Positions 1 through 64,000 of a stretch of 64,000 nt of DNA are shown piece by piece (the first letter of the stretch is position 1; the number at the start of each line of letters is the position of its first letter). The notes beneath the pieces are model-generated. The model saw only the letters and a list, made by a program, of their open reading frames with translations. It ran no database searches and was not told where the DNA came from. This DNA comes from Buxus sempervirens. Taxonomy: Eukaryota; Streptophyta; Magnoliopsida; Buxales; Buxaceae. The translations under genes were made by a program, and so were the position numbers. The DNA lies in the NCBI GenBank assembly GCA_947561395.2, contig OX387182.1, forward strand, positions 42,029,949-42,093,948, given 5' to 3'.

Positions 1-110
1 GCCCAATAGCATCTCGGATTCGGTTGTTGAACTGGATTTAGGTTGTTACAGTAGCGAACCGGATTTGGGTCAGGTGCCGGTTTGCATTGACCCAGGTTTA
101 GGGCGTTACA
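1..110 (+). mobile_element. 3' tail of a chromovirus-type LTR
   Basis: This stretch matches 9066-9175, the last 110 bases of the solo LTR at 6834-9175, and ends with the same GGGCGTTACA. The rest of the LTR lies left of the window. It probably sits inside the minus-strand LTR remains that follow, the same arrangement as at 4154-9676. A fossil fragment. Confidence 0.8.
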
Positions 111-871
111 ACAATCATGAAAGTCTTCAAGATCACTTCTTCCGTTCTTCATCTTCTTTTCACCCGGCATTAACCTCTCTTCTATATTTCTTTCTCTCAT
201 GCATGTGATGATCATCAAAACCCTATTCCTTAATTTTCCGCTTCTTTAAACAAGCCTTTAGTTCTCTTCAACTTCTTCTAATTTTGGAATCCTTCTAATC
301 CAACTTACTTCCCACTTTTCACAACTCTTTTTATTTTATTTTTGTTTCTATTTCCTCAAGCTCCTTTACAAAAGAAAGTCCTATTTTTTCTAATTTTCGG
401 AATATTTTAATGCCCTATTTTTAAACCTTACCTAAACACATCAATAAGTTACTTATTTCCCAAATTAAGATCCCTCATTAATCATAGTTACCAATATGCC
501 CTTTTTCTTTCTTTTAAACCTTAAATAATATCAATTAAACTCAAAGATAACCCAATTCAATTCTAATTAAAGTTTTCTCAAATCTACTATCTTAATATAT
601 TAATCGATACATTAAAATTACTAAAATACCATTTTCATTTCCTAAATTGATTTTCTTTCTAAAATTCTCATTTTAATTCTTTACTTTGTAATATTGTTTA
701 TTTTTAGTTCTATAATTCTTTATTTTATTATTTCTTTCATTTTATTTTGAATTCTTATTTATTTATATTATTATTCTTCTATATTTTCCTCTTTTCTTCT
801 CAAATTTATTTAGACCCCTATTTTCTTCTTATCTATGCCTTATTCATTTCTATAAAATTTCAGGGTTTTAA
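111..871 (-). mobile_element. Remains of a minus-strand Tekay/Del-like LTR
   Basis: AT-rich sequence with no gene. Short blocks near 484-540 and 770-871 resemble 9395-9440 and 9590-9676 of the LTR at 4154-9676, including a pyrimidine-rich block and the closing CAGGGTTTTA. Read on the minus strand this is the 5' part of an LTR beginning with a decayed TG. Family assignment to Tekay/Del is inferred from the LTR ends and the adjoining polypurine region. Confidence 0.55.
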
Positions 872-935
872 ATCCTACCCACCTAACAAATAAATTTTGC
901 CCTCAAAATTTGAAACACTTATATTCCATACATAC
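872..935 (-). mobile_element. 3' internal end and polypurine tract of the older chromovirus-like element
   Basis: Read on the minus strand, a GAGGGCAAAATTT motif is followed by the purine run AGGTGGGTAGGAT and then the LTR. This resembles the pol end and polypurine tract seen in plant chromoviruses. The last five bases CATAC (931-935) are the candidate left target-site duplication of the outer Tat/Ogre element; the right copy is outside the window. Confidence 0.5.
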
Positions 936-2210
936 TGTGAGACATGGAGGAAAAAATCAATTCAATGACTTTCCTCTAATCATCACACGGGCTCAATAAA
1001 AAAACAGGGAGGTGCCACCATTCCTTTTTTAAGGTGTGAATGGACACCCAAATAATCAAATAAAATAAATAATAAAAGAAAACAAATTAGAGTAAAAATA
1101 ACTCTAATTCAAAAAGTAAACTAGAGATGGGTAAGGAGATTAGATTATGAACAGGGTAAGGTGATAGGCACCCCCATTCATCCACACAAGGTGGTTGCCA
1201 AATTTTGTTCATGTTTTTAAAAAGGCTTGCTAATAGAAATCAAAACAAAAGTAAAAGGAAAAAAGAATGTATGGCTTTTTCCATGGGAATGATCCAATTA
1301 ATTCTGAATTCTTCTTATGAAAACAAAAGCCATTTCTTGGGATTCATTATTGACTGAAATCAAGATAAAGAAAACATATCTAAAGTAAAAACTTCAAAAA
1401 TCTAGCTTTAAGTTAAATCATTGAAATCTAGGAATAAAAAATATATATTATTTTTACAAAATATTGAAGAATTGAATCTGAACAATCCAGGACACAGATC
1501 TGGCCCAAATTTCTCATTAATTACAAAAATCTAAACCAAATACACTTACGTTGGTGAAAAACATCAAAATGGGAGAGTTTAGACCGTAGGGTCTTCTTCC
1601 AAAAATCAACTCATGAAACCCTAGAGATTACTTGAAGGCTTTTGATTTCAGATCTACCATATTAACCATGGCAGATCCAAGATCCCAGACTAATGATTAA
1701 AAGCATGAAAAAAACATAAAAAGGAAGAAAACAATGTGAAAAATCAAAATCCAGACTAATGATTTCTCATTAACCATGGTATTCCTCCATATTTCATCAA
1801 TAATCAATTATACAACCTAAAAAGAATATTACAATTACATATTTCTAAGATTACAGGATATGGGGGTCTGCCCTACGGATCCATTCCTGTCCTCCTTTCC
1901 CCGAGAACTCTCTTCATGTTTTACGGCTATAGAAGATACTTGAGGTACTTGGATTTAGGTTTGGGGTTGCAATCACACACAGGCCTTATTCTACAGAAAG
2001 GGAGAAGATTAGAACTATCCTAGAAATTAAAACTAGAAAATAAAGAGGTAGAGAAGCTTACTACCTGGACTTGAGAAAGCAAAGAGTTAGGGGTTCTCTT
2101 CTTCACTTGGAGTTTTCCCAATCTTCAATTTCTCAGCCATTCTTAGCCACAATTCTAGCCTTCAATTCTCAGCTCTAACTTTCAGCCATTTGCTTGAGGA
2201 GAGACCCCCT

Positions 2211-2217
2211 ATTTATA
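2211..2217 (-). promoter_or_regulatory. TATA box of the outer LTR
   Basis: TATAAAT on the minus strand. A leader of about 120 bases then leads to a CAG/GT splice donor at 2064, the same layout as in the inner element's LTR. Confidence 0.6.
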
Positions 2218-2402
2218 AGCAAGAGAAAGGGCAGGGTGGTTTGAAAAGGTTCTAGAATGTTCCAATTCAATTTTAGAAACATGAGTTGCAGTAAATATGA
2301 GAACCAATGAGGGCAAAACGGTACGGACGAAACCCTAGAGAGATATAGAAATAGCAACAAGGATCAAAAATCGAGATTTTACGAAAACGCCCAAAACACG
2401 CG

Positions 2403-2509
2403 TGTCCGCATTTGGTTTGCTGACACACCTTGTCCGCATTTTTAATGTGGGCACCTAGTGTCTGCAAATAAAATGCGATCAAGGCTTGTCCGCATACCAA
2501 ATGCGGACA
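2403..2509. promoter_or_regulatory. Array of TGTCCGCATTT...AAATGCGGACA palindromes in U3
   Basis: Four imperfect inverted-repeat units built on TGTCCGCAT and ATGCGGACA lie about 190-300 bases upstream (minus strand) of the LTR TATA box. The same motif recurs at 2949-3045, 19015-19105 and 59459-59590 in this element. Function is not known; promoter operator sites are an inference. Confidence 0.65.
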
Positions 2510-2611
2510 AAATAGGTTTGAAAAATTTTTCACCTTTTTTGACCTATTTCAAATCCAATTAAATATTTTTCTTTATTTTATCATCTTGTAGTGAAATTTG
2601 GGGTGTCTACA

Positions 2612-2626
2612 ATTGCCCCCTCTTTG
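2612..2626 (-). promoter_or_regulatory. Polypurine tract of the outer element
   Basis: Minus strand reads AAAGAGGGGGCAAT immediately before the LTR start TGTAGACACC. It corresponds to AAAGAGGGGCAGT at 42301-42315 of the inner element and is the expected plus-strand primer for reverse transcription. Confidence 0.75.
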
Positions 2627-2948
2627 TTGGAATTGGAACCAATTGTCAGCAGAGAGCAAAAAGACTCACAAATTGCATTTTTCTTGAGATTTGTCCAGCT
2701 AGTTGCAACTTGCAAGGATTAAAAGGGTAATTTTGGAAAAAGCATTTGTGTGGAGGATTTGCTGAAAAGTCCCTAACTTTATGGGGCAAATCTCCTCTCT
2801 AGTCTCACTGAGCACTCGTGGCTATGAAGTGAGATTTGAGAAAACTTCTAAAACAAAAGTGGGTAAAAGCAATCCTTGCAACTTACAATTAAAATGGACA
2901 TTAATTCTTTGAAAAGTGTGGAGAAAATCACAAAAAATTCATTTTTTT
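2627..2948. other. Non-coding region next to the 3' LTR
   Basis: No gene. It is related to 42316-42540 of the inner element, including a block ending CTCACTGAGCACTCGTGGC (2805-2823, compare CCACTGAGCCCTTTGTGGC near 42484), so it is an ancestral part of the 3' region of both elements. Confidence 0.6.
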
Positions 2949-3450
2949 GAGCTGTCTGCATTTGCATTGCGGTTTGGCCTTGTCCGCATTTTGAATGCGG
3001 AATTGCCATGTCCACTTACCTTTGCAGACTTTAGAGGTCCGCATTTCTTCTGCGGTTTTCCAGGGCTTTTATTACTATGAACCCGAACAGTCTTCTTTAC
3101 CTCTTCTATTCGCATTTCTTTCTCAAATCTCCTATGACTGCACCTTTCTCTCCGGTCTTCAATCTCCTCTCCGACGAGTGACTCATTTCTTCCGTCAACG
3201 GCTCATTCTCCGGCGACCTTCATCTTCTCCGGCAAACCCTTTTTTCTCCGGTGATGACCTCCCTTCCGGGAAAGCTTCTCCAATGGTCTTCCTCCTTGGA
3301 CCCGTTTCTGAGCCTGTCGGAACAGTGCTTCCTTTGGGTTCTTGTGCTTTGATTCTCAGCCAACGACTGCTCGAGGGAGTGGGCTTCTTCTTTTGGGAGT
3401 TTAGGCAAAGCAAATGTTTGTTTTTTACTTCTTCAATCCACTGCAAACAG
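2949..3450 (+). promoter_or_regulatory. Palindromes and candidate leader exon of the antisense PMD gene
   Basis: At 2949-3045 there are three copies of the GCATTT...GCGG inverted-repeat motif of this element's U3. A C/T-rich stretch follows with an open reading region and, at 3450, a good splice donor (AACAG/GTATGC). The first coding exon of the PMD gene, at 9912, begins directly after a splice acceptor (CTCGCAG/ATGGCC). This suggests that 2949-3450 holds the promoter and 5' leader exon of the antisense gene. The peptides readable here resemble nothing I recognise. Confidence 0.4.
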
Positions 3451-4148
3451 GTATGCCCGCTTCACCTCACTCATGAATGACTAATTACTCTTGATCGAAC
3501 CACATCCCCAAATTCCCTGCTTGTTCATCCTGATATATTCCCAAATTCCATGCTCCAATATCTGTCCCACACATGCTTTGTTAATGAGCCAATATCTGTT
3601 CTTTGATTGTGACACACATGCTTTGCTTATGATCCAAGATTTGATTTTACCATCAAGGCTTTATCCAAGAATCTGTTTAGCTATATTTTTATGAATGCTT
3701 GTATGAACTTTGTAAGACTGCATTCATGTTTGACCCATGACTAACTTTCTGCAAGGACTGTAATTTTTGCTCCCTGAGTAGACATCTGTCAACTCAAAAA
3801 TGAATACTCAAGGCTTTGATTTTAATTTTATGTCTTTGCTGGATCCTTGGATGTGTTGAATTAATTATTGGACCTGAGCTACTTGATCTTGAATGATGTT
3901 CCTAAATTGTAGCTTAAGAAACTTGATCTCAGTATGCTTGAATGCTAGGCTTTAACTTGAAATGGTCACTCTTGAACTGACTTCTAGCCTTACCATTGAA
4001 TCTTTGAATTTATACCAGAATAGGCTTGGATTTTTAAGCTTGAACTCTTGTTTATGCTATTTTAGCATACTTTGACGACCCTGAAACCAAACAAAATTTA
4101 GATGATCAGGAATCTTAGAGATAAACACAAATTCCAATTCTTAATATA
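3451..4148 (+). other. Probable first intron of the antisense PMD gene, left part
   Basis: No coding signal on either strand. T-rich sequence between the donor at 3450 and the LTR insertion at 4154. Duplicated short motifs occur (CCACACATGCTTTG near 3567 and a similar block near 3610). Positions 4149-4153 are the CTTTT target-site duplication of the insertion that follows. Confidence 0.35.
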
Positions 4149-6833
4149 CTTTTTGTAATGCCTCGGTTCCGGGTCCATTCCCAAACCCGAGGTGTTATGG
4201 TAATAAAACAAAGCAACTAAAGAAACTGGATAATTTAAAACTTTTTCTAACTTTATAATCAGAGTAAATGCATAAACTTAAATTTAAATTCTCTTTATTT
4301 ATCAACAACCATGATGTACAATGCTTTCGATTTCGTGAATCAACCTACAACTATATAAACTACCCATCTACAATTAGCCCAAGCTTTGACGTCCTTGCCA
4401 AGAGTACCTGAAAAATGGGGTGAAACTGGAGTGAGAATAAACCTCAGCAAGTAACAAGGTGCATGCTGTTAAACAGTCCATAATTTTTTCAATAATAGTC
4501 ATGAGGTGAACGATGAAACCAAAACCACAATAAGTTGATAATACAATAATAACAAATCACCAATCCAAACAAACACATGTGACCAATAGGACTCGTGAAC
4601 TGAAACCACTTAGTAAGAATATTCTTGCCCCCATAGTTCGCCACATCACGACTTACATGATAGATGAATCCCACACTTGCAGTCACTACCATCTCCTCTG
4701 TCAACCATCAACGCGGACCACCCAAGCATGGGTTGGCGAGTACAATCCAATCCAAATAAAATCCCATCATGGGTACCGCTTCCGTGGAGGCCATACCAAT
4801 CCGAGCAAAGATTAATGGACTCACAACAAACACGTCTAATACTAGTGCAAGTGCAAGGCCCAAGTGATCCTCAAGCACGACCAAATCATAGCTCTAAAGT
4901 GCGAGTCACAAGTAACCTACCAACATGACCAATATAAAGCTCGTAAAAGTCGGTCTCATACTCATTGAAGTATGCGGATGGAAACCCGAAAATAAAACAA
5001 AACCATTTACCGATAGCTATCTCGGCTTATGACTAGGCCACACCTACAGCGGTCTCGGCTTGCTGCCTATGTCGCCCGCATCTGCTAGTACGACGGACCG
5101 CATACTGGGGAGTTCCGAACAAGAATAACTTACCAGCCAATTCCCTTTCACTTCCTAGCTAAGCTATGGATCCATACTAAGCATTGCCCACTAGAAACAA
5201 CTCACAATCAAAACCTTTGAACATATCAATTAATAATGTAACTGTGAAAACCCACACGACAGTGGAAAACCAAACAAGGGAATGGAAATACTTCTCAATA
5301 ACACCCACAAAAAATACAAAACCCTATCTGTATACCAAATCCTCCCATGCGGTAAACAATAAAACAGGCACCATGCCTTGTCACACCATGTGCCCCAAGA
5401 ACCAATACTAGATGTACCAAGTCCTATGTCCAAACACCAGATTTCAACGGCAAAATAATCCAAAGACCACGGTGTTAAACCAAAATATATTCAAAATAAC
5501 AATTGATCAGTTCTTAAACAGAGTTCCATGTCATTCAATAAGATAAGTACGAGAGTATACACAATTATAAATAAAAGGTTTAGATTTGAGTCATGTTAGT
5601 GTGAGCATACTTAGTTTATTGTTCTAATTCAGTATTCAGGTTATTCTTTGTTTCTTACAAAGTTTACTCCTAATCCTACACTTTAGTTCATCCTAAAATC
5701 TTTACTTTTAAATCCACTAATACCCTAAATCTCCAAAACCTTTAGGTTATGTTATTGATTCTTTCCAGAAGTTAATTTAAGTCTATTATAACTTGTTAGA
5801 CTAGGTTTAATACCTAAAATCCTAATAAAAGTGGTTTGAGTACATATGGTTTACCTTAACTAGTCTACTTTGATTCCTAATACATTGATTGTCCAAAATA
5901 ATTATTCTTTTATCCAAATTTAATTCCGTTACTTCCTACATCACAAATTACCCTATTTACAGGTGTTACAACATTAAAATTCCAAGAAAAATCATTAGAA
6001 ATTGAATCTAGGCACGAATCCGAAGTTTAGAAATTTCTGACAGTCAGTCGCTCGGGCGACTGCTCTAGCGGTGAAGTTTCAGGTTTTGTTATTTTTCCAA
6101 GGCCTATCACCTGAGGAATAGCTCGAGCGGTGTATCGAGCGCTCCAGCTATAACTTATTTTCTTCAACTTACGGAAATCTTAGAACTTTCTATACATACT
6201 ATTTACTTGTTTTGATTCTGAACATCTAATTTCCATCCTAAACTAGTTCTGGGACAATCCTAAACTAAGCCTATCATCTTTCCACTTATCTTTGAGTTTC
6301 TTTTTAAGTTTAACTCATCATGATCAACCTTTTCTTAATTTCCAAAAGAAAGAATAAATCACCTAAACAATACTTTATAAACAATAAACTTTTCCCATGA
6401 AATCCAACTTCAAAACAATACGATCAAACATCAAAATCACGAGAAAACATACAGTTCCTCGAGTTTCAAGTGTTTGCTACTTGCCTTATGATGAACTCAG
6501 AATTTTCAGCAACTTCGCTTGTGCCTGATTTTGGAACTCTACTGCACCCCTTTAGACTTCTCCAATTAAAATCGCCACCGTTCAGTTTGAAGTCTCCCAT
6601 GAGTAGAACAAAACCATAAAATTTCAGCCTATTCCAACGGTTGGATGTTCCTAGCTTACCGTTCGAAGTTGGCTGGTCGGCCATATCTGCAACTTCTCTT
6701 CTTTCTAATTCCCTCTTTCTTTTATCTTTTCTCCTTCTATTTTTGGCTCCTAACACTTATGAACGAATTTCCCTCTCCTTCTAACTTGTTTTCAAAACCT
6801 AAAACACTCTTTAAACCTCTCTTTTATAGGCTC

Positions 6834-9175
6834 TGTAAAACCCCGAATTTTCCTTAAATAATGAATTAAATTAGTAAATAATATTACTGAGAGTTATGAT
6901 TGATGGAAATATTTTATTATTGTAGGGGGTGATCAATTTAGCAGAGATCCATAATTAGACACAGATCTGACCGTCCGATCATGAGATATCAAGGTATGCA
7001 TTCTAATTGGGCAGAGTGTATAGGAGAGTTTGCATGAGAGATACATGGGATCAAGAAGTATATATATGTATAAAATAACCTAGGTATGTCGTTCGTATTG
7101 AATAGCCGCACGCGACCAAACCAAAGCCGAGAAGAGAAGAAGAAGAAGAAGAAGTGTGAACGACCAAGGTTTGTCTTGCTCTGAGAGTTGTTTTGCAACT
7201 GTAGAGAGATTGGAGTGTTGCTGTTCAGAAGAGAAGAAGAGGAACGCGCGTATAAGAGGTAGGTGACATCGTTTTGTTTTCAAAAATTGGATTTGCCTTC
7301 GTTTAATCGCAAACGCATGTTTCTATTATATGTAATAGTGTATTTAGTTAGATAAGCATGTTATAAATACATTAGAATGAGTTTAGACGAGAAAAATCAT
7401 GATTTAGAACTATTTTTGCTCGATTTTGTATGACCGCCGACCTCGACTGTGCTCAGCGATCATCGGCGCTCCGAGGCGCTAGTTATAAAGATTGAGGACG
7501 CCGGAGACCGCGGGACGACGAACCGTAGGCGCTCGAAAATGAACTACTGCTGACTAGGGACCGCCAGGGCGATCCTGAGCGATCCTAGGCGCTCTAAGGA
7601 GAAATTTCAGATTTTCTTAATTTCGAACCTAATTCAACTCTAAACTATTTTTAGACAATTTTAATGACTAATTAAGGTATTTTAAGACCAAAATAAACTA
7701 TCTAATTCCCTGTTTTACAGAAAAATAAATTAGAGAGATATTTAGGAAATTAGTTGCCAAGTTTTAAAGGTAAGAAATGTGATTTTGGAAAAACCTAACT
7801 ACCATTTGATTATCAAAACACCTCTAAATGGCATTATAAATTAGAAGACATTATAAAGAGAATCCAGAATTCAGATGACCGAATATTGAAGTAAATGTAC
7901 AGATATAACCATTATATGCCGCTAGGCACCAACCCTTATAGAAATATGATACTTCAGGGAATTTTGGAGTCTAGTGGGCATAGTTGGTTATGGATCCATA
8001 GTCGTGGCTAGATAGCTGAGGGATATGTCATTTGGGTTGAGTTACTCCTATATGCGACGCGCTTCCTTTGCAAGTTAGTTTGTCTGGGAAGGTCCTATGT
8101 CTGGAGGGACACCCCGGTGAACCGCTGGTGATTCCTTGTACATGTGGATAAGCGACCATCTCCATGTATTGATTCTGGTGCTGCATGCTGGTGGTACATG
8201 CCAACTCTGATGGGTACATGTGCAATAAGTCAGTGACTACGGCTCTTGTCTAAGCTGCGCTGCATGGGACTTGAGTATCATTAGTAGCATTGCTCCTAAG
8301 TCGCACGGTGGTATAGCAATCTGTTGAGAATCATCTCAAAAGGTTTATCTATCTTTGTGAGTCTTACAATGACACTGAAATCACAACACTTGTTATTATT
8401 ATTGTACACATGCGGGAGGCATGTGATTGAGATATTGGTCGGATGTGACTGTTTAGTACATCCTGGCAATGTGTGGATTATGTTACTGTTTTGGCTATTG
8501 GATTCTTATATTAAAACTTGCGGAAATTCATTTCTAGAACTGTTTATCAAACTGTTTTGTGTTCATGAATGGTATAAATGATTATGCGAGCCTGATTAGT
8601 CAATATTGCTTAATCGTGCATGAACTGTTACTTTACTTATATTAATTGTTTAGTCATGCATGTGTTACCTACTGGGATATTCGTATCTCACCCTACTTTT
8701 ATTCCATTTTTTCAGCTGATATGCGAGAGGGGGATCTCTTAGACTTCCAGGGAGAGATAACTGAGTATTCACCGGAGGATTACTATTATCCAGATCTTGT
8801 TTGAGGTGGATTAATGTTATAGACTTAGCACTTTTGATTGGACTATTATTATTCATTGGGTTGATGTATTGAGAGAAGAGAGAGATAGTACCCAGTTTAT
8901 TTTACCAGACTTTGATATTACTGACTGATGGTCAAGCTTTATGTTTAGTTGAGGATTTCGAACTACACTTCCGCACATACTTGTTTCCGCAACTCTGATA
9001 GTATAATAAAGTGAATGGATTTTGATTCTTTGGTCTGGTATGTTGTTGATGTTGTATTTGATATGGGCCAGTAACACCTCGGATTTGGTTGTTGAACTAA
9101 ATTCGGGTTGTTACAGTAGCGAACCGGGTTCAGGTCGGGTGCCGGTTTGCACTGACCCGGGTTCGGGGCGTTACA
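6834..9175 (+). mobile_element. Solo LTR of a Tekay/Del-like chromovirus nested in the previous LTR
   Basis: Starts TGTAAAACCCCG, ends GGGCGTTACA, and is flanked by GGCTC at 6829-6833 and 9176-9180. Its last 110 bases match 1-110. Signals in order: TATAAAAT at 7069-7076, splice donor AGAG/GTAGGTGACATCG at 7258, GC-rich island 7433-7610, hairpin 8673-8690, pyrimidine tract and acceptor TTTTTTCAG at 8715. It contains no gag or pol. The insertion lies 5 bp upstream of the TATA box of the LTR it entered. Confidence 0.88.
8673..8690 (+). promoter_or_regulatory. UUCG-loop hairpin before an LTR splice acceptor
   Basis: TGGGATA-TTCG-TATCTCA forms a 7-bp stem (one G-U pair) closed by a UUCG loop. The pyrimidine tract and CAG at 8713-8715 follow 25 bases on. 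Homologous to the hairpins at 17010, 31547 and 60695. Confidence 0.6.
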
Positions 9176-9681
9176 GGCTCCCTACTAGTCCAACTCTAAT
9201 TAGGTTTAGCTTATTCTAATATACTTAGTGTATTCCCTCTTTTACCCTTCTCCTTAATTTAACTCCTTTAACTCTCTTTTAAAGGATCTCCTCATTAATT
9301 TTTGTGTTTAACCTTATTTCTAATTTTAAATTGAACTTAGACTTTTATTATTCACTCAAATTACCTATATTTTGGACCATAAATAGTATAATTACCATTA
9401 GGCCCTTTTTCCACCCTTTAAGCCTTAATTTCATTATTTTACATCCAACTAAGCTAAGATTTTGTCTAATTGACTTTGTTGACTAAATAACTAATTATCT
9501 TATTTTCTTTCATGAATTTAACAAATTAAAATGACCAAATTACCCTTCCTCCTTAAATTCCTATTTTAACCTCTATATCTCACTTTAATTCTCCTATCAT
9601 TATCTTTCTTAGTATTTTCCTCCATAATTTATTTTTAATTATTTATTTTATTCTTAGGAAAATCCAGGGTTTTACACTTTT

Positions 9682-9911
9682 TTTTCTTTTTTTTATTTTC
9701 TCTTTTTTTTAAAGTATAAAGCCAAAAAAATGAACTCCTTCAGTTAACCCATGAGTGGTCAGAGGTTTCTGCAGTATTTCCTTCCATTCTCCATTTTTCT
9801 TTTTTCCTTCAAGCAATTAAACTTAATTAACATGAAAATCAAATAATAAAAATTCACAAAAAACAAATAAGTAAATAAATAATGAATCATCTCCCTGATT
9901 TGAACTCGCAG
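9682..9911 (+). other. Right end of the first intron of the antisense PMD gene
   Basis: Begins with a T-rich tract and ends in TTTGAACTCGCAG, a usable 3' splice site directly before the ATG at 9912. No coding signal. Confidence 0.4.
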
Positions 9912-10600
9912 ATGGCCCGTATTCGATCAGCTCCCAAGGATCCTGCAGATGAGCCCTCTTATTCTAGGGTTCAGAGGGATCTTGCTGATGTGGCCTCTTC
10001 TTCGAGAGCCGGGAGAACTCCGATTCTTATGTCCCTGATCTTCCTTCTGGGGGTTTGTGAGAGGAAACCCCAGAGGTATACCCTAACCCTTTTGTAATTC
10101 AGTTTTTCTCTCAAAATCCTTCACCCTAATCATTTCTTGTTTCAATTTGTATCTTTAGCCGGTGGTTAAGGCTCCTGGCTAAGGTAGGGGCCGTGGCGAG
10201 CGCCAAGGCAGAGGGCGTGATGGAGGCCATGGTGGAGGCAGAGAGTCTGAGACTAGATTGGAGGTACCCAAGTCGGTTGCATCACAGATTAGGGATACCG
10301 ACCTTCTTCATGGCCTGAGGACTCATCCTTCAACTTGTATTAGGGCGGATGTCCCTTTGGAGTATCCTCTGTCCCATTACAGAGGGAGCTGGGCCAGCTT
10401 CATCAGATTCCTTAGGGGCTGCATTTCGCCGAGAGTTGGGCCTATTCGGATTTGGCCACTTCATCACCATCCTCGCTGTGTGCTTGGATTGAGCCCTGAT
10501 TACGGCGATGCTCGAGAGATTCTTCCTGGAGACATTGAGCTTTCATTTCCCAGATATAGAGATTGGGATTCGGCTGTCGGACTTTACACTCATTATCGGG

Positions 10601-13600
10601 TGTAAGCACCTTATTTTTGTGCTCCCGGAAGAGCCGGAAATGCAAACCCCGGGCAGAAAGTCAAATCCTAAGGCGTGAAAAGTTGACTTTTTGATCAAAT
10701 AAAAATTGGCTACTTTGCTTTATCTCAATGGATAGAGAATCCTAACACGAGTCCAACGCAACTGAGTTTGCTGGAATCGGAGTACGGATGAGGGTTCTGC
10801 AGGGCGGTCAAACTTAAGGGGGAGTCGAAAGTTGACTTTTTTCTAAACCCCGTGCCAGGTGTTTAGCCCTATGTCATTGGATAGAGGGCTCCGATATAGT
10901 TCTAACGCAACTAAGTTTGCCCAAATTGGAGTCCGGATGAAGGAGATATGAGCTGTCGAAGTTTCCGAGCAGCAAAACCAAGAAAGCTGCACACGTGGCA
11001 AAAGGCTACACACGTGGTGAGTGGCGCAAGAAAATATCTTGAGGGGCAATCCGTAAATATCCAAACATGCAAAATATCCTAGGGTTTAAAGCAAAATTTC
11101 GCAGGGACCAAATCTATGAATATCTAAGAGTACCGGATGAATCTACGAATATCCAGGGGCTAAATCCGTAAATATCGAATTTTTATCCGATCTTAAATGT
11201 TGGATACATGTATTTTTGTGCATGACCGACACTATTCATCGAATACAAGGAGATCCCCCCGTGAGATTCGCGCCGATTCCTCGACAAATTCGCGGCGGCA
11301 TTTAATTTTTGAAATTATTATGTTTTGTATCCGACATTTTATGTCAGATACAAATAGGACTTAGTGTATCCGACCTATATGGTCGGATACATTAGGTTGG
11401 CTTATAAAAGCCACCAGTAATCTCTTTTGGTTGATTGGCTCCCTTTGCTTGTTTTTGGCCTTCTTTCACCACTTGTCTCCATCCGAATGTCCTTCTCTCC
11501 AACCTCATTTGCTCCCACATCCACCACATACCACCCCTGTATCATTTGACCCCTTGTTCTCCTTCTTTTCTTGGTCTCCCACTCAAACCCAAGAGGGAGA
11601 GCTTGCTGCTGCTGTGGTTGTTGCTACCAAGGAGGAGGTTCCAGCTACCTTTTGGCCTCAAAGAGGTGTCTCCACCTTGCTTAGAAGTGTAAGAGCCACC
11701 AGGTAAGGGTTCTCATCACATTGTATCATACATATATTAAAAGCTGATTTTTTTTCTACTATTTTTCTACTCTCTTCTTCTTCATTGGCATGAGCTCTCT
11801 TCCATGGTGGTTTGAGCATGTATTCACTACCTTTTCCATGGCATGAAAATTACCAGAGGTAAGAGGTCCACGTAGGGTTTACAAGGGAGCATGGGAGTTT
11901 ATTTTTGCACAATTTTAGTGTTCATATGCTGTTGCTATGGTTTTCCTTTTAAGCATCTTAATGGAAGGAGCATGTCCCTTCCTAACTTCTTTTTAAGCAT
12001 CCAATGCATCCCTATAACAGCCCCACTTTCCCTTCTTGTTCGTCCCTTTTCTCACTCCCTTTTTTTTACAGTTTTTCTTTGGCATTTTACTGCTGGCCGT
12101 ACCTCCTTGGTTTGCTGTCCTGGACCATAGTTGCAGCATGCATGCCTCTCACATGCCTCTGTTTTGGTGTGAACTTGTTTGTTGATTTGTGGGTATGTTT
12201 AGATATAATCTAGGTTTCCTATTCATGCTAGACTTCTTGCTTTTAGATAGGAACAATTTTCTGATAACATGTGCATTAACATGCTCTCTTTGCCTTAGGT
12301 AACTTGCTGTTTTTTTTTTCTTCTATCCACATCAACTTGTTTTGTATGCATGCACAACAACCTCAACACTAATGTTCTTAGGCCAAGGATGCTGTCTTTT
12401 TTTATATATACACTGCGTCCCCCATTCCTTGCTGTTTGCACACACATGATCATGATCCATTCCCCATGAACTTGCTGTGTGCTGTGATGTGTTTATGTGA
12501 ATAACCATGCTCCCCCAATCCCTCCACCATTTGCTGTATTTGTATATGCAAATGAGCATGACCCCCTTTCCCCTCTCTCTCCTTGGTGGCTGCTGTTCTG
12601 GGCATGCAGCAAGTGTTTTTATCTCAGGTTAGTAAGTATGCAGAGAATTTTGGAGCTGCTGCTGGCAGCAGCCGTACCCCCCACTATTCCTTGTTTCCAA
12701 TGGGTTTAAGTTGCATGCTATGCTTAAATTCGAGTACCATGAACATAAGACCTTGTTGCCATGCTCCCCTACCCCATGGTCCATAATTTCTAGTCCCATG
12801 AGAGCACACTAATCCCCTCCAAAGGGCTGCTGTCCCTGCAGATTCCCATTTGCTTGCCCTCTCAAATCAGTCCCCAAAGTGCCATGCATGAGTGTCATTA
12901 ATCCTCATGTATCCTTCACTCGCTTAGCATGATTAAATCGGTTCACGTTGGCTGTTGCATTTTCTTGTTTTTACTATTCTTTGCTGTCCCATGGTCTCAT
13001 ATCTTGGTGTTTGTGTTAGAGTATCATAGTAAAAGGGTGCTTGGTTGTTGGGTTTTGGCTTGCCATCGATGGATGAAGGCAAAACACCTAGGTTAGGGTG
13101 CTAAGACCCCTACCTTGCTGCTGCATATTGCTAAGAAGAAGTGAGGGGGCAGCAGCTCCTTGCCCCCCTTTCCCCTTTGCCTTTGCATGGAAATTCCAAA
13201 AGGAAACCAAAGTGGAGGCCTCTCCCGCATACCCGAACCAATGTGGGCCGACAAGTAATGTTGGTTACATGGCAGAAATGCCAATTTTGGTTTTCTCCAG
13301 TTTTTGTCGAATTTGAATGATATTTCCACCAAACCAAGTAAACCAATAGGGTTTCCGGGTCACCCGAAAACCCAACATGGGACCTGGACCACCGGTCCAA
13401 CTTGGAACATTTGTGGGCCTTCCAACGGGGCCCACCAAGCCCAATAAACTTCTTTGCATGCCAATAAGCAAGATAAAGCAAAATTAACTAATCGAACTGG
13501 GCGGGCCAAACCCAATGCGGCCCACCCGAACTTGTTTTGTGAAATAGTGTGTTTAAATAGCATGGTTTGGCCGAGACCAAGGGCAAGGGCCTATCGAGCC

Positions 13601-14307
13601 CACCAAAGCCCAATTATCAACCAAGTGAGGGTTCAAAACCCTAAACTCCAAGAACATGGGCTTTCAAGCCTAAATTTGGACTATGGGCCCCAATCCCAAT
13701 GTCCAAATTACTTTGGAAAATTAAATCAAGATAATCTAAAAATATTTTTGGCAACCGCCATGGGGGCCCACCCAGGGTCCTGCAAACCAATGCCAACCCA
13801 TCTTTTCATGAAAGCCGCTTAAATCTTTAAATTAAAACCTAAGATAAAATCAATTCACTAAACTTGAACCCAAAGGCCTTTCAGGTTAGATTGAGGCCCA
13901 CCAAGGGATTTGTGGGCTTAATCAAGCCCACCAAGGACATCGTGGGCCTTCCAACGGTTCCCACCTAGTCAGACTTAGATCACCTAAATTAAGCAAGATA
14001 AAATCAATTAAAGGGACCCACACCATTCAGGTGGTCCCGCAAGACTTAACCAAGTTGCATATCGGATTAGGAATCGGGTGAGAACCAAGGCAAGCTGACT
14101 CAAACCAGGGAACCCACGAGACCCGTCATCCGACGGGGTGGTCTGGGGTGTCTATGGACTTCCCCAGACCACAACCGAGACCTTTCTTAGAATCTCAAGC
14201 CGCAGACCAGCCCAATAGATTAACTTAGGCACCCAAGTGTCCGCCTGCACCCCATCAGGTGGTGGTGACTCCGAATTTTCCTTTGCGGCGTTTCCGAAGC
14301 GTGCACA
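10601..14307 (+). mobile_element. 3.7-kb Ogre-like solo LTR
   Basis: Starts TGTAAGCACC and ends GTGCACA. The flanks TCGGG (10596-10600) and CCAGG (14308-14312) look like a decayed 5-bp duplication. Closely related to 27602-30917. It carries palindromes at 11328-11395, TATAAAAG at 11403-11410 and a donor CCAG/GTAAGG at 11702-11703. Near its end, the segments TTAGGCACCCAAGTGTCCG and GGTGGTGACTCC resemble the conserved U5 region of Tat/Ogre LTRs. No coding region; peptides readable here are chance frames. It interrupts the PMD exon. Confidence 0.75.
11328..11410 (+). promoter_or_regulatory. GTATCCGACAT...ATGTCGGATAC palindromes and TATA box
   Basis: Two inverted repeats (CCGACATTTTATGTCGG and GTATCCGACC...GGTCGGATAC) lie immediately upstream of TATAAAAG at 11403. 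Same design as 28190-28457 in the sister LTR. Confidence 0.65.
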
Positions 14308-16648
14308 CCAGGATCAAGATGTTTGGAGATATCATCCTTGAGATGGTGAGGTCGGATGATGCTGAGATCTCTGCCCTTCTTGGATATGAGGTGGTGCCCC
14401 CGGAGGCCTGGGATGGAGGGAGGCCTAAATTATCCCTGACTTGGTTGAGAAAGGCCTTCTGAGAGAGAGAATTTAGTCAGATCGCCATGGGCCATGCGGG
14501 CTTCCCCGTTGCGTTCCGCTTCGTCTTTCTTTACATGATGGGCTCTTGCTTTTGCCCAGAGGATATGACCTCAGTCAGCCTTCACTTTTTGAGCTTGTTG
14601 AGGGACTTGCAGCGGGCTAGGAGGTATGCTTGGGGCCCGCTTATCTTTGGCACCATCTTGGCTAGTTTGCACCGAGTCTCCAGAGGCCTTTCCACCTCCC
14701 GAGGTGCCGGAGTTGGATGCAAGTTTTTCTGGCCCTTCTTGCAGGTGAAATACATATTTCTCTTTTCTTTTTCTATCTTCTTCCTCTTTTTATTCTTCTG
14801 ACCTTCTTTCCTTTCTCTGCAGTTTTTTTCTAGGGTATATATACCCTATTTCCGTCCTACCTCTATGCTGCCAAAGGAGACATTTCCGATGGCTCATAGA
14901 TGGAGTCTTGTGGAGCTCGACTCTGAGAAGAGTCAACCTAGGTCGGCTCGAGCTCATCTGGATCAGCTTTATAGGACCGAGGTAAGCATCCTTCAATTCT
15001 TCCTTCTTTCTTTCCTGAATCACATGTAAAACCCTGAATTTCTATTCGTTTATTTTATGAGAATTAATAAGTCCGTGTGGTGAAATTTCAGAAATTGTGA
15101 AGCAAGGATGTATTGGAGTTCGAGACATTAGGCGTAAAGCAATATAAACAAGGTTAGTAAGGTGCTGTTTTAATGAGAGTTATTATGTTGTTGTGCTCAG
15201 TCATTAAATAAATGTATTTATGTGGGTGATTATGTAGGGAATAGTTTCATTAAATCAAACGGCTGGGAAGCTGCACATGTAGGGAGAAGCGTGGGCGAGC
15301 GTGCACTGAATCATGAGTTTTAAAATTTGTCGAGTGGCAAAGTGTATATGGTAAGTATAAATACCTAATGTATTTAGATATGTAGGTTTCACATACCTTG
15401 AGTTGAAGGAGATTGCGGCTGGTTTTCGAGGGCTTTGGGGAGAAGAGAAGACGTTCGTGTTCTTGTCGATCAGAGGGTGTTCAGAAAGACCATCGTTACA
15501 ACCAGAGAAGAGTTTTGGGTGAAGAGCGATAGTTTTCACTTCCAGTTCCCAGAGTTGCAATGCGAGGACTTGAGCATATAAGAGGTGAGGAGCATCGTTT
15601 TGATTTGTAGTTGGTTTTGATCTCTAAGTTTAGTCGAAAAGCATGGTTTTGGGAAACATAGTTCTCGAACGTGATTTATTCGATGAGAATCAGGGTCGTG
15701 ATATAGAGTTTGTTGGATTAAATTTGAATTACGTTTAAATGTGTTTTGGGGATGGTAGAAACATAGAAAATTGGCTATAGAGGTCAAAAACTTGGTCAGA
15801 TATGGAGTTCTAGAATTAGCAGAGAGTCGCGTTTCGAAGGTCGGATCTACTGAGTTGCCGCCAACTAAATTACCTCAGCGGCAGCTCAGCGCAAGATGTA
15901 TTTGGGTTTCGCCGAGTTGGCGTTGACCTGGCACCAAGTGTTTGAAGTCAGCGCGATCAGTGTTTTGGGTATAAGCCGAGTTGGGGCCGACCTTGCGCCA
16001 AGCGCCAGAGGTCAGTGCACCCACTAAATTTCTCAGGAAGGTGCGTCTAACCAATCCAAGCCAAGTTTTGATACTTTAGGGCTTCAACCTCTTAGCCAAA
16101 GACTAGATTAGGATATTAGAAATAATTTAATCTGTTCAAAACCTTTGGAGAATATTGGGTCGATTATTGGTGAATTTAGGAGTTTCTGGAAGAGCTATTC
16201 GAAGGACAGTAGGTAAGCGAATTACTATTCTTGATACCCTTGGTTAGTACTTTAAATATTATTTTTTATTCCATATTGTTTAGGGTTGTAAACATGTTTA
16301 AACTGAGTTTATGTGATTTTATCAAAGTGTTGAGTTGCATTTTACGACTATTGTTTTGTGTGAGTATTGGGAATGTTCTTGCCGAATGGGCTTGTGTTTT
16401 GGGGTCAGAGCATCTATTGGAGTTTCATGAGATACTGTTCTGGTCTGGAATGAATTGTGATGAAATTGTTTTGGGTTATACATGATGATAACATGGTTGG
16501 TATAATGTGTAGACAGTGTGAGTTTATGAAATTGTTTTCTGTTTTGGTTTAGCTTCCCTTGGATCCATGCTTAAGCTTAGTAATGTGATGGTATTGTTTG
16601 TTGGTGTAATTGCATGGCCTTGTGTGTTGCCATGACCGATGTAGAGCA

Positions 16649-16768
16649 GCCAGAAACCCTAAGTAGGCTTGGTTGTCAATACCAAAACCCGGGGAGTAGG
16701 CCGGCATTGGATGACGAAACCCTGAGTAGGCCGTCATTTCAGAGTTTTGAAACCCTGAGTAGGCCGGA
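16649..16768 (+). repeat. Fourfold AAACCCTGAGTAGGCC repeat
   Basis: Four spaced copies of a 16-18 bp motif, each followed by a different 14-20 bp segment. Related arrays are at 31065-31180 and, on the other strand, 60935-61060, always inside the predicted LTR intron. Confidence 0.75.
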
Positions 16769-17009
16769 ACTGTGTACGTGGAGGTGTGGATGTCTCCTTG
16801 GCATGTTAATTAACCAATTTAACAATAGGCATGACATTGACCATTCGATGTGTTATCGGTATTGTTATTGAATTGATTGGAAACTATTATTGGTTTTGGA
16901 TTTCAACTTGGAAATGTTCTTGATTGTTTTAAATGATGCTGGCTATTTATCGGTGCATATTTATAATTGTTGTTAACTATTTCTGTTTCTGCATGCATAT
17001 GCTACTCGC

Positions 17010-17027
17010 TGAGATATTCGTATCTCA
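17010..17027 (+). promoter_or_regulatory. UUCG-loop hairpin before an LTR splice acceptor
   Basis: TGAGATATTCGTATCTCA: a perfect 7-bp stem with a TTCG loop, followed by a T-rich tract and the acceptor region near 17052-17054. Confidence 0.65.
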
Positions 17028-18815
17028 CTCCGTTGTTTTTGTTTTTGTTTTCAAATACTCGTGGTGAGGCGACTACTAGGGTAGATCCGACTGAGACTTA
17101 TAGAGAGGAAGATTATTATTATATTCCATAGACCAGTAGGATTATTTTGGATTGGACTTTCGATTTATTTAATTTTTGAATTGTAATAAAGTAGTTTGAT
17201 GTTGGATCATTTGATTATAATTAAAGATTGTTTTTTTGACTTCTTAGTTAAGAATTGAATTGTGCACTCTGATATGATATAGTTTAGGTGATTATTCAGC
17301 GATCACACTTATTTTAGATCCTTACCTAACACTTCGTGAGACGTGTTATACCTTTATTGAACAACACGGATCCGAGGCGTTACATCACATTCCTGATATC
17401 CCTTTTTTTTCTCAGCTGTCTGTCCCTCGGTTCGAGGACATTCCCGAGGGCCTTGCCTTGCAGGTGATTACGGATGATGCATTTGCCCTTGACCAAAGGT
17501 GTCAGCGATACCAGTTCTTTATTGGTCAGTTGGGCAGCATCTGGTATCTTGGTAAGCGCTTCTATTACCAACACATTGGTGAGCCTCGGATCCTTACTCT
17601 TCTCGTGGATACTACCCCTTCTTTTCCTCCTAGGCCTGTTGATCCCGCTCCTTTCCTATAGTGGATGGAGGTAGATACTCTGTTAGTGGAGGGTGACTAT
17701 GATGCCTGGTTTGGGCAGGCTTCAGTTGGGTGTCTCATGCCACCCATGCCTGTCCGAGGTGGAGTCACGGAGATTGGAGGGGTAGTGATTAGAGCATACG
17801 ACACCACGGTATGCTCTTCCTTCCTTTGATCTTCATTTTTTATCTTCACTTTGGCCTGGAATTTCTGATATATTCTCTTTTGTTTCAGGAGGCTCAGTTG
17901 GCAACGGTCCGGGCTTGGTATACTAATTTAGAGCGTCAGCGGGATGCTGCTATCGCTGAGCGGGACACCCTCCTTCTCACGATTGCCAATCTTAGAGTGC
18001 AGCTCGCCAGGGCACAGGGCCAAGCGGGTCCATCTTACACACAGGACTAGGTGGGTCCATCTCATGCTTAGGTTAATTCCTGCACCTCTTTCAATTTCTG
18101 CTTCTCATAACTGCTTATTTTGTTCTGATTAGAATTCTTTTTCTTATTTTCAGGATGACACGGCCGATCCTTCCTTCCGCACTTCACCTTATTTTACACA
18201 TCCTAGCGGTGAGGTATTTTCAGTGTCACTGATGGAGCTTGTAACCTCTCCTTGAGCCGCAGAGGTGCCAGCAGCAGAGCAGGGAGATAGAGGTTGAGAC
18301 TACATCCGCTACTGCTCCTACTGCAGAGGAGGTTCCTGAGTCTGCCTCAGCACCAGAGACTGCCCCAAATGTGACTGTCGAGGCAGATGTTGAGATGGAG
18401 CCTGCCGAGGAGACTGCTGTGATAGAGGAGGCGCCTATCGAGCCTGTGGTGGACCCGTGGCCTGATGCCGATGCTCCTAAGGCATCTGTTCCTGCTTCCG
18501 AGCCTACAGCTAGTGGGAGTGCAGAGCCTGCCACCGAGCCAGTTCCTGTTGACCCTGATGCTGAGCCTGCCGGAGATGCGGATACCCAGGAGTCTACATT
18601 GGCTGCTTCAAATGACTTAGGGTACGTTCCTCTTGAGCATCCGACTGCCAGCCTTGTGCCTTTGAGTATTATGTATGATGTTCAATGTATTTTGGGCAGG
18701 ATGAATCATTGCACCGCTCGCCATATAGTGCCGCTTGTCTTTGGGCGCCGGCGATATCGAAGCGGCGGACGTAGCAGTGGACGTGGTTGTAGGGATGGAT
18801 CTGCAAAAGGACAGT

Positions 18816-19014
18816 AGATTAGGACGTCATGTATACCTTTTGTATTTTGATAAACAGATGTAACTTTCATTCGTATATATGAAAACAAAAATTTGATTCA
18901 TTTATCCTCTTCTTCATTTATATTCTATAGTTTATTGAATTATTCTTGTATAAATAGGAATAGATGAAGCTTAAAACAACATCCAATTGCAATTGCATAT
19001 TTTTTTCTGCTTTT
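18816..19014. other. Spacer between the two antisense genes
   Basis: AT-rich, no reading frame of note. It probably holds the 3' untranslated region of the PMD gene (TTTTGTATTTTGATAAA near 18838). Confidence 0.4.
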
Positions 19015-19127
19015 GGGCCGAAACTGCATTTAATATGCGAACAAGGCGTGACCGCATTTCACTTGTGGTCATGCCATGTCTGCATTTTAAATGCGGTTTT
19101 TGGCCCCTGCGCGAATTTTCTATAAAA
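19015..19127 (+). promoter_or_regulatory. Candidate promoter of the antisense DUF7745-like gene
   Basis: An imperfect palindrome about 90 bp long (GGGCCGAAACTGCATTT ... AAATGCGGTTTTTGGCCC) contains the outer element's GCATTT/AAATGCGG motif. It is followed by TATAAAA at 19121-19127 and, 93 bases later, by the ATG at 19220. This is the same palindrome-then-TATA order as in the LTR promoters of this element. Confidence 0.6.
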
Positions 19128-20478
19128 AAACCCTGAGGAACATCATTATGGCATCCTTCTTGCTTCTAAAACACCCTAGGTAGCCGCCCCTTGCTTCTTG
19201 TGCATCCTTTGAAAGTTCCATGGCTTCTCTTGCCCCGTCCTCCTCTGTCGACAAAGTCCCTCCTGCAAGACAACCTTTTAGATCAAAACCACCAAATCTT
19301 ACAAGATATAACATTGTGGATTTGTTCTATAACAGGTGGGTTAACTCCATAACCCCAGAGGATGATATCCAATGGGATTCTACAAACTTAGGCCATATCC
19401 TACTCATCCTTACCATCGCCTTTAAATGGGAAATCAATGAGGCTTTGATTGGACACTGGGAACCTTAATTAAATCTCTTTAGATTTGGTGATAAAGAGAT
19501 GACCCCTACATTTGAGGAGATTGAAACGATCCTTAGCCTGAGATTTTCGAAAAAGTAGTGAACCCGCCCTTTAAGCCTAGCTACAAAAAGGAAGCTTCCA
19601 CTTTTTTGGGCATAGGGAAGAAGGACGTAGGGGAATCTAACTCCCTACTGACCCTATCCAAGCCTTTTTTTGACTGAAAAACTTCTAAGGAGTGAAAATT
19701 CCCAAGCCCGGTTTAATGCCTTGACATTGATAGTGGTTAACCAACTACTCTTTCCACAGGATGATGATGAGGTTGACTTGGCTCTTATTTCAGTTATATG
19801 CCAGGTTAAGGAGCGGAAAAGATTAGCCCCTATGATCTTGGCAGGGATATACCAGGCCTTGACTGACTGCTATTTCAGGAAGAAGAAGCGCTTTCTTGCA
19901 CGTGCCCCTATCCTACAAGTAAAATCTCTCCTTTTTTTCTTCTTTTTTTTTCTTTTTTTCTTTTTCTTTTTTTTTCCTCTTTTTTTTCCTCTTTTTCTTT
20001 TCTTTTCTTTTTTTCTTTTTACAACTTTCTTGTGAAGCTGAACTTATTGGAAATTAATTGAAATACTCCCTCTTTTTGCAGTTTTGGTTGCTTGACCACC
20101 TGAGTCAAATTGAGATGATTGATCGCCACTTTTCTACAAAAATGAAGGTTCTTGTTTTGATGAGTAACCGGGGATGTCTTAACATCCAAGGCGGTAAGCA
20201 GGGTTGGTTCACCTTTTTAGGTACTCTCCAGGATGACCAGGTGAGACGGCCTGGTACTTATCAACCAAACCCCGAGACAGTGATCAGCTTCAGAGATAGG
20301 ACCTTCATGGTTCTAGTAGGCTTGAGATCTGCTGTTCTTTATCTTCCTTTGAGCGTCCTTCAGCAGCTTGGAGGAACTCAGGGAATCATGATCCCAGATG
20401 GAAATGAAGACTTCTTGGGGCCACTTACACCAGCCACCATGGGGTTATGTGCTCGGTTAATGAAGGAGTGGTCCTATG

Positions 20479-20660
20479 CAAGGTTTACAATTTCGGCGGC
20501 ACGCCGAGGCGTGCAGTCGAAATTTCGGTCAGGGCACCCCCGGCGATGCGTTTCGCCGGGGGAAATCGCTGGGGTCGTACCCCCAGCGACATATTTCGAA
20601 ATGCCGACCGTGCCGAGCGAAATTTCGCTCGGCGGCGATCGGCATTTTATTTGAAAACGA
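20479..20660 (+). repeat. 5' terminal repeat and subterminal hairpins of the hAT element
   Basis: After the terminal repeat come inverted repeats CCCCCGGCG/CGCCGGGGG (about 20537-20562), GCTGGGG/CCCCAGC (about 20570-20590) and a perfect palindrome containing CCGAGCGAAATTTCGCTCGG (20612-20633). The core GAAATTTCG also occurs at the other end. Likely transposase binding sites, by analogy with other hAT elements. Confidence 0.75.
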
Positions 20661-21239
20661 AACGCGCGTACGTGTGCGTTTGGCACACGTGCGTGCGGAA
20701 TATAACCGACGCGCCGGTCGATTTGGGAGAAATTTCGCCCAAATCAACCTGCAAATTGAAAAACAGGGGGGACGAACGAACATTGACGCCGTATGCTATG
20801 GGGGGGGGGGAGGGTATTTTGCCGCGATTTTTGAGTGGATTAGGCACGGTTTTGCTCGTTTTTCATAATCTAGCAAGATTACACTGCTTTGAGAGAGGAT
20901 TTTGTGGAGAATCAAGCGCTGTTCATTGCACACGTTGGGGTAAGGTCGTTTTTTTCAAATTTTTTTGATGAAAAGCTTGTGGAATGTGTTGATTTTATTA
21001 TATGTTGAATCCCGACACCCGATCTACAGATGGGTGTCGGCGTTTTATTTTTTGCAATTATTTGTGTCGAAAATGCATATAATTTCTTTTTATTCATTTA
21101 AATTAGATAAATATTGTTGTTGACTTTGATAATTATATATGTTAGATGGGGACACCCGATCTACAAATGGGTGCCCCCGGATTAATTTTTTAGAAAATTA
21201 TTTTTTTTAATTTTTAAATCTGAAAATTGATATATAATT

Positions 21240-21880
21240 TATAAAACGAAGAAAAATAGATAAGTTGCCAAATTTAATACATAAAATTGATTTATTTATT
21301 ATAGAATTATTTATGTTAAGAAATTTGAGTTTATATAATTTTTTATGTATTTTTGATTTTTATCGAATTAATTAATCCGAAAATTAATTAATTATTAATA
21401 AAATTAATAAAAAAAGATAAATACTCAAATTCAATTCATAAAATTGATTTAGTTATTGTAGAATGATTTATGTTAAATAATTGGAGTTTATATAATTTTT
21501 TTATATATTTTTGATTTTTTGGAATTAATTAATCCGAAAATTAATTAGTTATTAATAAAATTAATTAAAAAAGATAAATACTCAAATTAAATTCATAAAA
21601 TTGATTTATTTATTGTAGAATGATTTATGTTAAGAAATTGGAATTTATATAATTTTTTATGTATTTGTGATTTTTTTGAATTAATTAATCTGAAAATTAG
21701 TTAATTATTCATAAAATTAATAAAAAAAATATAAGTACGCAAATTAAATTCCTAAAGATAATTTGTTTATTATAGTCTTTATAGAACAATTTATTTTGAA
21801 GAATCAGAGTGTTTATAATTTTTTTATATAATTATGATTTTTCGAATTAATTAATCCCAAATTATTCATAAAATTCATAA
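21240..21880. repeat. AT-rich tandem repeat, about 157 bp unit, four copies
   Basis: Units start near 21289, 21446, 21603 and 21760, each with TTATGTTAA, a TTTATATAATTTTTTTATG-like block and GAATTAATTAATCCGAAAAT. The last copy is more diverged. It lies between the 5' hAT end and the transposase gene. Confidence 0.8.
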
Positions 21881-22075
21881 CTAATAATATAGTTTAAAAA
21901 TTATAAATAAGAAATTATAATTAGTTGGTAATGTTAGTATTGTCTAATGTGGATTAATATTTATAATTTGTTATTGTGCTCTGTTATTGACTTACTGTGC
22001 GTTTGTGCAGGTGTTCGGATTCCAGTGTAGTACTTTTTGGTTAGTCTGTTAGAGACAGTCAGACGGATAGACAGT

Positions 22076-25000
22076 ATGGCATCTGGCAGTGGTAGTGGAG
22101 AGGGCAGAGATGCTGGTAGGAGGCTGGATATTGGTTGGGCCCATTGCACGAGATTCGAGGGAGACAGAAATAAGACGGTCTGCAACTATTGCCATCAAGT
22201 CATAAAGGGCGGTGGAGTATCATGGTTGAAGCAGCATTTGGCACACGGCTACAGTAACGTGGCCAACTGTCATCAAGTCCCTCCAGAGGTTAAGAAGCTG
22301 ATGCAACAGCACTTGGCATCAGGTACAGCTAAGGAGGGGAAGAGGCATGCACGGGAGGAGGTTAGACGTAGATTGGCAGAGCCTATCGGACCCTCTGTGG
22401 CTCCTGATATTGATGCCGACGATGATATGGTGTACCCACCCGAGTATGTGACAGAGGGAGAGAAGGCAGCATTCAGAGCCTCAGTGCAAGCATCTTTTCA
22501 GTCTGAGTTTGAGAGGGTAGAGGCTGCGAGGCATGGATTTCACAGGGGTGGTACTTCTAGAGGAGATGCAGGTGCAGCTGATGTTGATTCTCCTACTCCT
22601 AGTTCTAGACATGGGGCTGGGGCTGGACCTAGCACCAGGATGCCCGATTATCCTATGGAGCCGAGTATGTGGCGTTCATCTAGTGCCAAGCAGAAGAAAT
22701 TGAAGGATGTGTGGAGCAAGGGCACTGTCAGGGAGAAAATGGAGAAGTTTATATCAAAATTTTTTATCTTCAATCACATTCCAGTGAATGCAGCAGCGAG
22801 CCCCCATTTCAAGAACATGGTCGATGTTATCCAAGAGTCGGGTCAGGGAGTCTTGCCTCCTACGCCACTAGAGATTATGGGTACATACTTGGATCAGGAG
22901 GAGGCAGAGATGAGAGAGTTTATTACATCGCTACGACCCCACTGGGAGCAGTTTGGAGTTACGATCATGTGTGATGGATGGACAGGTCCTACTAAACTGT
23001 CCATCATAAATTTCATGGTGTATTGTAGAGGCAGGGCAGTGTTCTTGAGATCGGTTGACGCATCACATAATATCAAGGATGCGCCCTATATTGCCAGGTT
23101 ATTAGAGAGCGTGGTACAGGAGGTTGGCCCTCAGAACATCGTTCAAATTGTGACAGACAGTGCCAGTGCATTCAAGAAAGCCAGCGAGACATTACAGCGG
23201 CAGTATAATCTATATTGGGCGCCCTGTGCTGCACATGCCATTGACTTGATACTAGAGGAGATTGGCAAGAGAAGCAATGTGCTGACGACATTGAAGGATG
23301 CACGAGCACTCACCACATTTGTGTACAACCATAATTTCATACTAGCGAAGATGAGAGAGAAATGTGGTGGGGATATAGTTCGGCCGGGGATTAACAGATT
23401 CGGTACGAACTATATTGCATTGGATAGTATTCTGAGCCATAGGCAGGGATTGAGATCTCTATTTACTAGTGACGATTGGACAAGTTGTGCTCAGAGTCGC
23501 AAAGAGACCGGGAGGAGAGTAGAAGAGATTGTTTTGTCCAATACTTTTTGGGAGCATGTGCGAGAGTTGATTGGTGTACTGCACCCCATATATCGTATAC
23601 TGCGGCTGCTTGACATAGATTCCTATCCTACCATAGGATCCATTTTTAAGTGTATGGCGGTGATGAAAGCTCAGATTAAGGCCGCAGCACCCAAATCACA
23701 TAAGTGGATATTGAGGATTGTTAAAGACAGATGATAAAAGTCGCTAGGTCATCCTTTGCATGCAGCAGGTATAATTACAATTTTATTTGAATCATTTTTT
23801 GTTGAATCATGTTTATAATTATATTTTAATTATTGTACTGATGTTTTTTTCTTGTAATCATCAATGTAGCGTATTATTTGAATCCCAAATATCATTATAA
23901 GGATAATCTTGGCGCACAGCACGATCTCTGCGCTCGTGTCCACGAGGTTTTCATGAAGTTGGACCCCCATTCAGAATTAGTTGGGGATTTTGGAAACGAG
24001 GTAGGGGCCGTAGCATTTAACTTCACTTATGTTATGGATATCACTTCTTCTTAATAGTTATATTAATTATTAAGTATTGACCTTTTCAAATTATTCCACT
24101 ACCAGTTGATACAATTTAGAGATGCGTTGGACTCATTCGGGTTGACTATGGCGATTGCATCGAGGAACAAGATGATACCGTGTAAGTGACAAGGGATTAT
24201 GAATATTAATATTTTAAATTTCTAATTTCTAAATAATTCTTAATATTTTCTATTTGTAAATCCAGGTGAATGGTGGGTGATGTATGGCACAAGTGCTCCT
24301 ACACTGAGGAAGTTAGCGTGTCGAATATTGGCTCAGACAGCATCCTCTTCTGCTTGTGAGCGCAATTGGAGTACGTTCGCACTCATACACACAAAGCAGA
24401 GGAACCGGCTAGCTTATCAGAGGTTACAGAAGTTGGTCTTCTGCCATTAAAACATGATGCTGAGGACGAGATAGAGCGTGGCACCGCCGCCGCGACTGTG
24501 AAGGATCCTTTAGATGTGTTATTCAGTAATGAAGTTGATGACGATGATCCATTTGCAGAGTGGGTTAGATGTGTTAAGATGGATCAGCCTGATCGTAGTC
24601 CTAGCCCAGTCATATCACAGGCTGCAGCAGAGTTGGGCATCGATATAGACGCAGCTATGGAGGAGGAGAGGGGGGAGGTTCGCGGAGACTCATTGGATAA
24701 CCTCATCAGAGTTGTTCCTTCCTCTGCTACTGCGACGACACCAGCCCCAGTCCCAGCCCGTAGGCATGTTTCATTGTCAGAGGAGGAGAAGGAGGAGGAG
24801 GAGACAGATGAGGAGGAGACTGATGAGGACATTGAGGAGGAGACAGATGATGAGGATGAGTCCGAATCTTCAGATGATGATGATGGAGATGGTGGTGGTT
24901 ATGGTGATTATGGTGGTGTTGGCACCAGTGGCCCAGGGTTGAGCCCATTTACTGGAGAGGCGGCTTTCCATCATACCACACAGGATACTGACCACGAAGA

Positions 25001-25619
25001 TAGAGATCGTGATGAGAGTGGGGGATATTCCTTTCAGAGGAGGAAAGGCAAGGAGAGACAGCATACAGGGATGCACGATGACTCGTCCTCCGTGGTACAG
25101 AGTTTCGGATCTTTAGATGTTGGAGGATCATCGAGTTCTTATGGAGAGCAGTATCCTCACTATCCACCACAGCTGACTCAGGCACACTATCCAGCCTACT
25201 ATCCTCAGCAGCTTGGGCCAGTAGATTCATCAGATAGTAGTAGTTATAGTACATCATACGGATATCCTGGAGCACACATGGAGACATCTGATCCATTTGG
25301 GATCTTTCCAGTGAATCCATATCCGCCCAGCTATTATCCTATGCCTGTTGTACCTATTGGTATTGGAGTTGTAGCAGTAGCCCCTCCATACGGGCATCCC
25401 GGTTATCCTGCGCCGTCACCACCAGAGCAAGAGACGTGCTACTATTATGATGATTTCCCTCCAGTTGGTATCATGGCTCATATGACACAGGAGGAGTATG
25501 AGCAACATGTCCATGCATATAAGAGAGAATACAGATTTTGGATGGGATGGAAGCGCTACTGTCATTTTATTGGCGATAGATCAGGGTTTGAGCCACTACT
25601 TCATTCATTTCATGTCTGA
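22076..25619 (+). pseudogene. hAT transposase (BED finger, DUF659, dimerisation region), degenerate
   Basis: The chosen start ATG at 22076 gives MASGSGSGEG; an open frame continues upstream to 22037 without ATG. Exon 1 (22076-23768) encodes a BED-type zinc finger (CNYCHQVIKGG...HLAHGYSNVANC, roughly residues 35-65) and a DUF659/RNase H-like region with CDGWTGPTKLSI, VTDSASAFKKA and WAPCAAHAIDLI. Two in-frame stops (TGA TAA at 23732-23737) interrupt it just before GHPLHAA. Introns 23769-23869, 24001-24105 and 24182-24265 have GT...AG ends. Exon 2 begins YYLNPKYHYKD; the last exon has WWVMYGTSAPTLRKLA and SACERNWSTFALIHTKQRNR of the dimerisation domain. A TAA near 24449 and a frame change follow, after which another frame stays open to 25619 and encodes DPLDVLFSNEVDDDDPFAEW and a long acidic, then Tyr/Pro/Ser-rich tail. 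Unlikely to be active as it stands. Confidence 0.88.
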
Positions 25620-25920
25620 TTTGACGGTATGATTATATGTTTTTTACTTTATATATTGTTGTTTTAGTTTAATTTAAAATTTGGATCCTCTTTGTTATTT
25701 TTTATTTAAAGTTTAAAGTTTAAACACAGCAAACACAGGCATCACCCCAATAGGCGCGATCATTACATTTACAAGCCACATTGTGTTTTCATGATTTCTG
25801 AGATATAGTATTGATGTTTATGGTAATTTAAGTGCAGTTTTGAAGTATATAACTTATGCTTGTTGAGTTGTTGTAAAAATTTTTATTTTTTTGGGAAAAA
25901 AAGCAAATTTATATGTTTCT

Positions 25921-26072
25921 GTTGAAATTTCGTCGGCACGCGTCGGCGTGCTGACGAAATTTCAACCGATTCGCCAGAAACTGCGGAAAATCTCGTTTTC
26001 CGGCGAATCGTCGGCGTGCCGACGAAATGCCGTTCGGTGACCTGGGCAGGTCAACCGAAATTCAAAACCTTG
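25921..26072 (+). repeat. 3' subterminal hairpins and terminal repeat of the hAT element
   Basis: A hairpin with 21-bp arms (25921-25941 and 25946-25966, one mismatch) and a 4-base loop, its arm beginning GTTGAAATTTCGTC, is followed by GATTCGCC/GGCGAATC and GTCGGCGTGCCGAC inverted repeats and then the terminal repeat. Confidence 0.8.
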
Positions 26073-28189
26073 GTCCTATGTACGCTTCTTGAGGGGCCCA
26101 GTCTTTTCTTAGTCACATGCGAAGGACTATATTTTTTGGATCAGAGAGCAGGTCCAGAGTTGTAAAACCCCAGTTTTTAGTAAGAATTTAATTAAAAGAT
26201 TAACCAGTAGATTTAATTTAAATAAATTGTGAGTGGAGATTTCAGCCATTAGGTAGCAAAGAATAGGTTGAATTTTTATGAAGTAAGTGAGTATTATATT
26301 TTAAAAGGTTGTAGTGATTAGAAATTATAAGTAAATATTTAATGTTATCCTCAAATTTTAGGGGAGGGTAAATATGAAATTTCAAGGGTTAAGTCAAGGT
26401 GGGTATAAATAAATTAGGTCAAGGGTAGGGTTCCGCGAAGTCTATAAATAGATTCCTAGGTTAAGAATTTCATGTGGAGATAAAGAAGCCGGAGGCTGAG
26501 TTTAGATGAGGATAAAAACCTAGAGGCTACTTTGGACTTGGGTCATCGGCTGTTAGATTTTCCGGAGGAGATCATCAACAGATTGGAAGCTAGAAGAAAA
26601 TTCTTCAATAACAGGTGAGTAGCATCGTTTTAATCTAAGTTTTTTGGGTTTTGTCTATGGGTTTTAGCCGTATGCATGATCTCGGAGAAATATCGATTTG
26701 CACATGTTCTTTTTGGATTATTTTTAGAGGCAAAAAATACATGTTGTTAGATTAATTTCGAATCGTGTCTAATAGTCTTTGGAGGATTGTAGGAGTGTAG
26801 AAAAGTCGTTACAGAGGTGAGAAAATGGGACAGTCATGGAGATCTAGAGTTAACAGAGAGTTGCGAGTCGGAGGTGGTTTCCGCCGAATTGGCACCTACC
26901 TAGCGCCAAGCGGTAGAGTCAGCGTGAGATACGATTTCTATTCTCGCCGAGTTCGCACTCATCTCGTGCCAACTGTTTTTGGGTTCGCGCGAAGTGTATT
27001 TTTGTATCACCGAGCTTGTTCCAAGTGCTTTAGTCCGCGCGAGATAGTTTTTTTTTGTATAACCGAGTTCACACAGACCTCGCGCCAAGCGCCAGAGGTC
27101 AGTGCACCCCTAAGAATTAGCGAAATGTGTGTCTGACCAAATAAAGCCAGATTTTGATATTTTGGGGTTTCAATCTCTTAGCAAATGACTTGATTAGGAT
27201 CTTAGAATTACTTTTATCTATTCAAACCACCCTGAGATTATTAACTTGAATTATTGGTAATTCTTAGGAGTTTCTGAAGTAAATTTTGAAGGGCTATCGG
27301 TAGGTTATTTTACTGTTCCTGACACTAGGGGTTAATGATTTAGTTCTCTCTTATGTTCTACACTTGTTCTTGATTGAGAAATTATTTAACCTGGTTTTAC
27401 TCGATTTAGAGTTTTAAACTGTATCTGTGAAGTTTATCTCGGTGTGAGTAAATGGGTTTTATTACCAATGGTCTTGTGTTATGGGATTGAAGAAATTACG
27501 GAAAGTACATGAGGTACTGTTCTGGTCCGGAGTGACTTGTGTTTAGCTGTGATGTGTTATACATGATGATGGATATTGTTTGGTTTTAATGTGATGCCAG
27601 ATGTAAGCACCTCATTTTTGCGCTCCCGGAAGAGCCGGAAATGCAAAACCCAACTAAAAAGTCAAACCCTAAGGGGACAAAAGTTGACTTTTTAATCAAG
27701 TAATAATTGGCCACCTTGATTTATCTCAATGGATAGAAAATCCCGACACGGTTCCAACGCAACTGAGTTTGCTGGAATCAGAGTCCGGATGAAGGATCTA
27801 TGGGCCGGTCAAACTTGAGGGTGAGCCGAAAGTTGACCTTTTTCCGAACCCTGTACCAGGTGCTTAGCCCTATCCCAATGGATATAGGACTCCGATACGG
27901 TTCTAACGCAATTGAGTTTGCCCAAATCGGAGTCCGTATGAAGAAGATATGAGCAGTTGAAGTTCCCGAGTAGCAAAGCCGAAAACTGCACACGTGGCAA
28001 AAGAACTGCACACGTGGCAACAAACGCAGCAAAATATCTCCGGGGAAATCTTTAAAAATCAAAAACTTGCTAAATATCTCAGGGACTAAACCAAAATTCG
28101 CAGGGGGCAATCTGCAGATATCCAAAAGTGTCAAATCGGTCGAATCAGTCAAATCGGTCAAGTCGAGGGGCAAATCCGTAATTTTTTCG

Positions 28190-28457
28190 ATTTGTATCCG
28201 ATCAAATATGTCGGATACACATGCTTTTATTCATATCCGACATATAAGGCCGGATACAAGGGATTTGCCCGCGAGATTCGCGCAGATTCGCTGACAGATA
28301 CGCACAGGAAATTAAATTTTGGAAATGATTGTGTTTGTATCCGATATAATATGCCGGATACAAAGGAAGTGCAGTGTATCCAACATAATATGCCGGATAC
28401 GAAGGAAGTGTAGTGTATCCAACATTAAATGCCGGATACAAAAATGTTTCTATAAAA
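28190..28457 (+). promoter_or_regulatory. GTATCCGA...CGGATAC palindrome array and TATA box
   Basis: At least five spaced units (for example GTATCCGATATAATATGCCGG with GGATAC) extend to within 20 bases of TATAAAAAG at 28451. More copies than in the sister LTR at 11328-11395, so the array changes in number. Confidence 0.7.
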
Positions 28458-29715
28458 AGGCAACAGCAGCCCCATTTCGGGGGTTGGCTTCTTTTTGGCC
28501 CTTTCCCACTTCTTCTTCCCCACTACCCCTGGTATGAAACCACCCATTCTTACCCCTCCTTGCTTCCTTTAACCCCCAAGCACCTCACCTTGCTCCACCC
28601 ACCATTCTTTACTTCTTCTCCATTTCCACCCAAGCAAGTGGAGGAGCTACTGCTGTTGGAGCTTGAAGGAGGGCCTCCAGCCCTTGTTTTGCTTCCAAGG
28701 GGGTCACACACCTTCACAAGAGAGCTGAGACACCCAAGGTATGTCTCCTTGTTGTATTTTACTTCACATATATGAAAACTAGCATGTTTTGAGCCCGATG
28801 TGAAGGGGCTTGTTTCTCCTTGTTGTAACACCTTTTCTAGTATGCATCTTTGTTATCTCCTCTCCTTCTCATGCCATAAGAAAGTCTCCAAAGGTAAGGA
28901 GTCCATGTTTGGTTTCAAAGGAGCCTGAGAGTCTTATTTTTACATACTTTTATGTCTTCCCCGGTGCTGTTTTGGGCATCCTTGCAGCTACTACTGTGCA
29001 TGCTTGTGTTTCTTTTAAAAGGGAGCCTGTTCCCTCTTGATAGCTTCTCTAATGTACCCCCAAAGTAACCCCCCATTACCCTTCTTGATTTGTCTTTTCT
29101 CTCACACCTTTTTTAATTTTTCTGGGTGTTCTTGTGCTGTGGTCATCCCCCCTAGTATGCATCTGTTCCATGTTAAAGAGTATGCCTCACCACCCCAAAT
29201 GATCCACTGTTATGGCTCATGTAAGGTGCTGCTGGGGACAGCAGCAAACCCTTGCGGTTGTTGCTATTTCGCATCCCCTTAGCATCAGCATTTTAGAGCC
29301 CTACGTGCCTCCCCCCCCCCCCCCCCCCCCTCTCCTATATATTTTAGGTTATCCTTTTGACATTCCTTATTATGCTTAGCTACCGTAGTGGTTGCTGCTC
29401 CCCTCTGGCACATCAAGTTTTTTTTTCTTTTCTTATTTGTTTTGTATGTGTGCATGGATGATGTATTTTGCTGTTTGTAACCTTTGCCATGTTCACCATC
29501 TTCCCCCCTAGCAGTGATATCGATTAGCCTATGAATGCATGCTCCCCTACTCCATGGTTCCTTGCTGTAGAAACCCCAAAGGAGACCGAGAGATGAGGTG
29601 ATTCCTCATCTCCAGAACCAATGTGGGCTCACATAGGAGCCCACACAATCCCTGGAACCCTTGAGAAGCCTAGGAACCCAACCCCAATGCAAAAATCCGG
29701 AAAAAAGGCTTCTGT

Positions 29716-29830
29716 ATGTTGATCCGGCAACTCAAGCCGGATCAATAGAGCCCCATTCATAGCCGGCAAAAGATGCCGGATACACTGAGCTCCGTGTGTA
29801 ACCAGCATCTCAGGCCGGATACATTGCCAG
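29716..29830 (+). repeat. Second group of CCGGC/GCCGGAT inverted repeats
   Basis: Units GATCCGGC...GCCGGATC, AGCCGGC...GCCGGATAC and AGGCCGGATAC lie downstream of the splice donor in the same LTR. Related in sequence to its upstream array. Confidence 0.55.
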
Positions 29831-31546
29831 AATACCATTTTGCGCCATTTTCTGATCTTGTGCTATTTTTTTTGGTTTGTTTGATCAATCCGGGTGAACC
29901 AGTAGGGTTTCCGGGTCACCCGGAAACCCAAGATGGGCTGACCCGGAAACCCAAGATGGGCCATGGACCGACCCGGTCCTAATTGATTTCCGGTGGCCTT
30001 CCAATGGGGCCCACCAAGCCCGACTAACCCATTTTTGCTAAATGAAGACAATCAAATTAATTGAGTGGGCCAGACCATTGGAGGCCCACCCAAGCCTAGT
30101 TTCAGTAGCATGTTGCTTAGATTTAGGCATGGTTTGGCCGAGACCACGGGTAGGGCCGATCGGGCCGGCTAAAGCCCATTAAATCGAACCAATTTTAGGG
30201 TTTCCAAACCCTAACTCATGAAGACTTGGGCTTTCAAAGCCCAAGCTCAGGTAAAGGGCCCCAAGCCCAAGGCCTGGCCCGTTTTGGCACAAATTAAGCA
30301 AGATAAACTTAAATCATTTGGCAACCAACTGTGTGGCCCACTCAAGGGCCCACAAAGAAATCCCGTCTCACTTGTGCATAGAAATCACTTAAACCTTTCA
30401 ATTTGAACATTTAAATAAAATCAATTCATTTGAACCAAGCCCAAAGGGACTCTCAGGCTAGACCGAGGCCCACCAGGGGACACGTGGGCTCAACCAAGCC
30501 CACCAAGGGATCTGCGGGCCTTCCAACGGAGCCTGCCCACTCAGACTCATCTCACTTTATGACTAAAAAGATAAAATCAAGTAAAGGGACCCACACCGCT
30601 TTGGCAGTCCCACCAGACCTAACCGAATTGAATGCTGGATTAGGAATTGGGTGAGTGAGAGACCAAAAGTTGACTCAAACCAGGGAAACCCATGGGACCC
30701 GTCTTTTGACGGGGCGGACCAGGGTGTCTACGGACTTCCCCGAACTGTAACCGAGAACTTGCTTAGAATCTCAAGCCGCAGACCAAGCCTTAGTAGAAGG
30801 ACTTAGGCACCCAGGTGTCTGCCTACACCCGATCAGGCAGTGGCGACTCCAAACAAATCCCAAGGCACGCATCATCTTTCATGCGCCTCGTCGTGCGACC
30901 GAAATCAAGTGCGCACACCATAGTTGAGTTTATACAATGGTTTTTTTCTGTTTTGGTTTAGCTTGTCCTGGATCCAGAGTTTAAGCTTAGTAATGTGATG
31001 TATTTGTTTTATTGGAGTAATGGCATGGCTATGGAGTGTTGCCACGACCAGTGTAAAGCAGCCAGAAACCCTGAGTAGGCCTGGTTGTCAATGCCAAAAC
31101 CCTGAGTAGGCCTGCATTGGATGACGAAACCCTGAGTAGGCCGTCATTTCAGAGTATCCGAAACCCTGAGTAGACCGGAACTGTGTACATGGAGGTGTGG
31201 ATGTCGCTTTGGCTTGTTGATTAACCAATCTAAACCACTACATGACATTGACCAAATGCTGGGTTTTGTTTTATTTAGCATGACACATATTATTGGATTG
31301 TTGTAGAAATTCGGTTTTCTCAAGACGCTGTTTTATGATGATATTGGATTTCGTAATTGTTCGGATTAGTCGACAACCATATTCAGATCGAATTACATAT
31401 TTGCTTTGCATTAGCTATATCAATTGCCTGATGAATTACTGTGAGTTTAGTCGGATTAATCATGTTACTGCTATCATTACTTGTGTGTTATTCGAGCCAT
31501 ATTTTACAACTAGGAAAATGTATTTGTACATGCATGTGTTGCTCGC

Positions 31547-31564
31547 TGAGATATTCGTATCTCA
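31547..31564 (+). promoter_or_regulatory. UUCG-loop hairpin before an LTR splice acceptor
   Basis: TGAGATATTCGTATCTCA, identical to 17010-17027. The acceptor TTTTCAG ends at 31590, 26 bases downstream. Confidence 0.68.
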
Positions 31565-32212
31565 TTCCGTTGCTTTTGTTTTGTTTTCAGATACTCTCGG
31601 AGAGCGACACTTGCGGGCAGTTACTTGGCATGTGAGTTTATTAATTTGAGATTACTTTAGCACACTCTGTTTTATAGTTATTATTATATTCATGTTTTCC
31701 TTTCACTCTGATAGTGCGGTCCTGCGTTTTATAATAACCTCTGGAGACGAGTTATGAGTTTTCTACGTAACTCGGATTCAGGGCGTTACAAGAGTCATGC
31801 CCTAGTACCAGAGGATCCTCCTGCTGTTCTTGCACCCATTTATGAAGACATACTGGCTTCTGAGAGAGCATCCCACAAATGGCTTCAACAAATTTGGGTA
31901 CAAGAGGCCCAAAAACTTAGGATACGAGGCCTTGATCTGGAGAGGCAGATTGAAAAGCAGGTGTCTCGCCGTGTTGCCTTGGAAAAGAAACTCGAAGAGC
32001 AGAGGCTGGCCCGCCGCTTTGAAGTCCGAGTGATACAACAGAAGTACCAGGATGCCTTAGCTAGCCTTAGAGGTATGAGGATCGAGCAGGCACTTTCAAA
32101 TGAGGTCATCTCTTTTTTGAGCAATCCAGATACAGAGGGAGCTTCTAAGATTATTGCAGATCAGGCAGCTCGGATTCGAGAGCTTAAGGAGCGGCTAGGG
32201 AATAGGGATTAG

Positions 32213-33194
32213 CTCCTTTTATTGCATTTTTTTTCTTTTTTTCATACCTTTGTATCAAAGCAAACTCCAATAGTGGAAAGACAAAGAATTTTATTCAAAA
32301 ATAAGTTTTTATACTATTGGCCTCAAAATTCTCAGATGCTTGTAAAAAGACAAAGGTTTTATGAAAAGTATTTGATTTCGCATCACTGGCCAAAATATAA
32401 ATTTTTTTAATTTTTTATTTATTTTTATTTTTTATTTTTGAAGTCTGGTCCAAAACACTTAATCATGTATAATTAAAGGAATTAAAATCAAGTTGAATAA
32501 TGAAAATGATGATTCAAGCAATATGGAGAGTTCATGTCTATTTATCCTAGGAACCTTAGAGTCATCCCCAAATACCTTTTCTTCCAGAATTGACCCTATT
32601 ATTCCCAATCTATTCCATCTCCAGTGCTCATACTGATTTTACTTCAAGCTTGGATAACATGATCAACTCAATCCCTGATTCTTTTTGACCAATGTTGCCC
32701 CTAGCGCCAGTTACAGTTTTCACTAAGACCAACTTTTGCATTTCGTCATCACCAATCTTTTACTTTGAAAATTGAAAGAATATACTAAAATCACCGAGGA
32801 CTTAAAAATAGGACGAAAGGAAGGCTAGGCTCGATTTATGAAAGAAAGGGTATTAAAGGCTCAAAATTTTCCAAACATGAAAATAGGTCAACTGGACTTA
32901 CAGTCATGATGAATATGATTCCCATTCCCCAAACTTTGTTTATTCCTTTTCTTTTTGCACTTGGCTTTCATTTGCCACTATTCCTTGCTCTTTTCTTTCC
33001 TTTTTTTCATTTCTTTTTCTTTTTATTTACTTTTTCTTTTGTTTTTACCCCAATTTGCTTTGCCCCAGTATGAAAATGTAAGTCCTAGTTTAGGTTTATC
33101 AAAGAAACGAACAGGCTCGACTTGGCTAGACTAGGGATTAAAATTTTGGGAAACAAAGAAAGAGGCCATCGGATCATTTCTTAGTAATATTCAA
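32213..33194. other. Spacer between the antisense gene and pol of the outer element
   Basis: No gene. Two transcription units converge here. It is similar to 43732-44673 of the inner element, including CCCCTAGCGCCAGTTAC (32698 and 44211) and the duplicated TATTGGCCTC / ACTGGCCAAA blocks just after the ORF end. Probably 3' untranslated sequence and polyadenylation signals for the antisense gene. Confidence 0.5.
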
Positions 33195-36100
33195 TCAAGG
33201 AAAATACCTTTTTACTACATCAGAGTTAATTGGCTTAGGAAAATCTTTTCCATCCATTTCTGTTAGGATGAGTGCACCCCCTGATAGGACCTTCTTGACA
33301 ACATAAGGCCCTTCCCAATTTGGATTGAACTTACCGCGAGGGTCTTCTAAAAATGGCAAGATTTTCTTTAAGAATAAATTTCCTTCTTGGAAAGTTCTGG
33401 GCTTCACCTTCTTATTGTAAGTCCTGGCCATTCTCTTCTAATACAACTGGCCATGACAAAGCGCTTTCAAACGCTTTTCCTCTATCAGATTGAGTTGATC
33501 TTGTCTTGACTGTATCCATTCAGTCTCTTCCAATTCTGCTTCCATTAGCACTCTTAGTGATGGGATTTCAACTTCGACTGCTAAAACTGCTTCCATTCCA
33601 TAAACTAGGGAATACGGGGTTGCCCCAGTAGAAGTCCTGATTGAGGTTCTGTAAGCATGTAGAGCAAGCGGTAACATTTCATGCCAATCTCTGTAACTTA
33701 CTACCATCTTCTGAATTATTTTCTTTATATTCTTGTTTGTTGCTTCTACTGCCCCATTCATCTTTGGTTTGTATGGAGCTGACTTGTGATGGGTGATTTG
33801 AAACTGCTCACACAACTTCTTCATATCCTTGTTCTTAATATTTGAAGCGTTGTTTGATACTATGGCATTTGGCAAACCATAGCGACAAATGATATTGTGC
33901 TTCAAAAACTTAAGAACATGGTTACTTGTGATATTTGATATTTTCATACGAAGCTGCCTCTACCCACTTGGTGAAATAATCAATTGCTACCAGAATGAAT
34001 CTGTGCCCATTTGATGCCTTTGGGAAATTCATGCCAATGTCATCTATGCCCCACATGGAGAAAGGCCATGGTGAGGTCATGTTAGGCAGCTCACTTGGTA
34101 GTGCATGCTTGTTATCAGCATATATTTGGCACAGATGACACCTCCTAACATATACACAGCAATCGTGCTCCATTGTGGACCAATAGTATCCCAATCACAG
34201 AATCTTCTTTGCAAGCATATGCCCGTTCATATGGGGTCCACAGACTCCTCCATGTATAGTCTCAATCAACCTTTCTGACTCAGCCTTTGCAACACATCTG
34301 AGTAGGATATCATTATGTGACCTCTTGTATAACTTCCCACCACTTAGTAAGAATTGTCCTGCAAATCTCTGTATTGCCCTTTTCTCAATAGAGGTAGCAC
34401 CTTCTAGCAAGCTCCGATCATTCAAAAATTCTTGAATATCATGGAACCATGGTTTTTCTTCTTCTGGTATTCCTTCTAGAACAAAACAGTAAGCCGGTTC
34501 ATTTCTGACTTCAATTTCTAGTGGTTTGATGTATACTCCTTCTGGAATACTAATCATTGAAGCCAATGTTGCCAAAGCATCTCCAAACTAATTCTTGGCC
34601 TTAGCATATAGCTGAAGGAAATTCGAGTAAATTTGGTGCTTATTTCTTCCAAATACTGGTGATATGGGATCAACTTGTGATCTTTGATTTTCCATTCACC
34701 AGTTGTTTGGAAGATGATAAGACTCGAATCTCTGTATACGTCAAGTTCCTCTACCTCATGGTCTAGAGCAGCTTGCAACCCAATTATACATGCCTCATAT
34801 TCTGCAATATTATTCGTGCACTGGAACCTCAACTTTATTGCGATTGGGATATGTGAACCATTCGGTTTTACCAAAACTGCCCCGATGCCGTTTCCATTCA
34901 TATTTGTGGCCTCGTCAAAGAACATCTGCCAGGAACTTTCACTGTCCTCTTCTTCAGTAAATAAAACGGCCTCATCTAGAAAATTAGTCTTTAAAGGTTG
35001 ATAATCTGACAAGGGATACTCAGCTAAGTGATCAGCAATTGCTTGTTTAAGGTCAAATTCGGAAAGCAAGAGCTGCCACTTCACCGTTCTACCAGTTAGT
35101 GCCGGTTTTTCAAATAGGTTCTTTAAAGGGTCCATTCAGGATATCAATAATGTGGAGTGATTGAGGAAGTAATGCCTCAGTCTTTGAGTAGCCCACACTA
35201 AAGCACAACAGGTCTTTTCCAAAGGAGAATATTTATCTTCATATTTCGTGAACTTCTTACTCAGATAGTAGATCACCCTTTCCTTTCTGCCCATCTCATC
35301 ATGCTGTCCCAAAACACACCCCATTGATGTCTCCAAAACTGACAAGTACAAAATCAATGATCTTCCCGGAGTTTATGGCACTAAAACAAGTGGATTCAGC
35401 AAATATTCCTTTATTTTATCGAAGGCCTGTTGGAAATCATCATTCTAGACCGTTGGGTTGTTCTTTCTTAGTAGCTTGAAAATTGGTTCACATATGACAG
35501 TGAGCTGTGCTATGAACCAGCTTATGTATTGAATCCTTCCGAGAAAACCACGAACTTCCTTCTCTGTTCTGGGTGGTGGCATTTCAATAATTGCTTTTGC
35601 TTTAGCCGGGTCAATTTCTATTCCCTTTCTGCTCACTATGAATCCCAACAATTTTCCTGATGCAGCCCCAGAGACACATTTTGCTGGGTTTAGCCATAAA
35701 CTGTACTTCCTGAGTCGATCAAACACCTTCTTCAAGTTGACCAAGTGGTCTTCTTCTTTACATGATTTGGCAATCATATCATCCACATAGACCTCCATCT
35801 CCTTATGGATCATATCATGGAACAGTGCTGTCATGGCTCTCTGATAGGTTGCCCCGGCATTCTTAAGCCCAAATGGCATGATAGTGTAGTGGAAGGTGCC
35901 CCATGGTGTAATAAAAGCTGTTTTTTCTTGATCTTCCTTTGCCATTTTGATTTGATTATACCTAGAGAAACCGTCCATGAATGAGAACAGGCTATGTACA
36001 ACAGTATTGTCGACCAGAAGGTCAATGTGGGGAAGAGGAAAATCATCCTTTGGGCTTGCCTTGTTCAAATCTCTGTAGTCCACGCACATCCTGACTTTCC

Positions 36101-39100
36101 CGTCCTTCTTTGGTACTGGAACAATATTTGCGAACCACTCGGGGTATATGGAGACTGTCAAAAATCTAGCTTGGAATTGCTTGAACACTTCATCTTTGAC
36201 CTTTAGTGTCCATTCAGGTTGCAATCTTCTCAACTTTTGCTTAATCAGCTTAACCCCTGGCAGAATTGGTAATCTGTGCACAACCATGTCAGTATCCAAC
36301 CCTGGCATATCCCGATATGACCATGCAAATACATCTTTATAATCAGCCAAGAACCGTGTCATTTCATCACGCTGCACATCAGACAGGCATGCCCCAACCT
36401 TCACTATTTTTGGGTCATCTTTAGTCCTTAAATTTATTGAAATGGTCTCCTCAATATTAGGTTGAACACCTTTTTCATGATGCTCCAATTGATATGTAAT
36501 TTCTTCAGGAGGGTCGTCTTCTTCGAACTTGATCTCTTCTTCGATCCCCATTAGGTCAAAGTCGAGCTTAAGGTCGAAGTCATATTCAACCTGATCTAAT
36601 TCCGTTTGCTTATATGGTTCATAAATGGTTTAGACCTTTTTGAAAAATTTAAATTTTCTAGAAAAAAGGGAAAAATCCTTTTGGGTTTTTTGTGAGCCTT
36701 CTAAAAAAGCTTTTCCTAAAGACGAAGGTTCATTAAAACCTTCAGGAAAAGGGCCTTCCACTAATGGAGTTCTTTTTTTGGAAAGCCGCGTTTGTTTGCC
36801 AATCAAATGCCGCTTCAAAGGTAAGGGAAGTTTCCTTCCAAATTTTCAAAATAAATTTTTCTGGAGCAGGGGAAATAGTGCAAGCCTGCTCCTCAAGTTC
36901 AAAATCCGATGCCATCATCACCGGATGAATTGTACTGCCCTTTTCTGCTGTGGGGCCCAATCCAGATAAGACCTCATCCGGAATTTTCACTGTGGCCCAA
37001 TCAATGAATGGCTGCTCATCTGCTTCATCTGCTCCTTTGCCCTCAGTCATGGCAAAGAAAGCCTCAGCATCTTCAGAAAAATCCCGCTGCTGTCCTAGCT
37101 GTGGCCCAAGCTCACCCAATGTCACATTTGAAAAAGGTGGGATATAGGGTAGCAAAGTTAGGATATATGGCTTCATGAAAGGGTTGGTGTTACAGTACGA
37201 AGGTTTTGATTGATTTGTGGGAGAAGATATATGAATCTTGTGGGAAGATTTTGGGAAAGTTTCCCTTAGATGAGGAAATCTTCCTTTGCTTCCCTACTCT
37301 GTATTCTGATTCTGCCTTCTCCAACCTCTTGGTTTAAACCCTAATCCTGCTTTAGGGATAAGCTTCTTGGCCCTTATTGGCTCCAACCTTCCTTGCAAGT
37401 TGACACCCAAACCTTTCCCTAGATGAAGATTGTATTTTTTAGCAATTTTTCCATCATCTTTTCAGCACAAGTCATCTTCCCTTCCTTATCTTGATACCCC
37501 CAGGTATGAAATTGACAGTCTCGAACTGAAATGAGTGAAATGCAATTTTGTCGACAGTTAATTCGACATTGATAAAGGGTACATCAAGTGACACTATTGG
37601 AGGTACTAAATTTTCAGCTATGACAGTTATCACCCTTTGTCCTCTTATATACTTCACCATTTGGTGAAGAGTGGATGGTATTGCCCTAGCCGAGTGTATC
37701 CACAGTCTTCCTAGGAGCAGATTGAAAGCTGCTGGAATATCCATCACTTCAAATGTGATTTTAAAGATATTAGGTCCAATAGTGACTGGCAGTTCAATCT
37801 CCCCTAGGGAGTGTCTTAGAGCTATCAAAAGCCCTTGCAATCCTCCCATTTTGCTTGATCTTGGATTGATCCAGACCAAGCTTGGCAAAAGTGATTAATG
37901 GGCAGACATCTAAGGCTGACCCATTGTCAATTAAAACTCGTGCTATCATATTGCCCTTAAAAAGCACAGTGATGTGCAAAGGATCAACATGATAACACCC
38001 ACCTGGGCTTATCTCACTTTCTGAAAAACTTATCACATTGTGAGATAAGATTTGGCCAACCATTTTGCCTAGCTGGTCTGGATCAATAGCTTTGGGCACA
38101 TGTGTACTCTGAAGCACCCTTAATAATGAATCCCTATACTTTTCAGAATTCAGCAAAAGTCCCAGTATTGAAATCTGGGCAGGGACTTTGTTCAATTGAT
38201 CGACAATGTTGAATTCACTCTTTTAATTATTTTTATAAGATCATTTATCTCATTTTCAGCAATCTGGGGAGTGTCTTCCCCTGCTTTTGATTTTCATTTC
38301 AATTTTGTCTTCTCTTCGGCTTCTTTTCTTTCCTTTTCAGTTTCCTTTTGTTTCTCTCCCTCTACTACACATTTTCATGATCTCATCATAAGGTTTATAC
38401 CTTCTTTGCTCTCTCTGTTAACCACTGGAACTGTGGTGGTGAAGCCTTCACTGTAGTTCCATGGCACAACTGATTCTGAGTAATTGGGCTTTGGAACATT
38501 TATCACAAGTAGGGGAAGTTTGGACTTAAATGGAAAAGCCTGGGTAGAAGGAACATCTACAACCAAGGGTGGGAGTTGCTTTGGTTGAAGTGATTTTGAA
38601 GGTAAAGGAAATGAAGAGGTAACTGAAGTGGTGAGGTGGTCACAGTTGATGACCAAGGGTGGCTTTGATGGATTGGAGGGAGAAAAAGTGAATGGATTAC
38701 AATTGATAACCAGAGGAGGCCTTGAAATACTTACCTGGGCCATGAGGGGAAGCCCGGTCCAATGAAGAGTTAATATGCCCAGCAATACAATCATTTCTTT
38801 TGGAAATGACATTAATTTCATCTCCTCTTTTTCCTTGGTAGAAATGAACTTTAACCGAAGTCCCTATGGGAGCAATCAACTGAGATGGGTCAAAAGTTCT
38901 TTGAATGGAAGAGATGGCTGCAATTGAATTGGACGGGCATGCCCCATTGTGATAAGGCAATGGATTCTGCCCAATGTCATTTCTGAAAGGAGTAAAGGCA
39001 ACTATATTGAAGGACAAGGCTTTCTGATCCAACAGGTCCTGAACAGCATGCTTTAAAGGCCAGCAGTTGTTAGTAGGGTGTCCTAGTGCACCCATATGAA

Positions 39101-40021
39101 AATCACAAGTAACCAAGGGATCAAAATTCCTCCCCTTAGATGCATTTGGGTTCAGCTCCTTCAGGATTACATATCCTGCCTTCAGTAAGGTTGGCAATAG
39201 CTGGGAAAGTGTCACGGGAATAGGAGTGAAGACTCTATTCCTTCTTGTTGCCATCCAGGCATCTCTCTCTTCCTTAGTGAAAGTGCTCTTCTGATTTGCA
39301 GGTACAGATGGAGAGAAATTGATGTTAAGTGGAGTTTGATGGGTGGTTTGTGGCTGTTGGGTCGTGCAGGAACATTGATGTGGAATGGTTTTCTAGGAGG
39401 AGGAGCTTATACCAGGTTTACTTCTCCTTCTTTCTTGTTCCCATTATTTTTCATCCCATTTCCCTTCTTTTGTGCAAAAAAGTTAGCGGGATCTGACTAA
39501 CCAGCCATAGCAGAGTAATCAATTATCTTTCCTGATTTGACCCCATCCTCAATCCGATCAGACACTTGTACTAGGCCTGCAAAGTTGGTAATAGTCTGAC
39601 CCACCAAATGATTGTAAAAAGACTACCCCAGTGTGCTAATGAATGTTGAAATCATCTCTGGCTCCAACATAGGTGGCCTAACCTGAGAAGCAGTTTCCCT
39701 CCACCTCTTGGCATATTGCCTCACAGATTCGTCCTTGTTTTTGCTCATCCTCATCACATCGTACCTATCTGGCACAATCTCAAAATTGAACTTATATTGG
39801 GCCAAAAAGGCATCAGCCAGATCCTTCCATCTTCTGATTTTCCCATGGTCAAGTGTGGCAAACCATCTCAGAGCAGATCCAGTCAAACTCCTTTGAATCA
39901 ACTGAATCAGAATGCCGTCACCTGACCAAATTGGCATAAAGCCCTACAATAGAGCTTCAGATGGCTCATGGGGCAGCCAGTCCCATCGTTTTTATCAAAT
40001 TCTGGGCACTTGAATTTGGCT
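33195..40021 (-). pseudogene. gag-pol body of the outer Tat/Ogre element, fossil
   Basis: Domains on the minus strand, right to left: gag (about 40.0-38.4 kb, with LYCRALCQFG and WFATLDHG) and its zinc-knuckle-like CDFHMGALGHPTNNC; protease near 38.0-37.6 kb (LIDNGSALDV); RT about 36.4-35.4 kb (YVDDMIAKS); RNase H about 35.4-34.6 kb; integrase about 34.4-33.2 kb (CHLCQIY zinc region, GPYVVKKVLSGG end). Closely related to the inner element's proteins. The coding region is broken in about ten places and is further split by the inner element at 40027, beyond which gag continues at 57697. No chromodomain, as expected for Tat. Fossil only. Confidence 0.88.
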
Positions 40022-40026
40022 GGTAG
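40022..40026. repeat. Target-site duplication GGTAG (left copy)
   Basis: GGTAG immediately precedes the inner element and recurs at 57692-57696 immediately after it. Confidence 0.95.
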
Positions 40027-42300
40027 TGTGAGACATGGGAAAAAATCACCGGAGTGATCATCCCTCCGTCGACACACGGGCTCAACGCAAAAATTGGGAG
40101 AGTCGCCACCATTCATGATTTTGGGGTGAGAATGGACAACAAAAGTTTCAAAACAAAGCAAAAATAGCCAAAAGACAAATTCTAGGGTAAAAATAACCCT
40201 ACTTGAAAATCGAATCCAGAGATGGGTAAGGGGATTAGATTATGAACGGGGGAAGGTGTTAGGCACCCCCATTCATCCACACGAAGTGGTTGCCAAGTGT
40301 ATGTTCATGCTAAAAAGAAAATAAAAAGCTTGCTAAAAATCATGAAAAAGCCTTGAAAAAGGAACAATGTATGATATTTTCACATGAGGATCTAAATGGA
40401 TTTTAGATCCTCTCTTATGTCAATATCACTTCTGGAACATTAAAAAGGTGGAAATCAAAGCACAAGTTGCTCAAAACCAAGTTAAATCAAATCCGGGAAG
40501 TTTGGTAAAAAGTATGTCATTTGCCTTAAAATCATTCAAATCCAATTCTAAATTGAACCAAACCAAATCCATTTGAAAGATTAAGGTAAATAAGAGTTTC
40601 ATGCAAAATTTCACTTCATTCCGATGAACAATCTAGGAGTTATGCTCCTTTGAAGTTGCTGTTGGGGATTTTTAAAAGTAGTAAGTGGGCAACTTTGGAA
40701 AATTGTCTAGAAAAATCCACTACATAGAAATCCACGAAATTTGGTGTGATTGAAGTTTGTATGGCCATCTTTCAACAGAAACTAGCCTCATACAAAAATC
40801 CCTTCGGATGTGCCTTGGGTGGTCTCCCGAACAGGCCCCGAAGATCACAGATTTACCCAGAAAAATGCAAATGAGCAGTTCTGAGTAAATCGGCTACCAA
40901 TAATTCAAATGGAATCCAAAAATTATGAAACCAACTGGATTTGAAAATAGACTCATAAAGGAGTACCCAGAAATAAAAATCACTCGAATCGGACTTAAAA
41001 CGAACACATGGCGGTCCGTTGAAGTGACAAGTTCTGTACTTGGACCTGAACTGTCCACTTAACTTCGACAGAGAGGTGTCAAAAATCGGCTAGATATAAA
41101 ATCATGAAATTTGGTGGACATAAACTAGACAGCCTCACCTTTCCCATGGTTCTGGAATCGCCCCAAAATTCATCCGGATGATGAAGTTACGGACGTCCGA
41201 AGTAGGGGTACAGGTGCTGTCAAGCTAAGCCACTTTTGAGTAAAACCAAGTCCGAAAATTGATAAAAATGAAATTCGTGCAAGATGAACACAAATACTTT
41301 AAAATCATCCGAAAGGCATTTCAGAATTGATTGAGATCATTTATTTGAGATTTATCACAATAAATGCAATAAACCCCAAATATGAGCCTACCCTGCCAAA
41401 ATAGTGATATGTATGTGCAAGAGTGTAAAACCAAGCAAGATCAATACAACATGCATATATTCAACAAAATAGGTTCTAGCATAGCCTAGGGTTCCGTTCC
41501 ATTATCGTTTCCCTCTGTTCTCTTTAAGATAATCAAGGGTACTTTGAATATGGAACGGTTTACAATCAATCAAAAAGGCCTTATGCTACATAGGTTCTAG
41601 CACTAGGGTCAATCCCCAGTCTCGTTTCTCCTAGATCCGCCTTCACGTTTTACGGCTAGGGGAGTCTTGAGATACTTTGAGCCGGGGAAGGATTTCCACA
41701 CATACAAACAAGGCTTTACACTACAGAAAGGTAGAAGAAGAGATCTAGATCTAGGAATGTAAAGACAGAAAATAAAAAAAGAAAAGTTGAGGCTTACCTG
41801 ATTGCTGGAGACGATTCCACAGCGGTTTTCTTCTTCTCTTGGAGTTCTTCTTTGCGAGAATTCAAAACAAGAGTTGTGTGCCATTTGCTCAAGGAGGAGG
41901 CTCCTATTTATAGGCAAGGGCTAAGGTCATTGGTAGACACAAATTAATGTCTAGAACCCCTCCAACCTAAACCCTAAGGTTATTTCCGCGATTTCCCCTC
42001 ATTTAATGAGGGACATAATGGTAAAAGTGAAAAGCTCTCGGAAAACCCTAATTTTGAGCAAACTTAAGGTATCCGGTATATCAGACCGGATAACAAAGGG
42101 CCTTAAGGTATCCGGTACATGGTACCGGATACGCTAAGGCTCACATGTATCCGGTATGAGTATCCGGATACGGGAAAGGGTATTTGTATCCGGATTGAGT
42201 ATCCGGATACAGATAAAAGTTTATTTTCTTCAAATTCTGTGCTGGCTTTCCAGGAGATAATGATTTTTGATGATTGTTTGTGCAATTTGGGGTGTCTACA
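40027..42300 (-). repeat. 3' LTR of the inner element
   Basis: Plus-strand reading from TGTGAGACATGGG to GGGGTGTCTACA. Nearly identical to 55416-57691. It contains TATAAATA (minus strand, 41905-41912), a CAG/GTAAGCC donor near 41800, a palindrome array at 42069-42212 and the conserved Tat/Ogre motif GGTGCCTAACACCTTCCC (minus strand, about 40250-40270). Confidence 0.96.
42069..42212. promoter_or_regulatory. TATCCGGTA...TACCGGATA palindrome array in U3 (3' LTR)
   Basis: Four tandem inverted-repeat units (for example GGTATCCGGTACATGGTACC with GGATAC) lie about 160-310 bases upstream (minus strand) of the TATA box. The copy in the other LTR is 57460-57602 and a variant is in the leader at 53762-53870. 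Confidence 0.75.
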
Positions 42301-42315
42301 ACTGCCCCTCTTTGT
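42301..42315 (-). promoter_or_regulatory. Polypurine tract of the inner element
   Basis: Minus strand AAAGAGGGGCAGT directly before the LTR start. Confidence 0.85.
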
Positions 42316-42852
42316 GGGAGCTGCGAAGCAGTGAGCTGCAAAGAGTAGACAAGCCCAAATTGCATTCCCTTGAGCATGATTTGCTCGGTTCAATTCAATT
42401 TTTGTAGAAAACAATTTTTGAGTGGAGATTTGCCAAAAAGGCCCTCACTTTAAGGGGGGCATCTCTCCAAGAGTTCTTAAATTCCACTGAGCCCTTTGTG
42501 GCTGTGAAGTGGATTTTAAGCCCAAAAATAGGATTTTTTGAAAAACTGATTTTTTATCAAACCAAGTTGAAAATTTAGTGGATATCATCCTTTTGACCAG
42601 GCACATTTCCCAGAGTTTTCCCAAATTCCACAGAGCTCTCGTGGCTGTGAAGTGGATTTCAAGACAAAAATAGGATTTTTGAGAAAATAGTAAGAATTAT
42701 AGCACAAGTTTGCTTCTTTTTTTTTCTTCTTTTTTTTCTTTTCTCTCTTTTTTCTTTTTTCTTTTCTCTTTTTTTCTATTTTTTCCTTTTTCTTTTTTTT
42801 TTCCTTTTTTTTTTTTTTTACAATGTGCTGACATATCTCCCTTCCTTTGCAG
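42316..42852 (+). other. 3' region with long polypyrimidine tract and splice acceptor
   Basis: The first part resembles 2627-2948 of the outer element. 42718-42822 is an almost pure pyrimidine run on the plus strand, followed by CCTTTGCAG at 42850-42852, matching the acceptor TTTTTGCAG at 20081 of the outer element's antisense gene. No coding sequence. Confidence 0.65.
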
Positions 42853-43731
42853 CTTTGGTTACTTGATCATTTGAGTCAGATTGAAGAGATCAATCGACAC
42901 ATCTTCCCGAGTCTGAAAGTCCCCTTGTTGATGAGCAACAGGGGGTGCCCCGATATTCCAGGGGGCAAACAGGGCTGGTTCACTTTCTTGGGCTCGCTTC
43001 AGGATGACCAGGTCAGATGGCCTGGTACTTATCAGCCTAATGCGGAGACAGTGATTAGCTTCCGTGATCGCAACTTTCTGATTCTAGCGGGCCTGAAGCA
43101 TGCAGTGCTGTATCTTCCTCTGCGGGTCCTTCGTCAGTTCCGTGCGACCCAGGGGATTATCATCCCATGTGGATATGAGGATCGTCTTGGGCCCCTTTCT
43201 ATGAAGCTGAATGCCTGGTTGATGAAGGAGTGGTCCTATGTCCGCTTTATGCATGGTCCAGTCTTCTCAGAAGCCCATGTGAAGGATTATCTCTTCTGGA
43301 TCCAAGAACAGATACAGACTCAGGCCCCGGTACCCGAAGATCCTCCTGTAGTCTTGGCTTCCACCTATGAGGACATTCTAGAGTCTGAGCGGGCTTCTCA
43401 TAAGCGGCTTCAGCAGATATGGGTACGGGAGGCCCAGGAGCTCAGGATACAGGGCGCTTATCTGGAGAGGCAGCTTGAGGAGCAGATCTCACGCCGTATT
43501 GCCATGGAAGAGAAGCTGGAGGAGCAGAGGCAGGCCCGTCGCTTCGAGGTCCGTATGATCCGGCAGAAGTACCAGGATACTTTGGCCAGCCTTAGGAGTA
43601 TGCGGATCAAGCAGGCCCTTTTAGATGAAGTCATTTCCTTCTTGAGTGATCCCACTGCAGAGGGGGCTTTAGGAGTCATTGCAGCTCAGGCAGCTCGGAT
43701 TCGGGAGCTTGAGGAGCGGCTAGGAGACTAG
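42853..43731 (+). CDS. Antisense ORF: DUF7745-like and coiled-coil protein, last exon
   Basis: An uninterrupted frame opposite to gag-pol, between integrase and the 3' LTR. The frame is open from 42847, but 42853 follows a good splice acceptor and matches the exon boundary at 20082, so it is probably the final exon of a spliced gene whose upstream exon is missing here; an in-exon ATG (MSNRGCPDIPGG, near 42930) could also serve as start. The N-terminal part carries LWLLDHLSQIEE, GGKQGWFTFLG and TYQPNAETVISFRD, then KEWSYVRFMHGPVF, and ends with about 120 residues of charged coiled coil (LERQLEEQISRRIAMEEK) to RIRELEERLGD. Additional antisense ORFs downstream of pol are known in the Tat lineage. 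Role unknown; DUF7745 relationship from memory. Confidence 0.7.
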   Translation, partial: LWLLDHLSQIEEINRHIFPSLKVPLLMSNRGCPDIPGGKQGWFTFLGSLQDDQVRWPGTYQPNAETVISFRDRNFLILAGLKHAVLYLPLRVLRQFRATQGIIIPCGYEDRLGPLSMKLNAWLMKEWSYVRFMHGPVFSEAHVKDYLFWIQEQIQTQAPVPEDPPVVLASTYEDILESERASHKRLQQIWVREAQELRIQGAYLERQLEEQISRRIAMEEKLEEQRQARRFEVRMIRQKYQDTLASLRSMRIKQALLDEVISFLSDPTAEGALGVIAAQAARIRELEERLGD

Positions 43732-44673
43732 CTTTATTTCCTGCACATTTTTCATACCTTTGTACAAAATTGAACTCCAATAGTGGAAATACAAAGGATT
43801 TAATTCAAAATAAAGTTTTTATATTATTGGCCTCAGAATGCTCAGATACTTGTAAAAACAAAGGTTTTATGAAAAGTATTTGATTTCTCATCACTGGCCA
43901 AAGTATAATTTTTCCTTTTTATATATTTTTTTTTTGTATTTTTTTTTGAAATTTGGTCTATGCACTTAATCACCTATAATTAAAGGAATTAGAACCAGGC
44001 TAAATAATGAAAAGGGTAGTCCAGAAAATACTGAGGGATCAGAACCGTCCATCTGAGGACCTTTAGAGTCATCCCCAACTGCCAAAACTGCCCCATTCTG
44101 CTCATGCCAACTTTGCTTGAAGCTCAGATCCCCATGATCAACTCAACCTCTGATTTTCTTTCATTTTTCTTTTTTTTTTCTTTTCTTTTTGCATTTTTGC
44201 CAATATTGCCCCTAGCGCCAGTTACGGTTTTCACTAGGGCTGGCTTCTGAATTCCGTCATCACCCATCTTACTCTGATATTTGAATGAACAAGCTAAGAT
44301 CACCGAGGGCTTAAAAATAGGACGAAATAAAGGCTAGGCTCAGTTTATGAAAGAAGGGGTATTAAAGGCCCAAAATTTTCAAGTGTGGAAATAGGTCAAC
44401 CGGATTTACAGTCATGATAAATTTAACCATTTCCCCAAATTGCATTTTTTTGCATCTTTTTTCACACTTGGCTTTCATTTGCCATTTCCATTGCTTTTCC
44501 TCTCTTTTTCTTTTTCGTACTTTGCCCCAATTTGTTTTGCCCCAATTTAAGACTGTAAATCCGGTTTGGGTTTATCAAAGAAACGAACCGGCTCAACTTG
44601 GCTAGACTAGGGATTAAAATTTTTGAAGGAAATAAAGAAAACTGGCCTCGGATCATTTCCTAGAAATATTCAC
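43732..44673. other. Spacer between antisense ORF and pol of the inner element
   Basis: No gene. Homologous to 32213-33194. It contains pyrimidine-rich tracts and the conserved CCCCTAGCGCCAGTTAC near 44211. Convergent 3' ends meet here. Confidence 0.5.
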
Positions 44674-47600
44674 TCAAGGAAAATACCTTTTTACTGCATC
44701 AGAGTTAATGGGCTCAGGAAAATCTGACCCATCCATTTCTGCTAAGATGAGTGCACCCCCTGACAGGACTTTCTTGACGACATAAGGGCCTTCCCAATTG
44801 GGCTTGAACTTACCACGAGGATCTTCCAGAAATGGTAGAATTTTCTTTAGCACCAAGTTTCCTTCTTGGACAGTTCTGGGCCTCACTTTCTTATTGTAGG
44901 CCCGGGCCATTCTCTTCTGGTACAACTGTCCATGGCAAAGCGCTTTCAATCGCTTTTCTTCTATCAGGTTAAGTTGATCATGTCTCGACTGGACCCATTC
45001 GGCTTCTTCTAGTTCTGCTTCCATGAGCACTCGGAGTGATGGGATCTCTACTTCCACTGGCAAGACTGCTTCCATCCCATAGACTAGGGAGTATGGGGTT
45101 GCCCCAGTTGAGGTCCGGATCGAGGTTCTGTAGGCATGTAGAGCAAGTGGCAGCATTTCATGCCAATCTTTGTAACTTACTACCATCTTCTGAATGATTT
45201 TCTTTATATTCTTGTTGGCTGCTTCTACTGCCCCATTCATCTTTGGCCTGTATGGAGCTGACTTATGGTGGGTGATCTGAAACTGCTCGCACATTTTCTT
45301 CATGTCCTTGTTCTTAATATTTGAAGCATTGTCTGATACTATGGCACTTGGCAGTCCATAGCGACAAATAATGTTGTGCTTCAAAAATTTAATGACATGG
45401 TTGCTTGTGATATTCGCATATGAAGCTGCTTCTACCCACTTAGTGAAATAGTCAATCGCCACCAGGATGAATCTGTGTCCGTTCGATGCCTTAGGGGAGA
45501 TCATGCCAATGACATCTATGCCCCACATAGAGAAGGGCCAGGGTGATGTCATGTTGTGCAGCTCACCTGGGGGTTCATGCTTGTTATCTGCATATATCTG
45601 GCATTGGTGGCACCTCCTGACATGTATACAGCAATCATGCTCCATGGTCGTCCAGTAGTATCCCAGCCTCAGGATCTTCTTAGCCAGCATGTGCCCACTC
45701 ATATGGGGCCCACAGACTCCATGTACGGTCTCGATCAGCCGTTCTGATTCAGCCTTGGCAACACATCTTAGCAGAATGTCGTTATGTGACCTCTTGTACA
45801 CATGTCCACCACTTAGCAGAAATTGACCAGCCAATCTCTGTATTGTCCTCTTCTCAGTAGCAGTGGCATTTTCTGGCAGACTCCGATTGTTCAAGAAATT
45901 TTTGATATCTTGGAACCACGGTGCTTCTTCTTCTGGTGCTCCCTCTAGAACGAGACAGTAAGCCGGTTCATCTCGGACCTCAATTTCCAGTGGTCTGATG
46001 TCTACTCCTTCTGGTATGCTGACCATTGAAGCCAAGGTTGCTAGAGCATCCGCAAACTGATTCTTGGCCCTTGGCATATAGTTGAAGGAAATTCGAGTGA
46101 AATTTGTGCTTATTTCTTCCAAATACTGGTGATAGGGGATCAATTTGTGATCCTTGGTTTTCCACTCACCAGTTGTTTGGAAGATGATAAGACTCGAATC
46201 CCCGTATACGTCAAGCTCCTCTACTCCATGATCCATGGCTGCTTGCAATCCCATTATGCATGCCTCATATTCTGCTATGTTATTGGTGCACTGGAATCTC
46301 AGCTTTACTGCAATCGGGATATGTGAACCATCTGGTTTAACCAAGACTGCCCCTATTCCGTTCCCATTCATATTGGCGGCCCCATCAAAGAACATCTGCC
46401 AAGAACTCTCACTGTCTTCCTCTTCAGTGTACAGAATTGCTTCATCTGGGAAGTTGGTCTTCAAGGGTTGATATTCTGGCAAAGGATGTGCAGCCAGGTG
46501 ATCAGCTATGGCTTGACCCTTGATCGCCTTCTGGGTGATGTATGTGAGGTCAAACTCGGACAGTAGTAGTTGCCACTTAGCCGTCCTGCCAGTCAGTGCC
46601 GGTTTCTCAAATAAATATTTCAGCGGGTCCATTCGGGATATCAATAGCGTGGAGTGACTAAGGAAATAATGCCTTAGCCTCTGAGTGGCCCACACTAGAG
46701 CACAGCAAGTCTTTTCCAATGGTGAGTATTTGGCTTCATATTCTGTGAATTTTTTACTCAGATAGTAGATTGCCCTTTCTTTTCTACCAGTCTCATCATG
46801 CTGCCCCAAGACACATCCCATCGTCGTTTCCAACACTGACAAGTACAGGATCAGTGGTCTTCCTGGAGTTGGTGGCACTAGCACAGGTGGGTTCAGCAAA
46901 TACCTCTTTATTGTGTCAAATGCCTGCTGGCAGTCCTCATTCCAGACCGTCGGGTTATCTTTCCTCAAAAGTTTGAAAATTGGTTCACAGATAGTAGTGA
47001 GCTGTGCTATGAACCGGCTTATGTATTGAATCCTTCCAAGAAAACCTCTGACCTCCTTCTCGGTTCTGGGTGCTGGCATTTCAATTATGGCCTTGGCTTT
47101 AGCCGGGTCAATTTCAATTCCTCTTCGGCTCACTATAAACCCAAGCAACTTTCCTGATGTAGTCCCAAAGACGCACTTAGCCGGGTTAAGCCGTAAACTG
47201 TACTTCCTGAGACGATCAAACACTTTCTTCAGATTGATCAAGTGGTCCTCCTCTTTGCATGATTTGGCAATCATATCGTCCACATAGACCTCCATCTCCT
47301 TGTGGATCATGTCATGGAATAGTGCAGTCATGGCCCGCTGGTATGTTGCCCCAGCGTTTTTAAGCCCAAACGGCATGACCGTGTAGTGGAATGTGCCCCA
47401 AGGTGTGATAAATGCTGTTTTCTCTTGATCCTCCTTAGCCATCTTGATCTGATTGTATCCTGAGAAACCATCCATGAAGGAAAACAAGCTATGTACCGCC
47501 GTATTATCGACCAGAATGTCGATGTGTGGAAGCGGAAAATCGTCCTTTGGGCTTGCCCTGTTCAAGTCTCTATAGTCCACGCACATTCGGACCTTCCCGT

Positions 47601-47859
47601 CCTTCTTGGGTATCGGCACTATATTTGCGAGCCACTCTGGGTACGTAGAGACTGCCAAAAATCCGGCTTGAAATTGTTTGACCACTTCGTCCTTGACCTT
47701 CAAGGTCCATTCCGGCTTCAATCTTCTCAGCTTCTGCTTAATCGGCTTAACCCCTGGCAAAATTGGCAACTTGTGCACCACCATGTCAGTGTCCAACCCC
47801 GGCATGTCCCGATATGACCAAGCAAACACATCCTTGTAATCTGCCAAGAACTGTGACAT
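44674..47859 (-). CDS. pol of the inner element: RT, dual RNase H, integrase
   Basis: 1061-residue frame. Reverse transcriptase at about residues 50-235 with MPFGLKNAGATYQRAM and the catalytic YVDD near 190. The Ty3/gypsy RNase H follows (RPLILYLSVLE, about 320-450), then a second archaeal-type RNase H (FFDGAAN near 492, EYEACI near 531, GDSSLI near 553); this duplicated RNase H is a hallmark of the Tat lineage. Integrase has an HHCC-type zinc region (CHQCQIYADNKH, about 745), DDE core residues in GIDVIGM (about 778), SDNAS (about 841) and NGAVEAANK (about 875), and a GPYVVKKVLSGG C-terminus without chromodomain. It copies the element RNA and inserts the product. Confidence 0.93.
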   Translation of the reverse strand: MSQFLADYKDVFAWSYRDMPGLDTDMVVHKLPILPGVKPIKQKLRRLKPEWTLKVKDEVVKQFQAGFLAVSTYPEWLANIVPIPKKDGKVRMCVDYRDLNRASPKDDFPLPHIDILVDNTAVHSLFSFMDGFSGYNQIKMAKEDQEKTAFITPWGTFHYTVMPFGLKNAGATYQRAMTALFHDMIHKEMEVYVDDMIAKSCKEEDHLINLKKVFDRLRKYSLRLNPAKCVFGTTSGKLLGFIVSRRGIEIDPAKAKAIIEMPAPRTEKEVRGFLGRIQYISRFIAQLTTICEPIFKLLRKDNPTVWNEDCQQAFDTIKRYLLNPPVLVPPTPGRPLILYLSVLETTMGCVLGQHDETGRKERAIYYLSKKFTEYEAKYSPLEKTCCALVWATQRLRHYFLSHSTLLISRMDPLKYLFEKPALTGRTAKWQLLLSEFDLTYITQKAIKGQAIADHLAAHPLPEYQPLKTNFPDEAILYTEEEDSESSWQMFFDGAANMNGNGIGAVLVKPDGSHIPIAVKLRFQCTNNIAEYEACIMGLQAAMDHGVEELDVYGDSSLIIFQTTGEWKTKDHKLIPYHQYLEEISTNFTRISFNYMPRAKNQFADALATLASMVSIPEGVDIRPLEIEVRDEPAYCLVLEGAPEEEAPWFQDIKNFLNNRSLPENATATEKRTIQRLAGQFLLSGGHVYKRSHNDILLRCVAKAESERLIETVHGVCGPHMSGHMLAKKILRLGYYWTTMEHDCCIHVRRCHQCQIYADNKHEPPGELHNMTSPWPFSMWGIDVIGMISPKASNGHRFILVAIDYFTKWVEAASYANITSNHVIKFLKHNIICRYGLPSAIVSDNASNIKNKDMKKMCEQFQITHHKSAPYRPKMNGAVEAANKNIKKIIQKMVVSYKDWHEMLPLALHAYRTSIRTSTGATPYSLVYGMEAVLPVEVEIPSLRVLMEAELEEAEWVQSRHDQLNLIEEKRLKALCHGQLYQKRMARAYNKKVRPRTVQEGNLVLKKILPFLEDPRGKFKPNWEGPYVVKKVLSGGALILAEMDGSDFPEPINSDAVKRYFP

Positions 47860-48238
47860 TTCATTTTTCTACACATCAGACAAGCATGACCCGATTTTTA
47901 CAATTTTTGGGTCCTCTTTGGTCCCAAGGTTTATGGATATGGTCTCCTCAATATTAGGTTGGACCCCCTTTTCATGACGTTCTAATTGGTATTCAATTTC
48001 TTTTGGAACGTCTTCTTCTTCGACCTCGGTCTCTTCTTCGACCCCCATGAGATCAAAGTCGAGCTCGAAGTCGAAGTCATATTCAACCTGGTCCAATTCG
48101 ATCTGATTATATGGCTCATAAGTGGTTTGGACCTTTTTGAAAAAATTAAATTTCCTAGAAAAAATAGAAAAATCTTTTTGGGTTTTTTGTGGGCCTTCTA
48201 AACATAATTCCCCTGAAGACGAAGGCCCATTAGAACCT
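47860..48238 (-). other. Linker between gag-protease and RT of the inner element
   Basis: Encodes an acidic segment (ELDQVEYDFDFELDFD, VEEETEVEEEDVPKE) upstream of RT; the equivalent stretch in the outer element is near 36.4-36.6 kb. Part of the polyprotein in this lineage; no catalytic motif. Confidence 0.6.
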
Positions 48239-51200
48239 TCAGGGAAATGGCAGTCCACTATTGGAGTTTTTTTTGGAAGCCGCGTCAGTTTGCCGAACTA
48301 ACGCTGCTTCAAAGGTAAGAGGAGTTTCCTCCCAATTGTTCAATACAAAATTTTGGGGAGCAGGGGAAATAGGGAAAGCCCGCTCCTCAAGCCCAGCATC
48401 CGATGCCATCATCACCGGGAGGGTACTGCCCTTTTCTGCTACGGGGCCCAATCCAGAAATGACATTGTCTGGAATCTTTACTGCGGCCCAGTCAATAAAC
48501 GGCAGTTCCATGTCTGCCCCTGTCTTTTCGCCTTCAGTCATGGCGAAGAAGGCCCCAACATCTTCAGAAAAGTCTACCTGCTGCCCGGGCTGTGGCCCAG
48601 GCCCATCTGCTGCTCCCAGTATTTGAGATGGGTTATAGGGTTGTAGGGCCGAAACCAAAGGCTTTTGAAATGGGTTGACATTTCGGTATGGGGGTTTGGA
48701 CTGGTCCATGGGAGGAGAAATTTGGATTATATATGAGGGTTTTGGGAAGTTCACCCTCAGATGTGGGAGTTTTCCTTTGCTTCTGCTCTCCCCTTCTTCA
48801 TGTTTCATTCTTCTCCAGCCTCTGGGCTTGAAGCCCAACCCTACTTTGGGGATCAGTTTCTTAGCCGTGATTGGCTCCACCATCCCCTGCAGATTGATCC
48901 CCAGGCCTTTCCCTGGGTGAAAGTGGTATTTCTCCATCACTTTCTTGACCATTTTTTCTGCAGTGGTCCCCTTTTCCTTCTTTTTATCACACCCCCCAGG
49001 TATGTAATTGACCGCCTCAAATTGGAATGAGTGGAATGCAATCTTGTCAACAGTTAGGTCAACATTGATTAAGGGTACATCAGGTGACACGATGGGCGGC
49101 ACCAAGTTTTCAGCTAGGACTGTTATCACCCTTTGCCCTCTTATATATTTCACCCTTTGGTGGAGCGTGGATGGTATTGCCCTAGCCGAATGTATCCACG
49201 GCCTTCCTAGGAGCAGATTGAAGGCTGCGGGTATATCCATCACTTCAAATGTGATGTTAAAGATATTCGGCCCAATTGTGACCGGCAGTTCAATCTCCCC
49301 TAGGGAGTGGGTCTTGGAGCTATCAAAAGCCCTAACTATCCGCCCATTTCGTTTTATCCTTGACTGGTCCAGACCCAGCTTGGTAAAAGTGATTAACGGG
49401 CAAACGTTTAACGCTGACCCGTTGTCAATTAAAACCCGTGCAACCATGCAGCCCTTACAAAGCACAGTGATGTGCAAAGGGTCCACATGATAACACCCAC
49501 CTGGGCTGATCTCACCCTCTGAGAAACTTATCACATTATGTGACAAGATTTGACCAACCATTTTACCAAGCTGGTCTGGATCAATTGTCTGGGATACGTG
49601 TGCACTCTGCAGCACCCTCAACAATGCATCCCTGTGCTTTTCGGAATTCAGCAAAAGGCCCAGTATTGAAATCTGGGCCGGGCCCAGTATTGAAATCTGG
49701 GCCGGGACCTTGTTTAGCTGATCCACAAGATTGAATTCACTTTTCTTTATTATTTTTATGAGGTCTGCTGCATCATTTTCTGCACCCTGGGGGGTGTCTT
49801 CTCCCACTTTATTTTTTCCCTTCTGTTTTCTTTTTTCTTCATTTTCTTTTTCTATTTTTTCTTTTTCTACTTCTGTCTCTTTTTCTTTCTCTTCACCCCC
49901 TGCACATCTCCCTGACCTCGTCATGAGGTTTACCTCCTCCTGGTTCGGGTTTCTAACCGCTGGAACCATAGCCGTGATTCCCTCGCTGTAATTCCATGGT
50001 ACGGCGGCCTCTGAATAGGCTAGTTTAGGGATGTTTACCACTAATGGCTGGAGTCTGGACCGGGATGTATGGGCCGGTTTAGGGATAGCAAGGGCTGGCT
50101 GCACATTTACAACCAAGGGTTGAAGTTTGGAATTTGTGGGGACAGAAGAAGTGATGGAAGCAGTGGTGGGGTCAAGATTGATGACCAGTGGAGCCTTAGA
50201 CGGCCTGGATGGGGAATAAGTGGGTGGACTGCAATTGAAGACCAATGGAGGCCTTGCAGTATTTATCTGGGTCATAAGAGATGAGACCCGGTTCAAAGAG
50301 GAACTTATGTCCTCAGCAGCTGTATTATTTTTTTGGGAGACCATGTTGATCTCCTCCTCTTCCTCCTCTGGGAAAAATCGGACCTGGACCGTGGTCCCCA
50401 CGGGAGCTATGAGCTGTGATGGGTCAAAGGCCCTTCTGGTGGTGGATATGGCAGTGATGGAGTTGGATGGGCCTGCCCCATTGTGGTAAGGCAGAGGGTT
50501 CTGCCCAATATCATTCCCGGACTGGGCCGGTGCAGCAGTGTTGAACACTAAGGCCTTTTGGTCCAACAGGTCCTGGACCGCATGCTTCAATACCCAGCAG
50601 GTATCAGTAGAGTGCCCCGGTGCACCCATGTGGAAGTCACAGGTGACCGATGTGTCAAAATTTCTCCCCCTGGTGGCATTCGGGTTAGGCTCCTTCAGAG
50701 TCAAGTATTCCCCTTTCAGCAGGGTTGGCAGTAGTTGGGACAGAGATATGGGTAGGGGGGTGAAAACCCGGTTCTTTCTTGCTGTGAACCAGGCATCCCG
50801 CTCCTCCTTAGAAAAAGTTCTCCTTGTGTTAGCTGGCACAGAGGGAGAGAAGTTGACATTCATCGGGGTCTGGTACGACTGCTGGGCCTGTTGGGGTGCC
50901 GAGATGTTGACGTGCAGTGGCTTCTTGGCTGGAGGAGCCTGGACCAGGTTCACCTCCCCTTCTTTTCGGGCCCCCGTCTTTTTGAATCCGGCCCCTTTCT
51001 TCTGGGCCATGGAGGCCGAGGACTCAGACTGCCCAGTCAGAGTAGAGTAGTCTATCAGCCGTCCTGACCTGACCCCTTCTTCAATCCGGTCAGCCACCTG
51101 CACCAGGGCTGCAAAGTTGGTGGTTATCTGACCCACTAGATGGTTGTAAAAGGGCTGCCCCAGTGTGCCCATAAAGGTGGAGATCATCTCCGGCTCTTGC

Positions 51201-51982
51201 ATAGGTGGCCTGACCTGGGAGGCGGCCTCTCTCCATCTCTTGGCGTACTGCCGTACCGGCTCATCTTTGCCCTTGGTCATCCTCATCATGTCGTACCGGT
51301 CCGGCACGATCTCAGAGTTGAACTTGTATTGGTCCAGGAAAGCGTCGGCTAGGTCCTTCCACCTCCTGATTCTTCCATGGTCCACTGTAGCGAACCACCG
51401 AAGGGCTGACCCGGTCAGACTCCTCTGGAAGAGCTGGATCAGTATTCCATCGTCCCGGCCAAACTGGCACAAGGCCCCGCAGTATAGTTTCAGATGGCTT
51501 AATGGGCAGCCCGTGCCATCAAACTTGTCAAAATCCGGGCACCTGAACTTAGCCGGTAGACAGACGTCCGGGTACATGCACAGGTCCTCGAAGGTGGTGC
51601 CTGCATGGCTGCCTCCCCCCTTCACCTCTTTCAGCTCTGCCTGGATTCTTTCTATCCTCTGCAGCATTTTCTTTTCCATCTCATCTCGGGCCTTTTCTTT
51701 CTCCAGCTCTTTCTCAGACTCCGCCATATTTTCCCTGATCAGAATGGGTTCAGGGACTGGTTCAGAAATGGGCTCAGGCATGGGCTGAACCGGAGGCGGA
51801 ATGTAGGCCTGAGGTGGTGGTGCCTGATGGGAAGTAGATGCCTGGTTCGGGGCTTGGGCCTGTTGGGCCTGAGCCGCCAGTAGGTCCCCCAGCATTTTGG
51901 CCAGACCGGCCACTTGCTCCTGCAGTTGAGTAAAGTCCTGAGCAGGGACGGTAGCTTGGGCTTGGTTCTCTTCAGTATTCAT
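48239..51982 (-). CDS. gag and protease of the inner element
   Basis: 1247-residue frame from ATG at 51982, 62 bases after a splice acceptor (52045). N-terminus: coiled coil and Gln/Pro-rich linker; then the retrotransposon gag domain (about 160-300, LYCGALCQFG, RSLTGSALRWFA, VRQYAKRWREAA). A zinc-knuckle-like CDFHMGAPGHSTDTC lies near 445-460. The aspartic protease is near 845-960 with active-site LIDNGSALNV. After it comes a G-patch-like stretch (GKGLGINLQGM ... GLGFKP) near 1000-1050. A Lys/Glu-rich region lies between (about 680-730). It builds the virus-like particle and processes the polyprotein. A short direct duplication gives a repeated AQISILG motif near residue 755. Confidence 0.93.
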   Translation of the reverse strand: MNTEENQAQATVPAQDFTQLQEQVAGLAKMLGDLLAAQAQQAQAPNQASTSHQAPPPQAYIPPPVQPMPEPISEPVPEPILIRENMAESEKELEKEKARDEMEKKMLQRIERIQAELKEVKGGGSHAGTTFEDLCMYPDVCLPAKFRCPDFDKFDGTGCPLSHLKLYCGALCQFGRDDGILIQLFQRSLTGSALRWFATVDHGRIRRWKDLADAFLDQYKFNSEIVPDRYDMMRMTKGKDEPVRQYAKRWREAASQVRPPMQEPEMISTFMGTLGQPFYNHLVGQITTNFAALVQVADRIEEGVRSGRLIDYSTLTGQSESSASMAQKKGAGFKKTGARKEGEVNLVQAPPAKKPLHVNISAPQQAQQSYQTPMNVNFSPSVPANTRRTFSKEERDAWFTARKNRVFTPLPISLSQLLPTLLKGEYLTLKEPNPNATRGRNFDTSVTCDFHMGAPGHSTDTCWVLKHAVQDLLDQKALVFNTAAPAQSGNDIGQNPLPYHNGAGPSNSITAISTTRRAFDPSQLIAPVGTTVQVRFFPEEEEEEINMVSQKNNTAAEDISSSLNRVSSLMTQINTARPPLVFNCSPPTYSPSRPSKAPLVINLDPTTASITSSVPTNSKLQPLVVNVQPALAIPKPAHTSRSRLQPLVVNIPKLAYSEAAVPWNYSEGITAMVPAVRNPNQEEVNLMTRSGRCAGGEEKEKETEVEKEKIEKENEEKRKQKGKNKVGEDTPQGAENDAADLIKIIKKSEFNLVDQLNKVPAQISILGPAQISILGLLLNSEKHRDALLRVLQSAHVSQTIDPDQLGKMVGQILSHNVISFSEGEISPGGCYHVDPLHITVLCKGCMVARVLIDNGSALNVCPLITFTKLGLDQSRIKRNGRIVRAFDSSKTHSLGEIELPVTIGPNIFNITFEVMDIPAAFNLLLGRPWIHSARAIPSTLHQRVKYIRGQRVITVLAENLVPPIVSPDVPLINVDLTVDKIAFHSFQFEAVNYIPGGCDKKKEKGTTAEKMVKKVMEKYHFHPGKGLGINLQGMVEPITAKKLIPKVGLGFKPRGWRRMKHEEGESRSKGKLPHLRVNFPKPSYIIQISPPMDQSKPPYRNVNPFQKPLVSALQPYNPSQILGAADGPGPQPGQQVDFSEDVGAFFAMTEGEKTGADMELPFIDWAAVKIPDNVISGLGPVAEKGSTLPVMMASDAGLEERAFPISPAPQNFVLNNWEETPLTFEAALVRQTDAASKKNSNSGLPFP

Positions 51983-52169
51983 TGTTTTGGCTTTGGATCT
52001 AGTTACTGGAGCAATGATTGCAAGTGTACTTGGGTTGAATGTACCTGAGGAAAAAATGAATAGAACATGTTAGCTTCCATTTAACTTGAGTCACACCCCT
52101 ATATATGTAAACCAGTAGGTTAGGTGAACACCAATCCAGATTTTTTGTTTTTTTTTTATTTATTTTGAG

Positions 52170-53460
52170 TTGGAATATTCTAGGGCTTCCAAGGGTCCCA
52201 AATTTTTTTTTATTTTTATTTGATTGATAAAAATAACCAACCAAGGTTTTCATGGAATATTCTAGGGCTTCCAAGGGTCCCAATTTTTTTTGATTTGATT
52301 TATAAAAATAACCAACTAAGGTTTTCATTTTTTTTTTGATTTGATTGATAAAAATAACCAACCAAAGGTATCTTGGAATATTCTATCCAAGTATCCCACA
52401 AATGTTTTGATTTGATTGATAAAAATAACCAACCAAAGGTGTCTTGGAATATCCTAGGGCTTCCAAGTATCCCACCAATGTTTTGATTTGATTGATAAAA
52501 ATAACCAACCAAAGGTGTCTTGGACTACTCTATCCAAATATCCCACAAATGTTTTGATTTGATTGATAAAAATAACCAACCAAAGGTGTCTTGGAATATT
52601 CTAGGGCTTCCAAGTATCCCACAAATGTTTTGATTTGATTGATAAAAATAACCAACCAAAGGTGTCTTGGACTACTCTATCCAAGTATCCCACAAATGTT
52701 TTGATTTGATTGATAAAAATAACCAACCAAAGGTGTCTTGGAATATTCTATCCAAGTATCCCACAAATGTTTTGATTTGATTGATAAAAATAACCAACCA
52801 AAGGTGTCTTGAACTACTCTTTCCAAGTATCCCACAAATGTTTTGATTTGATTGATAAAAATAACCAACCAAAGGTGTCTTGGACTACTCTATCCAAGTA
52901 TCCCACAAATGTTTTGATTTGATTGATAAAAATAACCAATCAAAGGTTTTCATTTTTTTTTTGATTTGATTGATAAAAATAACCAACCAAGGTTTTCATG
53001 GAATATTCTAGGGCTTCCAAGTGTCCCACTTTTTTTGATTTGATTGATAAAAATAACCAACCAAAGGTGTCTTGGACTACTCTATCCAAGTATCCCACAA
53101 ATGTTTTGATTTGATTGATAAAAATAACCAACCAAAGGTGTCTTGGACTACTCTATCCAAGTATCCCACAAATGTTTTGATTTGATTGATAAAAATAACC
53201 AATCAAAGGTTTTCATTTTTTTTTTTTGATTTGATTGATAAAAATAACCAACCAAGGTTTTCATGGAATATTCTAGGGCTTCCAAGTGTCCCACTTTTTT
53301 TGATTTGATTGATAAAAATAACCAACCGAGGTTTTCATTTTTTTTTTGATTTGATTGATAAAAATAACCAACCAAGGTTTTCATGGAATATTCTAGGGCT
53401 TCCAAGTGTCCCACTTTTTTTTGATTTGATTGATAAAAATAACCAACCAAAGGTTTTTTT
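52170..53460. repeat. Tandem array of 71- and 76-bp units in the leader
   Basis: About 17 units sharing GATTTGATTGATAAAAATAA and CCAACCAAAGG. The long unit (76 bp) has GGAATATTCTAGGGCTTCCAA; the short one (71 bp) has GGACTACTCTATCCAAG. A third kind has GGTTTTCATTTTTTTTT. The array lies upstream of gag within the predicted intron. Reading frames across it on the minus strand are a by-product of the repeat. Confidence 0.92.
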
Positions 53461-53761
53461 TTTCTCTTCAAATTTGCTGAATTTTCTCAGTTTTCAAGTT
53501 CCAGAGTTTGACTGACACATGTTTGAGTTGAGTTGGTGTCAAAAATATGACACCTTGGTTTCCTCTTTGATTTTCAAACTTAGGTTAAATCCTGAAAGAA
53601 TATTTTATTTTATTCTTTTTTGTTTTTCTTTCTTTTTTTTTTTTTGTATTTTTGGGAACATTTCTTATGTTCTTTTCGGGGTGCCTAAGGATTATCCACA
53701 GTGTTTTAGGCATTTTATTCTGAAAACTTGGGCTGAAAAGCCAATTTGTGCATTTTTGAAC

Positions 53762-53870
53762 GTATCCGGTATAACATTCCGATAATAATATGCCTTATTG
53801 TATCCGGTTACCATAACCGGATTCACGCATATGCCTTTTTATCCGGAAATATATACCGGATATGAACAAG
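53762..53870. promoter_or_regulatory. TATCCGG palindromes in the leader of the inner element
   Basis: Inverted-repeat units such as TATCCGGTTACCATAACCGG and TATCCGGAAATATATACCGG repeat the U3 motif of the same element's LTRs. Confidence 0.65.
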
Positions 53871-53879
53871 GTTGTTATT

Positions 53880-55390
53880 AACCGGCCTGAGTTGCTGGTT
53901 ATTGCCGAAATGGCCCTTTTTGACTCATTTTTTCACCAGATTTGATTTTTTTTCATTCCCAATTGATGTTCACCTTAATTTGACCTTCAAAACTTGCCCC
54001 AAATTGGGCTTGGACATTATATTTGCAAAATCCTCAAATTCATGAAAAGAACATGGTTTTACCTTGCCACCTTGTATTACCCTCATTTAATATGGTATTC
54101 ACATTATACCTTGGCCTGTAAAACATGCAAACGGCCTTCCCACATTTACACCCAATTCCCCAAATGCAATTGTGTGCTTTTAGTCGAAAACGTGTTTCTC
54201 CACCTTCCAGCGTATGGTTTTTGGGTTTTGGCTTAATTGGCAACTTAGAACTCAAGTCTAGTGATGCCTGGAATCGAATCATAGATCCCATTGTCATCAC
54301 ATCATTGACTCAAATTCTAAGGTAAATGTTTTCACTTTCGCTTTCCGAAGTCACGACCTCGGTGCGCCAAGCTACACACATTCATGGTTCAACTTCCTAA
54401 TAGGTAAAGGGTAGGCTGTGCAAATTGTTTCAAGTGCTCAAGTGCAATTTAAAATTGTGGTAACATTCACAACGTCCCAGCCCCTTGCCACTCTTTTTCG
54501 TAGCCATGCATTCAATTTCAAGCCAAGGCATATATGACAAAATAATGAAGCTAAATACAAGCAAGCAAGCACCAAAACAACTAAATATGCACAAAAAATA
54601 TTACATGCCCAAAAAGTGTTATACAAAACATGTCATTTGTACAAACAACCATTAAATCATGTAAGCATGCTTGAAACTCAAAAGTGTTCCTAAAATTCCA
54701 GATTTCATGCTCTTTTTCATGCTCAAAGTGTACCATTTCTACCCCAAATTGGAGCCTAAAATTTTAGCACTTACTTGGCATGGTTCAAAAGTGTTTCAAT
54801 GAGGTAAAATATGCTTTAAAATCTCCAGAAATATGCACTAAAATTTTCAGATTTCTCATGATCAAAAGTGCTTCCCTTATACCCCAAATTAATGCCTAAA
54901 AATTTAGCAACTACTTGACATGATACAAAAGTGTTTTGATGGTAAAAGCATGCTTTAAAACCCCCAAAATATGCACTAAATTTCCAGATTTTTTTTCTTT
55001 ACTTTCATGCTCAAATCAAGTCCTCCTATACCCCCAAATCAAAGGCATGGCATCATACAAACATTAAGCACAAAAAAAACTTTATTCATGGCAAAACATG
55101 CTTGAATACCCAAAATACACATAAAATTTCCAGATTTCAGATATTGAATTTTTTTTTTAGCTCATGGCCTTCAAACCCCAAAATAACACATGCTATCACA
55201 TAATATAGCCAAGTCATATCACAATATGGGTTTTCTTTTCAACAAAAATCAAGCAACATGCTTATGCCTTTATCCCAAAGCATACCAATCTGATTTGACA
55301 TGTAACAATATGCCCAAATAAAGTAATCAAAATAGCAAGCATCCAAAAGTATAGAAAAGCATGAACCAATACAAAAAATGGCTTAAATCC
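53880..55390. other. Leader region of the inner element, conserved blocks, no clear gene
   Basis: AT-rich. The segment 54040-54400 is similar to 59930-60300 of the outer element, and 54400-55390 to 60300-60342 plus 62854-63390. A conserved block GGTGCGCCAAGCTACACACA lies at 54361-54380 and 60257-60276. Short frames exist on both strands; none shows a recognisable domain. Confidence 0.5.
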
Positions 55391-55394
55391 ACAA

Positions 55395-55413
55395 GTCCCC
55401 AGCAGAGTCGCCA
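55395..55413 (-). promoter_or_regulatory. Primer binding site of the inner element
   Basis: Minus strand TGGCGACTCTGCTGGGGAC two bases after the 5' LTR. It starts with TGG, the complement of a tRNA CCA end. Ogre elements are reported to use tRNA-Arg; I could not verify the match. Confidence 0.7.
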
Positions 55414-55415
55414 GT

Positions 55416-57691
55416 TGTGAGACATGGGAAAAAATCACCGGAAGATGATCGTCCCTCCGTCAACACACGGGCTCAACGCAAAAATTAGGAGAGTCGCCAC
55501 CATTCATGATTTTGGGGTGAGAATGGACACCAAAAGTTTCAAAACAAAGCAAAAATAGCCAAAAGACAAATTCTAGGGTAAAAATAACCCTACTTGAAAA
55601 TCGAATCCAGAGATGGGTAAGGGGATTAGATTATGAACGGGGGAAGGTGTTAGGCACCCCCATTCATCCACACGAAGTGGTTGCCAAGTGTATGTTCATG
55701 CTAAAAAGAAAATAAAAAGCTTGCTAAAAATCATGAAAAAGCCTTGAAAAGGGAACAATGTATGATATTTTCACATGAGGATCTAAATGGATTTTAGATC
55801 CTCTCTTATGTCAATATCACTTCTGGAACATTAAAAAGGTGGAAATCAAAGCACAAGTTGCTCAAAACCAAGTTAAATCAAATCCGGGAAGTTTGGTAAA
55901 AAGTATGTCATTTGCCTTAAAATCATTCAAATCCAATTCTAAATTGAACCAAACCAAATCCATTTGAAAGATTAAGGTAAATAAGAGTTTCATGCAAAAT
56001 TTCACTTCATTCCGATGAACAATCTAGGAGTTATGCTCCTTTGAAGTTGCTGTTGGGGATTTTTAAAAGTAGTAAGTGGGCAACTTTGGAAAATTGTCTA
56101 GAAAAATCCACTACATAGAAATCCACGAAATTTGGTGTGATTGAAGTTTGTATGGCCATCTTTCAACAGAAACTAGCCTCATACAAAAATCCCTTTGGAT
56201 GTGCCTTGGGTGGTCTCCCGAACAGGCCCCGAAGATCACAGATTTACCCAGAAAAATGCAAATGAGCAGTACTGAGTAAATCGGCTACCAATAATTCAAA
56301 TGGAATCCAAAAATTATGAAACCAACTGGATTTGAAAATAGACTCATAAAGGAGTACCCAGAAATAAAAATCACTCGAATCGGACTTAAAACGAACACAT
56401 GGCGGTCCGTCGAAGTGACAAGTTCTGTACTTGGACCTGAACTGTCCACTTAACTTCGACAGAGAGGTGTCAAAAATCGGCTAGATAGAAAATCATGAAA
56501 TTTGGTGGACATAAACTAGACAGCCTCACCTTTCCCATGGTTCTGGAATCGCCCCAAAATTCATCCGGATGATGAAGTTACGGACGTCCGAAGTAGGGGT
56601 ACAGGTGCTGTCAAGCTAAGCCACTTTTGAGTAAAACCAAGTTCGAAAATTGATAAAAATGAAATTCGTGCAAGATGAACACAAATACTTTAAAATCATC
56701 CGAAAGGCATTTCAGAATTGATTGAGATCATTTATTTGAGATTTATCACAATAAATGCAATAAACCCCAAATATGAGCCTACCCCGCCAAAATAGTGATA
56801 TGTATGTGCAAGAGTGTAAAACCAAGCAAGATCAATACAACATGCATATATTCAACAAAATAGGTTCTAGCATAGCCTAGGGTTCCGTTCCATTATCGTT
56901 TCCCTCTGTTCTCTTTAAGATAATCAAGGGTACTTTGAATATGGAACGGTTTACAATCAATCAAAAAGGCCTTATGCTACATAGGTTCTAGCACTAGGGT
57001 CAATCCCCAGTCTCGTTTCTCCTAGATCCGCCTTCACGTTTTACGGCTAGGGGAGTCTTGAGATACTTTGAGCCGGGGAAGGATTTCCACACATACAAAC
57101 AAGGCTTTACACTACAGAAAGGTAGAAGAAGAGATCTAGATCTAGGAATGTAAAGACAGAAAATAAAAAAAGAAAAGTTGAGGCTTACCTGATTGCTGGA
57201 GACGATTCCACAGCGGTTTTCTTCTTCTCTTGGAGTTCTTCTTTGCGAGAATTCAAAACAAGAGTTGTGTGCCATTTGCTCAAGGAGGAGGCTCCTATTT
57301 ATAGGCAAGGGCTAAGGTCATTGGTAGACACAAATTAATGTCTAGAACCCCTCCAACCTAAACCCTAAGGTTATTTCCGCGATTTCCCCTCATTTAATGA
57401 GGGACATGATGGTAAAAGTGAAAAGCTCTCGGAAAACCCTAATTTTGAGCAAACTTAAGGTATCCGGTATATCAGACCGGATAACAAAGGGCCTTAAGGT
57501 ATCCGGTACATGGTACCGGATACGCTAAGGCTCACATGTATCCGGTATGAGTATCCGGATACGGGAAAGGGTATTTGTATCCGGATTGAGTATCCGGATA
57601 CAGATAAAAGTTTATTTTCTTCAAATTCTGTGCTGGCTTTCCAGGAGATAATGATTTTTGATGATTGTTTGTGCAATTTGGGGTGTCTACA
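55416..57691 (-). repeat. 5' LTR of the inner element
   Basis: 2276 bp, nearly identical to 40027-42300. TATAAATA on the minus strand at 57296-57303, leader exon to 57189, palindrome array at 57460-57602. The duplication GGTAG follows at 57692-57696. Confidence 0.96.
57460..57602. promoter_or_regulatory. TATCCGGTA...TACCGGATA palindrome array in U3 (5' LTR)
   Basis: Same as 42069-42212, here in the LTR that would drive transcription. Confidence 0.75.
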
Positions 57692-57696
57692 GGTAG

Positions 57697-58113
57697 GCAG
57701 ACATCCGAGTATAGACACAGGTCTTCAAAGTTTGTGCCCCCAAAACTGTTCACCCGCTTCACTTCTTTCAGTTCTTCCTGAATCATTTCCAGTTTGTGCA
57801 AGAACTTCCTTTCCATCTCATCCCTCATTCTCTCTTTTTCCTTCTCTTTTTCAGATTCAACACTATCTTCCCTGATCAGTATAGGTTCAGGGACAGGTTT
57901 AGAAATGGGTTCAGGAATAGGTTAAGCTGGAGGTGGAATGTTGGTTTGAGGTGGAGGTACTTGGTGGGAAGTGGAGGCTTGGTTTTGGGCTTAGGCTTGC
58001 TGGGCCTGAATAGCTAGTAAGTTTTCCAGCATTTGGGCGAGCCCCGCCACTTGTGCTTGCAGTTGAGCAAAGTCTTGAGTAAGAACATTAGTCTGATTCT
58101 CAGTAGGATCCAT
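57697..58113 (-). pseudogene. N-terminal gag part of the outer element
   Basis: Continues gag of 33195-40021 across the inner element. ATG at 58113 gives MDPTENQ. It contains the coiled-coil and Pro-rich linker and MIQEELKEVK, with FEDLCLYSDVCLP at the insertion point. An acceptor-like site (TTTACTAG/GTACC) lies at 58167. Fossil. Confidence 0.82.
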
Positions 58114-58310
58114 TGTGTGAGCCCTTGATCTGGTCACGGGAGCAATGGTTGCAATTATAATGGTACCTAGTAAAGGAAAAATAAAGGAAATGTCAGCTCC
58201 AATTTATGTCTCATTCACACACCTATGAATGCATGTATGCAGGTTAAGTGAACATGAGTTTGGACTTTATTATTTTTTCTTATTTTTATTTTTTTGTTTA
58301 TTTTGAAAAA
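58114..58310. other. 5' leader of the outer element next to gag
   Basis: Resembles 51983-52170 of the inner element: CCCGTGACCAGATC and ATTGCAACCATTGCT on the minus strand, the acceptor site, then T-rich sequence up to the tandem array. Confidence 0.55.
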
Positions 58311-58745
58311 TTGTTGGAATATTTTAGGGCTTCCAACATGTCCCACAAGATATGAATTTGTTGGTACGAAAAAGACCATCCAAAGAGGTTGTTGGAATAT
58401 TTTAGGGCTTCCAACATGTCCCACAAGATATGAATTGGTTGGTACGAAAAAGACCATCCAAAAAAGTTGTTAGAATATTTTAGGGCTTCCAACATGTCCC
58501 ACAAGATATGAATTGGTTGGTAGCAAAAAAACCATCCAAAGAGTTGTTGGAATATTGTAGGGCTTACAACATATCCCACAAGACGTAAATTGGTTGGCAC
58601 GAAAAAGGCCATCCAAAAAGTTGTTGGAATATTTTAGGGCTTCCAACATGTCCCACAAGATATGAATTGGTTGGTACAAAAAAGACCATCCAAAGAGTTG
58701 TTGGAATATTTTAGGGCTTTCAACATATCCCACAAGATATAAATT
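58311..58745. repeat. Tandem array of 77-78-bp units in the outer leader
   Basis: Units begin at 58311, 58389, 58467, 58544, 58621 and 58698 with TTGTTGGAATATTTTAGGGC and contain TCCCACAAGATATGAATTGG and ACCATCCAAA. They are homologous to the 76-bp units of the inner element (shared GGAATATT-TAGGGCTTCCAA, TCCCACAA, CCAACCAAAG/CCATCCAAAG) but much diverged. Confidence 0.88.
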
Positions 58746-59458
58746 GGAATTAAGGCTTCCAAAGCCTCCTGAAATTACGCAGGCTTTCAAGAGCCTATGA
58801 AGGGTTCTAGAATCACACAAGCTTCTAGGGGCTTATGAAGACAAACATCTGAAATTTCAGGCTTTCAGAGGTCCTATGAGTTTCTAAATTAAGGTTTTAG
58901 AAAGCCTATGAGATTAAAAATCTGAAATTCAAAGGCTTTTAGAGGCCCATGGAATTTTTGGAGAAAATCTAAAATTCAAAGGCTTTCAGAGGCCCATGGA
59001 AAAATTTTTACCTTTTTTTTTTAGACTTTTGATTTGATTTTTTTTTCTTTTTGAAATTTCTTATTCAAGAACAGATTTTTAAATTGAATTGTTCTTATCA
59101 AACTTTGGAGATTAAAAAATGATTTGAAATTCTTTTTCCTCATTTTTCCATTAGATTGCACTTCAAGAATGTGTTTTGCAACATTTATGTGATTTGAGGT
59201 TCTATTAAAGTGTATTTTGATTAAAACACATTTTCCTTTGTCACTTCCACTCTTTGAGTTAAGTTACTTTTTCAACTTAGGTAAAAATTTTATAAAAATG
59301 CTTAACCCTTTGATTTGAATGAGTTTATAAGAATTTGGATGCTTTTTACTGTTATTGAAGTGTTTGTATTCTGTTTGTATCACTTAAGAGGTTAAAAGAA
59401 CCAAGTTTGTTGGCAAAAGTTGCTGAAATAGCAATTAAATCCGTAAAACCTCATATAT
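58746..59458. other. Leader sequence with short GGCTTTCAGAGGCCCATG repeats
   Basis: 58745-59010 holds five or more diverged copies of a motif like AGGCTTTCAGAGGCCCATG. The remainder to 59458 is T-rich. No gene. Confidence 0.5.
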
Positions 59459-59590
59459 AGTGCGGACTAGCCGTGACTGCATTTAAAATGCGGTCAGGCT
59501 ATGTCCGTAAATAAAATGCGGTCAGGTTATGTCCGCAAATGAAATGCGGACAGGCCATGTTCGCAAATGAAATGCGGTTTACGGACGGAA
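59459..59590. promoter_or_regulatory. TGTCCGCAAATNAAATGCGG repeats in the outer leader
   Basis: Four copies of TGTCCGYAAATRAAATGCGG-like units, the same family as in the outer U3 (2403-2509). Confidence 0.7.
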
Positions 59591-60342
59591 TTTCACTGTT
59601 CTTGTTTGTCAAGTGATTTTAATGATTTTGATTGCACATCCAAACATATGGTTCACCATTGACAAGCTTCTAAACTGTCCCAAAGTGGACTTTGACACTA
59701 TATTTACAAAAAAACATGAGGGCACATGTTCCCTCCAAAATCGAACACCATATTTATGGATTTTGGACTTTTGGTTGCCTTCAACATGGACTTTTAGGGA
59801 GGATGACTTCTGAGCAGAGTTCAAAAAACTCTTCCTATAGGCTACACCAAACTTAGGATACAGTAACTCTTTGGGACAAACAAAATCCCAACATATGGAC
59901 ACCATGAACTTGACTTTACAAAGTATGAAGGCAATTATAAAAATAAAACTGAAATTACCTTGTTACATTGTGTTTACCTTCAATATGGTATCCATATCAT
60001 ACCTTGGCCTTAGAACCCATGCAAAAACAGCCTTCCCTCAATTACAAACCCATTTCCCATCATATTTGGTTTACTTTGGCCAAAAACGTATTTCTCCACC
60101 TTCAAGCGTTGGGGTTTTGGGTTTTGGCTTATTGGCAACTTAGATCTCAAGCCTAGTGTATGACCAGAATTCAAGATCCACAATGTCATCACATCATTGG
60201 CTCAAAGCTCTAAGGTGAATGTTTTCACCTTCGCTTTCCGAAGTAACGACCTTGGTGCGCCAAGCTACACACATTCGTGTTCAACTTCCTATAGGTGATA
60301 GGTAGGCTGTTTAAAAGATTTAAAGTGCTCAAGTGCATTTGA
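59591..60342. other. Leader region of the outer element
   Basis: Similar to 53900-54430 of the inner element, including the conserved CTTTCCGAAGTAACGACC block near 60233. No recognised gene. Confidence 0.5.
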
Positions 60343-60694
60343 AATAATGTAACGCCCCGGATCCGTGTTGTTCATTAAAGATATAACACGTCTCACGGAG
60401 GTTAGGCAAGGATCGTTAATCAATTTATGATCGCTGGATAATCATACATCTATAACCTGACAGAGTGCACATTTCCATTTATGCAAAATTGTAACATTTA
60501 AACTGAACTGAAATCATATGGTTCATCCCCAATTAACTTTAATACATCTCAATTAATTCAAGTTCTCAAATTCGGAACAGATAACCTACAAGTCTAAGGA
60601 AGGTAATAGTAGTCTTCCTCCCTATATGCCTCAGCAGGATCTACCCCAGTAATCGCCTCACCACGAGTATCTGAAAAACAGAACAACAACAGAG

Positions 60695-60712
60695 TGAGAT
60701 ACGAATATCTCA
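60695..60712 (-). promoter_or_regulatory. UUCG-loop hairpin before an LTR splice acceptor
   Basis: Minus strand TGAGATATTCGTATCTCA, identical to the copies at 17010 and 31547, 24 bases before the acceptor AG at 60671. Confidence 0.68.
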
Positions 60713-60934
60713 GCGAGTAGCACATGCATGCAGAAATAGTTGAATCACATTTTAAAACTATGCATCGACAACACTACAATACGTTTAAACAACCAACATC
60801 AATTTCCCAAGTTCAAATCAAACAAATCACATCTCAGTTAAGTACAATAACACATCGATTGGTCAATGTCATGACTATTGTTTAGTTGATAAATTAAACA
60901 TGCCAAGTAGACACTCCACACCTCCATGTACACA

Positions 60935-61060
60935 GTTCCGGCCTACTCAGGGTTTCGGATACTCTGAAATGACGGCCTACTCAGGGTTTCGTCATCCAAT
61001 GCAGGCCTACTCCCCGGGTTTCTGCATTGACAACCAGGCCTACTCAGGGTTTCTGGCTGC
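60935..61060 (-). repeat. Fourfold AAACCCTGAGTAGGCC repeat
   Basis: Appears as GGCCTACTCAGGGTTTC on the plus strand, four spaced copies, matching 16649-16768 and 31065-31180. Confidence 0.75.
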
Positions 61061-61669
61061 TCTACACCGGTCGTGGCAACACACAAGGCCATGCAATTCC
61101 AACAACCAATAATAACATCACATTACTAAGCTTAAACATCTGGATCCAGGACAAGCTAGACAAAAACAGTAAAACATCGTATAATCTCAATACCGATATC
61201 AAAACAAACCATTCATCCCACATCATGTAAAAACTCATCACAATTCATCACCTGTCCCTCTGGACCAAATAGTACCTCAAGTACATTCAGTAATTTCTCA
61301 TTTCCGTAACACAATTCATATTGGAAGTAAAACTCAATGCATTCATACCAAGGAAATCCTTTCAATACATTTAAAGTTTCCAACAAGCGAATCCAGAAAT
61401 ACAATAACGTCTCCATCAAAACAGTGTATAGAACAAGGAAAAGCAACTGGTAACTCTTACTAGTTTGGTGTCCGGCACAATACTCATAAGTAACCTAAAC
61501 TCAACTTAAAAACTCTTAAGAGGTTCACTAAATTTTTCCTCTAATAATTTCATAGGCAAAATGGTTTCTCAGGTTCCTAACCAAGTGAATAGTGAAGTGG
61601 TTTAACCCCTAAGTAATGCAAATACTCTTGGTCAAATCAGAAATTCCATTTCAGTAAGCAAAATAGGTC

Positions 61670-61938
61670 TGCCGCTCACCTACTGAGGTGGGCGCGAGGT
61701 GAGCGCCGGTCGGTGGTGAAGAAAATGGGTAAAATCGACCTGCCGCTCACCCGACGCTAGGTGAGCGCGAGATGAGTGCGAGATGGGCGTGAGGTGGGCG
61801 CGAGATTCGCGCGAGATGGGTGCATCGTTTTCTACTTCGCGCGAGATGAGCGTGAGGTGGGCGCGAGCTCGGCGGTAGGTCGTTATTAACGGGGCGCCTA
61901 CCTCTGAGTTGAGCGCCGGTGAGCGCGAGGTGAGCGGA
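61670..61938 (-). repeat. GC-rich GGTGGGCGCGAG repeats inside the LTR
   Basis: About a dozen diverged copies of a 10-12 bp motif (GAGGTGGGCGCGAG, GAGATGAGCGTGAG). It takes the place of the GCCGAGTTGGCG-type repeats at 15835-16020 and 26870-27115 in related LTRs. Confidence 0.7.
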
Positions 61939-62853
61939 TACCCCCTGTGGTTTTCATTTCTCTATTATTTTGAGATCTACATGACTGGCCGGTTTGTGAA
62001 GGTCTGTAATTACTCCAATACACTCCTAATACTCCCAGAAGACTTCCCAACCATATTTGGAATTAATCTAAACACTTTCATTTTCAATTATAAAATTAAA
62101 TCCGGAGACTCTGTTCAGGTAACTTCCCGAAAACCAGAAAACCAGAAAAACTCATACTATCAGTTGATATATAAACCATGCATCAGAATAATCTCGAGAG
62201 AAACAGAAAACACAAATCTCAGTTGTAAATCAGTGCTACTCACCTGAGTGTGCTTATTCCCGAATGGTAAAACCTCGGCCGATCACTTCTCCGGCCACGC
62301 ACGCGAATGAAAAATCTACCGAAACTAATCTTCTCGAGTAGAGAGAAATAACCCAATGAATTTCAGCTCTGAACTCCTTCTTCCAGCACTTGCGATTTAT
62401 GGTTCTTCACGAACAGAAGCCCTAGTCGCCACTCCAGCCGAAATCGCGAGTTCTCCTAATGTCCAGACTTAACGAAAATGTTTCCGTAAGTATACGCGTA
62501 TTTCGTTTAAAACCAAAAACCCTACTTTCCCTTATTTGCTCATTTAACACTTACCTTGCGAGATGTATACGCCGGTCGATCAACCCTTTTTACCCCTTGA
62601 TCCTATGCATGCTCGCCCACCGAAGATACTACATGTTCAGCATCTATTCGCGTTAATAATCACATAACTATACTTTAATAATACCAATGATAATACTACG
62701 ATTTTTCGGAAAAATGGCTATATAACGCCTGTACATACGAGTATGGGCTAAGCCCTCAAACCACAAAATAACCTGATAAACACAGTTTATACATCAGAAT
62801 AAATAACTAAATAAATAAATAAATAACTCACAAAATCAGGGTCTTACAAATAA

Positions 62854-63389
62854 AGGTGCATTCACAACGTTCCAAACCCTTGCCACTCTTTTTCGTAGCC
62901 AAGCACATTTTTATTCACAAACCAAGGCAGATATGACATCATATTGGAAATAAACAAACACAAGCAAGCAAGATAATGAAACCCCCCAAACATGCTCATA
63001 ATTATAATATACCCAAAACAAATATCACACAAACATGTTATCATATTGTACAAAAACAATTAATCATGCAAAAAATGCTTGAAAACCCAAAAATACCTAC
63101 TAAATTCCTAGATTTCATGCTCTTAATTTTCATGATTAACACATAGCATTAAAACCCAAATTAAAGCATGTTATCACAAAATACTGCAAAATCATGTTAC
63201 AAGACAGGCTCCCCCTTAACATGTTTCTAGACACAATCAAGCAACCCATACATGCCATATCTTCATGAGTCATCTAATTATTCAAATCATCTTTTTAATA
63301 CATCAAACATACCCAAATGAGATAAAATAGCAAGCATTCAAAATAAAAACAAAACATGAACCAATACAAAACATGGCTTAAATCCACTA
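62854..63389. other. Leader region of the outer element between solo LTR and primer binding site
   Basis: Similar to 54460-55394 of the inner element (CACTCTTTTTCGTAGCCA near 62884 and 54491). Rich in ATGC-containing short repeats, no gene. Confidence 0.5.
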
Positions 63390-63408
63390 GTCCCCAGCGG
63401 AGTTGCCA
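63390..63408 (-). promoter_or_regulatory. Primer binding site of the outer element
   Basis: Minus strand TGGCAACTCCGCTGGGGAC next to the 5' LTR, differing from the inner one in three positions. Confidence 0.65.
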
Positions 63409-63410
63409 GT

Positions 63411-64000
63411 TGTGAGACATGGGGAGGAAAAAATCAATTCAATGACTTTCCTCTAATCATCACACGGGCTCAATAAAAAAACAGGGAGTCGCCACCATTC
63501 CTTTTTTAAGGTGTGAATGGACACCCATTTAATCAAATAAATAATAAAAGAAAACAAATTAGAGTAAAAATAACTCTAATTAAAAAAGTAAACCAGAGAT
63601 GGGTAAGGAGATTAGATTATGAATAGGGAAAGGTGTTAGGCACCCCCATTCATCCACACAAGGTGGTTGCCAAGTATTGTTCATGTTTTTAAAAAGTCTT
63701 GCTAATAGAAATCAAAACAAAAGTAAAAGGAAAAAAGAATGTATGGCTTTTTTCCATGTGGATAATCCGATTAATTCTGGATCCTTCTTATGAAAACAAA
63801 AGCCATTTCTTGGGCTTCATGATTGACTGAAATCAAGATAAAGAAAATAAATCTAAAGTAAAAACTTCAAAAATCTAGCTTTAAGTTAAATCCTTGAAAT
63901 CTAGGAATAATAAAAAAATATTATTTTTACAAAATATTGAAGAATTGAATCTGAACAATCCAAGGTACATATCTGGTCCAGATTTCTCATTAATTAAAAA
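63411..64000 (-). repeat. 5' LTR of the outer element, first 590 bases in plus-strand order
   Basis: Starts TGTGAGACATGG and matches 936 onward with about 4-5 percent differences by eye. Its promoter part lies outside the window. Confidence 0.92.

Follow-up and report, generated by a model that had tools for sequence, protein, structure and literature searches.

The question raised by this locus is whether the short palindromes that stand in arrays in the LTRs of its retrotransposons are binding sites, and, if so, for a regulator of the elements or of the host. The window (the whole 64,000-nucleotide stretch of Buxus sempervirens DNA that was analysed) contains an outer element, C, an inner element, B, nested in it, and solo LTRs of a third family.

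Elements and palindrome arrays in the window

B is an LTR retrotransposon by its domain order, which reads RVT_1, RT_RNaseH, RVT_3 and rve between 44674 and 47868. Non-chromoviruses of the Tat/Ogre type are marked by a second RNase H domain in the Ty3/gypsy order RT, RNase H, integrase; this arrangement was found directly in B and, for C, follows from 77% identity with B across 8.4 kb. A plant mobile domain (PMD) eORF is reported in 57% of Ogre elements (PMC6317226). The 5′ LTR of C starts at 63411 and leaves the window before its U3. The solo family is represented by LTR-like units only, from which its lineage is not provable; by eye, these units start with TGTAAGCACC and carry a TGGCGACTC-like word near the 3′ end, like B and C, and no clean target duplication was seen at their ends. 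None of the 10 pattern hits that a reverse transcriptase query produced in IMG/VR was confirmed as a relative, and a polypurine tract plus LTR start pattern was found there in contigs L001 and L002, neither of which matched the window by blastn or tblastx.

Table 1. Positions of the elements, arrays, TATA boxes and antisense genes in the window
Feature	Position	Strand	Details
C 3′ LTR	936–2611	-	outer element
C 3′ LTR TATA box	2210–2217	-	LTR position 395
C U3 array	2403–2509	-	dyads 2414/2442/2470/2498, 28-bp period
C 3′-internal array	2953–3045	.	C-type half-sites, 27–28 bp steps, decayed
Solo LTR 1 arrays	11183–11391	+	dyads 11195, 11234, 11339, 11378; TATA at 11403
C-type array before antisense gene	19021–19099	+	slots for dyads 19032/19060/19088, 28-bp period
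Antisense gene TATA box	19121–19127	+	33 bp from last dyad
C antisense gene, 5′ part	19220–20474	+	from first ATG of long frame
Solo LTR 2 arrays	28193–28440	+	dyads 28206, 28245, 28349, 28388, 28427; TATA at 28451
Solo LTR 2 downstream array	29720–29822	+	dyads 29732/29771/29810, 39-bp period, decaying left arms
C antisense gene, 3′ part after insertion	31791–32209	+	coiled-coil-like
B, nested in C	40027–57691	-	5-bp target site duplication GGTAG
B LTRs	40027–42300 (3′), 55416–57691 (5′)	-	99.3% identical
B 3′ LTR TATA box	41905–41912	-	LTR position 389
B 3′ LTR U3 array	42069–42212	-	four palindromes, dyads 42081/42120/42159/42198, 39-bp period
B antisense ORF	42832–43731	+	299 aa, C-terminal part only
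B leader array	53762–53863	-	B-type half-sites; dyads 53774, 53812, 53851
B 5′ LTR TATA box	57296–57303	-	counterpart of 3′ LTR TATA
B 5′ LTR U3 array	57460–57602	-	same four palindromes as 3′ LTR, dyads 57472–57589
C leader array	59446–59581	-	dyads 59457 (decayed) to 59569

Four to five palindromes (some decayed) stand upstream of the TATA box in all five LTRs identified with a U3 in the window. The dyads lie 286, 247, 208 and 169 bp from the TATA box in both LTRs of B, 281, 253, 225 and 197 bp in the 3′ LTR of C, 208, 169, 64 and 25 bp in solo LTR 1 (the two distal dyads decayed, to 6/10 and 4/10) and 245, 206, 102, 63 and 24 bp in solo LTR 2, where dyads are 39 bp apart inside each cluster. 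An earlier note on this DNA had named palindromes in each family, which were found at the positions it gave, and had placed arrays upstream of the TATA box of the LTRs, which these distances confirm. The position that it called conserved is so only broadly, with distances spread from 24 to 286 bp; its wording "just upstream of the TATA box" is too narrow, and five further arrays lie outside U3 (the C 3′-internal, C antisense-side, solo-2 downstream, B leader and C leader arrays of Table 1). The U3 arrays occupy LTR positions 103–220 in B and 114–198 in C, despite U3 divergence that leaves clear BLAST alignment only at the LTR end and around the TATA box. The two leader arrays both lie beyond the same leader homology blocks, and the C 3′-internal array sits between the 3′ LTR and the antisense region. 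No TATA-like word was found in the tested stretches around the 3′-internal and solo-2 downstream arrays.

The best palindromes of all three families have one geometry, TCCG-N11-CGGA. Exact copies number 19 in the window with the duplicate LTR of B and 15 without; 14 of these 15 are in arrays (six in B, five in the solo family and three in C, one in each of three C arrays, including that of the U3) and one lies outside, at 17754. The mean expected by chance was 0.19 in 500 Markov sequences, which held at most four at any spacer from 0 to 60, and no other spaced inverted 4-mer in the window (spacers 3–40) is as over-represented, with 15 observed against 0.30 expected from 4-mer frequencies. A generic scan for palindromes (at least 10 of 12 positions) returned 31, of which 28 are in arrays, with 2.55 expected by chance. 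The half-site of B is GTATCCGGT; that of C, TGTCCGCAT, recurs every 14 bp in alternating orientation in the U3 array, and C-type half-sites are likewise spaced every 14 bp in the leader. The dyad period is 39 bp in B and the solo LTRs and 28 bp in C, a difference of about one helical turn.

At each array the model of its family outscored every one of 100 null sequences; because the half-site words of these models came from the first arrays to be detected, only the array at 19021–19099 is an independent find. The B leader array, in which dyad 53774 is decayed (5/10), scored 32 against a null maximum of 23. With a possible score of 54 and a null maximum of 31, the C-type model gave 48 in the U3, 47 in the leader, 37 in the 3′-internal array and 41 at the antisense promoter (matched by none of 100 nulls). 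Across the 64 kb it exceeded every null only at these four places, each of them assigned to C, and the next best place scored 27. The operator reading set out below is carried by three families at one locus.

Family specificity and symmetry of the arms

Each family has its own bases around the core, and the differences between families affect both arms. Three pairwise comparisons of the family consensus arms (positions −12 to −3), which are mutually non-independent, gave 4, 2 and 4 differences in both arms, none in the left arm only and 2, 0 and 2 in the right arm only; the symmetric differences fall at −10, −5, −4 and −3, and the right-arm consensus of C departs from its left-arm consensus at two positions. 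The fixed N11 spacing with symmetric arm differences supports the dimer binding sites that had been suggested. The term "fast-evolving", used in the same place, applies to the flanks, because one core, TCCG-N11-CGGA, is common to the three families. Variation in copy number between sister LTRs was seen in the solo family, where solo LTR 2 equals solo LTR 1 plus one dyad (a 38-column alignment gap at the extra dyad, with a 1-column gap 32 bp away), but not in B, whose LTRs have four palindromes each.

Compared with the left-arm consensus of the family to which they belong, right arms agreed at 231 of 300 positions, equalled in none of 10,000 label permutations, a test that overstates independence because palindromes of one array share descent; for nine of the 30 right arms, the own family is not the single closest match. 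Dyads 59457 and 3047 were omitted from this family-arm comparison and the solo-2 downstream array was kept apart, while both dyads were included in the partner permutation test. In the latter, the own partner arm was barely a better match than other arms of the family (p 0.12, 0.43 and 0.07), as expected of repeated half-sites and not of individually co-varying hairpins. The duplicate LTR array of B was left out of both of these analyses, the core count and the arm identities given below.

The antisense gene and readings of the arrays

The array at 19021–19099 precedes an antisense gene of C, and 132 bp separate its last dyad from the ATG; another ATG further upstream, at 19148, starts an ORF of 11 codons. 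The array is decayed: its slots are symmetric at 4, 7 and 6 positions out of 10, an exact core is absent and none of its palindromes passes the generic scan (at least 10 of 12 positions). The gene matches DUF7745 at 19652–19966 (E 1.4e-7, 31.3 bits; Pfam cut-off 26), and its PMD match is below cut-off (E 0.0029, 17.3 bits; cut-off 34.9). By eye, in-frame stops, a change of frame and, after about 20474, an insertion disrupt it. Its 3′ part pairs with the C-terminal half of the B antisense ORF, which falls below the DUF7745 cut-off (E 0.11) and contains a predicted 99-residue helix that would be suited to dimerisation; the AlphaFold model of this ORF is poor (mean pLDDT 50). No counterpart of the 5′ antisense half, antisense promoter or 3′-internal array of C was found in B. 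An intact candidate protein is therefore absent from the window, because the gene of C is broken and that of B is without its 5′ half. No known function of DUF7745 was found in the open-licence literature searched for that word.

We consider, with a probability of about 0.5, that the arrays are operators for a dimeric regulator, probably the antisense-gene product, acting on the LTR and on its own promoter. A candidate dimer would read two inverted half-sites with TCCG cores 11 bp apart, the bases on either side of the core would set family specificity, and several neighbouring dimers would follow one another at regular intervals, every 28 bp in C and every 39 bp in B and in the solo family. 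The putative regulator, which we infer to be the product of the elements' antisense DUF7745/PMD-like gene, would bind at two promoters, its own and that of the LTR, and probably at the leader array as well; binding would switch on (or limit) sense transcription of its own family only, like foamy virus Tas or VANC. These retrotransposons may thus control themselves with a self-encoded DNA-binding protein. The suggestion that the regulator is element-encoded is strengthened by the array before the C antisense gene, short of proof. More tentatively, the antisense DUF7745/PMD-like dimer on own-promoter, LTR and leader operators could form a private, insulated on/off or anti-silencing code of each family, with host PMD proteins such as MAIL1 and MAIN as domesticated descendants of regulators of this kind.

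It is also possible, although in our view less likely, that the arrays are sites for one or more host transcription factors or repressors, which the elements would exploit or be targeted by, with flanks that drift or track paralogues. A single host protein family would need the core that all families share, and both C promoters could share one host factor; however, the half-sites differ, in both arms, between families of one genome. The TGTC of ARF sites is absent from the B and solo consensus, MYB-related sites of GGATA type are absent from the C consensus, and neither these nor DREB sites fit all three families. LBD target sites were rejected, since the CGGC core of the LBD3/4 motif, (G)CGGC(G) (PMC12711582), is carried by 0/7 palindromes of B, 0/14 of C and 7/12 of the solo family (4/9 and 3/3) and so misfits B and C. 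The MAIN/MAIL1 DOWN motif, CATGCAGTTT (PMC9899485), is unlike the half-sites by eye. Predicted host factor sites are abundant in plant LTRs (PMC11656987).

A further reading is that of neutral tandem repeats, which would have spread through slippage or unequal exchange and become uniform inside each element. Tandem repeats are common in these elements (PMC11963269, PMC6317226), and the solo LTRs differ by roughly one unit that was recently gained or lost. Identity among the palindromes of one array is 0.70–0.93 in the arms, but only 0.21–0.50 in the intervening DNA, and on this ground we rejected a neutral origin; the same half-sites in four separated C arrays and the recurrence of near-promoter positions in all three families also make it improbable. 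In two of the eight arrays compared, the C leader and proximal solo-2 arrays, identity in the unconstrained centre (0.77 and 0.73) comes close to that of the arms or exceeds it, which points to recent duplication at those two; the eight-array set omits the decayed dyads 53774, 59457, 11195 and 11234 and the two C antisense-side arrays. Slightly less probable still are RNA hairpins serving packaging, export or translation control in the transcript, of which U3 and leader are both part. All seven folded stretches, a set that omits the 19-kb array, were far stabler than shuffles (z −3.6 to −11.6), as palindromes are by construction, and the match to the own partner arm is slightly better in B (p 0.12) and the solo family (p 0.07). 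Nevertheless, the partner-specific covariation predicted for hairpins is not clear within families, and the non-Watson-Crick pairs of 29 palindromes (dyads 3020, 3047 and 59457 and the 19-kb array omitted) number 15 G-T, 16 A-C and 41 others on the + strand, with no G-U bias on either strand. Moreover, in six of the seven stretches (five if the 3′-internal stretch is read on the strand of the element) the antisense strand folds more stably than the sense strand, and one array precedes the TATA box of an oppositely transcribed gene. The hairpin reading was therefore rejected.

Comparison with known systems

For years, plant LTR retrotransposons have been known to carry antisense genes to which no function is assigned. 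If the arrays are their operators, the function of these genes becomes directly testable, with target sequences ready; plant LTR retrotransposons would also have an equivalent of the VANC system and of viral transactivators, and there would be a lead on the original role of the plant mobile domain. Foamy virus Tas (Bel-1) is not known to be encoded antisense, unlike the gene described here, and we know of no relation between Tas and DUF7745. It is one DNA-binding regulator for both the LTR U3 and its own promoter (PMC7390438); similarly, both C promoters carry one array type, that of the antisense gene decayed. The two promoters targeted by Tas share little sequence (PMC7390438), whereas those of C share one palindrome type. 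Sites at both promoters, as for Tas, are thus seen in C, and we infer that the gene encodes the regulator. For antisense genes of plant LTR retrotransposons, a regulatory role is only suggested in the available text of two papers (PMC7264820, PMC11963269), and no report of operator palindromes in plant LTRs was found among the open-licence matches listed (titles and abstract starts).

VANDAL elements, which encode VANC, have family-specific motif arrays of variable copy number in non-coding regions, proposed to co-evolve with the TE-encoded protein (PMC5735166, PMC12844716, PMC6419827); family-specific arrays in non-coding regions and variable copy number were also found here. In contrast, VANDAL is a DNA transposon, and its 9-base motif, YAGTATTAY, is arrayed in one orientation, with palindromes unmentioned in the available parts of those papers. 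Because B is an LTR retrotransposon and YAGTATTAY occurs once in the window, the elements are not VANDAL members and are similar in working only. In Retand, also of the non-chromovirus Ty3/gypsy kind, the antisense TRP28 ORF lies between pol and the 3′ LTR with tandem repeats nearby, and its product is a proposed DNA-binding regulator (PMC11963269). The domain there is Transposase_28, as opposed to DUF7745/PMD-like here, and the available text describes tandem repeats of the internal region, with no proposed target sites or LTR operator palindromes (PMC11963269). HTLV-1, with repeated U3 sites and an antisense-encoded nuclear regulator, HBZ, is comparable to the arrangement at this locus. Its U3 has 21-bp repeats, which are bound by host CREB with Tax.

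Elements and palindromes in the window

The window contains nested Ty3/gypsy elements, mostly on the minus strand, in plant-like DNA. An inner Tat/Ogre-type retrotransposon (B) lies within an outer element (C), and the two share ~77% identity across 8.4 kb. The LTRs of B (2274 and 2276 bp) are 99.3% identical, and its coding region comprises one ORF with Gag and a G-patch and a separate ORF with RT, two RNase H regions and integrase. The G-patch is located near the end of the Gag ORF (48239–52069, minus strand; E 7.7e-6, above the Pfam cut-off); in some retroviruses, a G-patch module adjoins the protease. Two LTR-like units form a third family (S). No clean target duplication was seen when their ends were inspected by eye, so their designation as solo LTRs 1 and 2, taken from the earlier note, is unproved. 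A word resembling TGGCGACTC of the primer binding site occurs at 55490–55500 (B), 63484–63494 (C) and 30848–30857 (solo LTR 2), by eye roughly 60–85 bp before the LTR 3' end. A further repeat family with approximate borders is present in both orientations (15934–17385, 27021–31790 and 60345–62849), with a CGTTACA-like word at two ends read; solo LTR 2 interrupts one of its copies.

Elements and palindrome arrays, in window positions
Feature	Position	Strand	Remark
Element C, 3' LTR	936–2611	-	
Element C, 5' LTR, inner end	63411		
Element B, within C	40027–57691	-	target duplication GGTAG
Solo LTR 1	10601 to about 14310	+	
Solo LTR 2	27602 to about 30920	+	
C-type array	2431–2509		score 48/54
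C-type array	59474–59552		score 47/54; within the C leader array
C-type array	19021–19099		score 41/54
C-type array	2953–3031		score 37/54; 3'-internal array
B leader array	53762–53863		
C leader array	59446–59581		
Solo LTR 2 downstream array	29720–29822		

Palindromes had been claimed to lie upstream of the TATA box, and this is true of all five LTRs identified with a U3 in the window. The best palindromes of B, C and the solo family have the common geometry TCCG-N11-CGGA, which is the strongest in the window among all inverted 4-mer pairs with spacers of 3–40. After removal of B's duplicate LTR, 15 exact copies were counted, 14 of them belonging to arrays and the other standing alone at 17754, compared with a mean of 0.19 in 500 Markov sequences and a maximum of 4 at any spacer of 0–60. 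Of the array copies, six are in B and five in the solo family; C has three, each in a different array. A scan for the more general TRTCCG-N11-CGGAYA, with at least 10 of 12 positions required to match, gave 31 matches (28 in arrays), with 2.55 expected in the whole window.

Position and design of the arrays

The earlier proposal that position is kept despite diverged sequence holds in broad terms only. Clear BLAST alignment between the U3 regions of B and C is limited to 21 bp at the LTR end and 39 bp at the TATA box; the arrays occupy LTR positions 103–220 (B) and 114–198 (C, U3 array of the 3' LTR), with the TATA box at 389 and 395, respectively. Palindromes of B (42081–42120) and solo LTR 1 (11195–11234) have identical TATA distances of 208 and 169 bp despite LTRs that barely align, which may reflect old common descent or chance.

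B and C also carry arrays in the leader, downstream of the 5' LTR, so that each has matching arrays flanking the presumed transcription start, the U3 considered for C being that of its 3' LTR. Both leader arrays sit beyond matching homology blocks (54059–54453 in B, 59955–60344 in C); a nearer block (53985–54030 and 59667–59711) is about 120 bp from the array in B and 90 bp in C. Tandem repeats of 71 bp (B, 52207–53457) and 77 bp (C, 58311–58747) are found between leader array and gag. When the two solo LTRs were compared, nothing in solo LTR 1 clearly corresponded to the downstream array of solo LTR 2.

At four places in the window (see table), a model of the C array (C half-site, three units, 28 bp) outscored every one of 100 null sequences; the next best place scored 27, which is chance level. 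Since the half-site word was taken from the LTR array, the three other places are separate finds, above all 19021–19099, which first came up in a half-site scan. The last dyad of this array is followed by a TATA box 33 bp downstream and, at 132 bp, by the long frame's first ATG in C's antisense gene; an ATG before that one begins a frame of just 11 codons. Among random positions, 6.7% have a TATA word no more than 35 bp away. The array is decayed: symmetry in its three dyads is down to 4, 7 and 6 of 10 positions, it contains no exact TCCG-N11-CGGA, and none of its dyads passes the generic scan (at least 10/12). The evidence for it is a run of half-sites in a 14-bp register.

The consensus half-sites are about GTATCCGGTAT in B, TGTCCGCATTT in the left arms of C and TGTATCCGACAT in the solo family. 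Dyads recur every 28 bp in C, whereas B and the solo family have a period of 39 bp. As the half-site spacing within palindromes is equal, neighbouring palindromes in C stand 11 bp closer together than in the other two families, approximately one helical turn, which would hold neighbouring dimers in similar relative orientation. Across eight arrays, identity among palindromes of one array is 0.70–0.93 in the arms (positions 3–12), 0.20–0.77 in the centres and 0.21–0.50 in the DNA between palindromes. Because the arms are alike and the intervening DNA is little alike, recent tandem copying alone does not account for most units; it may have contributed to two arrays, that of the C leader (centre identity 0.77) and the proximal one of solo LTR 2 (0.73). 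Copy number varies between the two solo LTRs, in line with the earlier note: solo LTR 2 carries an additional unit that solo LTR 1 lacks, and the alignment shows a 38-column gap at this point and another of 1 column at a distance of 32 bp. The arrays keep CpG relative to whole LTRs (observed/expected 1.25 versus 0.63 in B, 0.86 versus 0.38 in C, and 1.48 versus 0.54 in solo LTR 2) and, with a CpG inside the TCCG core, binding could be methylation-sensitive.

Arm symmetry and candidate binders

Between families, the two arms change together. Over positions -12 to -3, the consensus arms of B and C differ at four positions in both arms, none in the left only and two in the right only; the counts are the same for C and S, and are two, none and none for B and S, these comparisons not being mutually independent. 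Right arms match their own family's left consensus at 231 of 300 positions, a value reached in 0 of 10000 label permutations, although this test is too generous because palindromes within arrays are related; of the 30 right arms, 21 have their own family as the single closest one and nine do not (B 7, C 14, solo 9 palindromes; dyads 59457 and 3047 omitted, three solo-2 downstream palindromes held separate). Within families, arms match their own partner at 8.29 (B), 6.23 (C) and 7.67 (solo) of 10 positions, and other palindromes of the family at 7.83, 6.14 and 7.23 (p 0.12, 0.43 and 0.07; 7, 13 and 12 palindromes). So small an excess is what protein-dimer half-sites, rather than individual RNA hairpins, would predict, with B and the solo family leaning slightly towards the hairpin expectation.

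The 290 arm pairs of 29 palindromes comprise 218 Watson-Crick, 15 G-T, 16 A-C (plus strand) and 41 other pairs, with no sign of G-U tolerance on either transcript. RNA hairpins were rejected on the G-T and A-C counts and the lack of clear partner-specific matching within families. The strong folding of seven stretches tested is a consequence of the palindromes; it is stronger on the antisense strand in six of seven, or in five with the 3'-internal stretch (between the C 3' LTR and the antisense region) on the element's strand.

With sites of regular spacing and symmetry that are family-specific and placed at two promoters, each array is, judging from sequence, most likely a cooperative operator for a dimer. 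The leading candidate for the dimer is the antisense DUF7745/PMD-like protein, which would then control both the LTR and its own gene. A host factor, the main rival as binder, would account for the core common to all families, but does not readily explain symmetric both-arm differences between families of one genome. Foamy virus Tas binds U3 as well as the internal promoter from which its gene is expressed (PMC7390438). VANC21 binds 9-base motifs densely arrayed in transposons of its own family, and these arrays evolve through tandem repeat formation (PMC5735166). Antisense proteins of plant LTR retrotransposons have been proposed as regulators, and some of them are nuclear or are predicted DNA-binding proteins (PMC7264820, PMC11963269); PMD eORFs are given for 57% of Ogre elements (PMC6317226). 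Among the matches listed, no target sites of such antisense proteins are reported. The present system would be an LTR retrotransposon counterpart with palindromic private operator arrays and a probably TE-encoded regulator.

The antisense gene

The antisense gene of C, on the plus strand, matches DUF7745 (E 1.4e-7, above the Pfam cut-off) and the plant mobile domain, PMD (E 0.0029, below the cut-off). B keeps only its C-terminal part, with identities of 72 and 74% to the two pieces in C, and neither the B–C comparison nor the array scan found a B counterpart of the 3'-internal array or the antisense promoter. If the antisense protein is the binder, B would have to rely on other copies. A structure model of the B antisense ORF (three sequences, mean pLDDT 50) predicts a 99-residue helix that would suit dimerisation, the rest of the model being unreliable. 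By eye, in-frame stops and a frame change disrupt the C gene, and a large insertion splits it. This insertion holds an ORF (22031–23734, plus strand) with DUF659 and a BED zinc finger, which we take to be a hAT-like transposase, and a dense cluster of GC-rich inverted repeats (20536–21163) lies near its left end.
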